Source: Myceligenerans pegani (lineage in GTDB: Bacteria; Actinomycetota; Actinomycetes; Actinomycetales; Cellulomonadaceae). From it: a stretch of 64,000 bases of DNA. The stretch lies in NCBI RefSeq assembly GCF_014892515.1, contig NZ_JADBGR010000056.1, forward strand, positions 1-64,000. The letters are read 5' to 3'. Below, one piece after another: positions 1 to 64,000 of the stretch; position 1 is the stretch's first letter, and the number at the start of each line of letters is the position of its first letter. The notes under the pieces are model-generated. The model was not told the DNA's origin, ran no database searches, and worked only from the letters and a program-made list of their open reading frames with translations. Both the position numbers and the translations under genes were made by a program.

Positions 1-15
1 CCCGAGTTTGGTCAT
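1..15 (+). repeat. Left terminal inverted repeat of the IS
   Basis: CCCGAGTTTGGTCAT here is the inverse of the sequence at 1756-1770 with one mismatch. It may begin before base 1. Confidence 0.8.
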
Positions 16-20
16 TCGGG

Positions 21-1658
21 TTAGTGCGTGACGTCGTCGCGGTTCAGTGCGTCGAGGATGGTCTGCTGTGGGGTGGGGATCGCGGGCGGGAACGTGGCGG
101 TGGTGCCGTTGATGGTGATCGTTGCCGAGCGCAGGGGGCGTAGCTGGCGCACGATGTTGCGGATCGCCAGGCCGGTGCGGTCCTGGGCCGCGCGGGCGAC
201 GGCCAGGGCGGTGAACACGATGGTCAGGTGCGCCTCGATCGCGTCGCGGGTGCGGGCGAACATCGGCCGGGCGGCCAGATCGGTCTTGCTCATCCGGAAG
301 GACTGCTCCACGTGCCACAGGTCGTGGTAACAGGTCATCACCTCTGCCGGCGGCATCACCGTGGCCGGGATGTTGGTGACGTAGCCCTTCAGCCCGGCCA
401 GCGCTCGGGCTCGGGCCAGTGCCTTCTCGTCCAGGGTGCGTGCGTCCCCGCTGGTCTTGACGAACCTCGTGGCCTTCGCGGTCCGGGATCCGTCGATCAC
501 GTCCCGGGCGCGGTTCTCCTGCAGGGTCAAGGTCGCGTTGTCGCGCACGAACCGTTTGCGGGAGAAGGACCACACCGCCCGCCAGGACCGCGTGTGCGTG
601 GCCGGGTCCCAGACCGGTTCGCTGCGCAGCATCGGGTCGTTCTCGAGGTTCTGCCCGGTCTTCGGGGTGATGGTGTCGATGACCTGGGCGTCGGTGAACG
701 CGTCCCCGTGCCAGCGGAAGTGGGACTCCAGGTCGATCGGTGCCTTGGTCATCCTTGAGCCGACGATGAACCCGAGCTCGGCGCGGTCCAGCTCGGCCAG
801 GTTGCCCGCCGACAGCATGCCCGCGTCGGCGACCACCACGATCCCCTCGATACCGTGGCGAGCCTGGAACTGCTCGATGATCGGCACAATCGTCAGGCGC
901 TCTGCCTTGTTCCCCTCGAAACAGCCGATCTCCAGCGGGAACCCGTACCGGTCCACCAGCAGGCCCACGACGATCTGCGGGTCGACTCGTCGTTCCTTGG
1001 AGTAGCCGACCTTCCGCAGCCCGTCCTCTTTCTCGGCCTCGAAGTAGAGCGTGGTGACGTCGTACAAACACAACGACACATCACCGCTGGCCTGCGCGTG
1101 ATCGAAGCACAACCCGGCGATCTGGTCGCGGTAGCCGTTGCCGACGCAGCGGGCCAGGGTGCGGCGCATCGTCTTCTCGCTCGCCGGGCTGTGGCCCAGG
1201 TCCTTCAGAACCCGCCCCACGTCCAGGATCGAGGTCGGCTCCACGATCCGCGCGATCACCAGGTCCCGGAACGTCTCGTCCCCGATCCCGTCGAACCCCA
1301 GGTCGGCGAACACGCCTACCAGAGCGTCGAACAAGACACGCGAAGCGGTCGACTCCACCCGCGCGGGACCGACCCGCGGCGCCTGAGACGGGACCGGCTG
1401 GCCGCCGAGCAAGGCCGGCTCGCCAGGAGCCGGGACCAGTCCCACCGCGCGCGTCGTGGGCTCCAGACCCAAGTCAAGGACACCCTGCCGGCCGTCGGCA
1501 AGCAGGCCGCGGGCCCGTTCCAGCAGGAGGCCGAGCTCGGCCTCGGAGTGCGCCGACCCGAGGTGCTCCACGATCCGCTGACGACGCCCGCCGACGTACT
1601 CCGCGATCTGCACAGCCGTCGCCCCGGACGCGGTCCGGACCCGTCGAATGAACGCCAC
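21..1658 (-). CDS. IS1634-family DDE transposase
   Basis: A 545-aa transposase that would cut and join the ends of its own IS. It starts with GTG (MAFIRRVRTASG). An N-terminal region of about 190 residues precedes the DDE catalytic core. Visible acidic positions are the Asp of YDVTTLYFE, the Asp of VVADAGMLSAG and the Glu of WHVEQSFRMSK, the latter in the Y-x-R-E-like region typical of IS4/IS1634 enzymes. The length matches the family and no frameshift is visible, so it may be functional. Its stop codon lies in the subterminal repeat TTAGTGCGTGA. Confidence 0.9.
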   Translation of the reverse strand: MAFIRRVRTASGATAVQIAEYVGGRRQRIVEHLGSAHSEAELGLLLERARGLLADGRQGVLDLGLEPTTRAVGLVPAPGEPALLGGQPVPSQAPRVGPARVESTASRVLFDALVGVFADLGFDGIGDETFRDLVIARIVEPTSILDVGRVLKDLGHSPASEKTMRRTLARCVGNGYRDQIAGLCFDHAQASGDVSLCLYDVTTLYFEAEKEDGLRKVGYSKERRVDPQIVVGLLVDRYGFPLEIGCFEGNKAERLTIVPIIEQFQARHGIEGIVVVADAGMLSAGNLAELDRAELGFIVGSRMTKAPIDLESHFRWHGDAFTDAQVIDTITPKTGQNLENDPMLRSEPVWDPATHTRSWRAVWSFSRKRFVRDNATLTLQENRARDVIDGSRTAKATRFVKTSGDARTLDEKALARARALAGLKGYVTNIPATVMPPAEVMTCYHDLWHVEQSFRMSKTDLAARPMFARTRDAIEAHLTIVFTALAVARAAQDRTGLAIRNIVRQLRPLRSATITINGTTATFPPAIPTPQQTILDALNRDDVTH

Positions 1659-1680
1659 CCACCGAGCGTAGGCCAGCCCG

Positions 1681-1704
1681 TTAGTGCGTGAAACCGCGCA
1701 CTAA
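1681..1704. repeat. Subterminal hairpin upstream of the transposase gene
   Basis: TTAGTGCG (1681-1688) and CGCACTAA (1697-1704) form a perfect 8-bp inverted repeat with an 8-nt spacer. Its left arm repeats the sequence at the other IS end (21-30). It could be a transposase-binding site or part of the promoter; both roles are inferred. Confidence 0.5.
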
Positions 1705-1755
1705 GACCACCATCACCACAGGTCACAGCACTGCGCCAGCACGGATCAAGCCGAG

Positions 1756-1770
1756 ATGACCAAACTCAGG
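1756..1770 (-). repeat. Right terminal inverted repeat of the IS
   Basis: ATGACCAAACTCAGG is the inverse partner of the left end at 1-15. The next gene's stop codon (1773-1775, minus strand) lies immediately outside it. Confidence 0.8.
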
Positions 1771-1772
1771 TC

Positions 1773-3689
1773 TCAGTCCGCTAGCGTGATGAGTGGTGGA
1801 GGCGTCTCACCAAGGACGGTGGGGAGCCGATACACGGTCGGGGTGATGTCGACGGACCGAGAGGCGTTGACGAGTACGGGTGGTACCCAGACGGGCCGGA
1901 TGAGTGTCTTGCCAGGCCCGTATCTCTGTCGGCGCCAGTGGCCGCGTCGGCGATGTGGTGCGACTCGTCTGCCGGTGGATGTGCTGTCTGCGGGTGTGCT
2001 ACTGGACATGCGTGCCACATTCAGCACCCGTACTGGACGGGAGGCTGCTCGCCGGGCTGCTTGGACACGACCTGTTGTGACATCGGCGATGTCGTTGTCG
2101 GCTTCGTGCCAGCGGCCCCATGCTGCGACAGCCGCTGCGTTCATTACCACGCCAGCTAGCGCGGCTGGCAGAGCGCTACGCAATGCAGGAATGGTCAAGC
2201 GGCCCATTACTAGGCCGTGACCAGCGCCGTCAATGGCGAGACACCAGGTGAACTCGTCGCGCAGGTTGCCCTCATCGTCAGCCATTAAGAGGATGCCTTC
2301 CACCTTGGCCCCATATTTTGCGACGGCGTCTCGGAGCGTCTTGGGGGCGTCGGCGTCAAACTTGGGCGGATTGCTGTGCATCGTGACAACGCTCGCCATT
2401 CCCCTCTCAAGCTCCGACACCCAGTGGCGAACTGTGGGATTGACAGGCGCCCCTCTCCCTCTCGGCGGCAGCCACAAAGATTCGGCGAACACGACGAGCT
2501 GTGAATCGAACGGCATGCGGATCAGGGCCGCGTCGTCCGGTGTAGGAGGGTCTGCGTCGAGGTAGCCGTGTGTCTGCGCGGGCGGAAGCCAGAATGGTAC
2601 GCAGGTGCGTAGACCAACAGAGACGATCGCCAGGTGCTCAACCAGAGGTGACGGCTCGAAGGAGGACCACGTGCTTTCGTCAGCGGGGTCCGCGCTCGCG
2701 GGGACGCGCTGCTCGGCAAAGCGTGACCAGATGCCGAGGGCGATGTTGGCGTATACGTGCCGAATGCTCATTGCGTCTATCGGCCGAGAGAACCTCGGGA
2801 GGGGCGACCAGGGAGTCAGAAGTGCGTCGGCATCTTTAAGCGACTGTCGGTCGGCGACGGCTTGCCCCCGCAGAGCGTCGGCGCGCAGCAGGTTGTGCGC
2901 CCGGGGACGTCCCGGGTGGGGAGCGTCTGCCGTAATCGCCCCCAGTCCGGCCAGGGTTGCATAGGGGTGGCCGCGATCGGTGTACAGCGGCGGCGCGGGA
3001 AACATGGTGTGCGCGGCGTCCCGGTCCACCCGATGCATGTCAACGTCGAACAGCTTCTCGAGCCGGCGGTAAAGGTCATCCGCCGTTGCAGCGTCGATCC
3101 CGTGATTCGCCACGCCGGCCACCTGCTGGCATGCACGAACCAGCATGGGCCGCGCGGGAATCCCTTCATCAGGATCGAAGATCCGCGCATAGCTTGTCGC
3201 GTGGTCGCCATCTGGGGCTTTGGAATGGCGTCGTTGCCCCCGCGCGCGTTGAAGCCGGTAGGCCCCCTCTTCCCCCAGGTCACCTTCCTTGCCGTCGACG
3301 AGCCGGCCGTGCACGCCGAGCTTGTCCATCATCCATTCGACCTGCTCACGGTTCGTCATCTGAGCAGGAGCAACGTCCATAAGGCGGTCGCTGACCTGGT
3401 CCCATGCGCGCTGCACGCGGGAGTGGTGAATTCGTGTGACCTTCACATCCGCTGAGGCGGCGTCCCTCTCTCGCTCAAGGCGTGCCACCTTCGCCGCGAG
3501 CCCGGCGTCCCGAGCTGCGATGAGGTCTTTGAGGCGGGCTCTAGCGGTCTCAGCCTGCTGAGCAAGCGCTCGGGCAGCGGTCAGGCGGGCGCGCTCGGCG
3601 GTTGTCTCTTCTTCGATGTTCTCGAGCTGATTCCATAACGACTTGGTGTCGGCGTTGATCTTGCGCGCCTTGTGTTTACCTCTCACCAC
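1773..3689 (-). CDS. Large uncharacterized protein with AcrVA2-like C-terminal motif
   Basis: A 638-aa protein with a GTG start overlapping the previous gene by 14 bp. Residues about 15-85 are a charged coiled coil (Gln/Glu/Ala/Arg heptads). The middle contains beta-rich stretches such as ALIRMPFDSQLVVFAESL and VEGILLMADDEGNLRDEFTWCL, seen in a broad set of actinobacterial hypothetical proteins. The C-terminus carries HRRRGHWRRQRYGPG followed by VWVPPVLVN. From memory, this resembles the C-terminal HIRRGHW...FVN segment of the anti-CRISPR AcrVA2. Function is not known. The IS right end lies three bases beyond the stop codon, so the gene appears intact. Confidence 0.7.
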   Translation of the reverse strand: MVRGKHKARKINADTKSLWNQLENIEEETTAERARLTAARALAQQAETARARLKDLIAARDAGLAAKVARLERERDAASADVKVTRIHHSRVQRAWDQVSDRLMDVAPAQMTNREQVEWMMDKLGVHGRLVDGKEGDLGEEGAYRLQRARGQRRHSKAPDGDHATSYARIFDPDEGIPARPMLVRACQQVAGVANHGIDAATADDLYRRLEKLFDVDMHRVDRDAAHTMFPAPPLYTDRGHPYATLAGLGAITADAPHPGRPRAHNLLRADALRGQAVADRQSLKDADALLTPWSPLPRFSRPIDAMSIRHVYANIALGIWSRFAEQRVPASADPADESTWSSFEPSPLVEHLAIVSVGLRTCVPFWLPPAQTHGYLDADPPTPDDAALIRMPFDSQLVVFAESLWLPPRGRGAPVNPTVRHWVSELERGMASVVTMHSNPPKFDADAPKTLRDAVAKYGAKVEGILLMADDEGNLRDEFTWCLAIDGAGHGLVMGRLTIPALRSALPAALAGVVMNAAAVAAWGRWHEADNDIADVTTGRVQAARRAASRPVRVLNVARMSSSTPADSTSTGRRVAPHRRRGHWRRQRYGPGKTLIRPVWVPPVLVNASRSVDITPTVYRLPTVLGETPPPLITLAD

Positions 3690-4089
3690 TGCGCGACGAA
3701 CCCCTTCTCTCCACGTCGAGCTCCAGCTCCATCACGGCGTCGGCCAGTGCGTTGTCAAGTTTCTCCGCGAGATAGGACCCGACCCATTGGCTGGGTCCAG
3801 CTGGACGAGCCGACTCGATCATGCGACGTCGAAGCTCCCGAATGTGCTCTACGGCGCGTCGATGGCCCTCCGCTTCCGCCTCTAGGCCCAGGATCTCTTC
3901 CATGAGTGCTTCAACTTGAGGACTGGTCGCTGCATCCATCTCGCGGGAAGTGATCCTGATTGCGGCGTTCAGCGTGGGCAACTCTGAGGCACTTCGCTCG
4001 GCGGCCAGTCGCTCCTCACGCACTATGCGGAACGCATCTCTCGCCTCGGCGACCAGTTCCCTGAGTGCGTCACGCTCGTCAGCTACCAA
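3676..4089 (-). CDS. Small coiled-coil protein, first gene of a two-gene unit
   Basis: A 137-aa, highly charged, mostly helical protein (Glu, Ala, Arg, Leu rich) predicted to form a coiled coil over most of its length. The likely start is TTG at 4089, with AAGGG about 8 nt upstream. Its end overlaps the 638-aa gene by 14 bp, so the two are probably translated together, and the partner also begins with a coiled coil. A physical complex between them is therefore plausible. I recognise no family. Confidence 0.6.
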   Translation of the reverse strand: MVADERDALRELVAEARDAFRIVREERLAAERSASELPTLNAAIRITSREMDAATSPQVEALMEEILGLEAEAEGHRRAVEHIRELRRRMIESARPAGPSQWVGSYLAEKLDNALADAVMELELDVERRGSSRSGER

Positions 4090-4111
4090 GAATCAGGCCC
4101 TTCGGACGGCT

Positions 4112-4128
4112 GAGTACTAATCGTACTC
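4112..4128. promoter_or_regulatory. Candidate operator upstream of the coiled-coil gene
   Basis: GAGTAC-TAATC-GTACTC is a perfect 6-bp inverted repeat with a 5-nt spacer, 23 bp upstream of the start at 4089, where a promoter would lie. The protein that binds it is unknown. Confidence 0.4.
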
Positions 4129-4332
4129 TGAGAGACATCGACAAACTAGCTCTATGACGCAGAGAAGTGGGTGAACTCGCAGACGGAATTCGTACCGGGG
4201 AGCATCGAAGACAAAGCCACCCGGGCCGTGGGAGGACGCGCGCTCGCCAACCCGGGGTAGGGCGAATCTCCAGTGCCCGTCGCGCGGGCGAACTCACCCG
4301 AGACCGGCAACCATGCACTCGACCCGTCCGGG

Positions 4333-4824
4333 TCATCCCGACGCTGCGTCGGCGCCCTCGGCGAAGTAGTCGGTGAGCATCTCGGTCACCCACGCCGCCT
4401 GCCTGACTTCGCCACGTGGGCCGAACTCGGTGAACCACGGCTTGATGTCGAGCACCGGGGTTCCGTCGACCGCGTCCAGGTCTTCGACGTGCAGGTCGAG
4501 GCCGTCGACGTCGATGAGTCGGCACCGGCTCACGCCGAGCCAGTTCAGACGGCGCATGTTGCGATGCCCGAAGATCCCGACCTCGGGCCAGTCCGGGTTG
4601 TTGCGCGGACGACGCGCGCCGGGGTGCAGGTCAGTCTTGTCGGTCAGGTGGAAATGGAACGCGATCTCCAGGTGGGAGAAATCCTCCAGCCCCTTGGTCG
4701 CCTCGACCGGGAACCGGTCGCCGTCGATCCGGATGATCGACCGGGTCCCTCCCCAGAAGTCGTCGGTCGGCTCGGTTCGCCCGCCGATCACGCGCGCGAC
4801 GGGGATCATCTCGATCGGTTCCAT
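4333..4824 (-). CDS. TrmO/TsaA-like methyltransferase family protein (UPF0066)
   Basis: A 163-aa protein of the TsaA/TrmO fold. Characterised members use S-adenosylmethionine to methylate N6-threonylcarbamoyl-A37 in tRNA. The ATG at 4824 is chosen because GAGGAG lies just upstream; an earlier in-frame ATG at 4851 overlaps the preceding stop. Family features visible are RTEPTDDFWGG, FPVEATKGLEDFSHLE, RPRNNPDWPEVGIFGHRN and LDAVDGTPVLDIKPW. It follows the HTH regulator gene directly and is probably cotranscribed with it. Its substrate in this element is unknown. Confidence 0.8.
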   Translation of the reverse strand: MEPIEMIPVARVIGGRTEPTDDFWGGTRSIIRIDGDRFPVEATKGLEDFSHLEIAFHFHLTDKTDLHPGARRPRNNPDWPEVGIFGHRNMRRLNWLGVSRCRLIDVDGLDLHVEDLDAVDGTPVLDIKPWFTEFGPRGEVRQAAWVTEMLTDYFAEGADAASG

Positions 4825-4847
4825 CAGTCTCCTCAGCTCCGGTCGGA

Positions 4848-6239
4848 TCAAACTGTCGCGAGGTACGCGGCGGCCCGCTGGTCCAGCTCAGCCATCTCAG
4901 GACTCGCCGATCGGCCGTGCACCAGCGCATTCCGCATCGTAGTGACGGTCTGACGTGCCCGTGCAGAGTGCACCCCGGCCATCGCGTCGAGTGCATCGGA
5001 CCATGTCGCGCACGCCTGATCCAGGTTCCCGGTCGCGGCCTGGACTTCGCCGAGGTAGCCGAGCGTGACCGCGTGGGTCCTGGCAAAGGGCTGTTTGGCG
5101 CGCGCTCGCGCGCTGTGGGCGAGGGCGGCCTTGGCGCCCTTGAGGTCGCCGCTGGCGTACAAGGCCCGGCCTGTTTCGTGGGCGAGTGATGCTTCGGAGA
5201 AGAAGAACACTCGTCCTGGCTCATCCCCGTTCGCCCCGGCATTACGCAGGTCGTTCTCGGCTCGCAGCAAGGTGGCGCCGGCAGCGCCGCCGAGTCCGGC
5301 TGCTGCCAGGGCTCGCCCGTGTACGACGCCGAGCAGAGATCGTTCCCGGGCACACGCCGCCCTGTAGCGATCGCCGTTGACAGAGGCTTCGGCAAGGGCG
5401 AGTGCATCGCGCGTCTGCTCAAGCTCGACGGCCTGGTGCGCCATGGCACGCAGGGTGTGCCCGGCCATCGCGGGGTCGTTTGCCTCGTCGGCGAGCTGAA
5501 CCGACGTCGTGAAGTACTTCTTGGCGACGGCATGATCCGCGTCGTCGAATGCCATCCAACCCACCAGATACGCAAGCTCCGACGCGGCCGAGAACATTGC
5601 GCGGCGCGTTGCGTCGTTCGCGTACCTTCCGTTCAGCATCGCCTGCACGTCATCGAGGAAGTAGCGAGCAACCCTCTCGCGGCCGTGGCCGCCTCCATGA
5701 CGCTGGTCCTTGCGGGAGAATCCAGCAATTGCTGCGCGCACTCGGGCCACGTCGCTGAGCCCGTAGCGCTGACCATTGACGCTGCTCCGACCGGCTGGGG
5801 TTTCCGAGACGCCCAACGCCAGGATCGAGGTCGCTGCGGCGCCCAGGGCCGTGCGCCTCGTGATCTCTTCTGACTGCAACGGGAGCGAGATGAGGTTGCT
5901 GAGACTGAACACGTCCTCATTACGCACCGTCGGAGGGTCCGGTTCCAAACTCGCGTGCCGGCCTCGCGGAGTCGGCCGGAAGCCGAGTTCGGCGTCAGAT
6001 TGACAACCCAGCACCTGCCGGAGTGCGTCCCGGTAGGTGGCGCCGGGGCATCGCACGTCGCCACGTTCGTACTTCGCGTAGGCGGACTCAGTCAGGGCCG
6101 AGTGTGCGCCGGTCGACTCCCAGATGTACTTGTTCACGGCCTCGACGAGCTCTGCGCGGCTCATCGGCCTGCCTGGAGTTACAGGTGATGGGAGGCGCAA
6201 CCGGGCGCTCCGCAGCAACTCGTTCGGCGTCGCTCCCAT
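4848..6239 (-). CDS. HTH regulator with TPR-like C-terminal region
   Basis: A 463-aa protein. Residues about 1-85 form an XRE-like DNA-binding segment (LTESAYAKYERGDVRCPG), as in Streptomyces-type regulators. The rest is helical repeats rich in Ala and Leu resembling tetratricopeptide repeats (for example GHTLRAMAHQAVELEQTRDALALAEAS). A short segment at about 133-147 (RRTALGAAATSILAL) looks hydrophobic. The ATG is preceded by AAGGGG. It diverges from the HAD operon, and the shared spacer holds tandem TTGACARCCAG repeats that could be its binding sites. A sensor-regulator role is inferred. Confidence 0.75.
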   Translation of the reverse strand: MGATPNELLRSARLRLPSPVTPGRPMSRAELVEAVNKYIWESTGAHSALTESAYAKYERGDVRCPGATYRDALRQVLGCQSDAELGFRPTPRGRHASLEPDPPTVRNEDVFSLSNLISLPLQSEEITRRTALGAAATSILALGVSETPAGRSSVNGQRYGLSDVARVRAAIAGFSRKDQRHGGGHGRERVARYFLDDVQAMLNGRYANDATRRAMFSAASELAYLVGWMAFDDADHAVAKKYFTTSVQLADEANDPAMAGHTLRAMAHQAVELEQTRDALALAEASVNGDRYRAACARERSLLGVVHGRALAAAGLGGAAGATLLRAENDLRNAGANGDEPGRVFFFSEASLAHETGRALYASGDLKGAKAALAHSARARAKQPFARTHAVTLGYLGEVQAATGNLDQACATWSDALDAMAGVHSARARQTVTTMRNALVHGRSASPEMAELDQRAAAYLATV

Positions 6240-6310
6240 GTCATCCCCTTTGTGGACTGCGGTCGATTATTTCGCACGTTCGCCTCGCTGCACAGCCTGA
6301 CCGGCCCAGA

Positions 6311-6338
6311 TTGACAGCCAGTTTGACAACCAGACTGG
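6311..6338. promoter_or_regulatory. Tandem repeats in a divergent promoter region
   Basis: TTGACAGCCAG (6311-6321) and TTGACAACCAG (6323-6333) repeat with a 12-bp period, and the second runs into ACTGG, giving a CCAG...CTGG dyad. They lie between the regulator gene and the HAD gene. They may be -35-like elements, operator repeats, or both. Confidence 0.45.
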
Positions 6339-6376
6339 TATTCCTGCCCACGGGGTCCGACGGGATGTTGGGATGC

Positions 6377-7255
6377 ATGATCAACACGCATCCCGCCTTC
6401 CAGGCAACGACGCCCGGCCGCCCGGTCAAGGTGGTGTTCCTCGACTACGACGGCACGATCGTGCGCAACGGGAACGACGACGTGCCGGAGCCTGTACGGC
6501 GCGCGGTTGCCCGGGCCATCGCGAAGGGCATCAAGGTCGTGCCCTGCACCGGCCGGTCCGCACTGGGCATCTTGCCCGTGGCCGAACTCCTCGGCTTGGG
6601 CAAGGGCGCGATGTTCATCGCCTCCAACGGCGCGATCACCGGCGAACTGACCGGAGACCGTCGTCGCCCGTTCGAGGTGATCCGTCAGCGGGGGTTCGAC
6701 CCGTGGGCCGCATTCACCGTGAGTATGGCTGTGGAGCCCCAGGTGGCGATGGCGGTCGAGCAGGTCGGGGTCGGGTGGCGCGTGAACAAGCCCTTCCCCG
6801 CGAACCGTCTGCGCGGGCTCCAGCACCTCGTGGACGAGCGGGTGCTGTGGTCGGAGCACACCACCCGCGCCGTCGTCCACGCCCCGGGGATCGCGGCCTA
6901 TGCCGCGCAGATCGAAGGCACCGGCTGCACCGTGAACCGCGCCGCCGATGACTGGCTGGACATCACGAAACGCGGCCTGTCCAAGGCGAGCGAAGCCGAC
7001 GCACTGCGCCAGCGGTGGGGCATCCACCCCGACGACACCGCCGCGATCGGTGACGCCCGCAACGACATCCCGCTGCTGCACCAGGTCCAGCACGCCTTCG
7101 CCATGGGCGACGCCGACCAGGTGGTCAAGGACGCCGCCGACTACATCGTCGGCTCCATCGACTATCACGGGGCGGCCGCCGCGCTGAACTCGCTGACGCT
7201 CTCCACCCGGGAGTCCAGCCAGGTACGGGTCGACACAGGAGTGGGCGCGCGATGA
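6377..7255 (+). CDS. HAD superfamily (Cof-type) phosphatase
   Basis: A 292-aa protein starting MINTHPAF. Motif I is LDYDGTIV (the nucleophile and acid-base Asp pair) near residue 20. Motif IV is IGDARNDIPLL near residue 220, with a cap domain between, as in Cof/IIB sugar-phosphate phosphatases. An in-frame ATG at 6365 is an alternative start. It opens a three-gene run with ATGA and GTGA overlaps (85-aa and 26-aa genes), divergent from the HTH regulator. The substrate cannot be predicted. Confidence 0.8.
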   Translation: MINTHPAFQATTPGRPVKVVFLDYDGTIVRNGNDDVPEPVRRAVARAIAKGIKVVPCTGRSALGILPVAELLGLGKGAMFIASNGAITGELTGDRRRPFEVIRQRGFDPWAAFTVSMAVEPQVAMAVEQVGVGWRVNKPFPANRLRGLQHLVDERVLWSEHTTRAVVHAPGIAAYAAQIEGTGCTVNRAADDWLDITKRGLSKASEADALRQRWGIHPDDTAAIGDARNDIPLLHQVQHAFAMGDADQVVKDAADYIVGSIDYHGAAAALNSLTLSTRESSQVRVDTGVGAR

Positions 7256-7509
7256 GCATCTTCGAGGGCGAGGAAGACGTCACCGCCGAAGCCACACACG
7301 GACCAGCACGGCAGCCCATCCGCTGGAAGGAGGGCGACCGCGTACGGGTCGTGGGCGGGTCGCGTCTGCTGCTCGGCGCGACCGGCACCGTCGTCGAGGT
7401 CGAGGTCTTCGAGGCCGGGCAGGTCCGGGTCGATATCGATCGGGCCGGGTTCGGCAGGGCACTCCTGGCTTCCCACGAACTGGAACCGGTCGACGGGACG
7501 ACGCCGTGA
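7252..7509 (+). CDS. Small protein, possibly SH3/KOW-like
   Basis: An 85-aa protein whose ATG overlaps the HAD gene stop (ATGA), so it is translationally coupled. The segment WKEGDRVRVVGGSRLLLGATGTVVEVEV, followed by alternating beta strands, suggests a small SH3/KOW-type barrel. No specific family is recognised. Its constant coupling to the phosphatase is the only functional hint. Confidence 0.65.
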   Translation: MSIFEGEEDVTAEATHGPARQPIRWKEGDRVRVVGGSRLLLGATGTVVEVEVFEAGQVRVDIDRAGFGRALLASHELEPVDGTTP

Positions 7510-7586
7510 TCTGGCTGGTGGTCGGCTACATCGCCCTGCTCGCCGTACTACTAGGCATGCTGCACGCCTCGCGAGTGAGGCGCTAG
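7506..7586 (+). CDS. 26-aa single-pass membrane micro-protein
   Basis: GTG at 7506 overlaps the stop of the previous gene (GTGA). The product reads MIWLVVGYIALLAVLLGMLH followed by ASRVRR: one hydrophobic helix with a basic tail, so the N-terminus is probably outside. Coupling and composition support it as real. The function is unknown. Confidence 0.5.
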   Translation: MIWLVVGYIALLAVLLGMLHASRVRR

Positions 7587-7693
7587 ACGCCCGCAATCGC
7601 ACAGCCTTTCTGGCGCTCCTGACTTTCCGTTCTTGTGGCCGGACGTGCACCCCCGGAATCCCTGCACCTCCTTGCACAGCGCTCGGCCGCGAG

Positions 7694-7756
7694 CCCGCCC
7701 ACCCCCGGGCGGGTACCCAGGCGGGCCGGGACCGACGCCCCTCGGTCCCGGCCCGC
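7694..7756. other. Two adjacent strong hairpins
   Basis: The first is CCCGCCC/GGGCGGG (7694-7713, 7-bp stem). The second is a perfect 15-bp stem at 7721-7735 and 7742-7756 with a 6-nt loop. They follow the HAD operon and precede the next gene by 45 bp. A terminator is the simplest reading; a single-strand or replication-related site of the element is an alternative. Confidence 0.55.
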
Positions 7757-7800
7757 ACCCAGACAACCGCCGACCACACACCCGGAAGGTAACGACCGAC

Positions 7801-8157
7801 ATGTCCCAGACCGCCGTCGCGGTCGGGTACGCCCGTGACTCCGCACAGCTTGCCGTCGTACAGGCCCACGCCCACGAACAGGGCTACCGGCTGGCCCACG
7901 TGATCGACGACAGTCGCGACGCCGCCACGATCAGCCAGCTCACCAAGCAGGCGATGGACCGAGGCGCTGACGTCGTGATCCTGCCCGGCGACGCGATCTT
8001 GTCGGCCGCACGCAAGCGGCTGGAGAAGGAACTGACCAGCGTCGGCGCCAGGTGCGTCGTGCTCGGTGCCCCGAACGCCCCGGCCCGAGCCGCACTCGAA
8101 CGCGTCCTGCCACGGCGCGACTTCGATGCGGCCCACGGCAAGCACTCCCGCAGGTAA
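7801..8157 (+). CDS. Small protein resembling a serine-recombinase N-terminal domain
   Basis: A 118-aa protein. It begins with VGYARDSAQLA, matching the VGYARVST start of resolvase/invertase domains including the Ser, and continues with HEQGYRLAHVIDD and MDRGADVVILPGDAILS, where recombinases have a conserved basic DRLSR-like segment. It lacks those arginines and any DNA-binding domain, so catalysis is doubtful. It may be a regulator or decoy derived from a recombinase. The next gene starts 47 bp downstream, so cotranscription is likely. Confidence 0.55.
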   Translation: MSQTAVAVGYARDSAQLAVVQAHAHEQGYRLAHVIDDSRDAATISQLTKQAMDRGADVVILPGDAILSAARKRLEKELTSVGARCVVLGAPNAPARAALERVLPRRDFDAAHGKHSRR

Positions 8158-8204
8158 CCCCGCTTTCCGCAACGCCTCGCACGACCGACCACGCGGAGGA
8201 AGAC

Positions 8205-8672
8205 ATGCACAGCAAGGACCCAGAGCAGAATCGTCTCGTCGTCGACCGCCTACCTCAGCGACTCGAAAGGCTCATCGGCGAGCCCGAAGCGAAGATCGTC
8301 ATTGTGATCGTGGGCCACGAGATCGCTGCCGAACTCGGCCTCGTCGCACCTACGCGTGTGTCCGCCCGGTCACGGGAGGCGGGTCGGCATTCGGCCTTGG
8401 CGCAGCGGCGACTCGACATGGGACTGGCTCAGCAGGGTCTGGCTGAGGAGATCGGCGTCCAACTCTCGACCGTCGGCCGGTGGGAGCGGGGTGTCACGAA
8501 GCCGTCGCCGTGGGCGCGTCGTCGGCTCTGCGAGGTGCTCGATGTCTCGCCCGACGAGCTGAGCGTGCTCCTGGACGGCGGCGGCACCCTGCCGATTCGC
8601 GTGATGCAGGTGGAGCACACAGATGCCGGTCTCGGGCCTGGAGGCCATCTCCGCGCCGTGGAAGTCCCATAA
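8205..8672 (+). CDS. XRE-family helix-turn-helix regulator
   Basis: A 155-aa protein. GGAGGA ends 4 nt before the ATG at 8205. An XRE DNA-binding domain occupies about residues 60-125 (MGLAQQGLAEEIGVQLSTVGRWERGVTKPSPWARRRLCEVL). The N-terminus has a hydrophobic stretch (IVIVIVGHEIAAELGL) that may be a small folded domain. It lies directly upstream of the lanthipeptide methyltransferase gene in the same orientation, so it could regulate that cluster or element functions. This is inference. Confidence 0.75.
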   Translation: MHSKDPEQNRLVVDRLPQRLERLIGEPEAKIVIVIVGHEIAAELGLVAPTRVSARSREAGRHSALAQRRLDMGLAQQGLAEEIGVQLSTVGRWERGVTKPSPWARRRLCEVLDVSPDELSVLLDGGGTLPIRVMQVEHTDAGLGPGGHLRAVEVP

Positions 8673-8778
8673 CCCTCTGGTTCGATCAGGCACTTTGGAG
8701 GCATCTGATGCGGATCACGGCTCGCCGGGCGTGTCGTCGTCACCGGTCCCGTAGCCTCGCCACGTGGATGAGAGGTCA

Positions 8779-10011
8779 ATGGACGACGAGACGATGCGGT
8801 TGGACATGTTGGATCGCTTGGTGGCGATGCGCGGCTACCCGTTGGCCGAGGAGGTCGCCGAGGCGATGCGTGTTGTGCCGCGTCACGTGTTCGTGCCGCA
8901 GGCGCCCCTGAGCGAGGCGTACGGCCTGGGAGCCGTGATCACTCACCGGGACGCCCACAATGTGCCGATCAGCTCGGCATCCGCGCCGGGCACGGTCGCG
9001 GGCATGCTGGAGCAGGCCCAGGTCCGGCCAGGTCACCGCGTCCTGGAGATCGGTGCGGGGACGGGATACAACGCGGCCTTGCTGGCACACCTCGTCGGTC
9101 CGTCCGGTTCCGTGACGACGATCGAGTTCGATCCGGACGTGGCGGAGGCCGCCCGGGAACATCTCATCGCCTACGGTGCCGACCAGGTGCGTGTGGTGAC
9201 CGGGGACGGGACTATCGGGGACCCGAGCCAGGCTCCCTTCGACCGGATCCTGGTGACGGCGGGTGCGTGGGATGTCGCGCCGGCCTGGGTGGACCAGCTC
9301 GCCCCGGGAGGACGGATCGTCCTGCCGCTGAGGTTGCGCGGCTTGACCCGGGTGGTGGCGTTCGAGCGGGACGGGGATCGGCTGCGTAGCGTGTCGGTCG
9401 CTGAGGACGGCTTCATCCCGATGAAGGGCATCGGAGCGATCCCCGAGAAGAACGTTCCCCTGGGCCAGGGACCGGACATCACGCTGCGCATCGACGACAA
9501 CCAGCCGGTCGCATCCGCGCTCTCGACTGCCCTGGACGAACCGCCTGTGTTCGAGTGGACCGCTATCGAGTCTCCATGGGCGTGGACCCCTGACCAGGAC
9601 TTCTGGCTCGCCACGTTGCCCGGGTTCTGCCGGGTGTTCGTCGATGCCGAGGCGGTGACCGCTGGACGGGTGCCACGTGCGAAGGATCCGTGGGGAGCGT
9701 GGGGCGTCCACGCCGGCGGTTCGGTCGCGTACATGACGGCGCAACAGGTCGGCGGCACGGACGAGATGCCCATGCTCCAGGTGGGTGCATGTGGATTCGG
9801 CCCGGCGGGAGCCGACCTGGCCCGACAGCTCACCGACCGTGCGCGGGCCTGGCTCGACGAGACGGCCGGAGAGGTCGACATCACGATCGAGGCACGCCCC
9901 GCCGCCGAGGCATCTGCCTCCGATGAGGTTGCGGCACTGCTGATCGCCAGGAAGACGGATCACGAGTTCGTCGTCACGGCCGCCCGCAAGTCAGAGGCCA
10001 TGAGCGCGTAG
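8779..10011 (+). CDS. FxLD-system methyltransferase (lanthipeptide-associated, PCMT-like)
   Basis: A 410-aa SAM-dependent methyltransferase of the type named for FxLD lanthipeptide clusters, related to protein L-isoaspartyl O-methyltransferase. The N-terminal part has RHVFVPQAPLSEAYG. The SAM site is VLEIGAGTGYNAALL near residue 90, with acidic TIEFDPDV after it. A C-terminal family-specific domain follows. The start is uncertain: GTG at 8764 is in frame, while ATG at 8779 follows GAGAGG at very short spacing. It converges on lanC across a strong terminator. It probably methylates an acidic residue of the modified peptide; that step is inferred from the family. Confidence 0.85.
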   Translation: MDDETMRLDMLDRLVAMRGYPLAEEVAEAMRVVPRHVFVPQAPLSEAYGLGAVITHRDAHNVPISSASAPGTVAGMLEQAQVRPGHRVLEIGAGTGYNAALLAHLVGPSGSVTTIEFDPDVAEAAREHLIAYGADQVRVVTGDGTIGDPSQAPFDRILVTAGAWDVAPAWVDQLAPGGRIVLPLRLRGLTRVVAFERDGDRLRSVSVAEDGFIPMKGIGAIPEKNVPLGQGPDITLRIDDNQPVASALSTALDEPPVFEWTAIESPWAWTPDQDFWLATLPGFCRVFVDAEAVTAGRVPRAKDPWGAWGVHAGGSVAYMTAQQVGGTDEMPMLQVGACGFGPAGADLARQLTDRARAWLDETAGEVDITIEARPAAEASASDEVAALLIARKTDHEFVVTAARKSEAMSA

Positions 10012-10017
10012 CGATGA

Positions 10018-10058
10018 CGGTGAAGGAGGCCCATATGCGCTTGGAGCCTCCTTCACCG
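10018..10058. terminator. Bidirectional terminator between methyltransferase and lanC
   Basis: A perfect 13-bp stem (10018-10030 with 10046-10058) and a 15-nt loop sit between two convergent genes, 7 bp after one stop and 20 bp from the other. No long T-run is present. Confidence 0.7.
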
Positions 10059-10078
10059 CCGTTCACTCCTCGACGGGC

Positions 10079-11332
10079 TCAGGAGATCAGAAGCAGCGCG
10101 TCCCAGGACGTTCCGACCACTGGCGTGGCGAGATCGTCATGTTCGGCGAGGGCGAGCGCGACGCCTGCGGCCCCGGTGAGGAACCCGGGACGGGCGAATC
10201 TGCTTCCGTGCTCGATGTCGGGAAACAAGAACGGCTGGGTCGGGTCAAGCGCTGCCATGACCCCTCTCGCCGCGTGATGCGCAGCGTTGCGATCAACGCC
10301 GAGAGAGCAGCGCAAGACTCCCGCGTACCCGTGGCAAAGGCCGGGGCTCTCCACGTCCCACCGACCCGGTTGTGCTGCGAGGCCGGCGAAGTCCGCGCGA
10401 GCTTCAGCGGCAAGTTCGTCGTCGTCCAGAGCGTCGGCGGCGTGTAGTAGTGCTCGGGCTATGCCTGGCACGCCGTAGCACCATGCCGCTCGTCGGCCGG
10501 AAAGGCTCGGGGGACCGTCCGCATCCAACTCGCGGCCCGAGATGGCAGCGGGCCATCCGCGCTTATCGACCTTCCACCGGCGCAGCCAGGCAACCGCGCC
10601 CCGAATCGCAGTCTCCTGCCCATCGCCGGTGCCATAGCCGGTGGAGTGCGCGAGGGCGAGGAGCGCGAGAGGGCCGGCCACGCCATGAGCAAGCCCGGTA
10701 TCGGCTGCGCCCGTGGAGTCGAGGCGGGCTGCGACAACATCCGGATGCTCATCGGTTGCCACCCACCATCCCGGACGGAAGCCGTCGCGGTCGGTGAGCA
10801 TCGTCGTCATTGCGTTCACCGCCGCGACCAGACCGCTCTCGGCCGAGGTGTGGCCGGCGACCAGAGCAGCGAGGAGGACTCGTCCGATCCCCGCGAGCCC
10901 GGAGATCGTGTCGTAGATGTGCCACGAGGTTCCGGAGCGTCCGGACCGAACAGATGCGTCGTAAGCCTCCGCAAGGTTTTCCGCGCATGCGGACAGCCAT
11001 CGCACCGACCGAGCAGTTGCGTCGGCCGTCGCGTCCGGATCCGGGAGGTACGGCGAGCCGATGATCAGCGAGCTCGCCAGTCCGCCCAGCACACCATGAA
11101 CTCCGGAGCCGGGCAGTGGTGTTGAAGCTGCTTGCAGCGCGGCGGTGTCCCAGTGTGCCCGTGCGGCGTGGCCGAGTTCGGGGTCGAGGTGGGACAGGCG
11201 TGCGTGCAGCAACGCGGTGCCCGGCAGTCCCTCTGCGAGAGTCGCTGACGTATTCGGCGGTGCACCCTGACGGACGACGTCGGGGTCGCGAAGCCGCTCA
11301 GCGACCGCGACGGCAGCTTCGCCCGGGCTCAC
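10079..11332 (-). CDS. Lanthionine synthetase C-like cyclase (LanC)
   Basis: A 417-aa zinc cyclase that would add Cys thiols to dehydrated Ser/Thr to form lanthionine rings. The GTG start at 11332 overlaps the LanB stop (GTGA). The zinc ligands are present: Cys285 in WCYGVPG, and Cys333-His334 in GLCHGYAG. The catalytic His216 lies in TGLAHGVAG. The Gly-rich alpha/alpha-barrel repeats of the family are visible throughout. All key residues are kept, so it should be active. It is the last gene of the lanA-lanB-lanC operon. Confidence 0.92.
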   Translation of the reverse strand: MSPGEAAVAVAERLRDPDVVRQGAPPNTSATLAEGLPGTALLHARLSHLDPELGHAARAHWDTAALQAASTPLPGSGVHGVLGGLASSLIIGSPYLPDPDATADATARSVRWLSACAENLAEAYDASVRSGRSGTSWHIYDTISGLAGIGRVLLAALVAGHTSAESGLVAAVNAMTTMLTDRDGFRPGWWVATDEHPDVVAARLDSTGAADTGLAHGVAGPLALLALAHSTGYGTGDGQETAIRGAVAWLRRWKVDKRGWPAAISGRELDADGPPSLSGRRAAWCYGVPGIARALLHAADALDDDELAAEARADFAGLAAQPGRWDVESPGLCHGYAGVLRCSLGVDRNAAHHAARGVMAALDPTQPFLFPDIEHGSRFARPGFLTGAAGVALALAEHDDLATPVVGTSWDALLLIS

Positions 11333-14223
11333 CGGTCGCCACTCGCGATCAGCTCTGCAGCCAGAGCACGAGCCAGGCGCTCGTCGTCGTGCCCGAGGCC
11401 CAAACGGTTGGCGTGCATATGGATCACCGACGAGGCGCACTCGGCGCTGCGGCCTTCCGGGACGAGGCCGCCATACTTGGCCAACTCACGCGCGCGCAGA
11501 GCCCACAAGTCCTGCGCGCCCTCATCAAGGAGGTGCGAAGGTCGCCCCCGTGCAGGGACGCGTAACTCGTTGACGCGTCGCCGTGATGGGCGATCCAGTC
11601 GCGGCCGCCCGACCGCGTCACGGGCGCCTCGCGCCAGTCCCCGGCTGATCTCCATCGCGGAGTGGGCGGCAAGCTGCACGCGCGTGTCGGCATCGGGCCG
11701 GTCTGCGAGGAAGGCCAGCACGAGCCGACTATCAGTGTGGAAGAGGCGTTCGGCGGCATCGATGGCGGCCGGGCCGCCGTACCGGTCGATCTCAGGTTCG
11801 TAGGGCTCGATGGCGACGCGGCTGGCAAGGCCCGTGTCCATCCACCTCGCACACTGTGCGGACACGGCGGGCAGCACGCGGTTGTTCAGCGTGGCGGGGT
11901 CACCGGTGAACCGGAGGCGTAGGTGCGGGCCGTGTGCTCGATTGTCGTAGCGGAGCCAGAACCAATGGTCGACGTCGTCTCGTACCTGGTCGCCGAGGTC
12001 ACTGATCCGCGCGAGCAGATCCTCGTGGTGAACGACCGGGGATGCGATAGCCAGAGAGAGCCACCGCCCGCCGGGAACGTGGACAACTGTGGGCGTCGAT
12101 TCGATCGGGCGGCGCTGATCCGAACCGTCCGCCTGTGGGTGGCTAGCCTCTAACGGGATGACGAGTTCCACGACATGACGGCCGTCAGCGCCATCTGCGA
12201 CGGCCTGGAGCGCGTCCGGTCCACCGGGAGGAGCTGTCACGGCATCGACGCCCCGCCGCACGTAGCGACGCAGGAGATCTCGGTCTCGGGAATCGTCCAA
12301 GTCGAGAGGGAGACGCTGGTCAACGTCCTGGGTGACGACCACACGCGGAGGTTGAGGGACGGCCCCGGCGCGCCATCGGTCCAGCTCGGTCTCCCAGGCT
12401 GCCGCGTCACGGACCGCCGTGATGAGTGCGTGCGGAAGACGCCAGCGTGCAGGAGAAAGGATGGTGCGCCGCCAGCGGACTTCGGGAAGGAACGGCGCAC
12501 CGTTCATCGGCCCCCACATCCAGACATGCCACGGCCGCGAACCCGAGTTGGCCAGGTCCTGGAGCAATCGAACCGCAGGCGGCAGGTATGCCGGTCCGAT
12601 CCGGGAGTAGAGCTGCGGGACAACCTCACGATCGAGCGACCGGGACCACAGCCTCAGCCGCTGCCCATCGGATGCCAGGTCCAGATCTGCCAACGTCAGA
12701 TCGCCCGGGCCGGGAAGCACACCGACACAGATCCGAACGGGAGCGAATCCGGACGGCAGTGTCACCGTGGTGAGTGCCGCAAGGCGTGGGCGAACCACGA
12801 TCTCTGCCTCGACAGGTCCGCCGTCGCCCCACTCCATGGCCCCCGGGCCGGGCAGATCGAGAAGCGAAGCAAACCTGCCGATGGTGGAACCCGCATCCTG
12901 GGTGCACCCGAGGTACGCCGCCAACATGTATTTGCCGTCGACCGCGTCGTCAGGCGACTGCGCTACGACCTGAGCGTAGAGTTCGCCGGTTGCCGGCGGT
13001 GACGCGGTGCCCTCCACTCGGAGCGCATCGATGACCACGTCGTCAAGCTCGACCACCGTGCTCGACCGCCTCATCGCGACCGCGGCGAGGTCCGCCAAGA
13101 CCCGGGAGCGTCGCGTCTCTTCCGGTGCCGGGTGATCGTCGTCATCGTCGGGGTCGCCCAGGCCCTTGACCGGATCGACGACACTCAGCAGAGGCACGCG
13201 ACGGTCCATGCCGAACCGGTCGATGAACCGGGCGTGGTAGGTCTCCAAGGTCCCCGACGTGGGCATGATGCTCCACAGCAGGGACGCCGCTTGCGTCCCC
13301 TCGGTCACGAGCGAGGACGGGACCTGGAACTCTGCATCGACGGACACATCGATCGTGATCGGACTCTCATGCCGGACGATCCGATCGCAGACCTCACGAG
13401 CCTCGACCAGCGCGCCAAGCCGTCCCTCCGCACCCGGCGCGTACTTGTCTGCCTCAGCAAGCAAGTCCCTCAGCGCGAGGAGATCCTTCGTCAGCTCGTG
13501 GGAGGCCGGCACCCTCATGAGCAGATACCGAAGAGGATCCTGCGAGACGTCGTCCGGTAGCAGGTCCGTCAGGAGAAGACCCGTGCGGACCAGCTCCAGC
13601 GCGGTCGCTCGTACCGTCGCGGCCGGGACTCCGGGCCATCGCTCGTTGACGGCCGCGACGAGCCGCTTCAGGTCCGCAGAAGGGCGGCACGTCTCAAGGA
13701 TCTGCTCGACCGCGGGCGTTGCCCTGACCGTGACTCGTTCAGGCTTCTTCGCGCCGGTCGAGTATTCGTGCTCGAACCGATCCCCGCGGCGCACGACGAG
13801 GTCGTTTGCCGCGAACCGCAGATTCGCAAGTACCTCCGGGATAGCGGCAACGCGAAGCGCCAGCTCACTCAACCATGCGGCCGACGGCGTACTCCTGGCT
13901 CGGTGATTCCTCCCGACCCGGAAGCGGGCCGGCGCCTTGGCCACCTCGGCGACCTGGACACCAGCAAACGCACCCCGAGGCGTCGCCCGATGACGAGCAC
14001 GGTGCTCGTACGCACGCACCGTCGAGGCAAGCCGCTCGTCCGCATCCAGATCGTCAGAGGCCACTGTCGCGAGGGAGCGCGAAGCGAAACGCAGCCCTTC
14101 CGCGAACGAACCGGACAGTGGGTCCGCCGGTTCCCCGGATTCGACCGGCAGCAGCGGCATGCGTGCGACGACCGGAAACCCGGCATGCAGACCGAACGTC
14201 CGTTCGCGCCCCATCGTGGTCAC
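11329..14223 (-). CDS. Class I lanthipeptide dehydratase (LanB, full length)
   Basis: A 964-aa protein containing both halves of a class I dehydratase. The large N-terminal region (about 1-640) is of the glutamyl-tRNA-dependent glutamylation type. The C-terminal SpaB_C/thiopeptide-type elimination domain (about 690-960) shows GGRWLSLAIASP and HWFWLRYDNRAHGPHLRLRF. It would dehydrate Ser/Thr of the FxLD peptide. The GTG start at 14223 lies 7 bp after the precursor stop; an in-frame ATG at 14214 is possible. It overlaps lanC by 4 bp. The length is normal and no frameshift is seen. Confidence 0.92.
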   Translation of the reverse strand: MTTMGRERTFGLHAGFPVVARMPLLPVESGEPADPLSGSFAEGLRFASRSLATVASDDLDADERLASTVRAYEHRARHRATPRGAFAGVQVAEVAKAPARFRVGRNHRARSTPSAAWLSELALRVAAIPEVLANLRFAANDLVVRRGDRFEHEYSTGAKKPERVTVRATPAVEQILETCRPSADLKRLVAAVNERWPGVPAATVRATALELVRTGLLLTDLLPDDVSQDPLRYLLMRVPASHELTKDLLALRDLLAEADKYAPGAEGRLGALVEAREVCDRIVRHESPITIDVSVDAEFQVPSSLVTEGTQAASLLWSIMPTSGTLETYHARFIDRFGMDRRVPLLSVVDPVKGLGDPDDDDDHPAPEETRRSRVLADLAAVAMRRSSTVVELDDVVIDALRVEGTASPPATGELYAQVVAQSPDDAVDGKYMLAAYLGCTQDAGSTIGRFASLLDLPGPGAMEWGDGGPVEAEIVVRPRLAALTTVTLPSGFAPVRICVGVLPGPGDLTLADLDLASDGQRLRLWSRSLDREVVPQLYSRIGPAYLPPAVRLLQDLANSGSRPWHVWMWGPMNGAPFLPEVRWRRTILSPARWRLPHALITAVRDAAAWETELDRWRAGAVPQPPRVVVTQDVDQRLPLDLDDSRDRDLLRRYVRRGVDAVTAPPGGPDALQAVADGADGRHVVELVIPLEASHPQADGSDQRRPIESTPTVVHVPGGRWLSLAIASPVVHHEDLLARISDLGDQVRDDVDHWFWLRYDNRAHGPHLRLRFTGDPATLNNRVLPAVSAQCARWMDTGLASRVAIEPYEPEIDRYGGPAAIDAAERLFHTDSRLVLAFLADRPDADTRVQLAAHSAMEISRGLARGARDAVGRPRLDRPSRRRVNELRVPARGRPSHLLDEGAQDLWALRARELAKYGGLVPEGRSAECASSVIHMHANRLGLGHDDERLARALAAELIASGDR

Positions 14224-14230
14224 GCCCTAC

Positions 14231-14404
14231 TTACTTGCAGTTGCACTTGGTCGCGCACGTCGCCGAACAGCCGACGCTCGGACAGCTCGCGGAGCATCCG
14301 TCGTTCGTGTGGTTCGTGCACGCCATCGGCACCGGCGTCGTCCGGATGTCCAGGTCGAACAGATCTGCGGTCACACGGTCCAACACCACGGTGTCACTGC
14401 TCAT
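14231..14404 (-). CDS. FxLD-family lanthipeptide precursor (LanA)
   Basis: A 57-aa ORF, ATG at 14404, TAA at 14231-14233, with AGAGAGG six bases upstream of the ATG. The leader contains the defining FDLDI (FxLD) box at residues 16-20. The Cys-rich tail, from about residue 24, has seven Cys (29, 37, 41, 46, 50, 54, 56) interleaved with Ser/Thr, for example DGCSASCPSVGC, and ends CNCK. LanB starts 7 bp downstream. It is short and easily missed by automatic gene calling. The leader/core boundary and ring pattern cannot be assigned from sequence. Confidence 0.92.
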   Translation of the reverse strand: MSSDTVVLDRVTADLFDLDIRTTPVPMACTNHTNDGCSASCPSVGCSATCATKCNCK

Positions 14405-14416
14405 CGTTTGCCTCTC

Positions 14417-14442
14417 TGCTGGTCAGAACACTGTCACCAGCA
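14417..14442 (-). promoter_or_regulatory. Hairpin next to the lanA ribosome-binding site
   Basis: TGCTGGT (14417-14423) and ACCAGCA (14436-14442) form a 7-bp stem; three more pairs (CAG/CTG) form above a 2-nt bulge. In the transcript its 3' arm touches the RBS (complement of 14411-14417). It may limit translation or serve as an operator; both are inferred. Confidence 0.4.
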
Positions 14443-14667
14443 ATCCAACCCGAGGCCGACTTCCAGGAACAGAGCATCCGCAGAACATCTACCAGGCATT
14501 TCCCACGAGCGACGAGGTCGCGCCGCCACGCCACGGCGTGTGGCCGATCCGGGGAGCCGACAACGCGCCAGCGGGCCCGGTGATGTGCCGAAGCACCAGT
14601 CGCACGCCTATTCGCGGGCGCAATTCGCAGACGCTTACCGGGATCTCAGCGCCGGCCGCTAACCCTG

Positions 14668-14815
14668 CCAATCTACACCATTCATCCAATTCTAAACCCA
14701 ATATCATCAAACCATTCACCCACAAATCAATCCCCATATACCATCACCCATACCAACCAAAACATCCCACAATACCCATATCACATATCCCCATTCCACC
14801 ATCCCCACCTCACCA
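14668..14815 (+). other. 148-nt G-free, A/C/T-only tract upstream of the relaxase
   Basis: The + strand has no G from 14668 to 14815, and only one (14816) up to 14832. The tract is AT-rich compared with its surroundings and repeats CCCATA/CCATACC-type words. Such strand bias is extreme for this genome. The transcript leader of the relaxase would be unstructured. A role as a transfer origin or protein-loading site is speculation. Confidence 0.75.
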
Positions 14816-14874
14816 GACACACCTCTTTCATCGTGGCCACTGGACCCGGACTGGCGCCCGTGGGTGGCGTGACG

Positions 14875-17800
14875 ATGACGCTGCACAAGCTGTCTGCGGG
14901 GTCGGGGTATGAGTACCTGACCCGGCAGGTTGCTGCCGCCGATTCCACGGAACTGGGCAATTCGCCGCTGGCGGACTACTACGCGGCCAAGGGTGAGGCG
15001 CCGGGCCGGTGGATCGGTTCGGGCCTGGGGGACATCGACGGCCTGGCACCGGGGGATCTGGTGACGGCGGAGCAGATGCGCAACCTGTTCGGGCAGGGCC
15101 TGCACCCGCTGTTCGGTGACGAGAACCCGTTGCGGCTCGGTGCCGCGTACCGCACGTACTCGAACGAGCGCGCCGTGAAGTTCGCGGTGGAGGTCGTGCG
15201 GCGGATCGAGCAGGAAAATGCTGCGGCGGGTCGCCCGGCCAAGGCGCGGCCGGATCGGGCGATGGTGGCGCGGATCCGCTCGGAGGTCGCGGCGGAGTTC
15301 TTCGTCGAGGATCACGGCCGGTTGCCGAAGGACGCGCGGGAGCTTGCGGGTGCGGTAGCGCGGTATTCGCGGTTCCGTACGGCGGTGGCGGGGTTTGATC
15401 TGACGTTCTCCCCGGTCAAGTCCGTCTCGGTGCTGTGGGCGCTGGCGCCCATGCAGGTGGCCCGGCGGATCGAGGCCGCGCACGAGGCGGCCTTCGCGGA
15501 GGCGCTGCGGTTCATCGAGGAACACGCCCTGTACACGCGGGAGGGTGCGAACGGTGCCCGGCAGGTGGAGGTGAGCGGCCTGCTCGGAACGGCGTTCACT
15601 CACCGCGATTCGCGGGCCGGTGATCCGGACCTGCACACGCATGTCGCGGTCGCGAACAAGGTCCGCACGCGGGAGGGCAGGTGGCTGACGATCTACGGCA
15701 AGGTGTTGTACGAGCACGTCGTGGCCGCCTCGGAGGTGTACAACACCGCCCTGGAACGCCACCTCGCGGACGATCTGGGGTTGGAGTTCGCCGAGCGGCC
15801 CGCCGCTCCCGGTAAGCGGCCGGTGCGCGAGATCGTCGGGGTGGACGCGGAGCTGTGTGAGGCGTGGTCGGCGCGCCGCGTAGCGGTCGTGGCCCGGCAG
15901 CGGGAGCTAACGATCGAGTTCGAGGCGGTCCATGGGCGACCGCCGTCCAAGTCCGAGGCGTACGGGCTGGCGCAGCAGGCGAACCTAGAGACCCGCGAGG
16001 CCAAGCACGAACCCCGATCCCTGGCCGAACAGCGCGCCACCTGGCGCAGCCAGGCCGTCGCGCTGCTCGGCGAGCAGGGCGTGCGGAACATGCTGGACAA
16101 CGTCCTCGGTGCCGATGCCCCCGCACCCCGGGAAGCGGTGACGACCAAGTGGGTGGAGAACGTGGCCGCGCGCGTGGTCGGGGAACTCGAGGCGCGGGCC
16201 GCGACGTGGCAGGACTGGCACCTGCACGCCGAAGCAATGCGGCAGATCCGCGCCGCCGCAGACGGCGTCGACCTGCCAGCCGAACACTTGACGCAGGTGA
16301 CCGCGCAGGTGGTAGACGCGGCGCGGTCGCGGTGTGTGAATCTGACTCCGGACCTGGACGAAGTAGCCGAGCCGGCTGCGTTGCGCCGCTCGGACGGGGT
16401 GAGCGTGTACCGGCACACCGGCGCCGACCGGTACACGACAGCCCGCATCCTCGCCGCCGAGGAACGCATCCTGGCCGCCGCAGGCCGCACCGATGGCGCC
16501 GCCGTCGCGGCCGACGACGTCGACCTGGCCATGCTGGAACTACACGCCGGCGGCCTGCGGCTCAACGACGCGCAACGAAACCTCGTGACCCGGATGGCTG
16601 CCAGCGGGCGGCGCGTCGAGGTTGGTGTGGCTCCGGCGGGCACGGGCAAGACGACCGCGATGCGCGCTCTGACCCACACCTGGCGACAAGCCGGCGGACG
16701 CGGAGGCGCGGGCGGGAACGTGATCGGACTGGCACCATCGGCCGCCGCCGCAGCAGCCCTGCGGGGCGCGACCGGCATGCCGTGCGACACCCTGGCGAAG
16801 GTCATCGAGGAACTGCACCACACCGGCCAGCGGAGCCGGGGCGGGCCGCCGTCGTGGCTGACCGCGATCGGCCCCGACACGCTCGTCATCATCGACGAAG
16901 CCGCCATGGCCGACACCCTCACCCTCGACACCGTCATCGCGTTCGCGATCGGGCGTGAGGCGTCGGTGCGGCTGGTCGGGGACGATCAGCAGCTCGCCGC
17001 GATCGGCGCCGGAGGCATCCTGCGCAACCTCGACCACACCATCGGTGCCATGCGGCTCGACGAGCCGGTCAGGTTCACCGACCCGGCCGAGGCCACCGCC
17101 ACCCTCGCCCTGCGCGACGGTGACCCGTCCGCGCTCGGCTTCTACCTCGACCACGACCGCGTCCACGTCACCGACCAGACCACCGTGGCCGACCGTGTGT
17201 ATGCCGCCTGGGCGAACGACCGCGCCGCCGGACTCGACGCGCTCATGCTCGCCCCCACCCGCGATCTGGTGGCCGAACTCAACCAGCGCGCACAAGCCGA
17301 CCGGCTCACCGAGCTCGACGACCGTGCCGTCGGACGCGGGACGGCGCTCTCGGACGGGCACACCGCGTACGTGGGCGAGGTGATCCTGACTCGGCACAAC
17401 GACCGACGCCTGCGCATCACGGGCACGGACTGGGTCAAGAACGGCGACCGATGGACCGTCACGAAGGTCCGCAGGAACGGCGCGCTCACGGCTCGCCATC
17501 ACGCGACTGGCCTGAGTGTCACGCTTCCGGCCGCCTACCTCGCCGAGCATACGCAACTTGGGTACGCGTCCACTGTCCATACCGCACAGGGAGTTACCGC
17601 CGACACGACCCATGGCATCCTCACCGGCACGGAGTCGCGGCAACTGCTGTACACGATGCTCACCCGAGGCAGGCACGCCAACCACGTCCATGTCCTCACC
17701 GCCTGCCCCGACGCTGCCCTCTCCGGCAGTGACATCCACATGCCGACGCTGTTCGACCTTGGCGCCCTCGACACCGCGACCGAAACCCTCGAAGGCGTCC

Positions 17801-18855
17801 TCGCCCGCGACGGCGCCGCCATCTCCGCAACCAGCGTCGCCCAGCACGCCGCCGCACCCGCCACCCGACTCCACCAAGCCGCCCTCCGCTACGAAGACGC
17901 CGTCCACGCCGCCGCCGAGCACCTCATCGGCCCGCAGCGCACCGACCAGATCGCCCAGCACGCCGAACGAGCACTCCCCGAACTCACCGACCAGCCCGCC
18001 TGGCCCGCCCTCCGCGCCCGGCTCACCCTGGCCGAAGCCGACGGCCACGACGCCACGCGATTGCTCGACTGCGCCATCATCCAGCGCGAACTGACCACTG
18101 CCGAGGATCAGGCCGCAGTCCTGACCTGGCGCGTCGACCGACTCGCACCCGCCGGAAAAGGGCCACTGCCGTGGCTCCCGGCTGTCCCGCGCGGTCTTAC
18201 AAGCGCACCGGAATGGTGCCAGTACGTGACTGCTCGCGCCGCCCAGGTCCACGACCTCACCGACCACGTACTCACACAGTCGCGCCGTGTCAGCACAGAG
18301 CGAGCGGAGGAACCTGTTTGGATGCCCACTGACGGCATGCTGCCAGACGACCTCTCCGCGAGGGTCGCGGTCTGGCGCGCGGCCACGGACGTCGCCGAGG
18401 CCGACCGGCGCCCGACTGGCGCGACACAGCACCATCCTGCGCTTCGCGCCCATCAGCGCGCGCTGGAACGTCGCCTCGCCGAGCACCTGCACGAGCTGGC
18501 CCGACGTACATGGGAACCGGTCGTCGTGGCCGCCGCCGGACGACGCGACCAAGAGACCGACACCCTGGCGGACTACCTCGAACAGATGCGCCGCCTCGGC
18601 CTCGATCCCGCCGCACGGCTGCGCGAGGCAATAGCCCGCGGTCTGCTGCCCGATGACTACCCCACCGCAGCCCTCACCTCACGAATCATCCACGACCGCG
18701 ACGCCGCCGGAGCCGAGCATGACGCCAGACCAGAGCACAAGCACGCCCCAGCTCGGACGCGCTCTCCCGCCCGCCCGCAGTCACCCGATCACTACCTCGG
18801 CCCACCTCACGATCACGACACCGGTCAAGACCACGGGCAAGGCATCGGAATCTGA
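14875..18855 (+). CDS. MobF-type relaxase-helicase (TraA/TrwC-like)
   Basis: A 1326-aa conjugative relaxase that would nick oriT, hold the strand through Tyr and unwind the DNA. ATG at 14875 gives the usual start MTLHKLSAGSGYEYLTRQV, with candidate catalytic Tyr12/Tyr14; GTG starts at 14833 and 14869 are also in frame. The metal-binding His are 243, 254 and 256 (FTHRDS...LHTHVAVAN). A RecD-like helicase follows, with Walker A PAGTGKT near 589 and Walker B IIDEAAM near 673. The final 350 residues are helical and charged. It is complete. No coupling protein gene is adjacent, suggesting mobilization by a helper. Confidence 0.92.
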   Translation: MTLHKLSAGSGYEYLTRQVAAADSTELGNSPLADYYAAKGEAPGRWIGSGLGDIDGLAPGDLVTAEQMRNLFGQGLHPLFGDENPLRLGAAYRTYSNERAVKFAVEVVRRIEQENAAAGRPAKARPDRAMVARIRSEVAAEFFVEDHGRLPKDARELAGAVARYSRFRTAVAGFDLTFSPVKSVSVLWALAPMQVARRIEAAHEAAFAEALRFIEEHALYTREGANGARQVEVSGLLGTAFTHRDSRAGDPDLHTHVAVANKVRTREGRWLTIYGKVLYEHVVAASEVYNTALERHLADDLGLEFAERPAAPGKRPVREIVGVDAELCEAWSARRVAVVARQRELTIEFEAVHGRPPSKSEAYGLAQQANLETREAKHEPRSLAEQRATWRSQAVALLGEQGVRNMLDNVLGADAPAPREAVTTKWVENVAARVVGELEARAATWQDWHLHAEAMRQIRAAADGVDLPAEHLTQVTAQVVDAARSRCVNLTPDLDEVAEPAALRRSDGVSVYRHTGADRYTTARILAAEERILAAAGRTDGAAVAADDVDLAMLELHAGGLRLNDAQRNLVTRMAASGRRVEVGVAPAGTGKTTAMRALTHTWRQAGGRGGAGGNVIGLAPSAAAAAALRGATGMPCDTLAKVIEELHHTGQRSRGGPPSWLTAIGPDTLVIIDEAAMADTLTLDTVIAFAIGREASVRLVGDDQQLAAIGAGGILRNLDHTIGAMRLDEPVRFTDPAEATATLALRDGDPSALGFYLDHDRVHVTDQTTVADRVYAAWANDRAAGLDALMLAPTRDLVAELNQRAQADRLTELDDRAVGRGTALSDGHTAYVGEVILTRHNDRRLRITGTDWVKNGDRWTVTKVRRNGALTARHHATGLSVTLPAAYLAEHTQLGYASTVHTAQGVTADTTHGILTGTESRQLLYTMLTRGRHANHVHVLTACPDAALSGSDIHMPTLFDLGALDTATETLEGVLARDGAAISATSVAQHAAAPATRLHQAALRYEDAVHAAAEHLIGPQRTDQIAQHAERALPELTDQPAWPALRARLTLAEADGHDATRLLDCAIIQRELTTAEDQAAVLTWRVDRLAPAGKGPLPWLPAVPRGLTSAPEWCQYVTARAAQVHDLTDHVLTQSRRVSTERAEEPVWMPTDGMLPDDLSARVAVWRAATDVAEADRRPTGATQHHPALRAHQRALERRLAEHLHELARRTWEPVVVAAAGRRDQETDTLADYLEQMRRLGLDPAARLREAIARGLLPDDYPTAALTSRIIHDRDAAGAEHDARPEHKHAPARTRSPARPQSPDHYLGPPHDHDTGQDHGQGIGI

Positions 18856-18936
18856 AATGCGGAAACCACAGGGTGGAGTCTGTTACCAGTTACTGCACAG
18901 CAATCGACGAGTTGGCTGGCGGGCCCGAACAGCTTA

Positions 18937-20016
18937 CTACGCCGAATCTCCTTCCGAAATATTCCACCTGCTGATCCATTCCATCATTGCCTCGATATCT
19001 ATTGGTTCGATCTTGAGCCCCAGATCGCCGAGGGGATGCGTCGAAGAGTCGAAACACAGAACCTCGTGTGCAGCAAGGTCCCGTTCTATACGTGCAGCGA
19101 GTGCTGCATCGGACTTAGCGTCTCCACTCGGGTGGATAGAAACCGCGATCGTGCGACTCGGCCCTGCGTTCAGGGCGTCTACGATATGATTGTCCTGTTC
19201 GGCCAACGAGTGGCCGAACACGATGGTGTCGTACGAATCTTCGTAGAGGTGGTCATAGCAGTACCGGAGGTACTCAGAAGCTCCAATAGTGTTCAACTTT
19301 TGTCGAGGCGTTCCTTCACTTACGAATAATGGCTGTCGACGAGACTCGGGGGAGTACTGTTGCAGCACGTCGAGTAGCGATCCGCCAGGAGGGTCATTTT
19401 TCCACTTCCCGTCGCGCCCCTGATCGTCATGCCAAAGATGAAGAGCCCCGTGTAGATAGTAGATCGCAGTCCAGTCTCGATACCAGCGGTTCGCCGTATC
19501 CTCATCAAATGTGTAGTCAGGTTTTGTCCAGAAGAAGTCCTTGATCCTGAGTTCTGCCTGATTGCTCGCGGATCGCAGTGCGGCGGACTGCATATGCGCC
19601 CAGTACAGACAGAGGTCGTAGTTGGTCGTGAAAACAGACCGGTGCTTGGCTATCTCTTCAGCGATTAGCGTGTGGGTGGAATCTGGAACTCCGGCCCAGT
19701 CGACGTGTGCCCTGCTGACAGTCTTCAACAGCGCGTCCCGGACGGCGGCGTACGCATTGTCGATAAGCGTAGTAGGGAGCCCTACGGCGTCATCGACGAT
19801 GCGGGCATGGTGGATTGCCGCAAGCACTTCCTCGAAGTTGGTTGTGCGCAGGTCATCGAACACCCTGCTTGCAGAGTCCGTAAGGTCCGCCTGCTCATAC
19901 AAGTTCTTATACCAGAACCCGTCCCAGAGATTCATGCTAAGTCCGTTGCCAATAAGCAGCGTGGGCCAGGTTCGTTCTTGGATCTCATCCCACTTTCGGA
20001 GTTCGTTTCCGACCAC
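18937..20016 (-). CDS. SIR2-like DUF4917 family protein, candidate defence effector
   Basis: A 359-aa protein. GTG at 20016 is chosen because GGAGG lies 6 nt upstream. SIR2-fold signatures are visible: LLIGNGLSMNLWDGF near residue 16 (nucleotide loop), VFTTNYD near 125, YLHGALHLWHDD near 190 and TIVFGHSLAEQDNHI near 275. SIR2-like proteins often deplete NAD+ in anti-phage systems, and DUF4917 is uncharacterised to my knowledge. The gene has visibly lower GC and more A/T third positions than its neighbours, suggesting separate transfer. It lies between relaxase and integrase, a usual cargo position. Confidence 0.8.
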   Translation of the reverse strand: MVGNELRKWDEIQERTWPTLLIGNGLSMNLWDGFWYKNLYEQADLTDSASRVFDDLRTTNFEEVLAAIHHARIVDDAVGLPTTLIDNAYAAVRDALLKTVSRAHVDWAGVPDSTHTLIAEEIAKHRSVFTTNYDLCLYWAHMQSAALRSASNQAELRIKDFFWTKPDYTFDEDTANRWYRDWTAIYYLHGALHLWHDDQGRDGKWKNDPPGGSLLDVLQQYSPESRRQPLFVSEGTPRQKLNTIGASEYLRYCYDHLYEDSYDTIVFGHSLAEQDNHIVDALNAGPSRTIAVSIHPSGDAKSDAALAARIERDLAAHEVLCFDSSTHPLGDLGLKIEPIDIEAMMEWISRWNISEGDSA

Positions 20017-20318
20017 GTTCGTCCTCCAGGTTCGTATTATTTGGGACTGCCCGGACCGGTCGACACGTCTTCGTCGATGAGTCGACCGCAAGGGGGCAGG
20101 GCGTCTTCAGCGTAGAGGGTTTCGCATTCGATAGGTGCCATGCGGCCAGGGCTGGAACTCTTTCGCAGTGGAGCCATGTCGAGCGTGATCCTTGCCTCGA
20201 ACGTCGCAGTTCCATGCTGTCCGGCTGAGGAAAGCAGGGCTGAGCGGCGCACCCTTTTGGGGCAACGGCAGCCACAGCGACTGGCTGCCAGTCTTGACTC
20301 GGAGCCCCAAGCGATCCG
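20017..20318. other. 302-bp spacer upstream of the DUF4917 gene
   Basis: It holds the presumed promoter of the DUF4917 gene. Weak minus-strand frames such as 20037-20252 (71 aa) lack a good ribosome-binding site and a recognisable family. A dyad GTCGAC...GTCGAC occurs around 20058-20093. I see no RNA gene. Confidence 0.4.
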
Positions 20319-20693
20319 CTACTCATGGTCAGGCGTCCTCTCGGGTGCATGCCTACGAGCAACCTTGACGATCTTCGCCATGACCTTTTGCCGTGTGCGG
20401 GAGGCGAAGGCGGCGGCAGTCGGGAGACCGGGGGCGAGTGGCGCTACATGTGGCGCTATCGTTGCCGCCAGCGCGAGACCAATGACCCAGAAGGCGAACC
20501 ACCCCAGCCAGTGGCCCGGCTCAATCACGAGTGCGACCATCCCCGCCTCCGTGAATATGAGCAGGGCAACCACGGCGAAGACGAAAACGTCATGCGCACG
20601 CGAACGGGGCTTGGAGAGACGGCGATCGACCGTGAGCGCCAGTAGGAACACGGGGATGATCTGTGCCAGCGTGGCAGCGGCTTCTTCGGACAT
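20319..20693 (-). CDS. Small membrane protein, three predicted helices
   Basis: A 124-aa protein with hydrophobic segments at about 7-24 (TLAQIIPVFLLALTV), 36-58 (FVFAVVALLIFTEAGMVALVI) and 61-90 (LGWFAFWVIGLALAATIAPHV), followed by a basic cytoplasmic tail (SRTRQKVMAKIVKVARRH). No clear Shine-Dalgarno is seen. It sits between the SIR2-like and nuclease genes on the same strand. Small membrane partners are common in defence loci, but no family is recognised. Confidence 0.6.
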   Translation of the reverse strand: MSEEAAATLAQIIPVFLLALTVDRRLSKPRSRAHDVFVFAVVALLIFTEAGMVALVIEPGHWLGWFAFWVIGLALAATIAPHVAPLAPGLPTAAAFASRTRQKVMAKIVKVARRHAPERTPDHE

Positions 20694-20983
20694 ACCGTTA
20701 CGGTACGGGCAGCATGCCGAGTTCGGCAGGAGCGACCCGACGTTCGAGTGATCGGCCGTCGAGGATGGCGCCCTGCTACCGCCTACTCAATCCCGTCCAC
20801 CCGGCGGGCTCCTGCGCCCGGGGCATCTGGTCCACCGGCCCGGAGGCCAACCTGGGCTACGGCGCGAATCACTCCGTGGTCCCGGTGGCACCGACGAAGC
20901 CAGCGCCGCGGCCGCCGACCCACTATCAAGGAAGCACTCGGCGGCCTTGCTGCCCCAAGCCCGATCTACACCTGCTGGATGGT

Positions 20984-22402
20984 CTATTCTTCCGTTTCGA
21001 AGCCCTCGGCGGCGTCATCTGCCGCGCGTAGTGCAGACGCGTAGTGCAGATGAACGAACGCGACACACACGTCAGCGCGACGGCCTTCTTGCTGGAACCG
21101 GAGCACGGGCCAGCTGGCATGCTCGCCGACGCGTTCGATGTAGGCATCGTGTGCGGTCAGCGCGCGGATAGCGTTCCCCTCCACCGCCTCAAGGTCCTCA
21201 TTTGCGACAAAATAGATCAACATGCCAGTGGTATGGCGCTGGCCCAGGTAGCCGAGCAACTGGTCGAGATCGTCGCGAACGCGTGCCTCCCCGCCCCACC
21301 ACTTGCACTCGCAAACGAACACAACTTCTTCGCCAGTGCCGCGGTCCGTGTCCTTCATCCGGACGGTGATGTCGGTCTTTCCGACGTGCCGGAAGACCTC
21401 ACGATCCGCACCACCGGCGCTCAGCATGTTGAGCGCGATGCAGATCTGGTCCGTGATCCAGTCCTCGTACGCACGCTGAGGCCGATGGAAGGACCTGGGA
21501 TAGCGCTGTGCACCGTTCGCCCATCGGCGAACGGCCACCACGATGTCTGCAAACGTGGTGTCGGTCAGGCCGCGCGGCAGGAGTTGGAGTGCTGCTGGCT
21601 CGGCGGGCGGCGCACCCGCTTCGGCTGTCTGGAGGTCGACCTCCAGTGTCGCCCTGGGGAATCCGAGCGGCCATGAGAGTGCATTCTCGAAGGCTTCGCG
21701 GTTCCGTGCCTCGGACCGGCGTCGTTCGAGGGCCGACACCACCTTGGCAGGCAACGTCGTCTGCCGGTACTCGTTGATCTGGCTTGCGATGCGATCGACG
21801 ATCGGTCGGACCCGGGCGATCTGCTCGTCGACGAAGCTCTTGTGGGCGGAGTGATCGAAGCCCTCGTGATAGGTCCTCGGGTCGATGTGCAGCCGGAACC
21901 ACAAGCACGGCACGTCCCGGTGTTCGCCGACTGTGAATCGCTCCTGCGCCGCTCGAAACTCGAATCGCCGCATCGCGTCCTGCTCGTCGTAGTCATCGCT
22001 GACGAGCGGGTGTGCCCACCCATCACCGTCGAACGGATCGATGGGCTCGACGTCATCAGCCGCATCCGGCCAGGTCAGGAGAAGCGAAGCGTCACCCACG
22101 ACTCCGAAGGCGATCATCTGGACATGCGCATCCGTCTTCGTTGACGGCCCGATCTCGAGCGATGGCCCCTGGAACTGCTTGAACGCGCCCATCTCGACCT
22201 CGCCGCTGAACGCTGGAGGCTCCACGGTGAGATCGCCTAGCACCCGTTCGAGGATGACATCGTCCGGCAGGTCGATTTCCGATTCGGCGAGGGCGCCGAT
22301 CGCCAGGAGGGCGCGGTTTCCCACGTGATGGTCGAGGTATCTCGACAGTGGGTTCGACTCCTTGCGGTAGGTGGTGAAGCATCCAGGGGTCACGAGCATC
22401 AC
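20984..22402 (-). CDS. Putative PD-(D/E)XK nuclease-fold protein
   Basis: A 472-aa protein of no recognised family. Near the C-terminus a restriction-endonuclease-like core is visible: Glu313 in a helix (AYEDWITDQI), Asp344 in KTDITVRM, and Glu365-x-Lys367 in VFVCECKWW, then a helix (DDLDQLLGYL) and the strand GMLIYFV. This order matches the PD-(D/E)XK nuclease fold. The N-terminal 300 residues are unassigned. It starts GTG at 22402 or ATG at 22399. Its position in element cargo next to a SIR2-like gene suggests DNA or RNA defence, which is inference. Confidence 0.65.
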   Translation of the reverse strand: MMLVTPGCFTTYRKESNPLSRYLDHHVGNRALLAIGALAESEIDLPDDVILERVLGDLTVEPPAFSGEVEMGAFKQFQGPSLEIGPSTKTDAHVQMIAFGVVGDASLLLTWPDAADDVEPIDPFDGDGWAHPLVSDDYDEQDAMRRFEFRAAQERFTVGEHRDVPCLWFRLHIDPRTYHEGFDHSAHKSFVDEQIARVRPIVDRIASQINEYRQTTLPAKVVSALERRRSEARNREAFENALSWPLGFPRATLEVDLQTAEAGAPPAEPAALQLLPRGLTDTTFADIVVAVRRWANGAQRYPRSFHRPQRAYEDWITDQICIALNMLSAGGADREVFRHVGKTDITVRMKDTDRGTGEEVVFVCECKWWGGEARVRDDLDQLLGYLGQRHTTGMLIYFVANEDLEAVEGNAIRALTAHDAYIERVGEHASWPVLRFQQEGRRADVCVAFVHLHYASALRAADDAAEGFETEE

Positions 22403-22454
22403 CCTATGAGAGCTGCTGTTAGATCCACCACCACGGACATCACTGACTGAGATT

Positions 22455-23240
22455 TCAGCCGGAATCGGACGTCCGCTGGTGCTCCGCGATCCGGTCGGTG
22501 ATCTGGCTGGCCCGTCGCCGGACTGTGCGTACCGAGATTCCCAGTCGTGCCGCGACCTGTTTAGCGACCGTCGGCGTGGTCAGCCCGCCTCGGCCTCGTT
22601 TCGCGGGCGCGTCGAGTGTGTCGGCGGTGATCCCGAGTTCGGCGAGGAGCCCTAGTTCGTCGTCGTCGGCGATGCCGGCGGCGTGAGCGTCGTCGAGCAC
22701 TTCGCGAAGTTCAGCCGCAGCCGCTAGTGCCTCGTTACGTGAGAGGGGCTGTCCGGGCTCCGGCACGGTCTCGACGGGTGCCGTCACGATCCATGTTCGG
22801 TCGCGGCGCCGTGCGGGCTGCCCGATGCCGAGCTCGGCCATTGTCTCGCGTCGCGCGGTGCCCAGGATCGCGGCAGCGACCTTGTGCGGGCGGCGCCAGT
22901 TGAAGGTTCGGGCCGCGATCCACAGGTTCCCGGCATAGATCGCGTCGATGTCCCCCGAGACGTCCCCCAGCCGGGATACCTCGCGGATTGCGCCGGGCAG
23001 GAGTAGCCAGGTCACCACGTTCGTGGCCGCCTGGTCGCGTAGTCCGATGCGGACCAGCGTGCCGAGACACAGGTCCCGGTCGGCCGGTTCGGCGCGGTCC
23101 ATCCATGTGCGCAAGCCGTCGAGTTCGGCGACCGGAGGCAGGTCGGGCTCCTGCCTGCGCCATGCCGGCCAGCGCTGCCGCGCTCCTCTCATCGTGGTCG
23201 TGTTCTCGTGTTCGACACCCAGGCATCCGGCTATGCTCAT
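22455..23240 (-). CDS. HTH protein of mobile-element type, function unknown
   Basis: A 261-aa protein starting MSIAGCLGVEHENTT at 23240. The C-terminus has a clear helix-turn-helix, TVAKQVAARLGISVRTVRRRASQ near residue 235. The central part (ATNVVTWLLLPGAIREVSRL...AGNLWIAARTFNWRRPHKVAAAILGTARRE) is reminiscent of sigma-factor-like or replication-associated proteins on actinobacterial elements, but I cannot assign it. It diverges from a second HTH gene across a repeat-rich spacer, forming a likely switch region beside the integrase. Confidence 0.6.
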   Translation of the reverse strand: MSIAGCLGVEHENTTTMRGARQRWPAWRRQEPDLPPVAELDGLRTWMDRAEPADRDLCLGTLVRIGLRDQAATNVVTWLLLPGAIREVSRLGDVSGDIDAIYAGNLWIAARTFNWRRPHKVAAAILGTARRETMAELGIGQPARRRDRTWIVTAPVETVPEPGQPLSRNEALAAAAELREVLDDAHAAGIADDDELGLLAELGITADTLDAPAKRGRGGLTTPTVAKQVAARLGISVRTVRRRASQITDRIAEHQRTSDSG

Positions 23241-23321
23241 TTCGCCCGCGTCCTTTCTGCCCGGCAGGGTTTGCAGGGCAGAGGGAAGGTGCGTAGCGAC
23301 TGCCGTCAGGACGCAGCACGA

Positions 23322-23488
23322 ATCAGTCGAATATCGCCCACAAGCGACTCCGGCATATCGGTGGAAGCCGTGTGTCATCCCAGGTGAGAGACCAAATCGA
23401 CGAATCCGCAATAGATCCGATCGAATCTGGTCATAAACACGGCCAAAATGGTCGTGTCCTGCTGGGCGAGATCTGATCGAATATCGTC
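23322..23488. promoter_or_regulatory. Repeat-rich divergent control region
   Basis: GATCCGATCGAATCTGGTC (23414-23432) and GATCTGATCGAATATCGTC (23470-23488) are direct repeats matching at 15 of 19 positions. A third partial copy (ATCAGTCGAATATCG) lies at 23322-23336. Between the two main copies is a dyad, ACACGGCCA-AAA-TGGTCGTGT (23437-23457), with 8 of 9 pairs. The array separates two divergent HTH genes and looks like operators for one or both. Confidence 0.6.
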
Positions 23489-23494
23489 GGGGTC

Positions 23495-24022
23495 GTGGAT
23501 TCTTTGATCGCGCGGGCGCGCCGCGAACGGGGAATGTCGCAGGCTCTGCTGGCGGCCCGGTCGGGCACGTCGCAGCCGACGCTGTCGGCCTACGAGCGCG
23601 GCACGAAGTCCCCCACACTGGCTGTCGTCGGACGCATCCTGGCCGCTACCGGGCATCGGCTGGACATCGTGCCCGCCATCGCCTGGACCCGGCACATCCG
23701 GCCCGGCGGCGGAACTTTCTGGGTCCCCGACCGGCTCTGGCGACTCGAACCCGGCAGAGCCTTCCGCCACATCCCAGCCCACCAAGTCCCCGGACTACGA
23801 GGAACGGGATCGCTCTCGCTCTTCGACCCCCGGGTGCGCGCCCACGTCTACGCGGCACTCCTCAACCACGGCGACCGGCACCAGATCATGCGCCACGTCG
23901 ACGGAGTACTCCTGCTGACCCACTTCGACTACCTCGACCTGGACGACGAGGTCGGTCAGGCATGGGAAACGGTCGCCGCCCGCACCTTCCTCGACGAGAC
24001 CGGCTGGCGGAGGTCCGACTGA
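23495..24022 (+). CDS. XRE-family HTH protein, antitoxin- or excision-regulator-like
   Basis: A 175-aa protein with GTG start at 23495, only 6 bp after an operator-like repeat. The N-terminal XRE domain (residues 1-55) reads IARARRERGMSQALLAARSGTSQPTLSAYERGTKSPTLAVVGRIL. The C-terminal 100 residues are unassigned (WVPDRLWRLEPGRAFRH; LFDPRVRAHVYAALLNHG). The gene converges on the integrase with a 45-bp gap. Autoregulation through the upstream repeats is likely; control of integration or excision is inferred from position. Confidence 0.75.
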   Translation: MDSLIARARRERGMSQALLAARSGTSQPTLSAYERGTKSPTLAVVGRILAATGHRLDIVPAIAWTRHIRPGGGTFWVPDRLWRLEPGRAFRHIPAHQVPGLRGTGSLSLFDPRVRAHVYAALLNHGDRHQIMRHVDGVLLLTHFDYLDLDDEVGQAWETVAARTFLDETGWRRSD

Positions 24023-24067
24023 CCGGCGCCGGGCCGGCCCGATCCCCACGTGTTATCCGTGGTCGCG

Positions 24068-25360
24068 TCACCCGTCGTGGAATCCGTTCAGCTTGGCGGC
24101 GATCGCGGCGTCGCGGGTTGCTGCCGCGTGCTGGTAGCGCAGCGCGGCGGCGAGCGAGACGTGCCCGCCGCGCAGCATCAGCTCGGCCGCAGTTGCCCCG
24201 GTGCGCGCGGCGAGTGTCAACGACGTGTGTCGTAGCGCGTGGATGGTCATGTCGGGGTGGCCGATCTTCTTGCCCGCTGCCTTCAGCGCGCGCCACAGCG
24301 GCGAGTAGCCCATCGGTTTGGTCGGGTCCTTGGGGCTGGGGAAGACTCGTCCGTCGGGGCCGGGTGCGGCGTGCCCGTCCTTGATGTGTTTGTCGAGGGC
24401 TCGAACGGCGACGGTGGGCAGGTGCACGGCACGTTTTCCTGCTTCGGTCTTCGGGTCGCTGACCTCGTACTCGCCGCCGCCGATGTGCTGCACCTGGTGA
24501 TGGATGCGCACCAGGCCCGTCCCGGCCTCCGGGTCGAGTTCCAGGTCCGCATTGCGCAAGTCCCGCAGCTCGCCAAGACGCGGCGTGCCCCACCCGGCGA
24601 GCAGGACGAAAGCGCGCAGCCTGGGCGGCATCGCATCGGCCAGCGCGGCCAGCTCGGCCGGTTCGAGCGCTGGCGGCTCCTTGGCCCGCTTGACGCTCGT
24701 CGCACCCTTGACCCGGCACGGCGAGGCAGGGAGCAGATCCTCGCGCACGGCCGTGTTGAAGATCGCCGCGGCCAGGGCATACACGTGCGCGGCTCGGGTA
24801 CGCCCGGTCTTCGGCTTGCCGACGGACTTGATGACCGCCTCACGCTCGGCGTCGGACAAGGAACGGCGGCTCCGGGCCGCGCGGCGCTCGGCGGCGGCGA
24901 CCGCTCTGGCAACCTGCGCGGCATGAGCCTCGCGCGCCGCAGCGGCAAGACCGTTCCGCAGCCGGACCTCCCATGCGCTGACCTCGCCCGCCGTGATGTC
25001 AGCCAGCGCGCGGCCACCGAACTCCGGCAGCAGATGGTTGTCCAGGATGCCCCGGTAGAGCTTGCGCGTGCGCGTCGCCAGCTCACGGCCCGCGAACCAC
25101 TTCTCGGCATACTCGCCGAACGTGATCGGCGCGCCCTTCGGCTTGGGCGGCTCGGCGGACCACACGCCCAACTCGATCTTGCGACGCTGGTCAGCCAGCC
25201 ACGTCTCTCCATCGATCTTCGCCGAGAACGTGTGCGGAGCGTTCAGGTAGCGGGTACGCCCCGTCTTGTCCAGGACGCCCCTCGGGTCGGGGTACTTGGC
25301 CTGCCACCGCCCCGACGGCAGCTTGCGCAACTTCCCCCAGGACCGACGCTCTTCGACCAT
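24068..25360 (-). CDS. int: Tyrosine-type site-specific integrase
   Basis: A 430-aa integrase that would recombine the element with the 3' end of tRNA-Pro. The ATG at 25360 is preceded by GGGGAG. An N-terminal SAM-like/core-binding region (FGEYAEKWFAGRELATRTRKLYRGIL) precedes the catalytic domain. Active-site residues are visible: Arg in GTPRLGELRDLR, Lys in SDPKTEAGKR, His-x-x-Arg in HALRHTSLTL, His in RGGHVSLAAALR and the Tyr nucleophile in ALRYQHAAATRD. A long Ala/Arg-rich helical insertion lies near residue 150. The gene ends toward the XRE gene and starts 155 bp from the att core. Confidence 0.93.
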   Translation of the reverse strand: MVEERRSWGKLRKLPSGRWQAKYPDPRGVLDKTGRTRYLNAPHTFSAKIDGETWLADQRRKIELGVWSAEPPKPKGAPITFGEYAEKWFAGRELATRTRKLYRGILDNHLLPEFGGRALADITAGEVSAWEVRLRNGLAAAAREAHAAQVARAVAAAERRAARSRRSLSDAEREAVIKSVGKPKTGRTRAAHVYALAAAIFNTAVREDLLPASPCRVKGATSVKRAKEPPALEPAELAALADAMPPRLRAFVLLAGWGTPRLGELRDLRNADLELDPEAGTGLVRIHHQVQHIGGGEYEVSDPKTEAGKRAVHLPTVAVRALDKHIKDGHAAPGPDGRVFPSPKDPTKPMGYSPLWRALKAAGKKIGHPDMTIHALRHTSLTLAARTGATAAELMLRGGHVSLAAALRYQHAAATRDAAIAAKLNGFHDG

Positions 25361-25515
25361 CGGACTCCCCTTCTCGCGTGCTCCATACGTGCACCACAAG
25401 GTTACCCCAGGGGGTTACTGTGGCCATTCCTGTCACCTAGCCTCCGGCGTGACATTGCAGGTCAGAGCACAATATGACAGATCCGGCGGCAGGCAACAAA
25501 GCGCCGGGTGACAGC

Positions 25516-25537
25516 TTCAAATCCTGTCACCCCGACC
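25516..25537 (+). other. attR core: 3' end of a tRNA-Pro gene
   Basis: TTCAAATCCTGTCACCCCGA, continuing CC, matches the T-loop through acceptor end of actinobacterial tRNA-Pro. No upstream tRNA body is present; the base just left of the core differs from tRNA-Pro. This is therefore the residual copy left by integration. The + orientation predicts the intact tRNA at the left end of the element. Confidence 0.85.
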
Positions 25538-25542
25538 CATGG

Positions 25543-25586
25543 AAAGGCTCTCTGACCAGCGGCAGCGCATGGTCAGAGAGCTTTTT
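25543..25586 (+). terminator. Rho-independent terminator of the original tRNA-Pro gene
   Basis: A perfect 12-bp stem (25547-25558 with 25570-25581) is followed by TTTTT and preceded by AAA. It sits right after the tRNA remnant, where the tRNA transcript would have ended before integration. Confidence 0.85.
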
Positions 25587-25602
25587 CGCGTCTCCGGGGC
25601 GG

Positions 25603-26889
25603 CTATTCCTGAATGACGACCTCACGGGCCCGCCCGCCGCCCAGCCGTCCGTCCGCGGGCCGACGGCTGTCCGCCGCCCAGGCGACGCCGGCCAGCACCA
25701 GCAGCCCGAGTGCCACCATCCACGGGTGCGCGACCACCGCCGTCTCGACGCCGGCGAGCGGGTTGGCGAGGACTCCGAGCCGGTCCAGGACCCAGGCGGC
25801 CGCCATGACGAGCGCCACCGACGCGCCGCTCAGCCGGACCGGCGTCGACCAGCTGGAGCGGGCCAGTACCCACAGCGACGGGAAGACAAGCACGACGACG
25901 GCAAGCTGCGAGAGCTCCACGCCCAGGTTGAACGCCAGCAGATTGAGCACCGACGTCGACCCGGACAGCCCGAGGTCGGCCAGGATCCCCGCGAACGCCA
26001 GGCCGTGGACCAGGCCGAACCCGCCCGCGACGAGCGCCTCGCCCTGGTGCACCAGCGGCCGGATCGCGTGGATCCCCGCCACGCCGATCGACGCGCCCAC
26101 CAGCACCTCGATCGGCCCCGACGGGAACGACACCCAGCCCGTCGCCGCCGCGATCAGAGTGATCGTGTGCCCCACGGTGAACGCCGTGACCACGGCCAGT
26201 AGGCCCTTGACCGTCCCGCCGGCCCCAGCGCGCGGTCGCCATCGCCCCGCCACGGCGACCATGGGCGCGACGAGCAGCAGCGTGACGAGGAACAGCAGGT
26301 GGTCCGCGCCCTCCAGCACGTGGTGGAAGCCGTAGCCGATCATGTCGAGCACGCCGGCGGAGGAGGTCGATGCGACGTCGAGGGACGCGTCGCCGATCGC
26401 GACGCTCGGCTCGGAGCCGGTGATGACGCCGGCCGTGGAGACGTCGCCGGCGGCGTCGGTGAGGACGACGACGGCCTCGTGGCCGCTGTCGGCCTCGATG
26501 ATCCCGTCGTACGACAGCACCAGGTCGCTTCCGTCGGCGCCGCCGGTGTCGAAGGCGACGTCCACGCTGACGGACTCGATCCCCTCGACCGTCTCGTACG
26601 TGACATCGCCCCAGGTCTCGCCCCACTCGGCGCCGTCGGCGCCGGTGACGGCCAGATGCTCGTCGAGGTAGTCGACGACGGCGTTCGCGTCCAGGGTGCC
26701 GATGGCGTCCTCCAGGGTCTGGGCCGCCACCGAGACGGTGGCGTCGGCGCCGTCCTCGGCGGTGCGCACCGAGATGGTGCTGCTGGTGAGGCTGTGGGCT
26801 GCCGCGGTCGTCGGGAGCAGGGTCGCGAGCACGGCGGTGACCGCCGCCGCGAAGGCGGCGGTCACGCGTCGGATCGGTGGGTTCTTCAT
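25603..26889 (-). CDS. HupE/UreJ-family membrane protein
   Basis: A 428-aa protein starting MKNPPIRRV at 26889. A signal peptide (AAFAAAVTAVLATLLPTTAAAHS) is followed by an extracellular beta-rich region to about residue 200. A membrane domain follows with YGFHHVLEGADHLLFLVTLLL, VTAFTVGHTITLIAA and VEVLVGASIGVAGIHA-like segments characteristic of HupE/UreJ metal-permease relatives. The His-rich helices suggest a metal ion substrate, but that is not established for this subgroup. It lies 34 bp after a lipoprotein gene and is probably in an operon with it. Confidence 0.8.
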   Translation of the reverse strand: MKNPPIRRVTAAFAAAVTAVLATLLPTTAAAHSLTSSTISVRTAEDGADATVSVAAQTLEDAIGTLDANAVVDYLDEHLAVTGADGAEWGETWGDVTYETVEGIESVSVDVAFDTGGADGSDLVLSYDGIIEADSGHEAVVVLTDAAGDVSTAGVITGSEPSVAIGDASLDVASTSSAGVLDMIGYGFHHVLEGADHLLFLVTLLLVAPMVAVAGRWRPRAGAGGTVKGLLAVVTAFTVGHTITLIAAATGWVSFPSGPIEVLVGASIGVAGIHAIRPLVHQGEALVAGGFGLVHGLAFAGILADLGLSGSTSVLNLLAFNLGVELSQLAVVVLVFPSLWVLARSSWSTPVRLSGASVALVMAAAWVLDRLGVLANPLAGVETAVVAHPWMVALGLLVLAGVAWAADSRRPADGRLGGGRAREVVIQE

Positions 26890-26923
26890 CGGGTCGCCTC
26901 TGTTCGTCCTTGTCCGAACCCGA

Positions 26924-27547
26924 TCAGGAGACAAGCCCGTCGAAGGTCGGCGTCTCCTCCTCGCCGTCCCAGGTGACCCGGAAGGTGAACGCCTCCTCCA
27001 GCGCCGCGAGGTACTCCTCTCCCTCCTCCTCGGTGATGGTGCCGTCGGCGACCATGTCCTCGATCGGCGCGCTCCACGAGTCGACCAGCGCATCGATGAG
27101 GGTCTGCGGGTCGATGCCCAGGTCGGTCGCGATCGAGGCCAGGTTCTGGCCCTGTTCCTCCATGCGGACGTGCATCTCGTCGTGCGTGATGCCGAGCACC
27201 TCGATCAGGGTCTCCTCGACCGGCTGGTGGCCGCGGTGCAGCCCGAGCGACGCGTCGCCGTACGCGCTCTGGATCATCGAGATCACCGCGTCCTCGGTGG
27301 TGACCGACTCCAGATCGACCATCCCCGGACCGCCCTCCATCCCCTCCGGCGCCTCGCCGGCCGGCGTGCCCTCGGACGCCTCGGCGGCTTCCGTCGTCGT
27401 CCCGCCCTCCGAGCTGTCCGCCACGTTCTCGACCGCGGCTTCCGAACCCGTCGACGTGGCGTCGTCGTCGGTACCGGTGGTGCATGCGGCCAGGAGCGGC
27501 AGCAGGACGGCGAGCGAAAGGGCGGTGATCTTGGTACGGATCTTCAT
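26924..27547 (-). CDS. Secreted lipoprotein of unknown function
   Basis: A 207-aa lipoprotein. The signal peptide ends in the lipobox LAAC (LLPLLAACTTG, Cys near residue 22). An acidic Ser/Thr/Glu-rich linker to about residue 75 is followed by a helical domain (IGITHDEMHVRMEEQG-like; LGIDPQTLIDALVDSW). It is first in an operon with the HupE/UreJ-like gene. The acidic, Met/His-containing domain could bind metal, which would suit the partner; this is inference. Confidence 0.75.
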   Translation of the reverse strand: MKIRTKITALSLAVLLPLLAACTTGTDDDATSTGSEAAVENVADSSEGGTTTEAAEASEGTPAGEAPEGMEGGPGMVDLESVTTEDAVISMIQSAYGDASLGLHRGHQPVEETLIEVLGITHDEMHVRMEEQGQNLASIATDLGIDPQTLIDALVDSWSAPIEDMVADGTITEEEGEEYLAALEEAFTFRVTWDGEEETPTFDGLVS

Positions 27548-27794
27548 GGTGACTCCTCGTGTTCCGTCGTGGTGTGCACTCACTCTCTGATTCGTCTCCA
27601 TGTGCCGTCTGCCAGGGCGCTGTGCCGAACCTATGAAGGGCAGGACGGCCGAGCGGTGGTACGCGCATGGACGCCGGACGATCTCCTGGCGACAGCGTTC
27701 TTGCCCGGATGCGACGGGCGAACTCGCGCCGCACCCGCACTCCCGCCGTGAGAGCCTGGACGCATTCGTCCCCCGTAACACCTGGAGGCCCGTG

Positions 27795-29033
27795 ATGGAA
27801 CCGATCGTCCTGGTCGGAGGCGGCCTGGCCAGCGCCCGTGCGGCCGAGACGCTCCGCGCCGAGGGGTACGACGGCGATGTCGTCGTCGTCACCGCCGAGG
27901 CCCATCACCCGTACGAGCGCCCGCCGCTGAGCAAGGACTTCCTCCGCGCCGAGTCCGAGCGTGACGTCGTGTTCCCGCTCGCGGACGACTGGTACGACAG
28001 GCACGGCGTCGAGGTGCGGACGGCCACGCTCGCCGTCGGCCTCGATGTCGCCGACCACCTCCTCACGTTCGCCGACGGCGCCACCCTCCGGTACTCCCGG
28101 TGCCTGCTCGCCACCGGCTCCTCGCCCCGGCCGCTCGACGCCCCTGGCACGGACCTGTCGGGCGTGCACTACCTGCGCACGCTCGACGACGCCGACCGCC
28201 TCTCCCGCGTCATCCTCGACTGCTCGCTCGAAGGGGCGGGCCGGGTCGCCGTCGTCGGTGACGGCTGGATCGGACTCGAGGTCGCGGCGTCGGCCCGTTC
28301 GCTCGGCCTCGACGTCACCGTGCTCGGGCAGAACAGCGCACCGCTCGTCCCGGTGCTCGGACCGGAGATGGCCGAGCTCTTCGCCGATCTGCACGCCGAG
28401 CACGGCACGCGTCTGATCCGGGAGACCTCGGCGGTACGCCTCGTCGGCTCGGAGTCCCGTGTGGTCGCCGTCGAGCTGGACGACGAGACCGAGGTCGACG
28501 CCGACATCGTCGTCATCGGCGTCGGCGCGACGCCGAACGTCGGGCTCGCGGAGGCCGCGGGGCTCGACCTGCGGCCGGCCGGACAGGGCGGCGGTATCGC
28601 CGTCGACGGCACGCTCCGCACCTCCCACCCGGACGTCTTCGCCGCGGGCGACGTCGCGAGCATCCCCTCGCCGCACTACGGCCGGCCGCTCCGCGTCGAG
28701 CACTGGGCCGCCGCCAACGACGGCGGGGGGCACGCCGCCCGCGCGATGCTCGGCGCGGACACCCCGTACGACAACCTGCCGTTCTTCTTCTCCGACCAGT
28801 ACGACCTCGGCATGGAGTACCTCGGCTGGGTCGAGGCGGGAAGGGAGTACGACGACGTCGTCGTGGCCGGGTCGGTCCGGAAGCGTGAGCTCGTCGCCTT
28901 CTGGGTCCGGGACGGGTACGTGCTGGCCGGCATGGCCGTGAACATCTGGGAACAGATGGACCGGATCAAGGAGCTGATCCTCGGGGGCCGCCGGATCCCC
29001 CGCGAGGAACTGGAGAACTTCGCGGCGTCCTGA
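27795..29033 (+). CDS. Ferredoxin reductase-like FAD/NAD(P)-dependent oxidoreductase
   Basis: A 412-aa flavoprotein moving electrons between NAD(P)H and a ferredoxin-type partner. GGAGG lies 6 nt before the ATG at 27795. The FAD motif is VLVGGGLASARAAETLR (residues 4-20). HPYERPPLSKDFL is typical of rubredoxin/ferredoxin reductases of oxygenase systems. The NAD(P) motif is VAVVGDGWIGLEVAASAR near 150, and the second FAD motif is VFAAGDVAS near 275. A C-terminal reductase domain completes it. The partner ferredoxin is not in the neighbourhood. Confidence 0.88.
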   Translation: MEPIVLVGGGLASARAAETLRAEGYDGDVVVVTAEAHHPYERPPLSKDFLRAESERDVVFPLADDWYDRHGVEVRTATLAVGLDVADHLLTFADGATLRYSRCLLATGSSPRPLDAPGTDLSGVHYLRTLDDADRLSRVILDCSLEGAGRVAVVGDGWIGLEVAASARSLGLDVTVLGQNSAPLVPVLGPEMAELFADLHAEHGTRLIRETSAVRLVGSESRVVAVELDDETEVDADIVVIGVGATPNVGLAEAAGLDLRPAGQGGGIAVDGTLRTSHPDVFAAGDVASIPSPHYGRPLRVEHWAAANDGGGHAARAMLGADTPYDNLPFFFSDQYDLGMEYLGWVEAGREYDDVVVAGSVRKRELVAFWVRDGYVLAGMAVNIWEQMDRIKELILGGRRIPREELENFAAS

Positions 29034-29084
29034 CCGGCACCCGACCTTTCGCCCACGGCGTAATGTCTGGCACTATTCGGGTCC

Positions 29085-29174
29085 ATGAACCCGAGTGGCA
29101 GGCGAGCCGTGACGCTCGTATGCGCGCTGGCCGCGCTCTACGTGCTCGCCGCCGCCATGACGAACCTCGCGTGA
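29085..29174 (+). CDS. Possible 29-aa membrane micro-protein
   Basis: The frame reads MNPSGRRAVTLVCALAALYV then LAAAMTNLA: a basic start and one hydrophobic helix, like several actinobacterial micro-proteins. No good Shine-Dalgarno is seen. Codon third positions are G/C-rich. It lies between the reductase and the Trp-type leader. Confidence 0.35.
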   Translation: MNPSGRRAVTLVCALAALYVLAAAMTNLA

Positions 29175-29232
29175 CGAACCACATACCGAGCATCGCTGGA
29201 CGCGCGAGCGCGCTGAGGCTAAGTTCCTCCCT

Positions 29233-29298
29233 GTGAACATCCGTTGGTATTGGCGCTTTACGTCGGCTCCTGGTGGAGCCCGGCGCGTTCGCGCCTGA
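29233..29298 (+). CDS. Trp-type leader peptide for DAHP synthase
   Basis: A 21-aa frame starting GTG: MNIRWYWRFTSAPGGARRVRA. It has Trp-Tyr-Trp followed by Phe in its first nine residues, all products of the pathway served by the downstream gene. A stalled ribosome here would change which downstream hairpin forms. GAGG lies about 14 nt upstream, and a closer RBS is not obvious. The Trp-Tyr-Trp run and position make it a convincing attenuation leader. Confidence 0.8.
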   Translation: MNIRWYWRFTSAPGGARRVRA

Positions 29299-29351
29299 CC
29301 ACATCCACCCGGAGCCACCAGGGCCTAGGACACGGACCGTGTCCGGGCCCT
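29265..29351 (+). promoter_or_regulatory. Transcription attenuator with alternative hairpins
   Basis: Three mutually exclusive pairings are visible. The pause hairpin is GGCTCC-TGGT-GGAGCC (29265-29280), inside the leader peptide. The antiterminator is CCTGGTGG (29269-29276) with CCACCAGG (29315-29322). The terminator is AGGGCC/GGCCCT (29320-29325 with 29346-29351) capped by a perfect 7-bp GGACACG/CGTGTCC stem. The antiterminator uses the first bases of the terminator stem, as in classic trp attenuation. The terminator is followed by TTCGTCATTCC, not a long T-run. Confidence 0.8.
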
Positions 29352-29463
29352 TCGTCATTCCAGACGGGCCGCTCCGGATCACGAGGCGGTGGCGGCACCC
29401 GCCTGGACACAGCATGAGTCCACGCACAGCCGAGCCTCACCGATCACCAGGAGCATCGATCCG

Positions 29464-30666
29464 ATGAGCACGCCGACCACCCAGCCCAGCACCGACCCGT
29501 CGTCCGACGCCGTTCCCGACGCAGCGACCGGCACCACCTCCGACACCACGTCCCCTGGCACTGCCGTCCCCGCGACGTCGGCCGCCGCGGCCGAGGTCCA
29601 GGCCCGCACCTCCGACCTGCGCGTCCGCGCGCTCGATCCGTTGCCCGCGCCGCGCGACGTGCTGGCGGAGATGCCGCTCGGCACCCGGCGCGGCGACCTG
29701 GTGGCCACGTCGCGGCGGGAGGTGCGGGACGTGCTGACGGGCGAGGACGACCGCCTGCTGGCGATCGTGGGTCCGTGCAGCGTGCACGACCCGGCCGCCG
29801 CTTTGGAGTACGCGGGCCGGCTGTCCACGGTGGCGCGCGAGCTGGCGGACGACCTCGTGGTCGTGATGCGCGTCTACTTCGAGAAGCCGCGCACCACGGT
29901 GGGCTGGAAGGGCCTGATCAACGACCCGCACCTGGACGGCTCCCACGACGTGCACCACGGCCTGCGGCTCGCGCGCCAGGTGCTGCTGGGAGTGCTGGAT
30001 GCCGGGGTGCCGGCGGCGTGCGAGTTCCTGGAGCCGACCAGCCCGCAGTACATCGCCGATGCGGTCACGTGGGGGGCGATCGGCGCCCGCAACGCGGAGT
30101 CGCAGGTGCACCGGCAGCTGGCATCGGGCCTGTCGATGCCCGTGGGCTTCAAGAACGCGACCGACGGGGACGTGCAGATCGCGGTGGACGGCTGCATCAC
30201 CGCCGCCAGCGAGCACACGTTCTTCGGGATGGACGCCGAAGGTCGCGCCGCGGCGGTGGAGACCGCGGGGAATCCGGATTGCCACGTGATCCTGCGCGGG
30301 GGACGCGGCGGGCCGAACTACCACGCGCCCGACGTGGCCGCCGCACTGGGCGTGGCGCGCACCTCCGGTCTGGGTGGCGCGGTGGAGACGGGCGTGATCG
30401 TGGACGCCAGCCACGGCAACTCCGGCAAGGACCACGTGCGCCAGGCCGAGGTCGTGCGGGAGATCGCCGCCCGCCTGGCCGGCGGCGAGCAGGGCATCAC
30501 CGGCCTCATGCTGGAATCCTTCCTCGAGGCCGGCGCCCAGAAGCCCGGCCCGCTCGACACCCTCACCTACGGCAAGTCCGTCACCGACAAGTGCATGGAC
30601 TGGAACACCACGGAGGAGCTGCTGAGCGTGCTGGCCAAGTCCGTCCGCGAGCGCCGGGCGGCCTGA
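29464..30666 (+). CDS. 3-deoxy-7-phosphoheptulonate (DAHP) synthase, class I
   Basis: A 400-aa enzyme joining phosphoenolpyruvate and erythrose 4-phosphate, the first step of aromatic amino acid synthesis. ATG at 29464 follows CAGGAG. After a 60-residue Ser/Thr/Ala-rich tail come family motifs: LLAIVGPCSVHDP, VVVMRVYFEKPRTTVGWKGLINDPHLDGS, PVGFKNATDGD, CHVILRGGRGGPNY and IVDASHGNSGKD. It resembles AroF/G/H enzymes, with metal-binding Cys and His present. The upstream Trp-type attenuator implies control by charged aromatic tRNAs, mainly Trp. Confidence 0.95.
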   Translation: MSTPTTQPSTDPSSDAVPDAATGTTSDTTSPGTAVPATSAAAAEVQARTSDLRVRALDPLPAPRDVLAEMPLGTRRGDLVATSRREVRDVLTGEDDRLLAIVGPCSVHDPAAALEYAGRLSTVARELADDLVVVMRVYFEKPRTTVGWKGLINDPHLDGSHDVHHGLRLARQVLLGVLDAGVPAACEFLEPTSPQYIADAVTWGAIGARNAESQVHRQLASGLSMPVGFKNATDGDVQIAVDGCITAASEHTFFGMDAEGRAAAVETAGNPDCHVILRGGRGGPNYHAPDVAAALGVARTSGLGGAVETGVIVDASHGNSGKDHVRQAEVVREIAARLAGGEQGITGLMLESFLEAGAQKPGPLDTLTYGKSVTDKCMDWNTTEELLSVLAKSVRERRAA

Positions 30667-30847
30667 CGGGGACTGACCACACGGTCGGCGTCACGACAAT
30701 CGGCGTCACGACCAGGAGGTCGGCACCGCGAACACCCGCCTCGCGCGCATCCGTCGAGAGCGGCCCGCGCCAGCCTCCTGGCCGCGCCGACCTCCTGGTC
30801 GCGGCTCTGGTCGCAAGTCCGCCATGGAGGCGACGTCGGCGGCGCCG

Positions 30848-31582
30848 TCAGTCCCGCGCGTACCGCTCCACGAAGTTCCGCAGTATCCGCATCGGATGCT
30901 TCACCTCGACCGCGCGGGACCGCTCGGTGACGGCCTCGGCCTCGTCGGCCGGGAAGTAGCCGTAGCTCTTGTACACCTGGATGCGCAGGCGGATGCCGGG
31001 AAAGTCGAGCTCGGGGTGGAACTGCGTGGCGTACAGGTTCTGCTTCACGCGGAACATCTGCACGGGGCAGCCCGCGGAGGAGGCCAGCAGGACGGCGTCG
31101 TCGGGCAGCTTGCGCACGGCCTCCTTGTGTCCCACGTACGCGGCGAACGACTCCGGCATCCCGGCGAGCAGCGGGTCGTCGGCCGCGGCGGGCTGGAGCT
31201 CGATCGAGACGGGTCCGGGTGGCTCGCCGAAGGTCCGGTCGATCTCGGCGCCGCGGTGGGCCCCGAGCGTCCCGACGCCGTAGCAGGCGCCGAAGAACGG
31301 GAAGTCCCGCTCGACGGCCTCGTCGAGCAGGGTGAAGATCTCCGACTCCACGCGCCGTTGCACCGGGGTCTTCAGCACGGGCGCGTCGGAGTAGTTGAAC
31401 GGCCCTCCCCCGGTGATGACCCCGGAGTAGTCGTCGAGGTGCACCTCACCCAGCGACCGGGACTCCATCCGGACGCGGCGCAGCTCTTCGGGGGCGAGGC
31501 CGCCGTAGTCCAGGAACGCCTGGTACTCGGCGTCGGCGGCCTCGTCCTCGGCACGAGTCGCCAGGAGCAGGAACGGCTTCAT
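30848..31582 (-). CDS. Class I glutamine amidotransferase (GATase1-like)
   Basis: A 244-aa stand-alone glutamine amidotransferase domain. The nucleophile elbow is FGACYGVGTLG (Cys near residue 99), and the His-Glu pair is in YATQFHPELDFPG near 190. The oxyanion region is ITGGGPFNYSD. Such proteins resemble the GMP-synthase glutaminase half and hydrolyse glutamine or gamma-glutamyl compounds. The real substrate is unknown. It is a single gene converging on aroG-type DAHP synthase across a 181-bp repeat-like spacer. Confidence 0.85.
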   Translation of the reverse strand: MKPFLLLATRAEDEAADAEYQAFLDYGGLAPEELRRVRMESRSLGEVHLDDYSGVITGGGPFNYSDAPVLKTPVQRRVESEIFTLLDEAVERDFPFFGACYGVGTLGAHRGAEIDRTFGEPPGPVSIELQPAAADDPLLAGMPESFAAYVGHKEAVRKLPDDAVLLASSAGCPVQMFRVKQNLYATQFHPELDFPGIRLRIQVYKSYGYFPADEAEAVTERSRAVEVKHPMRILRNFVERYARD

Positions 31583-31680
31583 GACGGAAGCCTAGAGGGT
31601 GGCGGCGGACCGGCGCCGCCATGACTGCGAAGCGGGGGCACGCCCCGGCGCATGATCCCGCCGCCCGATCCCGGCGCCGG

Positions 31681-32607
31681 CTACCCGCGCACGCCGCTGC
31701 GCCGGGCCCACAACGTGGCCAGCGCCGAGCCGGACAGGTTGTGCCAGACGGAGAACAGGGCCGCCGGCAGCGCTGCGGCGGGCGTGAAGTGCGTGGCGGC
31801 GAGCGAGGCCGCCAGGCCGGAGTTCTGCATGCCGACCTCGATGCTCACGGCCCGCCGCGCGGCTCGGTCGAGCCGCGCCACCTTCGCGGCGCCGTACCCG
31901 AGCGCCAGGCCGAACAGGTTGTGGACGACGACGGCGAGCGCCACCAGCAGCCCGGTGCCGAGGACGGTCTCGGCGTTGGCGGCGACGATGCCCGCGACGA
32001 CCACGACGATGCCGGTCACCGACACGAGCGGCAGGTAGGGCAGCAGTCGCTCCACGAAGCGGCCCGCGACGGCCCGCAGCACGAGCCCGGCCAGGACGGG
32101 GACGAGCACGACCTGCACGATGGAGACGAACAGGTCACCGAACGCGATGTCGAGGGTCTCGTCGGCGAGCCAGAGGATGAGGGCGGGCGTGACGAGCGGG
32201 GCCAGCAGGGTGGAGACCGCGGTCATGGTGACGGACAGCGCGGTGTCGCCCTTGCCGAGGTGGACGATGACGTTCGATGCCGTCCCGCCCGGTGCGGCGC
32301 CGACCAGGATCATGCCGAGCAGCGCCATGCCGGTGAGCCCGAACAGCCCGCCCACGGCCCACGCGGCCAGCGGCATGACGACGAACTGCGCGACGACGCC
32401 GATCAGCACCGCCCACGGCCGCCGCGCGACGAGCGCGAAATCGCGCCCCCGCAGGGTGAGCCCCATGCCGAACATGATGATCCCGAGGAAGAGCGGGATG
32501 TGCTGGGCGACGGGTGCCATCGCCGCCGGCGCGAGCAGCCCGGCGACTCCCCCGAGGACCACGAGCACGGCGAACCATCGCCCGGCGAACTCCGCCACCC
32601 TACGCAT
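31681..32607 (-). CDS. Bile acid:sodium symporter family (BASS) transporter
   Basis: A 308-aa membrane protein with about nine to ten helices. ATG at 32607 follows AAGGAGC. Signature segments are LFLGIIMFGMGLTL, VGAAPGGTASNVIVHLGKGDTALSV (the conserved sodium/substrate region) and AVSIEVGMQNSGLAASLA. The GMQNSGLA motif is characteristic of bacterial BASS proteins. Bacterial members carry organic anions such as pantoate or keto acids with Na+; the substrate here is open. Confidence 0.88.
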   Translation of the reverse strand: MRRVAEFAGRWFAVLVVLGGVAGLLAPAAMAPVAQHIPLFLGIIMFGMGLTLRGRDFALVARRPWAVLIGVVAQFVVMPLAAWAVGGLFGLTGMALLGMILVGAAPGGTASNVIVHLGKGDTALSVTMTAVSTLLAPLVTPALILWLADETLDIAFGDLFVSIVQVVLVPVLAGLVLRAVAGRFVERLLPYLPLVSVTGIVVVVAGIVAANAETVLGTGLLVALAVVVHNLFGLALGYGAAKVARLDRAARRAVSIEVGMQNSGLAASLAATHFTPAAALPAALFSVWHNLSGSALATLWARRSGVRG

Positions 32608-32668
32608 CCCGCTCCTTCCTCGCATTCATCCGGCGGCCAGCGTAGCGGGGCCGGTGGATGATCCGGTG

Positions 32669-33421
32669 TCACGTCCAGCGGAACAGCTTCACCCCGAGCG
32701 GGAACAGCACCGCGGTCCAGGCCGCCATGACGAGCACCTGCGTCAGCGGGAAGTCGTCGCCGAACCAGCCGGCCAGCATGCCCTGTGACGCCGCACCGAT
32801 GGGCGTGTACTTCGCGATCTGCGCCATCCACTCGGGCATCACGGGAATCGGCACCCACACCCCGGAGAACAGCAGGCTGGGGAAGTAGATCAGCATGCCG
32901 ATGCCCGACGCCGCGCTCGCGCGGTCGGCGCGCGCCGCGACGAGCAGCCCGAGCGAGAACATCGCCGTGGTGGCGAGCACGAAGCAGAGCAGCACCACGA
33001 GGGGGTTCACCGCGAACGGGACGTCGAGGATGGTCATCCCCCCGACGACGGCCGCCGACGCGGCCACGAGCAGCGCCACGACGTTGATCACCAGGTGCGC
33101 CCCGATGAGGTTGCGCGGTGGCATCGGTGTGGTCGCGAGCCGGCGCAGCACGCCCTTCTCCCGGAAGGTGGCGAACTGCACGGGCATCGTCGTCAGGGAG
33201 ATGGTCGCGACGGCCAGGGCCAGCATGGTCGGCAGCCACACGGTCACGTTCGGCGCCGAGTCCCAGGGCAGGCCGGGATCCTCCATGGGGTTCCGGAAGT
33301 CCGGGATCACGAGCCCGAGCCCGACGAGGAGCAGCGCGGGGAACACGAGCGCGAAGAACACGGCGGCGGGGTCGCGCAGCCACACCTTCGTCTCGGTCGT
33401 CAGCAGGGGTCCGGTGTTCAT
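32669..33421 (-). CDS. ABC-2 type exporter permease
   Basis: A 250-aa permease with six helices (for example VFFALVFPALLLVGLGLV, TMLALAVATISLTTM, LLCFVLATTAMFSLGLLVAAR). FREKGVLRRLATTPM is typical of ABC-2 drug or polyketide exporters. Its ATG overlaps the ATPase stop (ATGA), so the two are translationally coupled. The C-terminal half includes GIGMLIYFPSLLFSGVWVP. Substrate unknown. Confidence 0.88.
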   Translation of the reverse strand: MNTGPLLTTETKVWLRDPAAVFFALVFPALLLVGLGLVIPDFRNPMEDPGLPWDSAPNVTVWLPTMLALAVATISLTTMPVQFATFREKGVLRRLATTPMPPRNLIGAHLVINVVALLVAASAAVVGGMTILDVPFAVNPLVVLLCFVLATTAMFSLGLLVAARADRASAASGIGMLIYFPSLLFSGVWVPIPVMPEWMAQIAKYTPIGAASQGMLAGWFGDDFPLTQVLVMAAWTAVLFPLGVKLFRWT

Positions 33422-34455
33422 GCCGCCTCCTCGTTCTCGTTGTCGTCGGCGTCGTCGTCGGCGCGGTACTCCCGGCCGGTCACGTGCACGAAGACGTCCT
33501 CCAGGGTGTGGGTGACGGTGCGGACGTCGTCGGGCACGACGTCGGCCGCGGCGAGTTCGCGGACGACGGCGAACAGCACCTTGCGGGTGCCCGTCACCTC
33601 GATCTCGCCGCCCGCGGGCGTGACACCCGTCACGTCGTCGTCTCGCGTGGCGAGCGCCGTGAGCAGGTCGAGGGCACGTCCGCGGCCGGCGTCGTCGGCG
33701 AACCGGAGCCGGACGCCGCGGTCGCCGCCGAGGCTGTCGGTCAGTTCCGTGGGCGTGCCCTGCGCGACGACGGTGCCGCGGTCGATCACGACCAGCCGGT
33801 CGCAGAGCCGCTCGGCCTCGTCCATGAAGTGGGTCACCAGCAGGATCGTGACCCCGGAGTCGCGGACCCGCTCCACGAGGTCCCACGTGGCGCGGCGGGC
33901 AGCGGGGTCGAGGCCCGTGGTGAGCTCGTCGAGGATCGCCACCTGCGGCTTGCCCACGAGCGCGAGGGCGATGGAGAGGCGCTGCTTCTGGCCGCCCGAC
34001 AGTTTTCCGAACTGCACCTTCCGGTGCTCGGTGAGGTCGAGCAGCTCCATCAGCTCGGCCGGGTCGGCGCGGCGTTCGTAGAACGAGGCGAACACGTCGA
34101 GCGCCTCACCCACGGTGATGCGGTCGTGCAGCGCGGCCTCCTGGAGCTGGACGCCGACGTCCTCGCGGACGGAGGCCGGGTCGGCCTGTGGGTCGCGCCC
34201 GAGCAGCCGGACCGTGCCGCCGTCGGTGCGCCGGAGGCCCGCGAGGCATTCGACGGTCGTGGTCTTCCCGGCCCCGTTCGGGCCGAGGATCCCGAAGATC
34301 TCGCCGCGTTGCACCTGGAAGGACACGTCGGCGACGGCGACCTTCTCGGGACCGCCCTTCACGGGGTAGGTCTTGCGGAGGTTCCGGACGTCGACGACGG
34401 ACGTGCCGGGGGCGGACTCGGTGGCGCTCTCGGCGACCGACCGGGTGACTGCCAT
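33418..34455 (-). CDS. ABC-2 exporter ATP-binding protein
   Basis: A 345-aa ATPase driving the adjacent permease. Walker A is GPNGAGKTT near residue 59, the signature is LSGGQKQRLS, and Walker B is VAILDELTTGLDP with the switch His in LLVTHFMDEA. The C-terminus has an extra acidic region as in drug-resistance DrrA-type subunits, ending in a poly-Asp/Glu tail. It starts ATG at 34455 with AAGGAG upstream. It is head of a two-gene unit 40 bp after the next upstream permease gene. Confidence 0.9.
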   Translation of the reverse strand: MAVTRSVAESATESAPGTSVVDVRNLRKTYPVKGGPEKVAVADVSFQVQRGEIFGILGPNGAGKTTTVECLAGLRRTDGGTVRLLGRDPQADPASVREDVGVQLQEAALHDRITVGEALDVFASFYERRADPAELMELLDLTEHRKVQFGKLSGGQKQRLSIALALVGKPQVAILDELTTGLDPAARRATWDLVERVRDSGVTILLVTHFMDEAERLCDRLVVIDRGTVVAQGTPTELTDSLGGDRGVRLRFADDAGRGRALDLLTALATRDDDVTGVTPAGGEIEVTGTRKVLFAVVRELAAADVVPDDVRTVTHTLEDVFVHVTGREYRADDDADDNENEEAA

Positions 34456-34495
34456 GGTGGTTCTCCTTTTCGTCGGAGGTCTCGCGAGCTGCCCG

Positions 34496-35266
34496 TCAGA
34501 AGACGGTTCGCTTGACGGGGATGCTGCGCAGGAGGAGGTGCAGGGCGAGGCATGTCGCCGCGGCCGCCACCACCACGACGAGGAGGCCGGCCAGTGCCGG
34601 CAGCGGCCCGCTCAACCCGAGCACCTGTTGGGCCAGGGCGGTGGCGGGCCCCGCGTACAGGGCGATGTCGGCGACGACGGCGGGAATCCCGAGGCTGAGG
34701 CAGACGACCAGGCCCAGCCACGGTCCGAACCGAACGAACCCGGCGCTCACGGCGGCGCCGAGCAGGAAGTAGGTGAAGGCCACCAGGCCCTCGCCCACGG
34801 CGTTCACGGCGAATCCGACGGCTCCGGTGCTCTCGTCGAGCCCGAGGCTGCGATGCCAGTCCAGGTCGAGCAGCCGCCAGACACCCTGCTCGGCCGCGTA
34901 CAGGCACGCGATGACGAGACCGAACGACGCGCCCGCGAGTCCCGCGCCGCGCACCACCCCGCGGAACAGGGCGCGCCGGGTCCCCCCGGCCGCCAGGTGC
35001 GGGCGGATCATGGCGAGAGGCACGATCACTCCCAGCGAGAAGGCGAACCAGCGGGCGCTGCCGACAACATACTGGACGGTGCTGCCGTCCAGGGCGTCGA
35101 ACCGCTGCTGGATCAGCGCGATGATCGCGGCGGCCAGCACGATGATCGGCCAGTACCAGGCGCCGACACCGACCAGCACGCCCCCGATGTGCTTGGCCAC
35201 GGTGCGGACCGCGCTCCGGTCGGCCGCGGCGCGACGCGCGTCCAGGGTCTGTGCGAGGGTGCTCAT
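34496..35266 (-). CDS. ABC exporter membrane subunit (YtrA-regulated unit)
   Basis: A 256-aa protein with six hydrophobic helices (WYWPIIVLAAAIIALI; WFAFSLGVIVPLAMI; AGASFGLVIACLYAAEQ; AFTYFLLGAAVSAGFV; LGLVVCLSLGIPAVV; ALAGLLVVVVAAAATCLAL). It shows no ATP site. Its ATG overlaps the ATPase stop (ATGA). It is the third gene of a GntR-ATPase-permease operon. No closer family assignment is possible. Confidence 0.8.
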   Translation of the reverse strand: MSTLAQTLDARRAAADRSAVRTVAKHIGGVLVGVGAWYWPIIVLAAAIIALIQQRFDALDGSTVQYVVGSARWFAFSLGVIVPLAMIRPHLAAGGTRRALFRGVVRGAGLAGASFGLVIACLYAAEQGVWRLLDLDWHRSLGLDESTGAVGFAVNAVGEGLVAFTYFLLGAAVSAGFVRFGPWLGLVVCLSLGIPAVVADIALYAGPATALAQQVLGLSGPLPALAGLLVVVVAAAATCLALHLLLRSIPVKRTVF

Positions 35267-36267
35267 CGGTGGCTCTCCTTCCCGGCCAGTGGTCTCCCGG
35301 CCGTCGTTCCTCCGTCGCCCGTGCCCTCGCGGGAACTCCGCGTCAGGTGGATGAGGAGGCCTTCCAGTCCCTCGTGACCGATCGTCACTCCGGCGGCTGC
35401 CGCGGCGCGGGCGTCGTCGTCGGACAACGGGCCGTGCACCGTGACGCGCGTGGTGGGGCCGAGGTGCTGCCGGTGCAGCACGTCGCGCCCCGCGGCGAGG
35501 TGGTCGACGGCGGCCGTGGGGCCGGTCAGGGAGGTGACGCGGGTGCGGAGGTCGTCGGCGGGTTCGGCGAGCACCACGCGCCCGCGGTCGAGCAGCACGA
35601 CGTTCTCGAAGAGCCGCTCCGTCTCCTCCACGAGGTGGCTGGACATGACGATCGTGCGCGGGTGCTCGGCGTAGTCGGCCAGCAGCGCGTCGTAGAACGC
35701 GAACCGCGTCGGGGCGTCCATGCCGAGGTAGACCTCGTCGAAGACGGTCAGCGGTGCGCGCGCGGCGAGACCGAGGGTGGCTGCCAGGGCCGACCGCTTG
35801 CCCCGGGACAACACCGACGCCTTCTTCCGCAGCGGCACCTCGAAGAGGTCGAGCAGTTCGCGCGCGTACTCCGGGTCCCAGTCGGGCCGCAGGTCCGCGT
35901 AGTAGGAGAACGTGGCCTCGACCTTCTCGTCCTGCAGCACGTCGCCGCCCTCCTGGACGACGAGCACCGCCGACGTCAGGGCGGCGTCCTCCCACGGGTC
36001 GCGCAGGTCGCCGTCGGGTCCCACGAGGACGGCGCCGCGCGTCGGGCGGCGGAAGGCCGCGAGCAGGCTCAGCATCGTGGACTTGCCGGCACCGTTGCGG
36101 CCCAGCAGGCCGGTGATCTGACCGGCGGGGAACTCGCAGGTGATGTTCTCGAGGGCCACGCTGCCGGAGACGCGGCGCGCGACCCCGTTCTCCCCCATCT
36201 CCCAGGAGCGAGGAAAGGTGACCTCGACGTCGTCGAATCGCGCGGTGAACGGAGGAAGCGGGTTCAT
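35263..36267 (-). CDS. ABC transporter ATPase of a GntR(YtrA)-linked exporter
   Basis: A 334-aa ATPase. Walker A is GRNGAGKST near 60 and Walker B is LTVFDEVYLGMDAP with switch His in VMSSHLVEE. The signature VLSRGKRSALA replaces the common LSGGQ, as in YtrB-type ATPases. It begins at ATG 36267, overlapping the regulator stop (ATGA), and ends overlapping the permease start. Substrates of such units are usually cell-wall-active compounds in Firmicutes; here this is only an analogy. Confidence 0.88.
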   Translation of the reverse strand: MNPLPPFTARFDDVEVTFPRSWEMGENGVARRVSGSVALENITCEFPAGQITGLLGRNGAGKSTMLSLLAAFRRPTRGAVLVGPDGDLRDPWEDAALTSAVLVVQEGGDVLQDEKVEATFSYYADLRPDWDPEYARELLDLFEVPLRKKASVLSRGKRSALAATLGLAARAPLTVFDEVYLGMDAPTRFAFYDALLADYAEHPRTIVMSSHLVEETERLFENVVLLDRGRVVLAEPADDLRTRVTSLTGPTAAVDHLAAGRDVLHRQHLGPTTRVTVHGPLSDDDARAAAAAGVTIGHEGLEGLLIHLTRSSREGTGDGGTTAGRPLAGKESHR

Positions 36268-36656
36268 GAGGTCTCCTCCCACGCCGCGGACGATCCGCCG
36301 GCGGGCCTGTGGCCGCGAACGTAGGCCACGATGTCGTCGGCGGAGATGTCGAGGAGTGCCGCCTGTGCGAGGGCCGGTGCCAGAACCTCGTCGAAGTACC
36401 GTGCGCGGTGCTCCGCCTGGAGCCGGTCCCGGGCGCCGGGCGCGACGAACATCCCCAGCCCTCGGCGCTTGTACAGCACCTTCTCCTCGACGAGCTGGCC
36501 GAACGCCTTCTGCGCGGTAGCCGGGTTGATGCGAAACGTCGTGGCGAACTGTGTGGTGGACATGACCTGGTCCTCCTCCTGGAGCTCACCGGAGAGCACC
36601 TGCGCGCGGATCATCTGCGCGATCTGGAGGTAGATCGGCTCCGGACCGTCGAACAC
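36264..36656 (-). CDS. GntR-family transcriptional regulator, YtrA subfamily
   Basis: A 130-aa repressor-type protein. The N-terminal winged helix reads PIYLQIAQMIRAQVLSGELQEEDQVMSTTQFATTFRINPATAQKAFGQLVEEKVLYKRRGLGMFV, and the short C-terminal helical region (about 45 residues) is typical of YtrA. It leads the exporter operon. A 10-bp inverted repeat 32 bp upstream of its ATG (36688-36715) is the likely operator, so autoregulation is expected. Confidence 0.9.
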   Translation of the reverse strand: MFDGPEPIYLQIAQMIRAQVLSGELQEEDQVMSTTQFATTFRINPATAQKAFGQLVEEKVLYKRRGLGMFVAPGARDRLQAEHRARYFDEVLAPALAQAALLDISADDIVAYVRGHRPAGGSSAAWEETS

Positions 36657-36687
36657 GGGCTGCCCTCCTCTCAGGTTAGTCGGTTCA

Positions 36688-36715
36688 GTGGTCCATTACA
36701 TGAGCAATGAACCAC
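36688..36715. promoter_or_regulatory. Candidate YtrA-type operator
   Basis: GTGGTCCATT and AATGAACCAC form a 10-bp inverted repeat (9 pairs) with an 8-nt spacer, just upstream of the GntR gene. Placement in the promoter and symmetry fit a dimeric repressor. Confidence 0.65.
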
Positions 36716-36747
36716 AGTCAGGGCCGTGCGCGCAACCCGGACAAGAA

Positions 36748-36791
36748 ACGCCGGGGCGGCAGGTCCCGTGTGGAACCTGCCGCCCCGGCGT
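36748..36791. terminator. Strong terminator after the lysC-asd operon
   Basis: A perfect 17-bp GC-rich stem (36748-36764 with 36775-36791) with a 10-nt loop, starting 30 bp past the asd stop. It would separate the operon from the GntR promoter. Confidence 0.85.
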
Positions 36792-36821
36792 CGGGTGGGA
36801 CGGGCCGGGAAGCCGACCGGT

Positions 36822-39243
<2,422 letters not shown>

Positions 39244-39355
39244 GTGCCTGCTTCCTGTTGCCGGCCTCCGTCTCTTTCAACGGCCCGCCGGGATCGGTCT
39301 GCTTGCTCGCCAAGGCTACGACGGGTGTCGGACACGACTCCAGGACGTCCACCCT

Positions 39356-40147
39356 TCAGGACACCCAATCCTCGGCCACGTCCCAGCCAAGCCGGAGTAT
39401 CAGGATCGCAACGACAAGCACGAAGACGACGCGCACGAACCGCGACCCCCGCGCCACCGCCATCCGCGCCCCGAGGTACGCGCCCACGAGGTTCGCCGCG
39501 CCGAGGCCGAGGCCGAGCGTCCAGAGCACGTGCCCCGCGGGCACGAAGAAGATCAACGCGCCGAGGTTCGTCGCGAAGTTCACGATCTTCGCGATGGCCG
39601 ACGCCGGCAGGAACGCGTACCCGAGCACACTCACGAGCGCGATCACGAGGAACGTCCCGGTGCCGGGCCCCAGCAGGCCGTCGTAGCCGCCGATGAGCAG
39701 ACCCATCGCCGCCGCGATCCGGCGGTGACCGTTGCCCACCCAGCGCAGGTCGTCGTACTCGCCGAGCCTCGGCCGTGCGAGCGTGAACACGAGCACTCCC
39801 GCGAGCACGAGCAGGATCACGGGCTTGAACAGGTCCGCCGGGATGAGCGCCGCGAGGGCCGCCCCGCCGACCGCCCCGGCGAGCGCGGTGACCGCCATCG
39901 GGCCGGCGGTACGCAGATCCGGCCCCACGCGCCGGTAGTACGTGATCGACGACGTCGCCGTGCCCAGGATGCTGCCGAGCTTGTTCGTCGCGAGCGCCTG
40001 GACCGGGGTGATCCCGGGGACAAGGAGCAGGGCCGGGAGCTGGATCAGGCCTCCCCCGCCGACGACGGCGTCCACCCAGCCGGCAGCGAGCGCGGCGAAC
40101 AGGAGCAGAGCGATGGTGAGGAGATCGAGCTCGGGCACGCTGCGCAT
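39356..40147 (-). CDS. TauE/SafE family membrane protein (anion exporter-like)
   Basis: A 263-aa protein with about eight helices. The paired family repeats are visible: AGWVDAVVGGGGLIQLPALLL at the N-terminus, ATNKLGSILGTATSSITYYRRV, and the second-half counterpart GGYDGLLGPGTGTFLVIALV with KIVNFATNLGALIFF. Family members are proposed to export sulfite or other organosulfur/anionic compounds. No adjacent sulfur genes support a specific substrate. GTG at 40138 is an alternative start. Confidence 0.88.
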   Translation of the reverse strand: MRSVPELDLLTIALLLFAALAAGWVDAVVGGGGLIQLPALLLVPGITPVQALATNKLGSILGTATSSITYYRRVGPDLRTAGPMAVTALAGAVGGAALAALIPADLFKPVILLVLAGVLVFTLARPRLGEYDDLRWVGNGHRRIAAAMGLLIGGYDGLLGPGTGTFLVIALVSVLGYAFLPASAIAKIVNFATNLGALIFFVPAGHVLWTLGLGLGAANLVGAYLGARMAVARGSRFVRVVFVLVVAILILRLGWDVAEDWVS

Positions 40148-40368
40148 TCTCTCCCGGCGCCGGGCGGGCGGGCGCGGGTGTCCGGCGGCCGGGTCATGGC
40201 GGGGTGAATCGGCCGTGGCGCGGTGACGCGGTCGTGCGCGGCGCGGCGGTCGTGGCGTGGCGACACGGTCGTGCGCGTTGACACCGTCGTAGCGGGGCGA
40301 CGCCAGGCCGCCTGACCACGCCGCGTTCGCCGTCGTCGATGTCGGAGTGCCCGCGTAGGCTGTCCCGC

Positions 40369-40968
40369 GTGTACGAAGGCGCGGTCCAGGACCTGATCGA
40401 CGAGCTCGGGCGACTTCCCGGCGTCGGCCCCAAGAGCGCGCAGCGCATCGCGTTCCATCTGCTCGCGGCGGACGATCACGAGGTGAAACGGCTGGTGGAC
40501 GCGCTCGTGGAGGTGAAACGGCGGGTGCGGTTCTGCGAGCTGTGCGGCAACGTCGCCGAGGCCGAGCGCTGCCGCATCTGCGCGGACCCGCGCCGCAGCG
40601 ACGACGTCATCTGCGTGGTGGAGGAGCCCAAGGACGTCGTCGCGATCGAGCGCACCCGTGAGTTCCGTGGCCGCTATCACGTGCTCGGCGGAGCGATCAA
40701 TCCGATCGAGAACGTCGGCCCGGACGATCTGCGGATCAAGGAGCTCATGTCCCGGCTGGCGGACGGCACGGTCCAGGAGGTCATCATCGCCACCGACCCC
40801 AACGTCGAGGGCGAGGCAACGGCGACCTATCTTTCCCGATTGATCGGTTCGCTGGAAATCACCGTCTCGAGGCTGGCGTCCGGACTGCCCGTCGGGGGAG
40901 ACTTGGAGTACGCCGACGAGGTGACCCTCGGGCGGGCATTCGAAGGCCGGCGGATCGTCGGCAGCTGA
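40369..40968 (+). CDS. recR: Recombination mediator protein RecR
   Basis: A 199-aa DNA-binding protein that helps RecFOR load RecA at gaps. The GTG start at 40369 gives the standard [32 protein letters not shown] with its helix-hairpin-helix. A C4 zinc finger follows ([17 protein letters not shown]). The Toprim domain shows [12 protein letters not shown] and [17 protein letters not shown]. The length is exactly that of the family. DUF5063 follows, as in many actinobacteria, but dnaX and ybaB are not immediately upstream. Confidence 0.96.
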
Positions 40969-40985
40969 TCACAGGGGTGACAACC

Positions 40986-41555
40986 ATGAGCGAGATCGCC
41001 GCGGACTCCGACCTCCGCGAAGTTGCCGACCAGGCATCCGCCCAGGCCAGAACATTTCTGTCGACGATGACGAAGATCGCGTCCGGATCGATGCCGGGCG
41101 CCGAGCTCTCGCTCCTGGTGCTGGCCACCAGCGACCTCCTCGCCGTCGGCGCGCGGCTCGCCGCGATCGTCGACGTCGTCCCGGCCGAGCGGTTCGAGCC
41201 CGACGCCGGCCCCGAGACGGACATGGATCCGCTGCGCGACGCGCTGTCGCGGCTCCTCGACGGGTTCGACGACTACCTCGAGGTCTCCGACCCGATGCTC
41301 GGTGAGGAGGTCGGGCCGGCCACGCTCTCCGGTGATCTGGCGTGCGTGGCGGAGGCCGTGGCCAAGGGCCTGCAGCACTACGACGCCGGGCACGAGCTCG
41401 AGGCGCTGTGGTGGTGGCAGTTCAGCTACTTCTCCGTGTGGGGTGAACGCGCGGCGTCCGCGCTGCGCGTGCTGCAGTCGGTGCTGGCACACCTCCGCCT
41501 CGACGTCGACGACGACGTCGCCGCCGAGGCGGAGTACGACGCGCTGCACGCCTGA
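40986..41555 (+). CDS. DUF5063 family protein
   Basis: A 189-aa acidic, helical cytoplasmic protein typical of the DUF5063 family encoded beside recR in actinobacteria. ATG at 40986 follows AGGGG. LWWWQFSYFSVWGERAASALRVLQ near residue 145 is its most conserved-looking block. The function is unknown. The constant neighbour recR suggests shared transcription. Confidence 0.85.
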   Translation: MSEIAADSDLREVADQASAQARTFLSTMTKIASGSMPGAELSLLVLATSDLLAVGARLAAIVDVVPAERFEPDAGPETDMDPLRDALSRLLDGFDDYLEVSDPMLGEEVGPATLSGDLACVAEAVAKGLQHYDAGHELEALWWWQFSYFSVWGERAASALRVLQSVLAHLRLDVDDDVAAEAEYDALHA

Positions 41556-41606
41556 ACCGGAGGCCGCGGAGATCGGCCGCAGCGATGACCAGGGCCGCCG
41601 CGGGGC

Positions 41607-41682
41607 GCCCGGTCGCGGTGACCGAGCCGGCCGCCGCCGCGGTGACCGGACCATCCGCCGTCGCGGTGACCGGACCGACCGC
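41607..41682. repeat. Degenerate 24-bp tandem repeat in an intergenic spacer
   Basis: Three copies of a unit like GCCGTCGCGGTGACCGGACC follow each other between DUF5063 and the ABC permease gene. The 177-bp spacer has no other visible feature. Confidence 0.65.
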
Positions 41683-41732
41683 CAAGGAACCAGCCGCCGG
41701 AGAGCTGGCCGCTGACCGGCAGGACCGGCCGC

Positions 41733-42887
41733 TCAGGCCACGCGGGTGCCCTTCGGCAGGACACCGGTCGGGATCCGCAGCCGGCGTACGGCGACGGCGA
41801 CGCCCGCGCCCCCGAGCAGCAGGTCGAATCCGAGACCCCACGGCCACGCCATCCGGTCGGTGACCTCGGTCTCCTCGACGGGCGCGTCCGGGTCGGGCCC
41901 GTCGTACCCGGTCCAGCACTCGTTTCGCTCCGTGCTCTCGTCCGTCATCGCGTACCGCACGCCGTACTGCAGCATGGCGAGCAGGTTCATGTCGTCCATC
42001 TCGTCGATGTCCGCGGTCAGCGGCTGCGCGTCGGCCACGAGGACGAACGGATTTGGCGCGAGCATCCACCAGGTGCGCTCGTGATGCCAGACCGGGATCG
42101 TGTGCGTCTGCCACTCGCATCCCTCGGCGAAACCCGTCTCGCTGTCGTAGGACGTCTCCGCCCAGACGCGCACCTGGTCGTCCGTGGTGGTCAGCGGCGC
42201 CAGCAGCCCGAACAGGATCGGCAGCACGGCCGTGATGGTCCCGATCGTCAGGTAGGTGAGCACCGCGGCCGCGGACGGCTTGGTGACGATCGCCGAGAAG
42301 CCGAGCCCGATCGCGCATACGACGCCGAGCACCACGGCCAGCATGAACAGCGTGCCCACGAGAGCGAGTGCGGTGATTCCGCCGGCGAGCAGCGCCCACA
42401 GGATGAACGGCACGCTCGCCACGAGGAACGCGAGCGCCGCGAGCCAGGACGCGGCGAGCTTGCCGAGCACGATCTCCGCCGGGCTGAGCATCGTGACCTG
42501 CAGCGTCGCGAGGGTGCCCGCGTTTCGGTCGCCGTTGATCGCTCCGGACGAGAGCGTGGGGGCGACGAGCAGTCCGAGGAACAGCACGAAGAACACCACG
42601 ATGCTGTAGATCATCCCGCCGAGGGGCTCGCCCGTTCCGGTGTAGTACGAGTCCCGCGCCTCGACGGTGAGCGCCCACGTGGTGAGCCCGGTGATCACGC
42701 CGACCACCACCACCCACAGCACGAGCGCCAGCTTCCACCGTGTCGACCGCACGCGCTGGCGCAGCTCCAGTCGCGTGACGGTGCGCAACCCGTGCCAGGA
42801 GAGGGACCAGGTCCCACGCTCGGCTCCGGCGGCCGCCGTCGTCCCCGTCGGCGCGGGCGCGCCCGCCTCCGTCGTCGTCCCGGTCAT
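41733..42887 (-). CDS. ABC-2 type exporter permease
   Basis: A 384-aa permease. ATG at 42887 overlaps the ATPase stop (ATGA). RLELRQRVRSTRWKLALVLWVVVVG starts helix 1. LSSGAINGDRNAGTLATLQVTMLSPAEIVLGKL is the typical ABC-2 loop. Several helices follow, then a large extracytoplasmic loop (about 245-345) with Cys near CEWQTH and NECWTGYDG that could form a disulfide, before a final helix. Such large loops occur in membrane-protein or peptide exporters; substrate unknown. Confidence 0.87.
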   Translation of the reverse strand: MTGTTTEAGAPAPTGTTAAAGAERGTWSLSWHGLRTVTRLELRQRVRSTRWKLALVLWVVVVGVITGLTTWALTVEARDSYYTGTGEPLGGMIYSIVVFFVLFLGLLVAPTLSSGAINGDRNAGTLATLQVTMLSPAEIVLGKLAASWLAALAFLVASVPFILWALLAGGITALALVGTLFMLAVVLGVVCAIGLGFSAIVTKPSAAAVLTYLTIGTITAVLPILFGLLAPLTTTDDQVRVWAETSYDSETGFAEGCEWQTHTIPVWHHERTWWMLAPNPFVLVADAQPLTADIDEMDDMNLLAMLQYGVRYAMTDESTERNECWTGYDGPDPDAPVEETEVTDRMAWPWGLGFDLLLGGAGVAVAVRRLRIPTGVLPKGTRVA

Positions 42888-43807
42888 CGCCGTTCCTCCT
42901 CGAGCGCCAGGTACTTCTGTTCCAGCACGCCACCCGCCGGGGCGAGGCTCACCACGTCGACCCCGGCACGCACGGCGTCGCCGAGCAGGGCGGACGCCTC
43001 GGTCTCGTCGGACAGCGGGACGAGGACGCCCGCACCGTCGTCGGGCTCGACGACGTAGGTGACGCCGGCCTGGTCGAGATGCGCCACGAGCACGTCCCGG
43101 TCGAGGGCGCTGATGCGCCATTGACGGGTCTCGCCCGCCGACTCGATCGTTTCCGCGGCGACCGTTCGGCCGCGCGAGATGAAGACGGCGTCGTCGGCCA
43201 TCTCGTCGAGTTCGGTCAGCACGTGCGAGGAGACGAGGACGGTCTTGCCCGCGGCGGCGAGCCGCCGCACCAGCACCCGCAGGTCGACGCGGGAACGGGG
43301 ATCCAGGCCGGATGCCGGCTCGTCGAGCAGGAGCACCTCGGGATCGTGCACGAGGGCGCGCGCCAGGCCCAGGCGCTGCTTCTGCCCCCGGGAGAGCACG
43401 TGGGCGGGCTGGTCGGCGAGCTCGGAGAGATGCACCAGATCGAGAAGCTCGGCCGCGCGCCGTTCGCCGTCCCCCGCGGGGATCCGGTAGGCGGCGGCGA
43501 CGGTGGTCAGCACCTCGCGGGCCGTCAAGGAGTCCCAGGTGCCGAACACGTCGGGCATCCAGCCGGTGCGCGAACGGGCCTGGTAGGTCTGGGTGACCGG
43601 ATCGAACCCGGCCACGGAGACGGTACCCGCATCGGGGGTGAGCAGCCCGGCGAGCACGAGGAGAAGTGTCGTCTTGCCGGACCCGTTGGGCCCGATCAAC
43701 GCCGTCACGCGACCGGGCGCGGCCACGAGGTCGACGTCGGCCACCGCCTGGACGCTCCCGAAGGACCGCCGCACGCCGTGCGCAGTTACTCCGCTGTCTG
43801 GGGACAT
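42884..43807 (-). CDS. ABC-2 exporter ATPase
   Basis: A 307-aa ATPase coupled to the following permease. ATG at 43807 (MSPDSGVTAHGVRRSFG) fits the family start better than the upstream ATG at 43837. Walker A is GPNGSGKTT, the signature is LSRGQKQRLGLARAL, and Walker B is VLLLDEPASGLDP. A C-terminal region of about 80 residues is family-specific. Confidence 0.9.
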   Translation of the reverse strand: MSPDSGVTAHGVRRSFGSVQAVADVDLVAAPGRVTALIGPNGSGKTTLLLVLAGLLTPDAGTVSVAGFDPVTQTYQARSRTGWMPDVFGTWDSLTAREVLTTVAAAYRIPAGDGERRAAELLDLVHLSELADQPAHVLSRGQKQRLGLARALVHDPEVLLLDEPASGLDPRSRVDLRVLVRRLAAAGKTVLVSSHVLTELDEMADDAVFISRGRTVAAETIESAGETRQWRISALDRDVLVAHLDQAGVTYVVEPDDGAGVLVPLSDETEASALLGDAVRAGVDVVSLAPAGGVLEQKYLALEEERR

Positions 43808-43910
43808 GGTGCGAACGCTAGCGGCCACCACCGACACGAGCTACGAAAGTGCTCGTCGGAGGGCGAACTGTGGCCGAGTCGTGGCCGAGCGTCGGGCTGG
43901 GGCCGGCGGC

Positions 43911-44040
43911 CCGGTCGGGCCATGGGACGAAGGCGTCGGCCGTCGAGCCGCCTGGTCCGGCCACGAGACGGACACGTCGGCCCTCGAGCCGCCCGGTTCC
44001 GGTCACAGGGCGGACGCCTCGGCATTCGAACCGCCCCGTC
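43911..44040. repeat. Degenerate tandem repeat, about 40-42 bp, three copies
   Basis: Units begin near 43911, 43951 and 43992, each with a GGTC/TCCGG start, a GTCGGC or CTCGGC middle and a TCGAGCC/TCGAACC end. They fill the spacer between the ATPase and serine hydrolase genes. Confidence 0.6.
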
Positions 44041-44067
44041 GGGCCAGGGCCCCGCTCCAGTCGGCCG

Positions 44068-45702
44068 TCAGGCGGCCGCTTCCGGCTCGGTCGCCGTGCC
44101 GGTCGCGTCCAGCAGGTGGGTCTCGCCGAACGACACGTTCTGGTCGAGAGAGGCGGCCACGCGGTCGCCGTCGCCGTCGCCGTCGAATCGAAGCGTGAGC
44201 GTCCAGGCGAACGGCGTGCCGACGGCGATCATGCGCACCACCAGCGTGTCCGTCGCGGTCCAGGCGGCGGCACAGGCGAGCTCCTCCGGCCCGTCGGCGA
44301 GGTCGACCCGTTGCCGCACCCACTCGCCGTCCCCCAGCCCGAGCGTCCGTTCCGTGCCGCCGATCTCTTCGCGCAGGACCAGGCGGCCGTCGTCGTCCCG
44401 GCTCAGTTCCAGGGCCTCGAGGCCGCCGCTGTTCGGGCCCATGCGATAGGTCCTGCCGGTCGCCGACGTCGTGGGCCCGGTGTGCCCGCCGGCGGGCAGC
44501 GGGAGGTGCAGGTCCCAGGTGACGCCGTCGTCGGGCGGCACGATGCGCGACGACGGTCGCGGGCTGCCGTCCGGCGCGGGCGTTCCTTGCGCACCACCAG
44601 CGGGCTGCTCCGTCTCCCCCGCAGCGCCCGGCGACTCGGCGGCATCGAACGGGGCACCATCGAACGGCGGACCATCGAACGGCGCGATACCCCGTGCGAC
44701 GGGCGGCAGCCCCGCCTCCCGCGCCGCGGCCGGGTCGAGCGTGGGGAGCAGGCCGTCCCACACGGCGTCCTGCACCGACTGCAGGTTCTGCAGGCCCGAG
44801 GTGATCGCGAGGACGACGTCGTGCTCGGGCCAGACGATCGCGTACTGGCCGAACGCGCCGTCGGCCCGGTACGCGCCGAACCGTGAGCGCCAGAACTGGT
44901 AGCCGTAGCCCTGACGCCACTCGGGCCAGTCGTCGTGGGTGCTGTCGATCTGGCGGGAGGTGGCGGCGTCGATCCACTCGGCCGGGACGAGCTGGGCGCC
45001 GTCCCACTGCCCGCGCCGGAGGCAGAGCTGCCCGAGCTTCGCCAGGTCCTCGGTGCGAACGCGCATCCCGTAGCCGCCGACGTCGAGACCGTCCGGGTCC
45101 TGTTCCCAGGTGGCGCCCTGGAAGCCGAGCGGCCCGAGGACGCGCTCGCCGAGGTAGTCGAGCAGCCGGCGGCCGGTGCGGCGCTGCACGGCGACGCCGG
45201 CGAGGTACGTGGCCCCGGTGTTGTAGACGAACCGCGAGCCCGGCTCGTACGGAACGGGCATGGCGAGGATCTGGCGGACCCAGTCGGCGTCGCGCAGCCC
45301 GAGGTTCGTGGGGACGATCGCCTCCATCGTCGACACGTCGTGGCCGGCGCTCATGGTCAGCAGGTGCCGGATCGTCATGGCACGCAGGTTGTCCGACCGC
45401 GAGTCGGGCGCCTCGGCGGCGAAGTGGTCCAGGACCTTGTCGTCCAGGCCGAGCAGCCCGTCCGAGATCGCGAGGCCGACGGCGAGGCTGGTGAAGCTCT
45501 TGCTCACGGAGAACATGACGTGCGGCGTGGCGGCGTCGTACGGCGTCCAGCAGCCCTCGGCGACGACGTTCCCGTGCCGCAGCAACATGAAGCTGTGCAC
45601 CGAGTCCAGGCGGTCGAGGTTCTCCACCAGGCGGAGGACCGCCGCCGGGTTCAGTCCTTCGGCCTCGGGGCTGGAGCGAGGGAGGTCGCGCGTCGTCGTC
45701 AC
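44068..45702 (-). CDS. Serine hydrolase, beta-lactamase/class C fold
   Basis: A 544-aa enzyme of the class C beta-lactamase and DD-peptidase fold. The catalytic Ser-x-x-Lys is SVSKSF near residue 68, and the Tyr-x-Asn motif is FVYNTG near 158. The hydrolase domain ends near 340. It is followed by a Pro/Asp/Ala-rich linker with repeated PFDG units and a C-terminal beta-rich domain (about 400-544). It has no signal peptide, so it is probably cytoplasmic. GTG at 45702 is the chosen start. The substrate is unknown. Confidence 0.85.
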   Translation of the reverse strand: MTTTRDLPRSSPEAEGLNPAAVLRLVENLDRLDSVHSFMLLRHGNVVAEGCWTPYDAATPHVMFSVSKSFTSLAVGLAISDGLLGLDDKVLDHFAAEAPDSRSDNLRAMTIRHLLTMSAGHDVSTMEAIVPTNLGLRDADWVRQILAMPVPYEPGSRFVYNTGATYLAGVAVQRRTGRRLLDYLGERVLGPLGFQGATWEQDPDGLDVGGYGMRVRTEDLAKLGQLCLRRGQWDGAQLVPAEWIDAATSRQIDSTHDDWPEWRQGYGYQFWRSRFGAYRADGAFGQYAIVWPEHDVVLAITSGLQNLQSVQDAVWDGLLPTLDPAAAREAGLPPVARGIAPFDGPPFDGAPFDAAESPGAAGETEQPAGGAQGTPAPDGSPRPSSRIVPPDDGVTWDLHLPLPAGGHTGPTTSATGRTYRMGPNSGGLEALELSRDDDGRLVLREEIGGTERTLGLGDGEWVRQRVDLADGPEELACAAAWTATDTLVVRMIAVGTPFAWTLTLRFDGDGDGDRVAASLDQNVSFGETHLLDATGTATEPEAAA

Positions 45703-45766
45703 GTGTCGATGGTAGAGGCCTGGTGATTGTGGTCGGGCCCTCGTCACGGAGCGCTATACAGGGTTC

Positions 45767-46675
45767 ATGGACCGGACCCCTCGCAAGCCAGACCCGCCGT
45801 CGGCCGGGCGCTCCCGGGGGCGAACGACCGGGCTGGTCATCGCCTGGACGCTGGCCGTGGTGATCGTGGTGCCCGTCGTGGCGGTCGTCGGATACGGGAT
45901 CTATCTGGCGACGCCCCAGAACGGCGACCGGATCGCCGAGCGGGAGGCGGCCGACACTGCGGCGGTCATCGCCGACGAGGCCGTCGTTCCGCTCCACAAC
46001 AGCAACGGCGTACTGCACGCCGAACAGATCGCCGAGAGCGTTTTCCTGGAGCAGCCGGACCCTCGGCTCGCCGACGAGCGGAACGCCGACGTCACCGTAG
46101 AGGTGCTGGGCTGGGACGGAACGACGAACGAGGCCGACGGCGCGCGGGTGGATGTCCGCATCGAGGTCGTCGTCCACGGTGGATCGGCCGGCGCCCTCTT
46201 CACTCGCGATCGTTCGGCGGGGCACGCCGTCCGGTGCTACCGGTTGACGGTCGGCTACTACGAGTACGACGAGGCCGCCGGCCTGGCCCCGATCGACTGC
46301 CCCGCGCCGGGATCGAGCGGTGAGTTCTCAACGGCACCGGATCCCGCGGCGCCCTGGAAGGTCGAGTCCGCCTCGTCGCCGAAGAACGAGAAGCGGCTGC
46401 TCGGTCTGCTCTCCGAGGCTGGTCCCGATTCGAACGAGGCGAGCGTGCTGGCGGCGCTGGAGGAAGCGTTCCCCGACCACACCGTGGCCGTGCGGCGCGA
46501 GGGAGACGAACTGGCCGCCTCGGTCATGGGGCCGGGGCACCGCGACTGCCTGGTGGGCGTACGGGTCGGAGACGACGAGCCGTTCCGCTACACGGACTTC
46601 CCGCGGGTGCAGCTCGAGATCGGCGAGCTCGGCTGCGTGCCTGGTTTGTACTGGTCGAACGTGACGGCGCACTGA
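45767..46675 (+). CDS. Membrane-anchored protein of unknown function
   Basis: A 302-aa protein. A basic N-terminus and one transmembrane helix (VIAWTLAVVIVVPVVAVVGYGIYL) near residues 24-47 place the rest outside. The extracellular part contains four Cys (in RCYRLT, IDCPAP, RDCLVG and LGCVPG) that could form disulfides. The family is not recognised. It is a single gene divergent from the serine hydrolase. Confidence 0.7.
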   Translation: MDRTPRKPDPPSAGRSRGRTTGLVIAWTLAVVIVVPVVAVVGYGIYLATPQNGDRIAEREAADTAAVIADEAVVPLHNSNGVLHAEQIAESVFLEQPDPRLADERNADVTVEVLGWDGTTNEADGARVDVRIEVVVHGGSAGALFTRDRSAGHAVRCYRLTVGYYEYDEAAGLAPIDCPAPGSSGEFSTAPDPAAPWKVESASSPKNEKRLLGLLSEAGPDSNEASVLAALEEAFPDHTVAVRREGDELAASVMGPGHRDCLVGVRVGDDEPFRYTDFPRVQLEIGELGCVPGLYWSNVTAH

Positions 46676-46837
46676 GCCGCGCCGGGTGTCGACCGCCTCG
46701 CGTCGCCCTCTCCGGGAGTGGTAGGCGGCCCTGGCTGGTTCGCCCGGGATCCGGTCCCGGCACGCCTCTCGACGCGCAGCCCGCACGATTCGCCGCACCC
46801 TTCGTCAGTGTCGGTGTCCCCGTCTATCGTTGCTCGC

Positions 46838-49792
46838 GTGACCACCGCCTTGTATCGCCGCTACCGGCCCGACACGTTCGCCGACATGATCGGTCAGGAG
46901 CACGTGACGGGACCCCTCATGCAGGCGTTGCGCAGCGGGCGGGTCAACCATGCCTACCTGTTCAGCGGCCCGCGCGGGTGTGGCAAGACGACGTCGGCCC
47001 GGATCCTCGCGCGCACGCTGAACTGTCACCGCAACACCCCCGACAGTCCGCTCGACACCCCGTGCGGCGAATGCGAGTCGTGCGTCGAGCTGGCCCGCGG
47101 AGGATCGGGGTCCCTCGACGTCGTCGAGATCGACGCCGCCAGTCACAACGGCGTCGACGACGCCCGCGACCTGCGCGAGCGCGCCACCTTCGCCCCCGCT
47201 CGGGACCGGTACAAGATCTTCATCCTGGACGAGGCGCACATGGTGACGCCCCAGGGCTTCAACGCCCTGCTGAAGATCGTCGAGGAGCCCCCGCCGCACA
47301 TCAAGTTCGTCTTCGCGACCACCGAGCCGGACAAGGTGATCGGCACCATCCGGTCCCGTACGCACCACTACCCGTTCCGGCTCGTCCCGCCGGACGTGCT
47401 GTCGCCCTACCTGGAGAAGCTGTCCGACGCGGAGGGCATCAAGGTCGGGTCCGGCGTGCTGCCTCTGGTGACGCGGGCCGGCGGCGGATCGGTGCGCGAC
47501 TCGCTGTCCGTGATGGATCAGCTCATCGCCGGGGCATCGGGCGGCGAGGTCGGCTACGACCTGGCGGTCGGGCTCCTGGGCTACACGCACTCGTCCCTGC
47601 TGGACGACGTCGTGGATGCGCTGGCGGCACGCGACGGGGCATCGATCTTCCGGGTCGTGGACCAGATCATCGCCACCGGGCACGAGCCGCGGCGCTTCGT
47701 CGAGGACGTGCTCGAACGGCTGCGCGACCTCATCGTCATCGGCGTCTCCGGTGACGCCGCGGACGCCGTGCTGCGGGACCTTCCCGCCGACCAGCTCGAG
47801 CGGATGCGGGCGCAGGCGGGCCGGCTCGGCGTGGCCGAGCTGTCGCGCGCGGCCGATCTGGTCAACGCGGCGCTGACGGAGATGACGGGCGCGACGTCGC
47901 CGCGCCTGCATCTGGAACTGCTGTGCGCGCGGCTCCTGCTCCCCGGAGCCGACGACGGATCCGCCGGGCTCGCCGCGCGCATCGACCGGCTGGAACGCGG
48001 GGGGATCGCGGTCCAGGCCGGCGGGGGCAACACCACGCAGACGGCCGCGAGCACCGGAACCGAGCCGGTTCCTGCCGGAGACGTGGGCGGCGGGCTGACG
48101 GGCGCCGCGGCCGCGCGAGCTGTCGTCGAGGCGAACCGGGCGAGGAAGGGAGCGCCGGCGGGTGGAACGGCGGCGGGAGGCTCGTCATCGGGCGGGTCCG
48201 CGTCGGGCGGGTCCGCGCCGGGATCACCGGCGATAGGCGCGCCCGCCGGTCCGCCGGAGTCGGACGAGAGCGCCGCGACGGACCCTCAGGAGATGGCTTC
48301 CGCCCAGGCCACACCCGGGGCACGAGCCGAGGAGGCGGTCGCGCCGCGCTCTCAGAATGCCGTCGAGCAGGACCAGCCGGTGCGGGTGCCGGATCCCGCC
48401 CAGCCGTCCGAGGCGTCGGCGGAACAGGGGCGCCAGGAACCCGACCGGCCGGCCTCGTCCGAGCCGGCTCCGGCCGGCTCGGGCGCGATGACCACCGAAG
48501 AGGTGCGTCGACGCTGGCCGGAGGTGCTGGAGACGTTGTCGGCGGCGCGGGTCACGTGGTCGCTCGTCGGGCAGAACGCGCAGGTCGCGAGTCTTGATGC
48601 CGGGGTACTGAGGTTGGCTTTCCGCGCGGACGGCCTCGCTCGGGCCTTCGCGAACCCCCGCCACACGAGTGCCGTCGAGGAGGCCGTCTACCAGACCCTG
48701 GGCATCCAGGTGAGGGTGGAGGGCATCGTGGGCGAGGGCCCGGGCTCCGCCGGGGGCTCCGACCCCTCCGGCGGCGGGCCGGGCGGCAGCACCGGTCCGG
48801 CGGGCGGTCCGGGAAGCGGTTCCGGAGGGACCGGGGGTGGTCCCGGGTCGGACAGCGGCCCGTCCGGTCGTGCGGGGCAGCGCCGTACGACCGGTCCGCG
48901 GGCATCGACCGGTGCGGAGCACAACGGCCAGGGCTCACGAGGGTCGGTTGCGGACGCGGCTTCGTCGGCCGCGACGGGCATGCCCGCAGACTCCGACGGC
49001 TGGCCGGAGGTGCCGATTCCTGGTGTTCAGGCAAGCGAGGACACCAACGTGCCGTCCTCGACCGGCGGCTCGGGTGTCACCGAGGACGCGAGTGCTGCCG
49101 ACATCCCCGGCTCGACCGGTGGCGGGAACGGCGGCGGAGGCACCGGCCCGGAGACGGTCGACGTGTGGGACACCACCGCGGTCCAGGCCAGGACCGCGAG
49201 CGGCGCACCAGGGGCGGTCGGCGGCCTCAGCGCGAACGATGGTTCCGGCGAGGGCGGATCGACCGCCGTCGCGGTGGCCGAGCGCACCGCACCGGTGTCG
49301 GCGCCCGCTCCGCCACCCCATCCTTCACCTGGCGCGTCGCCGGATCCGACGTCGACTCCTGACGGAGCGCGGCCGACACGCGGCAGAGCCGCGACGGCGA
49401 GCGCCGCACCGCCGGACGACGAGCCGATCCCGGAGCCTCCGCCCGGCTACGACGACGACCTCGAACGCAGCGGCGTCGGCGGAGCCACGTCGCCTCCTGT
49501 TCCTGAATCCGTCTACGCGACCCAGGAGCCACCGAGTCGGCTGACCGGAGCCGAGCGTGCCCGGGAGGCGCTGCGCCGGGCCCAGGCGGCACGCAATCCG
49601 GTCACCGGAGGCGCCGCCGGGCCGGCCGCGCAGGAGACGTCCGCCACCCCGGGCGCAGGGGGAGCCTCGTACGAGGAGCTCTCGGCCGACGACCCGGACC
49701 TCGAAACCGGCGGCAACGGGCTCGTCGGTGTGCCCCTGGTCGTGAAGGTGCTGGGCGGCACGGTCATCGACGAGAAGGTCGATCAGGCGTGA
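46838..49792 (+). CDS. dnaX: DNA polymerase III subunit gamma/tau
   Basis: A 984-aa clamp-loader ATPase. GTG at 46838 gives VTTALYRRYRPDTFADMIGQEHVTGPL. Walker A is SGPRGCGKTT, a Cys-rich zinc module follows (LNCHRN...CGECESC), and the DExx box is IFILDEAHMVT. The conserved core ends near residue 380. Residues about 385-545 and 650-930 are low-complexity Gly/Ser/Pro/Ala linkers around a folded segment (TTEEVRRRWPEVLETLSAARVTWSLV). The protein is unusually long because of these. It overlaps the next gene (GTGA). Confidence 0.95.
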   Translation: MTTALYRRYRPDTFADMIGQEHVTGPLMQALRSGRVNHAYLFSGPRGCGKTTSARILARTLNCHRNTPDSPLDTPCGECESCVELARGGSGSLDVVEIDAASHNGVDDARDLRERATFAPARDRYKIFILDEAHMVTPQGFNALLKIVEEPPPHIKFVFATTEPDKVIGTIRSRTHHYPFRLVPPDVLSPYLEKLSDAEGIKVGSGVLPLVTRAGGGSVRDSLSVMDQLIAGASGGEVGYDLAVGLLGYTHSSLLDDVVDALAARDGASIFRVVDQIIATGHEPRRFVEDVLERLRDLIVIGVSGDAADAVLRDLPADQLERMRAQAGRLGVAELSRAADLVNAALTEMTGATSPRLHLELLCARLLLPGADDGSAGLAARIDRLERGGIAVQAGGGNTTQTAASTGTEPVPAGDVGGGLTGAAAARAVVEANRARKGAPAGGTAAGGSSSGGSASGGSAPGSPAIGAPAGPPESDESAATDPQEMASAQATPGARAEEAVAPRSQNAVEQDQPVRVPDPAQPSEASAEQGRQEPDRPASSEPAPAGSGAMTTEEVRRRWPEVLETLSAARVTWSLVGQNAQVASLDAGVLRLAFRADGLARAFANPRHTSAVEEAVYQTLGIQVRVEGIVGEGPGSAGGSDPSGGGPGGSTGPAGGPGSGSGGTGGGPGSDSGPSGRAGQRRTTGPRASTGAEHNGQGSRGSVADAASSAATGMPADSDGWPEVPIPGVQASEDTNVPSSTGGSGVTEDASAADIPGSTGGGNGGGGTGPETVDVWDTTAVQARTASGAPGAVGGLSANDGSGEGGSTAVAVAERTAPVSAPAPPPHPSPGASPDPTSTPDGARPTRGRAATASAAPPDDEPIPEPPPGYDDDLERSGVGGATSPPVPESVYATQEPPSRLTGAERAREALRRAQAARNPVTGGAAGPAAQETSATPGAGGASYEELSADDPDLETGGNGLVGVPLVVKVLGGTVIDEKVDQA

Positions 49793-50253
49793 CGGCCTCC
49801 GTGACCACGCTGCGGATCGTCGCGGCGGTCGTCGTCGGTGCAGACGGGCGTCACCTCTTGGTCCGCAAGCGCGGTACGACGTCGTTCATGCAGGTGGGCG
49901 GCAAGATCGAACCCGGCGAGGACCCGATGGCCGCGTTGTTGCGTGAGTTCGAGGAGGAGGTCGGGCTCGTGCTCGACCCTGCGCGCCCCGTGCCGCTCGG
50001 GAAGTTCGGCGCGCCCGCCGCCAACGAGCCGGATCATCGCGTCGATGCGCACGCCTTCGTGGTCCGGCTCGCGCCGGGCGAGCGCCCGCGGGCGCAGGCG
50101 GAGCTGGAAGAACTGAGATGGATCGATCCCGTGGCACCGATGACGCCGCACCCGATCGCGCCCCTCAGCTTCGACCTCCTGGCGGCGTGGCTCGACCGCG
50201 AGGCCGGCGGAGCATCGTCGGGGACGGCTCGGGAGGGAACGGCAACGACGTGA
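49789..50253 (+). CDS. NUDIX hydrolase
   Basis: A 154-aa pyrophosphohydrolase with a complete NUDIX box, GGKIEPGEDPMAALLREFEEEVGL, near residues 37-60, supplying the metal-binding glutamates. The GTG start overlaps the dnaX stop, so translation is coupled. A housekeeping role such as nucleotide sanitation is likely, though the substrate is unknown. Confidence 0.88.
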   Translation: MTASVTTLRIVAAVVVGADGRHLLVRKRGTTSFMQVGGKIEPGEDPMAALLREFEEEVGLVLDPARPVPLGKFGAPAANEPDHRVDAHAFVVRLAPGERPRAQAELEELRWIDPVAPMTPHPIAPLSFDLLAAWLDREAGGASSGTAREGTATT

Positions 50254-50308
50254 GCGGCCACGCCGCCCGGGCCGGCGACGCGACACGGTCTCCGGCGTCG
50301 TACGGCGA

Positions 50309-50785
50309 TCAGGCCGGACGGAGCGCGATCATCGGCAGGACTTCGACGAGGCGGCGCCGATCGTCGTCGGTGCTCCGGTAGTCGAACTCGGCGAGCCTGG
50401 TGAGCAGCGGCCGGGCGACCAGCATCAGGAGCCGGTTGCGGCGCTCGTACCCGGCGAACACCGCGGCCGCCTCGTCGACCGGGACGATGCGGTACGACGC
50501 CGTTCGCGGGGTCCCCCCGAAGCTGACCTTCACGCCGCCGTCGGCCTGGACGTTCAGCAGCCAGTCGGAGTGGTGTCCGAAGCCGGACACGACGAAGGTC
50601 TCGCCCGTGGTCCGGTCGTAGTGCACGACCTCGACCACCGTGCTGAACGTGCGGCCGCTGCGCCGCCCGACATGCGTGAGCTGGACGAATCGATGCCCGA
50701 GGAGCCGGCCCAGGCGGTAGCGGTACAGCGCGTTCGGCACCGCGAACGCCCGCTTGAGCCAACCCGGGATCTCGTCGCTCGCCAT
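50309..50785 (-). CDS. Deazaflavin (F420)-dependent nitroreductase family protein
   Basis: A 158-aa beta-barrel protein of the F420/flavin-dependent nitroreductase (Ddn-like) family, starting MASDEIPGWLKRAF at 50785. Typical features are LTHVGRRSGRTFSTVVEVV near residue 37, SGFGHHSDWLLNVQADGGVKV near 65 and TASYRIVPVDEAAA. Family members reduce quinones or nitro compounds with reduced F420. Substrate unknown. Confidence 0.85.
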   Translation of the reverse strand: MASDEIPGWLKRAFAVPNALYRYRLGRLLGHRFVQLTHVGRRSGRTFSTVVEVVHYDRTTGETFVVSGFGHHSDWLLNVQADGGVKVSFGGTPRTASYRIVPVDEAAAVFAGYERRNRLLMLVARPLLTRLAEFDYRSTDDDRRRLVEVLPMIALRPA

Positions 50786-50805
50786 ACGCCCACCGTAGGG
50801 TGTCC

Positions 50806-50915
50806 GGCGCCGGCGGGCATGGCGGCGGCGCTCGGCGTCGACAGGCATGGTTGCGGCTCCCCGGCGCCGACTGGCGTGGCGGCTCACCGCGCCGACAGGC
50901 ATGGCGGCCTGAGCC
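50806..50915. repeat. Degenerate ~27-bp tandem repeat, four copies
   Basis: Units start near 50806, 50834, 50863 and 50889 and resemble GGCGCCGACAGGCATGGCGG. The second and fourth copies share GACAGGCATGG exactly. Confidence 0.65.
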
Positions 50916-51008
50916 CGAGGTCACCCTCCGGCTGCCGCTCCTTCGCCAGAGAGGGGAGGCGACCCGAGGAGTACAGGTACTTGACGGTGGCGCACAGACG
51001 AGGACATC

Positions 51009-51040
51009 AATCTGTGGAAAATCCTTCTTGTACACAGATT
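51009..51040. promoter_or_regulatory. Inverted repeat upstream of the DUF222/HNH gene
   Basis: AATCTGTG and CACAGATT form a perfect 8-bp inverted repeat with a 16-nt spacer in an AT-rich stretch 89 bp before the ATG. It could be an operator or a leader hairpin. Confidence 0.4.
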
Positions 51041-51128
51041 CTGATCTTAGGAGGCATTCAGCCCTTGACCTCCGTATGATCAAACACGATAGCTAACAGG
51101 TCGATCTCGCCGACAGGGGGCAGGTGCC

Positions 51129-52871
51129 ATGCACGACGGTTCGCGAATCGCGCGGCTGGTCGAGATGTCCCGTGCGGGCCTGGAGCGCAAGGAACCCACC
51201 AGCACCGGCCGGGCGTTGGACGCACTCGCCGCTCACGTTGCCGACCTGCCCGACGACGTCCTGGCAGACATGGTGCGCGCCGCGGCGAGCCTGGCCGGCT
51301 GGGCGGCAGGCGTGCAGGCGCGCGCCGCCGGTGAGTTGGTGCTGCGTTCGGAAGGATTCACCGGCTTCGAGCAGACGACCACGATGGTCTCCGGCGAACT
51401 GCGAGAGACCCGGAAGACCGGGCGTGCGATCACCGTGCGCGCCGCCGCCGGCCTGCGCCACCCGGTGGTGATCGACCACCTCGGCACCGGCCGCATCGAC
51501 GCGCCACGGGCCGATGCCCTGTTGCTGGCCGGGCGCTCCCTGACCGACGAGCAGCGCGCCGGGGCGATCGAGGAGTTGCTGCCGATCGCCCCGGAGCGGT
51601 CTGCTCACTGGCTCGCGACCGAGATGCGGAAGCGGGCCCGGAGCCTGGACCCGGGCAAGGAGAGCAAGGCCGCCGCGGAGTCACGGGCGGTGTTCCACGA
51701 CGTGTGCGAGGACGAGATGGGCACGTTGACCGCGTTCCTGCCCGCCGTGGACTCCGCGGCCGTGTGGGGCGTGATCGACGACCTCGCGCATCAGATGCGA
51801 CGCACCGACGACTCCCGCACGCTGGGCCAGCTCCGCGCCGATGTGCTGACCTCCATCGTGACGGGCCGTCTCGTGCCTGAGCGCCGGGATCTGACGGACA
51901 CGGGCATCCAGGACTCCGTCGACAGCCAGACCGGCGACTGCGGCCCGAGCAGCAACGCCGGCCAGGACGAGGACAACCACCAGAACGAGGACGGCGGGCG
52001 GAACGACGACGACCACCAGAACGACGACAGCCGCCACAACCACGATGACGGGCGAAGCGACGGCGGGCGGAGCGGCAATGCCGGCCACGACACCGAGCGC
52101 GACACCGAGCGCGACACCGAGCGCGACGAGTGGCCGATCGTGCGGCTGACGCCTACCCGCCCGGTCGTGCGCGTCACCGTCCCGCTGGACGCCTTGCGCA
52201 CCCACGCCGGCACGAGCGGTACACCGGATGCGGCCGGCGCTCCCCAAGACGAATCACCGCAAGTCGGATCACCGGAGACCACAGCTGATGCCGATGGCGA
52301 TGCCGACGTCGGCGGCGGAGCCGCGTGGCTGGACGGCTTCGGCCCGCTCAGCGCCATCACCGGCGCCCGGGTCGCCTTCGACCCGGACTCCACCTGGTAT
52401 CGCTTGGTGACCGACCCGGTCACCGGCGTCCTGACCGATTACTCCACCCGCGCCTACCAGCCTCCGAAGCCCTTGGCCGACGCCGTGCGCCTCCGCGACG
52501 CCACGTGTCGCGGGCCCGGCTGCCAGATCGACGCCCGGTGGTGCGATCTCGACCACATCGACCCCTACGACAAGGGGCACCATTACGCGCCGGGCGAGCC
52601 AGGCCAGACCCGCGCCGACAACCTCCATGCCCTGTGCCGCACCCACCACCGGCTGAAGACGAGGTACGGCTGGCGAGTACATCGTGATCCCGAGTCCGGG
52701 ATCACGTACTGGACGGCGCCCACCGGCCACCGCTACACGAAGGCCCCCACCAGCACCGACCCGGACCCCACGAGCTTCAAGGAGTACATCAAGGCCAGGA
52801 CCACCATCCCGCCGGAGCCGCGACCCGACCTCGCCGATCGCCCGGAGACGCCCGAGGACCCGCCCTTCTGA
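51129..52871 (+). CDS. DUF222 / HNH endonuclease-domain protein (13E12-type)
   Basis: A 580-aa protein. A DUF222 region spans about 40-245 (LADMVRAAASLAGWAAGVQARAAGELV). A low-complexity Asp/Asn/His/Arg linker spans about 260-335 (including three TERD repeats). The C-terminal HNH nuclease module (about 450-530) reads ATCRGPGCQIDARWCDLDHI and NLHALCRTHHRLKT, with the metal-binding His and Cys kept. Such proteins occur in many copies in actinobacteria; whether they are mobile nucleases is uncertain. It stands alone with its own AT-rich promoter region. Confidence 0.9.
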   Translation: MHDGSRIARLVEMSRAGLERKEPTSTGRALDALAAHVADLPDDVLADMVRAAASLAGWAAGVQARAAGELVLRSEGFTGFEQTTTMVSGELRETRKTGRAITVRAAAGLRHPVVIDHLGTGRIDAPRADALLLAGRSLTDEQRAGAIEELLPIAPERSAHWLATEMRKRARSLDPGKESKAAAESRAVFHDVCEDEMGTLTAFLPAVDSAAVWGVIDDLAHQMRRTDDSRTLGQLRADVLTSIVTGRLVPERRDLTDTGIQDSVDSQTGDCGPSSNAGQDEDNHQNEDGGRNDDDHQNDDSRHNHDDGRSDGGRSGNAGHDTERDTERDTERDEWPIVRLTPTRPVVRVTVPLDALRTHAGTSGTPDAAGAPQDESPQVGSPETTADADGDADVGGGAAWLDGFGPLSAITGARVAFDPDSTWYRLVTDPVTGVLTDYSTRAYQPPKPLADAVRLRDATCRGPGCQIDARWCDLDHIDPYDKGHHYAPGEPGQTRADNLHALCRTHHRLKTRYGWRVHRDPESGITYWTAPTGHRYTKAPTSTDPDPTSFKEYIKARTTIPPEPRPDLADRPETPEDPPF

Positions 52872-52979
52872 TACGTAGGCGTGGCGTCGACGCGTTCGCC
52901 TCGTAGGTCCGGCCGCATCGAAAAAGGGGAGCGCATCGTCCCGTAGAAGCCCGCGGTCACCACCTGCAAGGATGGGCCT

Positions 52980-53477
52980 ATGAGTCGCGGGAGGCTGCAT
53001 CACGTCGAGCTCTGGGTACCCGACCTGACGCGAGCCGAGCGTGCCTGGGGCTGGCTCCTGGGCCGCCTCGGCTACGTCGAGCACCAGCGCTGGTCGAACG
53101 GCGTCAGCTGGATCCTCGACGGCACCTATGTCGTCGTCGAACAGAGCCCTGCCCTCTCCGGCCCGCTCCACGACCGGCGGCGCCCCGGCCTGAACCACCT
53201 CGCGTTCCACGGCGGGCACAGGGCCGACGTCGACGAGATCGTCGCCGAGGCGGACTCGCACGGCTGGACCCTGATGTTCCACGATCAGCACCCGTTCGCG
53301 GGCGGGCCCGACCACTACGCCGCCTACCTCGAGAACGAGGACGGCTACGAGGTGGAGGTCGTGGCCGAGGACGCCGCTCCGACCGACGACACCGCTCCAG
53401 CCGAGAACCCGGCCGAGAGCATCGCTCCGGCCGAGAACGGCACGTCGGCCGAGGGCGCCGTTTTCGAGGCGCCATGA
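52980..53477 (+). CDS. VOC (glyoxalase/bleomycin-resistance-like) family protein
   Basis: A 165-aa protein with one VOC beta-alpha-beta-beta-beta module set: GRLHHVELWVPDLTRAERAW at the start, LNHLAFHGG near 77 and YAAYLENEDGYEVEVV near 115, placing metal-type His and Glu residues. The C-terminal 35 residues are a Thr/Ala/Glu-rich tail with repeated APAEN units. It overlaps the ABC ATPase by 4 bp, so it is probably cotranscribed and could protect against the exported compound; that link is inference. Confidence 0.85.
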   Translation: MSRGRLHHVELWVPDLTRAERAWGWLLGRLGYVEHQRWSNGVSWILDGTYVVVEQSPALSGPLHDRRRPGLNHLAFHGGHRADVDEIVAEADSHGWTLMFHDQHPFAGGPDHYAAYLENEDGYEVEVVAEDAAPTDDTAPAENPAESIAPAENGTSAEGAVFEAP

Positions 53478-54211
53478 CCCCGGTCCTCGAGCTCGACCAC
53501 GTCTCGCACTCGTTCGGCGCCCGCGTCGCCCTCGACGGGTTCTCGATCGCCGTCCACCCCGGCGAGGTCGTCGCCATGATCGGCTTCAACGGCGCCGGCA
53601 AGACGACGGCGATGCGCGTCCTGGCCGGGCGGCTCCGCCCCGGCAGCGGCACGCCCAAACTCTTCAGCCACGACCCGCGCGACCTGCCCGAACACGCCGC
53701 ACGCCGGTTCGGCCACCTCGTCGATGCCCCGCTCGCCCACCCGGATCTCACCGTCACGGAGAACATCCGCTCCGCCGCCCGCCTCCACGGCCTCGACCGC
53801 ACTGCCGCCGACCAGGCCACCACGACCGCCGTCGGGCACCTCGCGCTGGAACCCTGGGCGGACGCCCGATCCCGCACCCTCTCCCAGGGCAATCGGCAGC
53901 GCCTCGGGATCGCGTGCGCGACCGTCCACTCCCCTGAAGCCGTCGTGCTCGACGAACCCACCAGCGCCCTCGACCCGCGCGGGGTGGTCGTCGTGCGCGA
54001 CCTGATCCGCGAGCTCGCCGCACGCGGCGCGGCGATCCTGGTCTCCAGCCATCACCTCGACGAGGTCTCGCGGATGGCGGACCGGATCGTCGTCGTGCAC
54101 GACGGCCGCGTCGTCGGCGAGCTCGAACCCGGCGGAACCGATCTCGAACGCCGCTTCTTCGACGTGGTGCACGACGCCGACACGCACTCCCACCCGGAGC
54201 CCGCCCCATGA
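53474..54211 (+). CDS. ABC transporter ATPase
   Basis: A 245-aa ATPase with Walker A GFNGAGKTT (Phe in place of the common Pro), signature LSQGNRQRLGIA and Walker B VVLDEPTSALDP. The H-loop is LVSSHHLDE. It overlaps both the VOC gene and the permease gene by 4 bp. It resembles bacitracin-type or antibiotic-resistance ATPases; substrate unknown. Confidence 0.9.
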   Translation: MTPVLELDHVSHSFGARVALDGFSIAVHPGEVVAMIGFNGAGKTTAMRVLAGRLRPGSGTPKLFSHDPRDLPEHAARRFGHLVDAPLAHPDLTVTENIRSAARLHGLDRTAADQATTTAVGHLALEPWADARSRTLSQGNRQRLGIACATVHSPEAVVLDEPTSALDPRGVVVVRDLIRELAARGAAILVSSHHLDEVSRMADRIVVVHDGRVVGELEPGGTDLERRFFDVVHDADTHSHPEPAP

Positions 54212-54996
54212 GCAACTTCGCCGCCGCGTGGGAGACCGAATGGCTCCTGTGCAGGCGCTCCACGATCGTCCGCCTCGCCACTGCGCTCCTTCTGCTCGTG
54301 ATCCCCGCCGGCTCCGTCGGAGCCGTGGCGCTCGCCCGCGCCGACGTCGCGGCCACGATCACCACCGCGAAGTTCACCCCGTACGCGTCCGGCCCGCTCG
54401 CCGAGACCCACGTCCTCGTCGCGGCGCAGATCCTGTCCGTCGCGCTCCTGATGGCCGGCGGCTTCGCGATGGCCTGGACGTTCGGCCAGGAGATCGCCAC
54501 GGGACTGGCCGGCGCCCGCACGGGGATGACGACGTCGCGTTCCAGCGTGGCGCTCGCCAAGGTCCTCGTGCATCTCACGTGGCTGGCCGGCTGCGTGGCC
54601 GGCGTCGTCGGGCTGACAGTTGCGGCGTCGGCGCTCGTCTGCGCCGTGACGGGTCAGGTGTTCGACGACGGCGTCTGGAACCGGGCGGGTCTCGCCCTCG
54701 TCGTCGGGTTGCTGTCGGCGGGGCTCACGATCCCGTTCGGCTGGGTCGCGACGCTCACGCGCAGCCCGCTCGGCACGATCGGGGCGCTGATCGGGGTCGT
54801 CGTGGTGACACAGCTCGTCACCGCGCTCGGCGGGGGTCCGTGGTTCCCGTATGCGGCGCCGTCGCTCTGGGCGGAGATGGGCGGGGTCGAGGCCGCGGCC
54901 GACATCGGGCTGCCGCAGTTGCTCCTGACCGCGGCGGTGCTACCGGCGGGCGCGGCGGCTACCGTCTATGCGTGGCGGCGTCTCGACGACGTCTGA
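54208..54996 (+). CDS. ABC-2 type transporter permease
   Basis: A 262-aa membrane protein with six helices (STIVRLATALLLLVIPAGSV; ILSVALLMAGGFAMAWTFG; TWLAGCVAGVVGLTVAA; LALVVGLLSAGLTIPFGWV; TIGALIGVVVVTQLVTAL; LLLTAAVLPAGAAATVYAW). It overlaps the ATPase gene by 4 bp and ends the VOC-ATPase-permease operon. Confidence 0.85.
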   Translation: MSNFAAAWETEWLLCRRSTIVRLATALLLLVIPAGSVGAVALARADVAATITTAKFTPYASGPLAETHVLVAAQILSVALLMAGGFAMAWTFGQEIATGLAGARTGMTTSRSSVALAKVLVHLTWLAGCVAGVVGLTVAASALVCAVTGQVFDDGVWNRAGLALVVGLLSAGLTIPFGWVATLTRSPLGTIGALIGVVVVTQLVTALGGGPWFPYAAPSLWAEMGGVEAAADIGLPQLLLTAAVLPAGAAATVYAWRRLDDV

Positions 54997-55116
54997 CGGG
55001 CGGAGGGCAGGGCCCGAACAACGCCGGGGTGGTGGTCCGAACGCTACGGCGGAACGACGCCGCCTTCGACCGCTCCGCGGGCGGACCGGGCACGCTTCAC
55101 ACTCGGAGACAGCAAG

Positions 55117-55204
55117 GACCCCTCGCACACCCATCAGAGCTCACTTACCCTTGCTGCCTTCCGGCCCTGGGGGAGTTCGGCGAGGTGATGCCGCACGAGG
55201 GGTC
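55117..55204 (-). ncRNA. ffs: Signal recognition particle RNA (small bacterial type)
   Basis: The minus strand carries the conserved apical loop core GGGCCGGAAGGCAGCAAGGG (55148-55167), the hallmark of SRP RNA that binds Ffh. Outer arms GACCCCTCG and CGAGGGGTC (55196-55204 with 55117-55125) pair to close the molecule. Exact ends may extend a few bases. In many actinobacteria it lies beside dnaX and tRNA-Ser; here it is next to tRNA-Ser but 5 kb from dnaX. Confidence 0.92.
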
Positions 55205-55396
55205 TGCCCCCAGCCTAACGGAGGCAACCCTCGAATCCCGAATCGTGCGCTCTCATCCGCCCGACCACGGGCGAACGACTACGTCACACCACCGCAACCC
55301 GCTTTCGATTCGGCCGCAGCCCCTCCGGTCCGGTATCCTCGTCAGGCCGTTCCCGGTACACATTCATGTGGTCGGGCCGGTCGCCCCACGGGGCGA

Positions 55397-55481
55397 GGAG
55401 GATTCGCCTAGCGGCCTATGGCGCACGCTTGGAAAGCGTGTTGGGTTCACGCCCTCGGGGGTTCGAATCCCCCATCCTCCG
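55397..55481 (+). tRNA. tRNA-Ser (GGA anticodon)
   Basis: An 85-nt cloverleaf. The acceptor stem GGAGGAT pairs with ATCCTCC (55474-55480), with discriminator G at 55481. The anticodon loop TTGGAAA sits on stem CACGC/GCGTG. A long variable arm (TTGGGTTCACGCCCTC) marks a class II tRNA, and the T-arm is GGGGGTTCGAATCCCCC. CCA is not encoded. It decodes UCC/UCU. Confidence 0.97.
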
Positions 55482-55490
55482 CAGTGTGAT

Positions 55491-55523
55491 GACGCGGGAC
55501 ATCGTTCATAGATGTCCCGCGTC
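55491..55523 (+). terminator. Terminator after tRNA-Ser
   Basis: A perfect 13-bp stem (55491-55503 with 55511-55523) with a 7-nt loop starts 10 bp after the tRNA. Confidence 0.8.
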
Positions 55524-55664
55524 GTCGTACGTCCGGAAGCCGTTGCCCCCCGTCGTGGGTTAGCGGCCAGAAAGTGTGTCTGTCTCGGGCGTGTCGCCGC
55601 GCTCCGGCGGTCCAGCCGGCGACCTCAAGCTGGTCGCGTCGGCAGGACCGTTCCGGCCATCGCC

Positions 55665-56126
55665 TCACCCCTCCGCCGCTCGCGCGTTGATCCGCGAGAG
55701 AACCTGTTCGAGCACGTCCAGTTCGTCCGGCTCGATCAGGTCGAAGAAGTACCTGCGCACCGCCGCGAGGTGGTTCGCACCGGCGGTCACCAGGACCTGT
55801 GCCGCCTCAGCGGTGAGCGCGATGACCTGGCCGCGCCCGTCGTCGGCAGCTTCGCGTCGCGAGACGAGCCCGCGCCCGGCCATCCGGGTCACGTGCTTGG
55901 ACAGGCGCGCCTTGTCCCAGCCGATCGCGGCGGCCAGGTCCCGAGCGCGCAGTTCCCCGCCCGGCGCCTGGCCGAGGCGAGCCAGCACCTCGAAGTCGCT
56001 GACGGAGAGCCCGTCCTCGGCGAGGCCGCGCGCGAGCACGGCCTCCAGGTCGCGCCGCATCGTCACGAATGCCGACCAGGTGCGCTGCTCGCGCTCGTCC
56101 AGCGAAGCCTGTGGATTCACGTGCAC
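55665..56126 (-). CDS. MarR-family transcriptional regulator
   Basis: A 153-aa winged-helix regulator. GLSVSDFEVLARLGQAPGGELRARDLAAAIGWDKARLSKHVTRMAGRGLVSRREAADDGRGQVIALTAEA is the MarR domain. GTG at 56126 is chosen; a GTG one codon earlier is equally possible. It is divergent from an FAD monooxygenase, with a 30-bp perfect palindrome 8 bp upstream and a second 18-bp one, so it very likely represses both genes. The ligand is unknown, perhaps an aromatic compound. Confidence 0.92.
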   Translation of the reverse strand: MHVNPQASLDEREQRTWSAFVTMRRDLEAVLARGLAEDGLSVSDFEVLARLGQAPGGELRARDLAAAIGWDKARLSKHVTRMAGRGLVSRREAADDGRGQVIALTAEAAQVLVTAGANHLAAVRRYFFDLIEPDELDVLEQVLSRINARAAEG

Positions 56127-56133
56127 CACCCTA

Positions 56134-56188
56134 GCAACATGGTTGCCATGGCAACCATGTTGCGCTTTGCTGGTTGCCATGGCAACCA
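56134..56188. promoter_or_regulatory. Double MarR operator
   Basis: There are two perfect palindromes: 30 bp at 56134-56163 and 18 bp at 56171-56188, both built on TGGTTGCCATGGCAACCA. Their centres are 31 bp apart, about three helical turns, so two dimers could bind on one face. The second contains the monooxygenase start codon (56179). Confidence 0.85.
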
Positions 56189-57678
56189 AATCGCCGGAAC
56201 CCACGACACCCACGACTGGCCCCGCACTCTCCCTCACCTCCTCGGCGAGGCCGGCGACGACCTCGGTCATCGTCGTCGGCGCAGGCCCTACCGGCCTCCT
56301 CCTGGCCGGCGACCTCACCGAGGCCGGACTCGACGTCACCGTCGTCGAGAAGCGTCCGGCCGAGCTGTCCAACCTCTCGCGCGCCTTCGGCGTCCACGCC
56401 CGAACCATGGAGGTGCTCGACATGCGCGGCCTCGCCGAGGAGGTGCAGTCGTACACCACCTACAAGATGGACAAGGTGGCCGCGTTCGGTAATGCCGAGC
56501 TCGACCTCTCCCAGCTCCCGACCGCCTTTCCCTACCTGCTCGTCTGCCCGCAGCCCTACGTCGAGCGCGTCCTCCGTGACCGGCTCGACCGTCTCGGCGT
56601 CGCCGTCCGCCACGACACCGAGGTCACCGGTCTCGACCAGGACACGGACGGCGTCTCCCTCACCGTGATCGGGCCCGGTGGCGAGGCCGCCACGCTCCGC
56701 GCCGACTATGTCGTCGGCTGCGACGGGGTCCGCTCGACCGTCCGCGACCTGATCGGTCTCCCGTTCCCGGGTGGCCCGGTCATGCGCGGCATCATGCTCG
56801 CGGACGTCGAGCTCGCCGAGCCGCCCGAGAAGCCGACCGTCCACACCAACCGCCACGGCTTCGCGTTCATCGCACCCTTCGGCGACGACTACTGGCGCCT
56901 GACCGCCTGGAGCCGCGTCGACCAGGCCGACGACGACGCCCCGCTCTCACTCGCACAGATCTCCGCCGCCGCGCGCCAGGCGTTCGGCACCGACTACGGA
57001 ATGCACTCGCCGCGCTGGATCTCGCGGTTCCATTCGGACGAGCGGCAGGTTCCCCGGTATCGGGTCGGCCGCGTCTTCCTCGCCGGCGACGCCGCCCACT
57101 GCCACACCCCGGCCGGCGGCCAGGGCATGAACACCGGGATGCAGGATGCCGCCAACCTGTCGTGGCGGCTCGCCGCGGTCGCCCGCGGCGCCGGCCCCGG
57201 CCTGCTCGACGACTACGACGCCGACCGCCACCCCGTGGGCGCCGAGGTGCTGAGGTCCAGCGGGCGCATGGCGCGCATCGCGACCCTCCACTCCCGCCTC
57301 GCCGTCGCGGTGCGCGGCATGGTGGCACCCCTGGTGCTCGGCTCGGCCACCGTCACGAGGATCGCGACCATGCAGATCTCGGGGCTCGGCATCACCTACG
57401 GCCGCGGCCCGGGCGACACGAAGGAGGTCGGTAGCCGCGTCCCGGACCGCGAGTTCCCGGACGGATCGCGGCTGTTCGAGCACCTCCGGAACGGCCGATT
57501 CGCGGTGCTCGGCGGCAGCGCACTCCCCGGATGGGGCGGTCGCGTGGCGTTTCTCCCGGCGCCCGACCGTCGGGCCACACTCGTGCGGCCCGACGGCTAC
57601 GTCGGGTGGGCCGGAGCGCCGGATCCCCGGGACATCGAGGAGGCCCTCCGCACCTGGTGCGGCGAACCGTCGGCGTGA
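56179..57678 (+). CDS. FAD-dependent monooxygenase (aromatic hydroxylase type)
   Basis: A 499-aa flavin hydroxylase of the PheA/TfdB/Rox-like group. ATG at 56179 lies inside the second operator, and no Shine-Dalgarno is visible. The FAD site is VIVVGAGPTGLLLAGDL near residue 32. The DG motif is YVVGCDGVRSTVRDLIG near 180, and the GD motif is RVFLAGDAAHCHTPAGGQGMNTGMQDAANLSWRLA near 300. The C-terminal thioredoxin-like region is short. It would hydroxylate an aromatic or polycyclic substrate, possibly a drug such as rifampicin or tetracycline; that is a guess. Confidence 0.88.
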   Translation: MATKSPEPTTPTTGPALSLTSSARPATTSVIVVGAGPTGLLLAGDLTEAGLDVTVVEKRPAELSNLSRAFGVHARTMEVLDMRGLAEEVQSYTTYKMDKVAAFGNAELDLSQLPTAFPYLLVCPQPYVERVLRDRLDRLGVAVRHDTEVTGLDQDTDGVSLTVIGPGGEAATLRADYVVGCDGVRSTVRDLIGLPFPGGPVMRGIMLADVELAEPPEKPTVHTNRHGFAFIAPFGDDYWRLTAWSRVDQADDDAPLSLAQISAAARQAFGTDYGMHSPRWISRFHSDERQVPRYRVGRVFLAGDAAHCHTPAGGQGMNTGMQDAANLSWRLAAVARGAGPGLLDDYDADRHPVGAEVLRSSGRMARIATLHSRLAVAVRGMVAPLVLGSATVTRIATMQISGLGITYGRGPGDTKEVGSRVPDREFPDGSRLFEHLRNGRFAVLGGSALPGWGGRVAFLPAPDRRATLVRPDGYVGWAGAPDPRDIEEALRTWCGEPSA

Positions 57679-57834
57679 CGACGCGATCTCCGCGCAGCAG
57701 GGCCCGCCGTCGTCCGCGAGGAACGCGCGCGACGGCGCCCGCTCGCAGTCAGCCCAAGGGGCACCCGCACAGCCACCCAGCCGCAGTCACCCGACCGCAG
57801 CAGGGCAATCGAGCCGCGAGAACACCCCTCGCGA

Positions 57835-58509
57835 TCAGCCCTGCTCGGCCTCGGCTCCGCCCGCGGCCTGCATCTCCAGCGACAACGCCCGCTTCTTCGG
57901 CGTGATCTCGTCGGCCGGCACGCAGCCGTCGACGTTCTCGAGCGGCTCGTCCACCGGAGGCACGTCGTCGACGTCGACGGGCCTGTCGTACTCCTCACCG
58001 ATGAGGAGGTCGACCTTCGCCCCGGTGCGGTCGTCCATGACCATGCGGATCGACGGAAACTGCGCCGCGAGCGTGTAGGCGTGCACGATGCCCTTCGCCC
58101 CGAAGCGCAGCTCGGAGACCTCGAGCCGGCCCTCCTCGGGCATCGTGCCCAGCTCGAGCACGGTGAAGCCCCGGCTGACGAGCACGTCCTCGAACGCCTT
58201 CGCCACGCCCTGGTTGTCCGATGCGTTCAGCGAGTTCACCTCGACGTCGGCGTACGGCAAGGGCAGTGCGCCGTCGGGCTGTCCCTCCACCTCGGGCAGG
58301 CACGGCGCCGGGACCTCCTCCTGCTGTGACACGCCCACCACCGTGAACTCGCGCTGGAAGGGGCCGACGAGCGAGCCGGTGTACATCGCCAGTGCGAAGA
58401 TCCCGGCGACCGCCAGGAAGGCGATGATCACACCGAACACGACGGCCTGGCGCTCGTGCTGGCGACGACGCCGGGCGACACGCGCCTCGTCGTAGGAAGG
58501 GTCTGTCAC
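57835..58509 (-). CDS. Membrane-anchored LytR_C domain protein
   Basis: A 224-aa protein starting GTG at 58509. A basic region (RVARRRRQHERQ) precedes one transmembrane helix (AVVFGVIIAFLAVAGIFALAMYTGSLV). The extracellular part is a LytR_C domain (VEVNSLNASDNQGVAKAFEDVLVSRGFTVLELGT), as found attached to envelope proteins. It is 10 bp after the 98-aa gene and cotranscribed with it. It is probably a cell-wall protein; its function is unassigned. Confidence 0.85.
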   Translation of the reverse strand: MTDPSYDEARVARRRRQHERQAVVFGVIIAFLAVAGIFALAMYTGSLVGPFQREFTVVGVSQQEEVPAPCLPEVEGQPDGALPLPYADVEVNSLNASDNQGVAKAFEDVLVSRGFTVLELGTMPEEGRLEVSELRFGAKGIVHAYTLAAQFPSIRMVMDDRTGAKVDLLIGEEYDRPVDVDDVPPVDEPLENVDGCVPADEITPKKRALSLEMQAAGGAEAEQG

Positions 58510-58519
58510 GTAGGAAAAC

Positions 58520-58816
58520 CTAACCGATCGTGAGGACGCGCGCGTGCAGCACGGGGCGCTGCTGCAATGCCGCACGCACCGCGCGATGGAGCCCGTCCTC
58601 GAGGTAGAGGGTGCCCTCGTACTCGACCACGTGAGCGAAGAGGTCGCCGTAGAACGTGGAGTCCTCCGCGAGAAGGGTCTCCAGGTCCAGCGTGCGCTTG
58701 GTGGTCACGAGTTCGTCGAGGCGGACCTGCCGGGGAGGGACGTCGACCCAGTCCCGGGTGCGAGTGCGCCCGTGGTCGGGGTAGGGACGGCCGCCCCCGA
58801 CGGCCTTGAAGATCAT
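58520..58816 (-). CDS. Conserved small actinobacterial protein of unknown function
   Basis: A 98-aa protein. RTRDWVDVPPRQVRLDELVTTKRTLDLETLLAEDSTFYGDLFAHVVEYEGTLYLEDGLHRAVRAALQ is well conserved in actinobacteria beside LytR_C genes. Automatic annotation sometimes names it a VapB-type antitoxin, but no toxin gene is adjacent and I do not accept that name. The HRAVRAALQ helix near the end could bind nucleic acid; this is uncertain. Confidence 0.8.
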   Translation of the reverse strand: MIFKAVGGGRPYPDHGRTRTRDWVDVPPRQVRLDELVTTKRTLDLETLLAEDSTFYGDLFAHVVEYEGTLYLEDGLHRAVRAALQQRPVLHARVLTIG

Positions 58817-58960
58817 GGCTGAAATCCTAGAGTTCGACGACGATCATGGCGGCTGGACAGCCTATCGAAACGGTCACATCACTCAAAGTCCGTGCTGTAT
58901 GCACATCTTCTTCTCGTACGTCTTGTCGGGCGTTCACACCATGACATGCCCGACGACGGC

Positions 58961-58976
58961 CGGGGGTGCACCCCCG
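58961..58976. terminator. Palindrome downstream of the TetR-regulated exporter
   Basis: CGGGGGTGCACCCCCG is a perfect 16-bp palindrome, 40 bp after the permease stop. It could form a short hairpin or a binding site. Terminator function is uncertain because the loop would be very small. Confidence 0.35.
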
Positions 58977-59015
58977 CCGGGATGCGCGCCCGCGACCGCC
59001 GTCGGACACCTCACG

Positions 59016-60695
59016 TCAGACCGCCGGGATGTCCCGTCGCCGGAACCCGAGGAACGCGAGTCCGAACAGGACGACGACGGCGACGCCGAGGCCGATCATG
59101 TGCGAGGGCTCCGGGCTCTCGACGAACGCCTCGGGCACCCAGTACAGCGGGTTGGCGTAGTTCGCCGCCTCGGGAAGGTCCTCGATAAGGCTGCCGAACA
59201 TGCCGATCACGAAGCCGTACACCAGCAGCAGCCACCCTAGCCCGGTCGCTTTCGGGAACCACGCGTACAGGACCGCGGTGAACCCGAGGTAGCAGAGCGC
59301 CGCCGGGAGGTACGGCCAGAGCACCTCCGTGTAGTCGCCGAACGAGAAGGTCTCGTCGCCGACCGCGACTCCCCCGGCCCACATCGCGTAGACCGTGACG
59401 GCCGTCATCACCACGGTCCCGATGCCGGCGACCAGGAGCTGCGCGCCGTACCAGGTGGACCGTGCCAGGGGCCGTGCGAGCACGATCTCGGCACGTCCCG
59501 CGGACTCCTCGGCCTTCGCGCGGCCGCCCATGACGATCGCGTACGCGGCGACGCAGAGGATCCCGTACAGCAGCATGATGCCGAGGAACGCGGTGACGAA
59601 GCCGTCCGGGTCGTTGCCGAAGACCGCGCCCACCAGGGGGTTGCTCTCCACCATGTCGCGCATCAGGTCTGCGATGTCGGGAAGCATCGTTCCGGTCGCG
59701 AACCACATGAGCCCCAGGCCGAGCGAGCACCAGAACAGGGCCCAGCGCTGCTGCCGCCACGCGAGTGCGACCGGACCGGCGAGCGAACCCCCGGCCTCCG
59801 CGCGGCCGGCGCGCTCCGCGAGCATGCCCCCGCCGAAGTCCCGCCGCGACGCCAGGAACGACCCGAGCAGCAGCAAGAGCACGATGACCGCGACGGACAA
59901 CAACGCCGGCCACCAGATCAGGTCGACGAACGGCCGCATCTGCTGTGCCCAGGCGAACGGGGACGACCAGGACAACGGGCTCCCGTGCGTCTCCATCATG
60001 TCGCCGGCTGCCCGCGCGAAGAACGCCGCGCCGAGCACCGCCATGCTGAGGCCGATCGCGCCCCGGCCATGCACGGTGAGCTGCGCGAAGACGAAGGCGA
60101 CCACGCCGAAGACCATCGATGCCAGAGCCACCCCGACGGTCAGGCCGAAGGAGTCGGCGACGGTCACGTACTCTCCGCCGATCGCCACGATGATCCCGGC
60201 CGAGAACACCGCGATCAGCGCGTTCACGAGGGTCAGCGTGGCGATCGCCGCGACGGCCGGCGCATGCCGCCCGACGACGTTCGCCCGCACCAGCTCGGAC
60301 CGGCTCGACTCCTCCTCGGTCCGGGTGTGCCGCACCATGTGCAGGATGCTCATCACGCCGAGTGCGATCACCCACCAGGTGATGCCCTCGTTCGCCACGG
60401 CGCGCTCCGGCGTGTAGTCCTCGACGCCGTAGCCCGGTCCACCCATCGCGATCCCGCTGGGCGTCTCCATGAGCGCGGCCCGGCCTGCCATCGCCTCCGC
60501 GTCGAAGGTCCCCAGCGCGGCCATGAAGTACAGGTAGAACGCCACGATGCTGAACGTCCACCAGAAGATCCGCACCCGGTCCCGGCGCAGGATGAACCGG
60601 ATCATCCGTCCGGTGCCGGTCAGCGTGGACCCGAAACGGGCCCTTCCGATCGTGGGCACCGCCGGCCCGGCCGGAGCGGTCGCCACCGCGCTCAT
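59016..60695 (-). CDS. Large ABC exporter permease
   Basis: A 559-aa permease with about twelve helices, roughly two repeats of an ABC-2-like unit (for example IFWWTFSIVAFYLYFMAALG; ITWWVIALGVMSILHMV; LMWFATGTMLPDIADLM; GTVVMTAVTVYAMWAGG). It starts ATG at 60695, overlapping the ATPase stop (ATGA). Such long single-gene permeases pair with TetR-controlled multidrug ATPases in actinobacteria (an exporter of polyketides or lipids is typical). Substrate unknown. Confidence 0.85.
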   Translation of the reverse strand: MSAVATAPAGPAVPTIGRARFGSTLTGTGRMIRFILRRDRVRIFWWTFSIVAFYLYFMAALGTFDAEAMAGRAALMETPSGIAMGGPGYGVEDYTPERAVANEGITWWVIALGVMSILHMVRHTRTEEESSRSELVRANVVGRHAPAVAAIATLTLVNALIAVFSAGIIVAIGGEYVTVADSFGLTVGVALASMVFGVVAFVFAQLTVHGRGAIGLSMAVLGAAFFARAAGDMMETHGSPLSWSSPFAWAQQMRPFVDLIWWPALLSVAVIVLLLLLGSFLASRRDFGGGMLAERAGRAEAGGSLAGPVALAWRQQRWALFWCSLGLGLMWFATGTMLPDIADLMRDMVESNPLVGAVFGNDPDGFVTAFLGIMLLYGILCVAAYAIVMGGRAKAEESAGRAEIVLARPLARSTWYGAQLLVAGIGTVVMTAVTVYAMWAGGVAVGDETFSFGDYTEVLWPYLPAALCYLGFTAVLYAWFPKATGLGWLLLVYGFVIGMFGSLIEDLPEAANYANPLYWVPEAFVESPEPSHMIGLGVAVVVLFGLAFLGFRRRDIPAV

Positions 60696-61723
60696 CGCAC
60701 ACCCGCCTTCTTCGCCGCGCGCCGGGCGGCCTTGCGTGCCGCACGGTCCGACGGCACGCCGTCGGCCGCCACCTCGGCCGCGACCTCGTCGGCCTCGATG
60801 ACGTCGCCGTAGTGCCGCATGAACAGTTCTTCCAGCGATGGCGGCGTGACCGTGATGCTGTGCACGCCCAGCGCGGTGACGGCCCTGAGCACACCGGCGA
60901 TGTCGGCGTTGTCGGCGTCGAAGGTGACCCGCGTGCCGCCGTCGTGCGCCGTGACCTGGAGGTCGTTGACCGCGTCGAGCCGGGCGAGGGGCGCGGGGTC
61001 GGACCCGACCACGGCGGTCACGTTCGACCGCGTGAGGTGGCGCAGCTCGTCGAGCGTGCCGTGCTCGACGGCAGTGCCGTTGCGGATGATCGTGACGGTG
61101 TCGCACACCTTCTCGACCTCGCTGAGGATGTGGCTCGACAGGAGCACGGACCTGCCCGCCTCCTTGGCCTCGCGCACGTAGTCCGTGAAGACGGACTCCA
61201 TGAGCGGGTCGAGGCCCGCCGTGGGCTCGTCGAGGATGTAGAGGTCGGCGTCGGAGAGGAAGGCGGCGACCAGGGCGACCTTCTGCCGGTTGCCCTTGGA
61301 GTAGGTGCGTGCCTTCTTCCGCGGGTCGAGCTCGAAGCGCTCGAGGAGCTCGGCCCTGCGGGCGCGCAGCGCCTTCTTGTCGGCCGTGCCGCGCAGGCGG
61401 GTGAGGTAGTCGATGCACTCCCCGCCGGTCAGGTTGGGCCACAGGCTGACGTCGCCCGGGACGTAGGTGATGTGCCGGTGCAGTTCGACCGCGTCGTGCC
61501 AGACGTCGCGCCCGAACATGCGGGCCACGCCCGCGTCGGACCGCAGCAGCCCCAGCAGGACGCGGATGGTGGTGGACTTGCCGGCGCCGTTGGGTCCCAG
61601 GAATCCGGCGACCTCGCCGGTGGGGACGGTCAGGTCGAGGCCGTCGAGGGCCTTCACGGAGCCGAAGGACTTGTCGAGGCCCGCGATCTCGATCGCGGGC
61701 ACGCCGGAGGAAACAGTGGTCAT
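60692..61723 (-). CDS. ABC exporter ATPase (drug-resistance type)
   Basis: A 343-aa ATPase with Walker A GPNGAGKSTTIRVLLGLL, signature region TYSKGNRQKVALVAAFL and Walker B LYILDEPTAGLDP. The H-loop is VLLSSHILSEVEKV. A C-terminal extension of about 110 residues ends in a basic tail (RAARKAARRAAKKAGVR). It starts ATG at 61723, 189 bp after the TetR gene, and overlaps the permease start. Confidence 0.92.
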   Translation of the reverse strand: MTTVSSGVPAIEIAGLDKSFGSVKALDGLDLTVPTGEVAGFLGPNGAGKSTTIRVLLGLLRSDAGVARMFGRDVWHDAVELHRHITYVPGDVSLWPNLTGGECIDYLTRLRGTADKKALRARRAELLERFELDPRKKARTYSKGNRQKVALVAAFLSDADLYILDEPTAGLDPLMESVFTDYVREAKEAGRSVLLSSHILSEVEKVCDTVTIIRNGTAVEHGTLDELRHLTRSNVTAVVGSDPAPLARLDAVNDLQVTAHDGGTRVTFDADNADIAGVLRAVTALGVHSITVTPPSLEELFMRHYGDVIEADEVAAEVAADGVPSDRAARKAARRAAKKAGVR

Positions 61724-61912
61724 CAGATGCTCGCTCTCTGGTTGTCGGTACCAGTTCACGCCAGTGGGGGCCGCGTGCCCGCGGTGTGCGGACGCGGCAT
61801 GCGGAAAGGACGGCGGCGAGCGTGGCGACGGCGCGGGCGGTGATCGGTCCGATCAGGATCGATCGGCAGATCGATGTGCCGATCGTTCGGGGACGGACCG
61901 ATCGCCCGGCGT

Positions 61913-62623
61913 TCAGGCCGACTCGGCTGCCGCCGTGCGGTCCGGCGGGTCGGTGACGTACATGAGGTAGTCGTCGAGCATGCGGCGAGTGGTAAGGAAT
62001 CCCTCGGTGTACAGCTCGAGCAGGGGCAGGTAGCTCGCCGCCATGAACCTGTTGAGGATCGCCACGAGATCCGAGGGATCCTCCGGCGGGTCCAGGGTGA
62101 CCTCGAGCAGCAGGGCACCCAGCGCGGAGAGGGTCAGGTAGCGCGCCCGAGCGGCCTCGTCGCGGCTGGGCACGGCGAGGCCGGTGGCGACGGCGTGCTC
62201 GGTGTACTGCACGGCGTCGCGGATCATGTGGTCGACGAACTCGCGGGCGAGGGCGCTGCCGTCCTGCATGGAGCGCAGGACGTAGCCCAGGATCGGGGCG
62301 TTCTCCTCGGCGGACGCGAAGGTCTGCAGGAAGTTGCCGCCGGCCGCGGCGTGGTCGATGTTCTCGTTCTTCAGCTCGCGGATCCGAGCGAGGACGTGCT
62401 CGTCGCACAGCTCGCGGAGCGCGTCCTTCGAGCCGAAGTGGTGCATCACCAGGCCCGGGCTGACCCCGGCGTCCTTGGCGATCGCGCGCACCGACGCGCC
62501 GAACCCGTCGGTGGCGAAGCGCAGCACGGCGGCATCGCGAATGCGCGCCCGCGCGGTCTGGTCCGCGACGGGCGTCCGGTCCCGCCCCGTGGGGCGCTCC
62601 TCGGCTGAACGCACGTTCAACAT
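61913..62623 (-). CDS. TetR-family transcriptional regulator
   Basis: A 236-aa repressor. The N-terminal HTH reads ARIRDAAVLRFATDGFGASVRAIAKDAGVSPGLVMHHFGSKDALRELCDEHV, and the C-terminal ligand domain is all-helical. It lies upstream of the exporter ATPase and permease genes in the same direction and probably controls them. The start is ATG at 62623; TGAACG-CA-CGTTCA overlaps codons 2-6 and is a likely operator. Confidence 0.9.
   Translation of the reverse strand: MLNVRSAEERPTGRDRTPVADQTARARIRDAAVLRFATDGFGASVRAIAKDAGVSPGLVMHHFGSKDALRELCDEHVLARIRELKNENIDHAAAGGNFLQTFASAEENAPILGYVLRSMQDGSALAREFVDHMIRDAVQYTEHAVATGLAVPSRDEAARARYLTLSALGALLLEVTLDPPEDPSDLVAILNRFMAASYLPLLELYTEGFLTTRRMLDDYLMYVTDPPDRTAAAESA
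62606..62619. promoter_or_regulatory. Candidate TetR operator
   Basis: TGAACG-CA-CGTTCA is a palindrome with a 2-nt centre. Another CGTTCA half-site lies at 62634-62639 just upstream. It overlaps the start of the TetR gene. Confidence 0.5.
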
Positions 62624-62755
62624 GCTACACACGCGTTCAGTCGCGAGGGAAGACCTTTTCGCGGGGCGAGGTCCGGCCGCCGCCGAGCAGCTATTCCTGC
62701 CAGGCATCGGTCGATCAGAACGAACCGACCGATTGTTCGGCGGCCAGACGTACCA

Positions 62756-63976
62756 CTACCCCCGCAGCCGCTCGATCAGCCGCATGCCGTGGTAGATCGC
62801 CAGCGCCGCCGCCGTGCCCAGCGCGATGCCCTCGAACCGCAGGTCCCCCGCGATCCACGTGTAGTTCGCGATCCCGATGATCAGCGGCACGGCCGCGGTC
62901 GTGAGGTTGACCGGATCGGAGAAGTCCACGCGGTTCTGCACCCAGATCCGCGCGCCGAGGATGCCGATCATCCCGTAGAGCATCGTGGTGACCCCGCCGA
63001 GGACGCCGTCCGGCACGGAGTTGATCACCGCGCCGAACTTGGGCGACAGGCTCAGCACCAGCGCGCCGGCGGCCGCGACCCAGTAGGCGGCCGTGGAGTA
63101 GACCCGTGTGGCGGCCATGACGCCGATGTTCTCCGCGTACGTTGTCGTACCGGAGCCGCCGCCCAGGCCGGCGAGCGTCGTCGCGACGCCGTCGGCCAGC
63201 AGCGCGCGGCCGGTGACGCCGTCGAGGTTCTTCCCCGTCATCGCGGCGACCGACTTCACGTGCCCGACGTTCTCGGCCACGAGCACGAGAACCACCGGAA
63301 GGAACAGACCCAGCACCGCCGGATCGAACGACGGCGCCGTGAACCTCGGCAGCCCGAACCACGCCGCCTCCCCGATGGGCGCGAGGTCCACCTCGCCCCG
63401 CACCGCCGCGAACCCGTAGCCGATGACGACGCCGAGCAGGATCGACAGTCGCCCGAGGATGCCCTTGAAGAGCACCGAGATCACGATGACCGAGGCCAGC
63501 GTCACCACGGCCGTCAGCGGTGACGCCTGGAATCCCGAGCAGGCGCCACCCTCGTCGCACGTGCCCCACGCCGCCGGCGCCAGGTTCAGCCCGATGAGCG
63601 CCACGATCACGCCCGTCACGACCGGCGGCATGACCGCGTCGATCCAGCGCGCCCCCGCCAGGTGCACCGCGGCGCCCACCGCCGCGAGCAACACTCCCGT
63701 CACGAGGATGCCGCCGACGGCGACCGACTGCCCGCCCGACGCCGTCGCCGCCCCGATCGGGGCGATGAACGCGAAGCTGGAACCGAGGTAGCTCGGCAGC
63801 CGGTTCCCGGTGATGAGCAGGAACCCCACCGTGCCGATCGCCGAGAAGAACAGCGTCGCGGCCGGGTCGAACCCGGTCAGCACGGGGACCAGGAAGGTGG
63901 CGCCGAACATCGCGACCACGTGCTGCAGGCCGATACCGACCGTCCGGGGCCAGCTCAGCCGCTCACCGGGCGCCAC
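62756..63976 (-). CDS. Uracil/xanthine permease (NCS2 family), 5' end near window edge
   Basis: A nucleobase:cation symporter with about twelve to fourteen helices. The start used is GTG at 63976 (406 aa). The frame stays open to base 64000, so an upstream start is possible. VGIGLQHVVAMFGATFLVPVLTG at the N-terminus and LVAENVGHVKSVAAMTGKNLDG and LLADGVATTLAGLGGGSGTTTYAENIGVMAATRVYST in the middle are diagnostic of the UraA/NCS2 family. The latter holds the Glu-Asn-substrate region. It probably imports uracil or xanthine. Confidence 0.92.
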   Translation of the reverse strand: MAPGERLSWPRTVGIGLQHVVAMFGATFLVPVLTGFDPAATLFFSAIGTVGFLLITGNRLPSYLGSSFAFIAPIGAATASGGQSVAVGGILVTGVLLAAVGAAVHLAGARWIDAVMPPVVTGVIVALIGLNLAPAAWGTCDEGGACSGFQASPLTAVVTLASVIVISVLFKGILGRLSILLGVVIGYGFAAVRGEVDLAPIGEAAWFGLPRFTAPSFDPAVLGLFLPVVLVLVAENVGHVKSVAAMTGKNLDGVTGRALLADGVATTLAGLGGGSGTTTYAENIGVMAATRVYSTAAYWVAAAGALVLSLSPKFGAVINSVPDGVLGGVTTMLYGMIGILGARIWVQNRVDFSDPVNLTTAAVPLIIGIANYTWIAGDLRFEGIALGTAAALAIYHGMRLIERLRG

Positions 63977-64000
63977 GGCCTCCCCTGGCGCGATCCGCGC

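Follow-up and report, generated by a model that had tools for sequence, protein, structure and literature searches.

A class I FxLD-type lanthipeptide cluster, probably of the aspartimide/isoaspartate type, on an apparent integrative mobilizable element of Myceligenerans pegani

The closest described systems are the lanthimiditides, class I lanthipeptides made with an additional PIMT homologue (LanSA) and exemplified by OlvA, OlvB, OlvC and OlvSA of Streptomyces olivaceus (excerpts of PMC13001092 and PMC7268733). According to the same excerpts, OlvSA acts later than OlvB and OlvC and leads from an ester through an aspartimide to isoAsp and Asp (PMC13001092), and TxDGC cores occur in class I clusters with PIMT-type enzymes (PMC13001092; PMC10787088, likewise in excerpt). 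Lanthipeptide genes on mobile DNA have also been described: BreLI, a Brevibacterium lanthipeptide ICE, measures about 96-100 kb and lies at a ribonucleotide reductase gene (PMC6579920, in the part available), and in a survey of class II (lanM) clusters lanthipeptide genes were over-represented beside mobility and defence genes (PMC12715929, in the part available). Among the titles and abstract openings searched, we found no account of FxLD clusters on MobF elements.

The window (the whole 64-kb stretch of DNA that was analysed, which is contig C44 from base 1) resembles the lanthimiditide systems in having LanB, LanC, a PIMT-type enzyme and a core Asp in TxDGC. It differs from them in a longer, Cys-rich core (seven Cys and a doubled GCSxxC motif, relative to the other precursors compared), in a convergent methyltransferase gene, and in the apparent location of the cluster on a MobF element. 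Like BreLI, as far as the available part of that report describes it, this would be an actinobacterial integrative element with lanthipeptide genes, but its estimated length is about 26 kb, it occupies a tRNA-Pro site, and no secretion genes were recognised in the ORFs scanned; unlike the class II (lanM) clusters of the excerpted survey, the window cluster is class I and lies beside MobF. The biosynthetic class is well known, and the novel part is the mobile, double-motif subgroup. The features are, in order along the window:

7801..8157, plus strand: small conserved protein, no Pfam match, with relatives on contigs C11, C88 and C56 of the same assembly
8052..8672, plus strand: XRE-type regulator (PF01381), 5' of the methyltransferase and co-directional with it; true start probably internal
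8764..10011, plus strand: FxLD-system PIMT-type O-methyltransferase, LanSA-like (TIGR04364 and PF01135)
10018..10058, no strand assigned: hairpin in the gap that separates the methyltransferase gene from the convergent LanC gene (fold z -3.95)
10079..11332, minus strand: LanC cyclase, 417 aa, GTG start, with WCYG and LCHG (PF05147, 129 bits)
11329..14214, minus strand: LanB dehydratase with both domains, start ATG 14214
14231..14404, minus strand: LanA precursor, 57 aa, with FDLD leader, T33-N-D35-G-C37 core, seven Cys and doubled GCSA(S/T)C
14668..14832, no strand assigned: strand-asymmetric tract between precursor and relaxase, with a 148-base G-free run on the plus strand; oriT candidate
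14875..18855, plus strand: MobF (TrwC-type) relaxase-helicase; the reading frame is open from 14833, with ATG 14875 as the likely start
24068..25399, minus strand: tyrosine integrase (PF00589, PF14659)
25516..25537, plus strand: attR, a 22-bp repeat of the tRNA-Pro(CGG) 3' end

The precursor gene translates as MSSDTVVLDRVTADLFDLDIRTTPVPMACTNHTNDGCSASCPSVGCSATCATKCNCK, a complete ORF with the FDLD motif and seven Cys that the first-pass annotation had read in it. FDLD occupies residues 16-19 and the Cys residues 29, 37, 41, 46, 50, 54 and 56; eight Ser/Thr lie beyond residue 28, and the sequence GAGAGG stands close upstream of the ATG. Both parts of a class I precursor of this type, an FxLD leader and a Ser/Thr/Cys core, are thus present. 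The ORF is kept in frame on C11, in Promicromonospora sp. AC04 and in genomes G359 and G1049, and in each of these a LanB, a LanC and a methyltransferase gene adjoin the homologue. Between the window and Promicromonospora, 75% of the aligned LanA residues match; differences per site are 0.17 (nonsynonymous) and 0.46 (synonymous), and the resulting dN/dS (0.27) is similar to that of LanB (0.25) and the methyltransferase (0.21) over the same pair. In-frame conservation in four relatives together with this ratio puts the ORF beyond chance and shows the precursor to be under selection. Judged by its sequence and conservation, the 57-aa ORF is a true class I precursor of an FxLD-type lanthipeptide.

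In its FDLD leader and a linked methyltransferase above cut-off, the window resembles the FxLD systems of the NCBI models (TIGR04363/TIGR04364), but its precursor reaches 19.2 bits with the precursor model TIGR04363 against a cut-off of 30, and is not filed there. Scores of the relatives are 16.9 bits (Promicromonospora) and 10.9 bits (G359), with no match for C11; since all four scored subgroup precursors thus fall below the curated cut-off, annotation would miss them, which agrees with the earlier remark that the peptide is easily overlooked. When 296 genomes including the window's were searched with TIGR04363 (E 0.01), the precursor on C88 was the sole listing from the window's genome, where 24 of 49 candidates were scored. 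Surveys relying on curated FxLD models therefore have a blind spot, in that they would find the enzymes without the peptide.

LanB matches PF04738 (457 bits, positions 5-649 of 649) and PF14028 (140 bits, positions 1-253 of 255), both nearly full length; the glutamylation and elimination domains looked for in a class I pathway are both there, and 5ehk and NisB are its relatives of solved structure. Its start is conserved in three LanBs, C11 and Promicromonospora included, which supports ATG 14214, 16 bp beyond the precursor, in place of the GTG 14223 from which a gap of 7 bp had been derived. The most likely LanC start on sequence grounds is GTG 11332, which shares 4 nt (RTGA) with the LanB stop, the same overlap as in all three loci compared, and the zinc ligands (Cys of WCYG, Cys-His of LCHG) align with those of NisC. 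The methyltransferase scores 381.7 bits with TIGR04364 (cut-off 320) and 144 bits with PF01135, and is thus the PIMT homologue of an FxLD system that marks a lanthimiditide cluster; its best solved relative is 1dl5, the T. maritima PIMT (PMC10787088, in the part available). On all these points (both LanB domains and the LanC ligands intact, LanC overlapping LanB, an FxLD methyltransferase convergent on the opposite strand) the first-pass annotation holds. The terminator it placed between the convergent genes survives as a strong hairpin, without a T tract or a terminator consensus.

Pfam recognised no transporter, protease or immunity gene among 20 window ORFs (18 of them within the element), as had been said of dedicated genes of these kinds, and Rfam at gathering scores gave no match in window positions 1-30000. 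By tblastn, the XRE-type regulator has counterparts in Promicromonospora and on contig C11. Identities of the small conserved protein are 71% on C11, 76% on C88 and 42% on C56 (diverged), and its copies (window, L007, L009 and L008) lie near lanthipeptide or methyltransferase genes (HAD and XRE at most). An orphan FxLD methyltransferase on C56 (L008 9593-10840) is 93% identical to that of the window (dN/dS 0.21), with LanA, LanB and LanC not found alongside. A methyltransferase locus on C75 was rejected as a cluster (TIGR04364 299.5 bits, below the cut-off, and no LanB relative adjoining).

Each of the four subgroup precursors compared has FDLD and T-x-D-G-C without variation; the window core reads TNDGC, and so has the core Asp of the lanthimiditides. 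A profile built from these four matched at E 0.001 or better in at least 17 of the 394 genomes of the host's class that were searched, the window's own included (up to 16 first-look candidates scored per genome). Two new matches were strong: G1049 (101 bits), which has a full cluster (LanB 45%, LanC 48%, methyltransferase 55%), and G1093 (88 bits, L130 10979-11152), where LanB, LanC and methyltransferase are all absent from the 20 kb fetched; both have FDLG in place of FDLD. MobF gave no match at the six profile-match loci examined, out of 16 other genomes. D-G-C is also invariant in a comparison of nine precursors, a set that favours it, having been gathered by a pattern that required G, T, N or D directly after D, plus one hand-picked; TNDNC (L110) and SDGGC (G603), from outside this set, make D-G-C usual rather than universal in such clusters. 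Whereas the five non-subgroup precursors among the nine end soon after a single GCxxxC unit, the window core has GCSASC and GCSATC consecutively, and the doubled GCSxxC motif recurs in Promicromonospora, G359, G1049 and G1093 and is less clear on C11. Pattern search gave no precursor in L021, L022, L024, L054 and L058. The counts given for LanB and for precursors are minimum values, 2 to 24 first-look candidates having been scored per genome, depending on the search.

A PIMT homologue together with a TxDGC core leads us to expect an aspartimide or isoaspartate rather than a stable methyl group, so that the methyl group earlier put forward as the mass-spectrometry signature is not the one to look for; the product would be expected at -18 Da or 0 Da, with a +14 Da intermediate possibly alongside. 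If OlvSA-type chemistry applies to this core, D35 of TNDGC is the predicted methylation site, by homology only. We consider it highly probable that the locus encodes a working class I aspartimide/isoaspartate-type (lanthimiditide) pathway, and that this forms a module of an integrative mobilizable element about 26 kb long. In such a pathway LanB would bind the FDLD leader and core Ser/Thr would be dehydrated, LanC would form up to seven thioether rings (one probably T33-C37, enclosing Asp35), and the PIMT-type enzyme would then methylate Asp35 once the peptide is cyclised; the resulting ester would collapse to an aspartimide, hydrolysis would yield isoAsp or Asp, and a host protease encoded outside the cluster would cleave the leader. 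The sub-threshold FxLD score of LanA and the lack of a recognised transporter, leader protease or immunity gene speak against this pathway. It is tempting to guess, by analogy, that the likeliest role of the peptide is that of a secreted competition peptide benefiting the element's host.

There is good evidence, drawn from att repeats, an empty site, excisionase, integrase and a conflict between relaxase and cluster similarities, that an integrative mobilizable element carries the cluster; the first-pass annotation had already proposed that it is cargo on a mobilizable element. The 22-bp att sequence, TTCAAATCCTGTCACCCCGACC, also ends the tRNA-Pro on contig C45 (attL, with an intact tRNA), where the interval from the tRNA to the contig end contains a gene for an excisionase (40.9 bits with TIGR01764, cut-off 28.8) and an IS identical to the one opening C44 (1638/1638 bases). 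The att repeat and the shared IS indicate that the element extends over parts of C45 and C44, with its end near 25537; provided that there is just one copy of the IS, its length would be about 26 kb. Congener G001 offers the empty site: an intact tRNA-Pro(CGG) at its match to window 25512-25591 adjoins the match to 27725 onward, and C45 beyond the tRNA-Pro matches the G001 flank at 89%; 25592-27724, missing at the G001 site, is largely present in G003 (from 25661). The features by which integrative elements are known are thus all found: an integrase, an excisionase and, at a tRNA, att repeats. The window MobF scores 250.6 bits with NF041492 (cut-off 100) and matches PF08751. A scan of 18 ORFs of the element recognised no secretion genes; the assembly breaks at the IS, and because the element is split there across two contigs, genes at this point could be missing.

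An origin from a phage or plasmid was considered and rejected, since a pattern scan of IMG/VR gave no LanB relative, the precursor was unmatched in plasmid and phage collections, and the plasmid matches of LanB and of the methyltransferase (83 records each) all fell below 60% identity. Beyond the relaxase, two anti-phage candidates lie at 18937-20091 and 20984-22402 (-) (PADLOC PDC-S21, DUF4917/SIR2-like, 326 bits; PDC-S54, 112 bits). In G002 (C1:314405-334113; L104, L105), the flanks of the same tRNA-Pro site are ~20 kb apart, which suggests a different element.

The order methyltransferase, LanC, LanB, LanA, with a MobF relaxase past LanA, recurs in Promicromonospora sp. AC04 and on contig C11, with a 363-aa ORF separating G-poor tract and relaxase on C11, which stops soon past the relaxase, and several ORFs between LanA and relaxase in Promicromonospora. 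These two elements share a tRNA-Ala(CGC) site, an integrase (65%) and a relaxase (69%), and no att repeats turned up for them in the stretches examined, of about 45 kb (C11) and about 60 kb (Promicromonospora). The window differs in its tRNA site, its relaxase is 35-37% identical to either of theirs, and its integrase does not match theirs at E 1e-5. Within the cluster the pairing is another: window and Promicromonospora are the closer pair for LanB (63%; pairs with C11 give 55-56%), LanC (61%; 50-51% with C11) and methyltransferase (75%; 63-66% with C11), and they also share the closer LanA. Because relaxase and cluster similarities conflict, modules appear to have moved between element backbones; module exchange is the simplest reading of these pairwise identities from three loci, and is suggestive.

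Mobile elements are common and their cargo is diverse, so the nearness of cluster and MobF could be chance, and MobF is indeed common here (each of 7 genomes has 1 to 7 matches). Among 221 genomes of the host's family, LanB matches occupy at least 13 places in at least 8 genomes (3 candidates scored per genome), a count that retains the loci of G174, G197 and G029, in which the DNA examined held no methyltransferase; nine of the 13 are without MobF in the 15-20 kb examined. Outside the family MobF was found at one of the 15 loci examined, several of them short stretches or ending at a contig end, and that one (L025, Streptomyces sp. ISL-87) has a 1485-aa MobF of 104 bits (cut-off 100). At the remaining four family loci (window, C11, G268:C4 and G272:C30; four of the ten that also have a methyltransferase), however, MobF lies within about 3.3 kb of the nearest cluster gene, a rough binomial gives 7e-6 to 5e-4 (with an assumed 1-3% background and loci that are not independent), and the link is present on two element backbones; we regard chance nearness as doubtful. 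Four of 13 inside the family as against one of 15 outside makes the link clearest in the host's family.

An intact but unused cluster, briefly kept on the element as a silent passenger, would fit the failure to recognise transporter, protease and immunity genes, and stray pieces do exist (the C56 methyltransferase without LanABC, the G1093 LanA alone in 20 kb), but every gene here is intact, dN/dS is low for LanA, LanB and methyltransferase, and even the orphan on C56 has the low ratio given above when set against the window's, so we find such disuse quite improbable. It is less far-fetched, yet still unlikely, that the peptide serves as a signal or element-maintenance factor rather than as an antibiotic, a reading favoured by the lack of a recognised immunity gene and by regulators (NsdA-like, XRE) on the cluster flanks, and disfavoured by the antibacterial activity common among class I lanthipeptides. 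A 2026 review, in its available excerpts, treats the function of PIMT-modified lanthipeptides as an open question, with aspartimide RiPPs yet to be tied to a biological role, which leaves room for such a reading (PMC13001092). The element-linked subgroup provides a testable setting for this question: is killing, immunity or retention conferred by element carriage?

The G-free run of the tract between precursor and relaxase far exceeds the runner-up in the window (20 bases), and the tract scores 152, the best value over 100 first-order Markov sequences, each 64 kb long, being 37. At nine of 25 MobF loci (window, L073, L074, L077, L078, L080, L087, L093 and L094) a tract with this polarity, having little G on the strand that encodes the relaxase, is located 5' of the gene; the other 16 have none, with about 1.5 kb of flank viewed and two of the 25 being halves of one split gene. 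A 24-mer beside the tract is common to C11 and Promicromonospora with one base different; a segment of 18 bases from this 24-mer is unmatched in the window with up to 3 mismatches allowed. By its composition and position, the G-free tract may be an oriT. F-type oriT are nicked on the GT-rich strand. LanA-LanB-LanC start 264 bp from the tract and point away from the relaxase; if the tract were nicked on its GT-rich strand, the operon would enter the recipient first and the relaxase last. That the operon belongs to the transfer strategy of the element, as a leading-region module swapped between relaxase lineages, strikes us as very improbable; if true, the peptide would act early after transfer, against element-free cells or for retention of the element.

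At L110 (G272:C30) and L025, more ordinary FxLD clusters with a separate LanB elimination-domain match adjoin MobF, and on C75 a MobF relaxase (L010 21-1735) is spread over two frames and is apparently broken.
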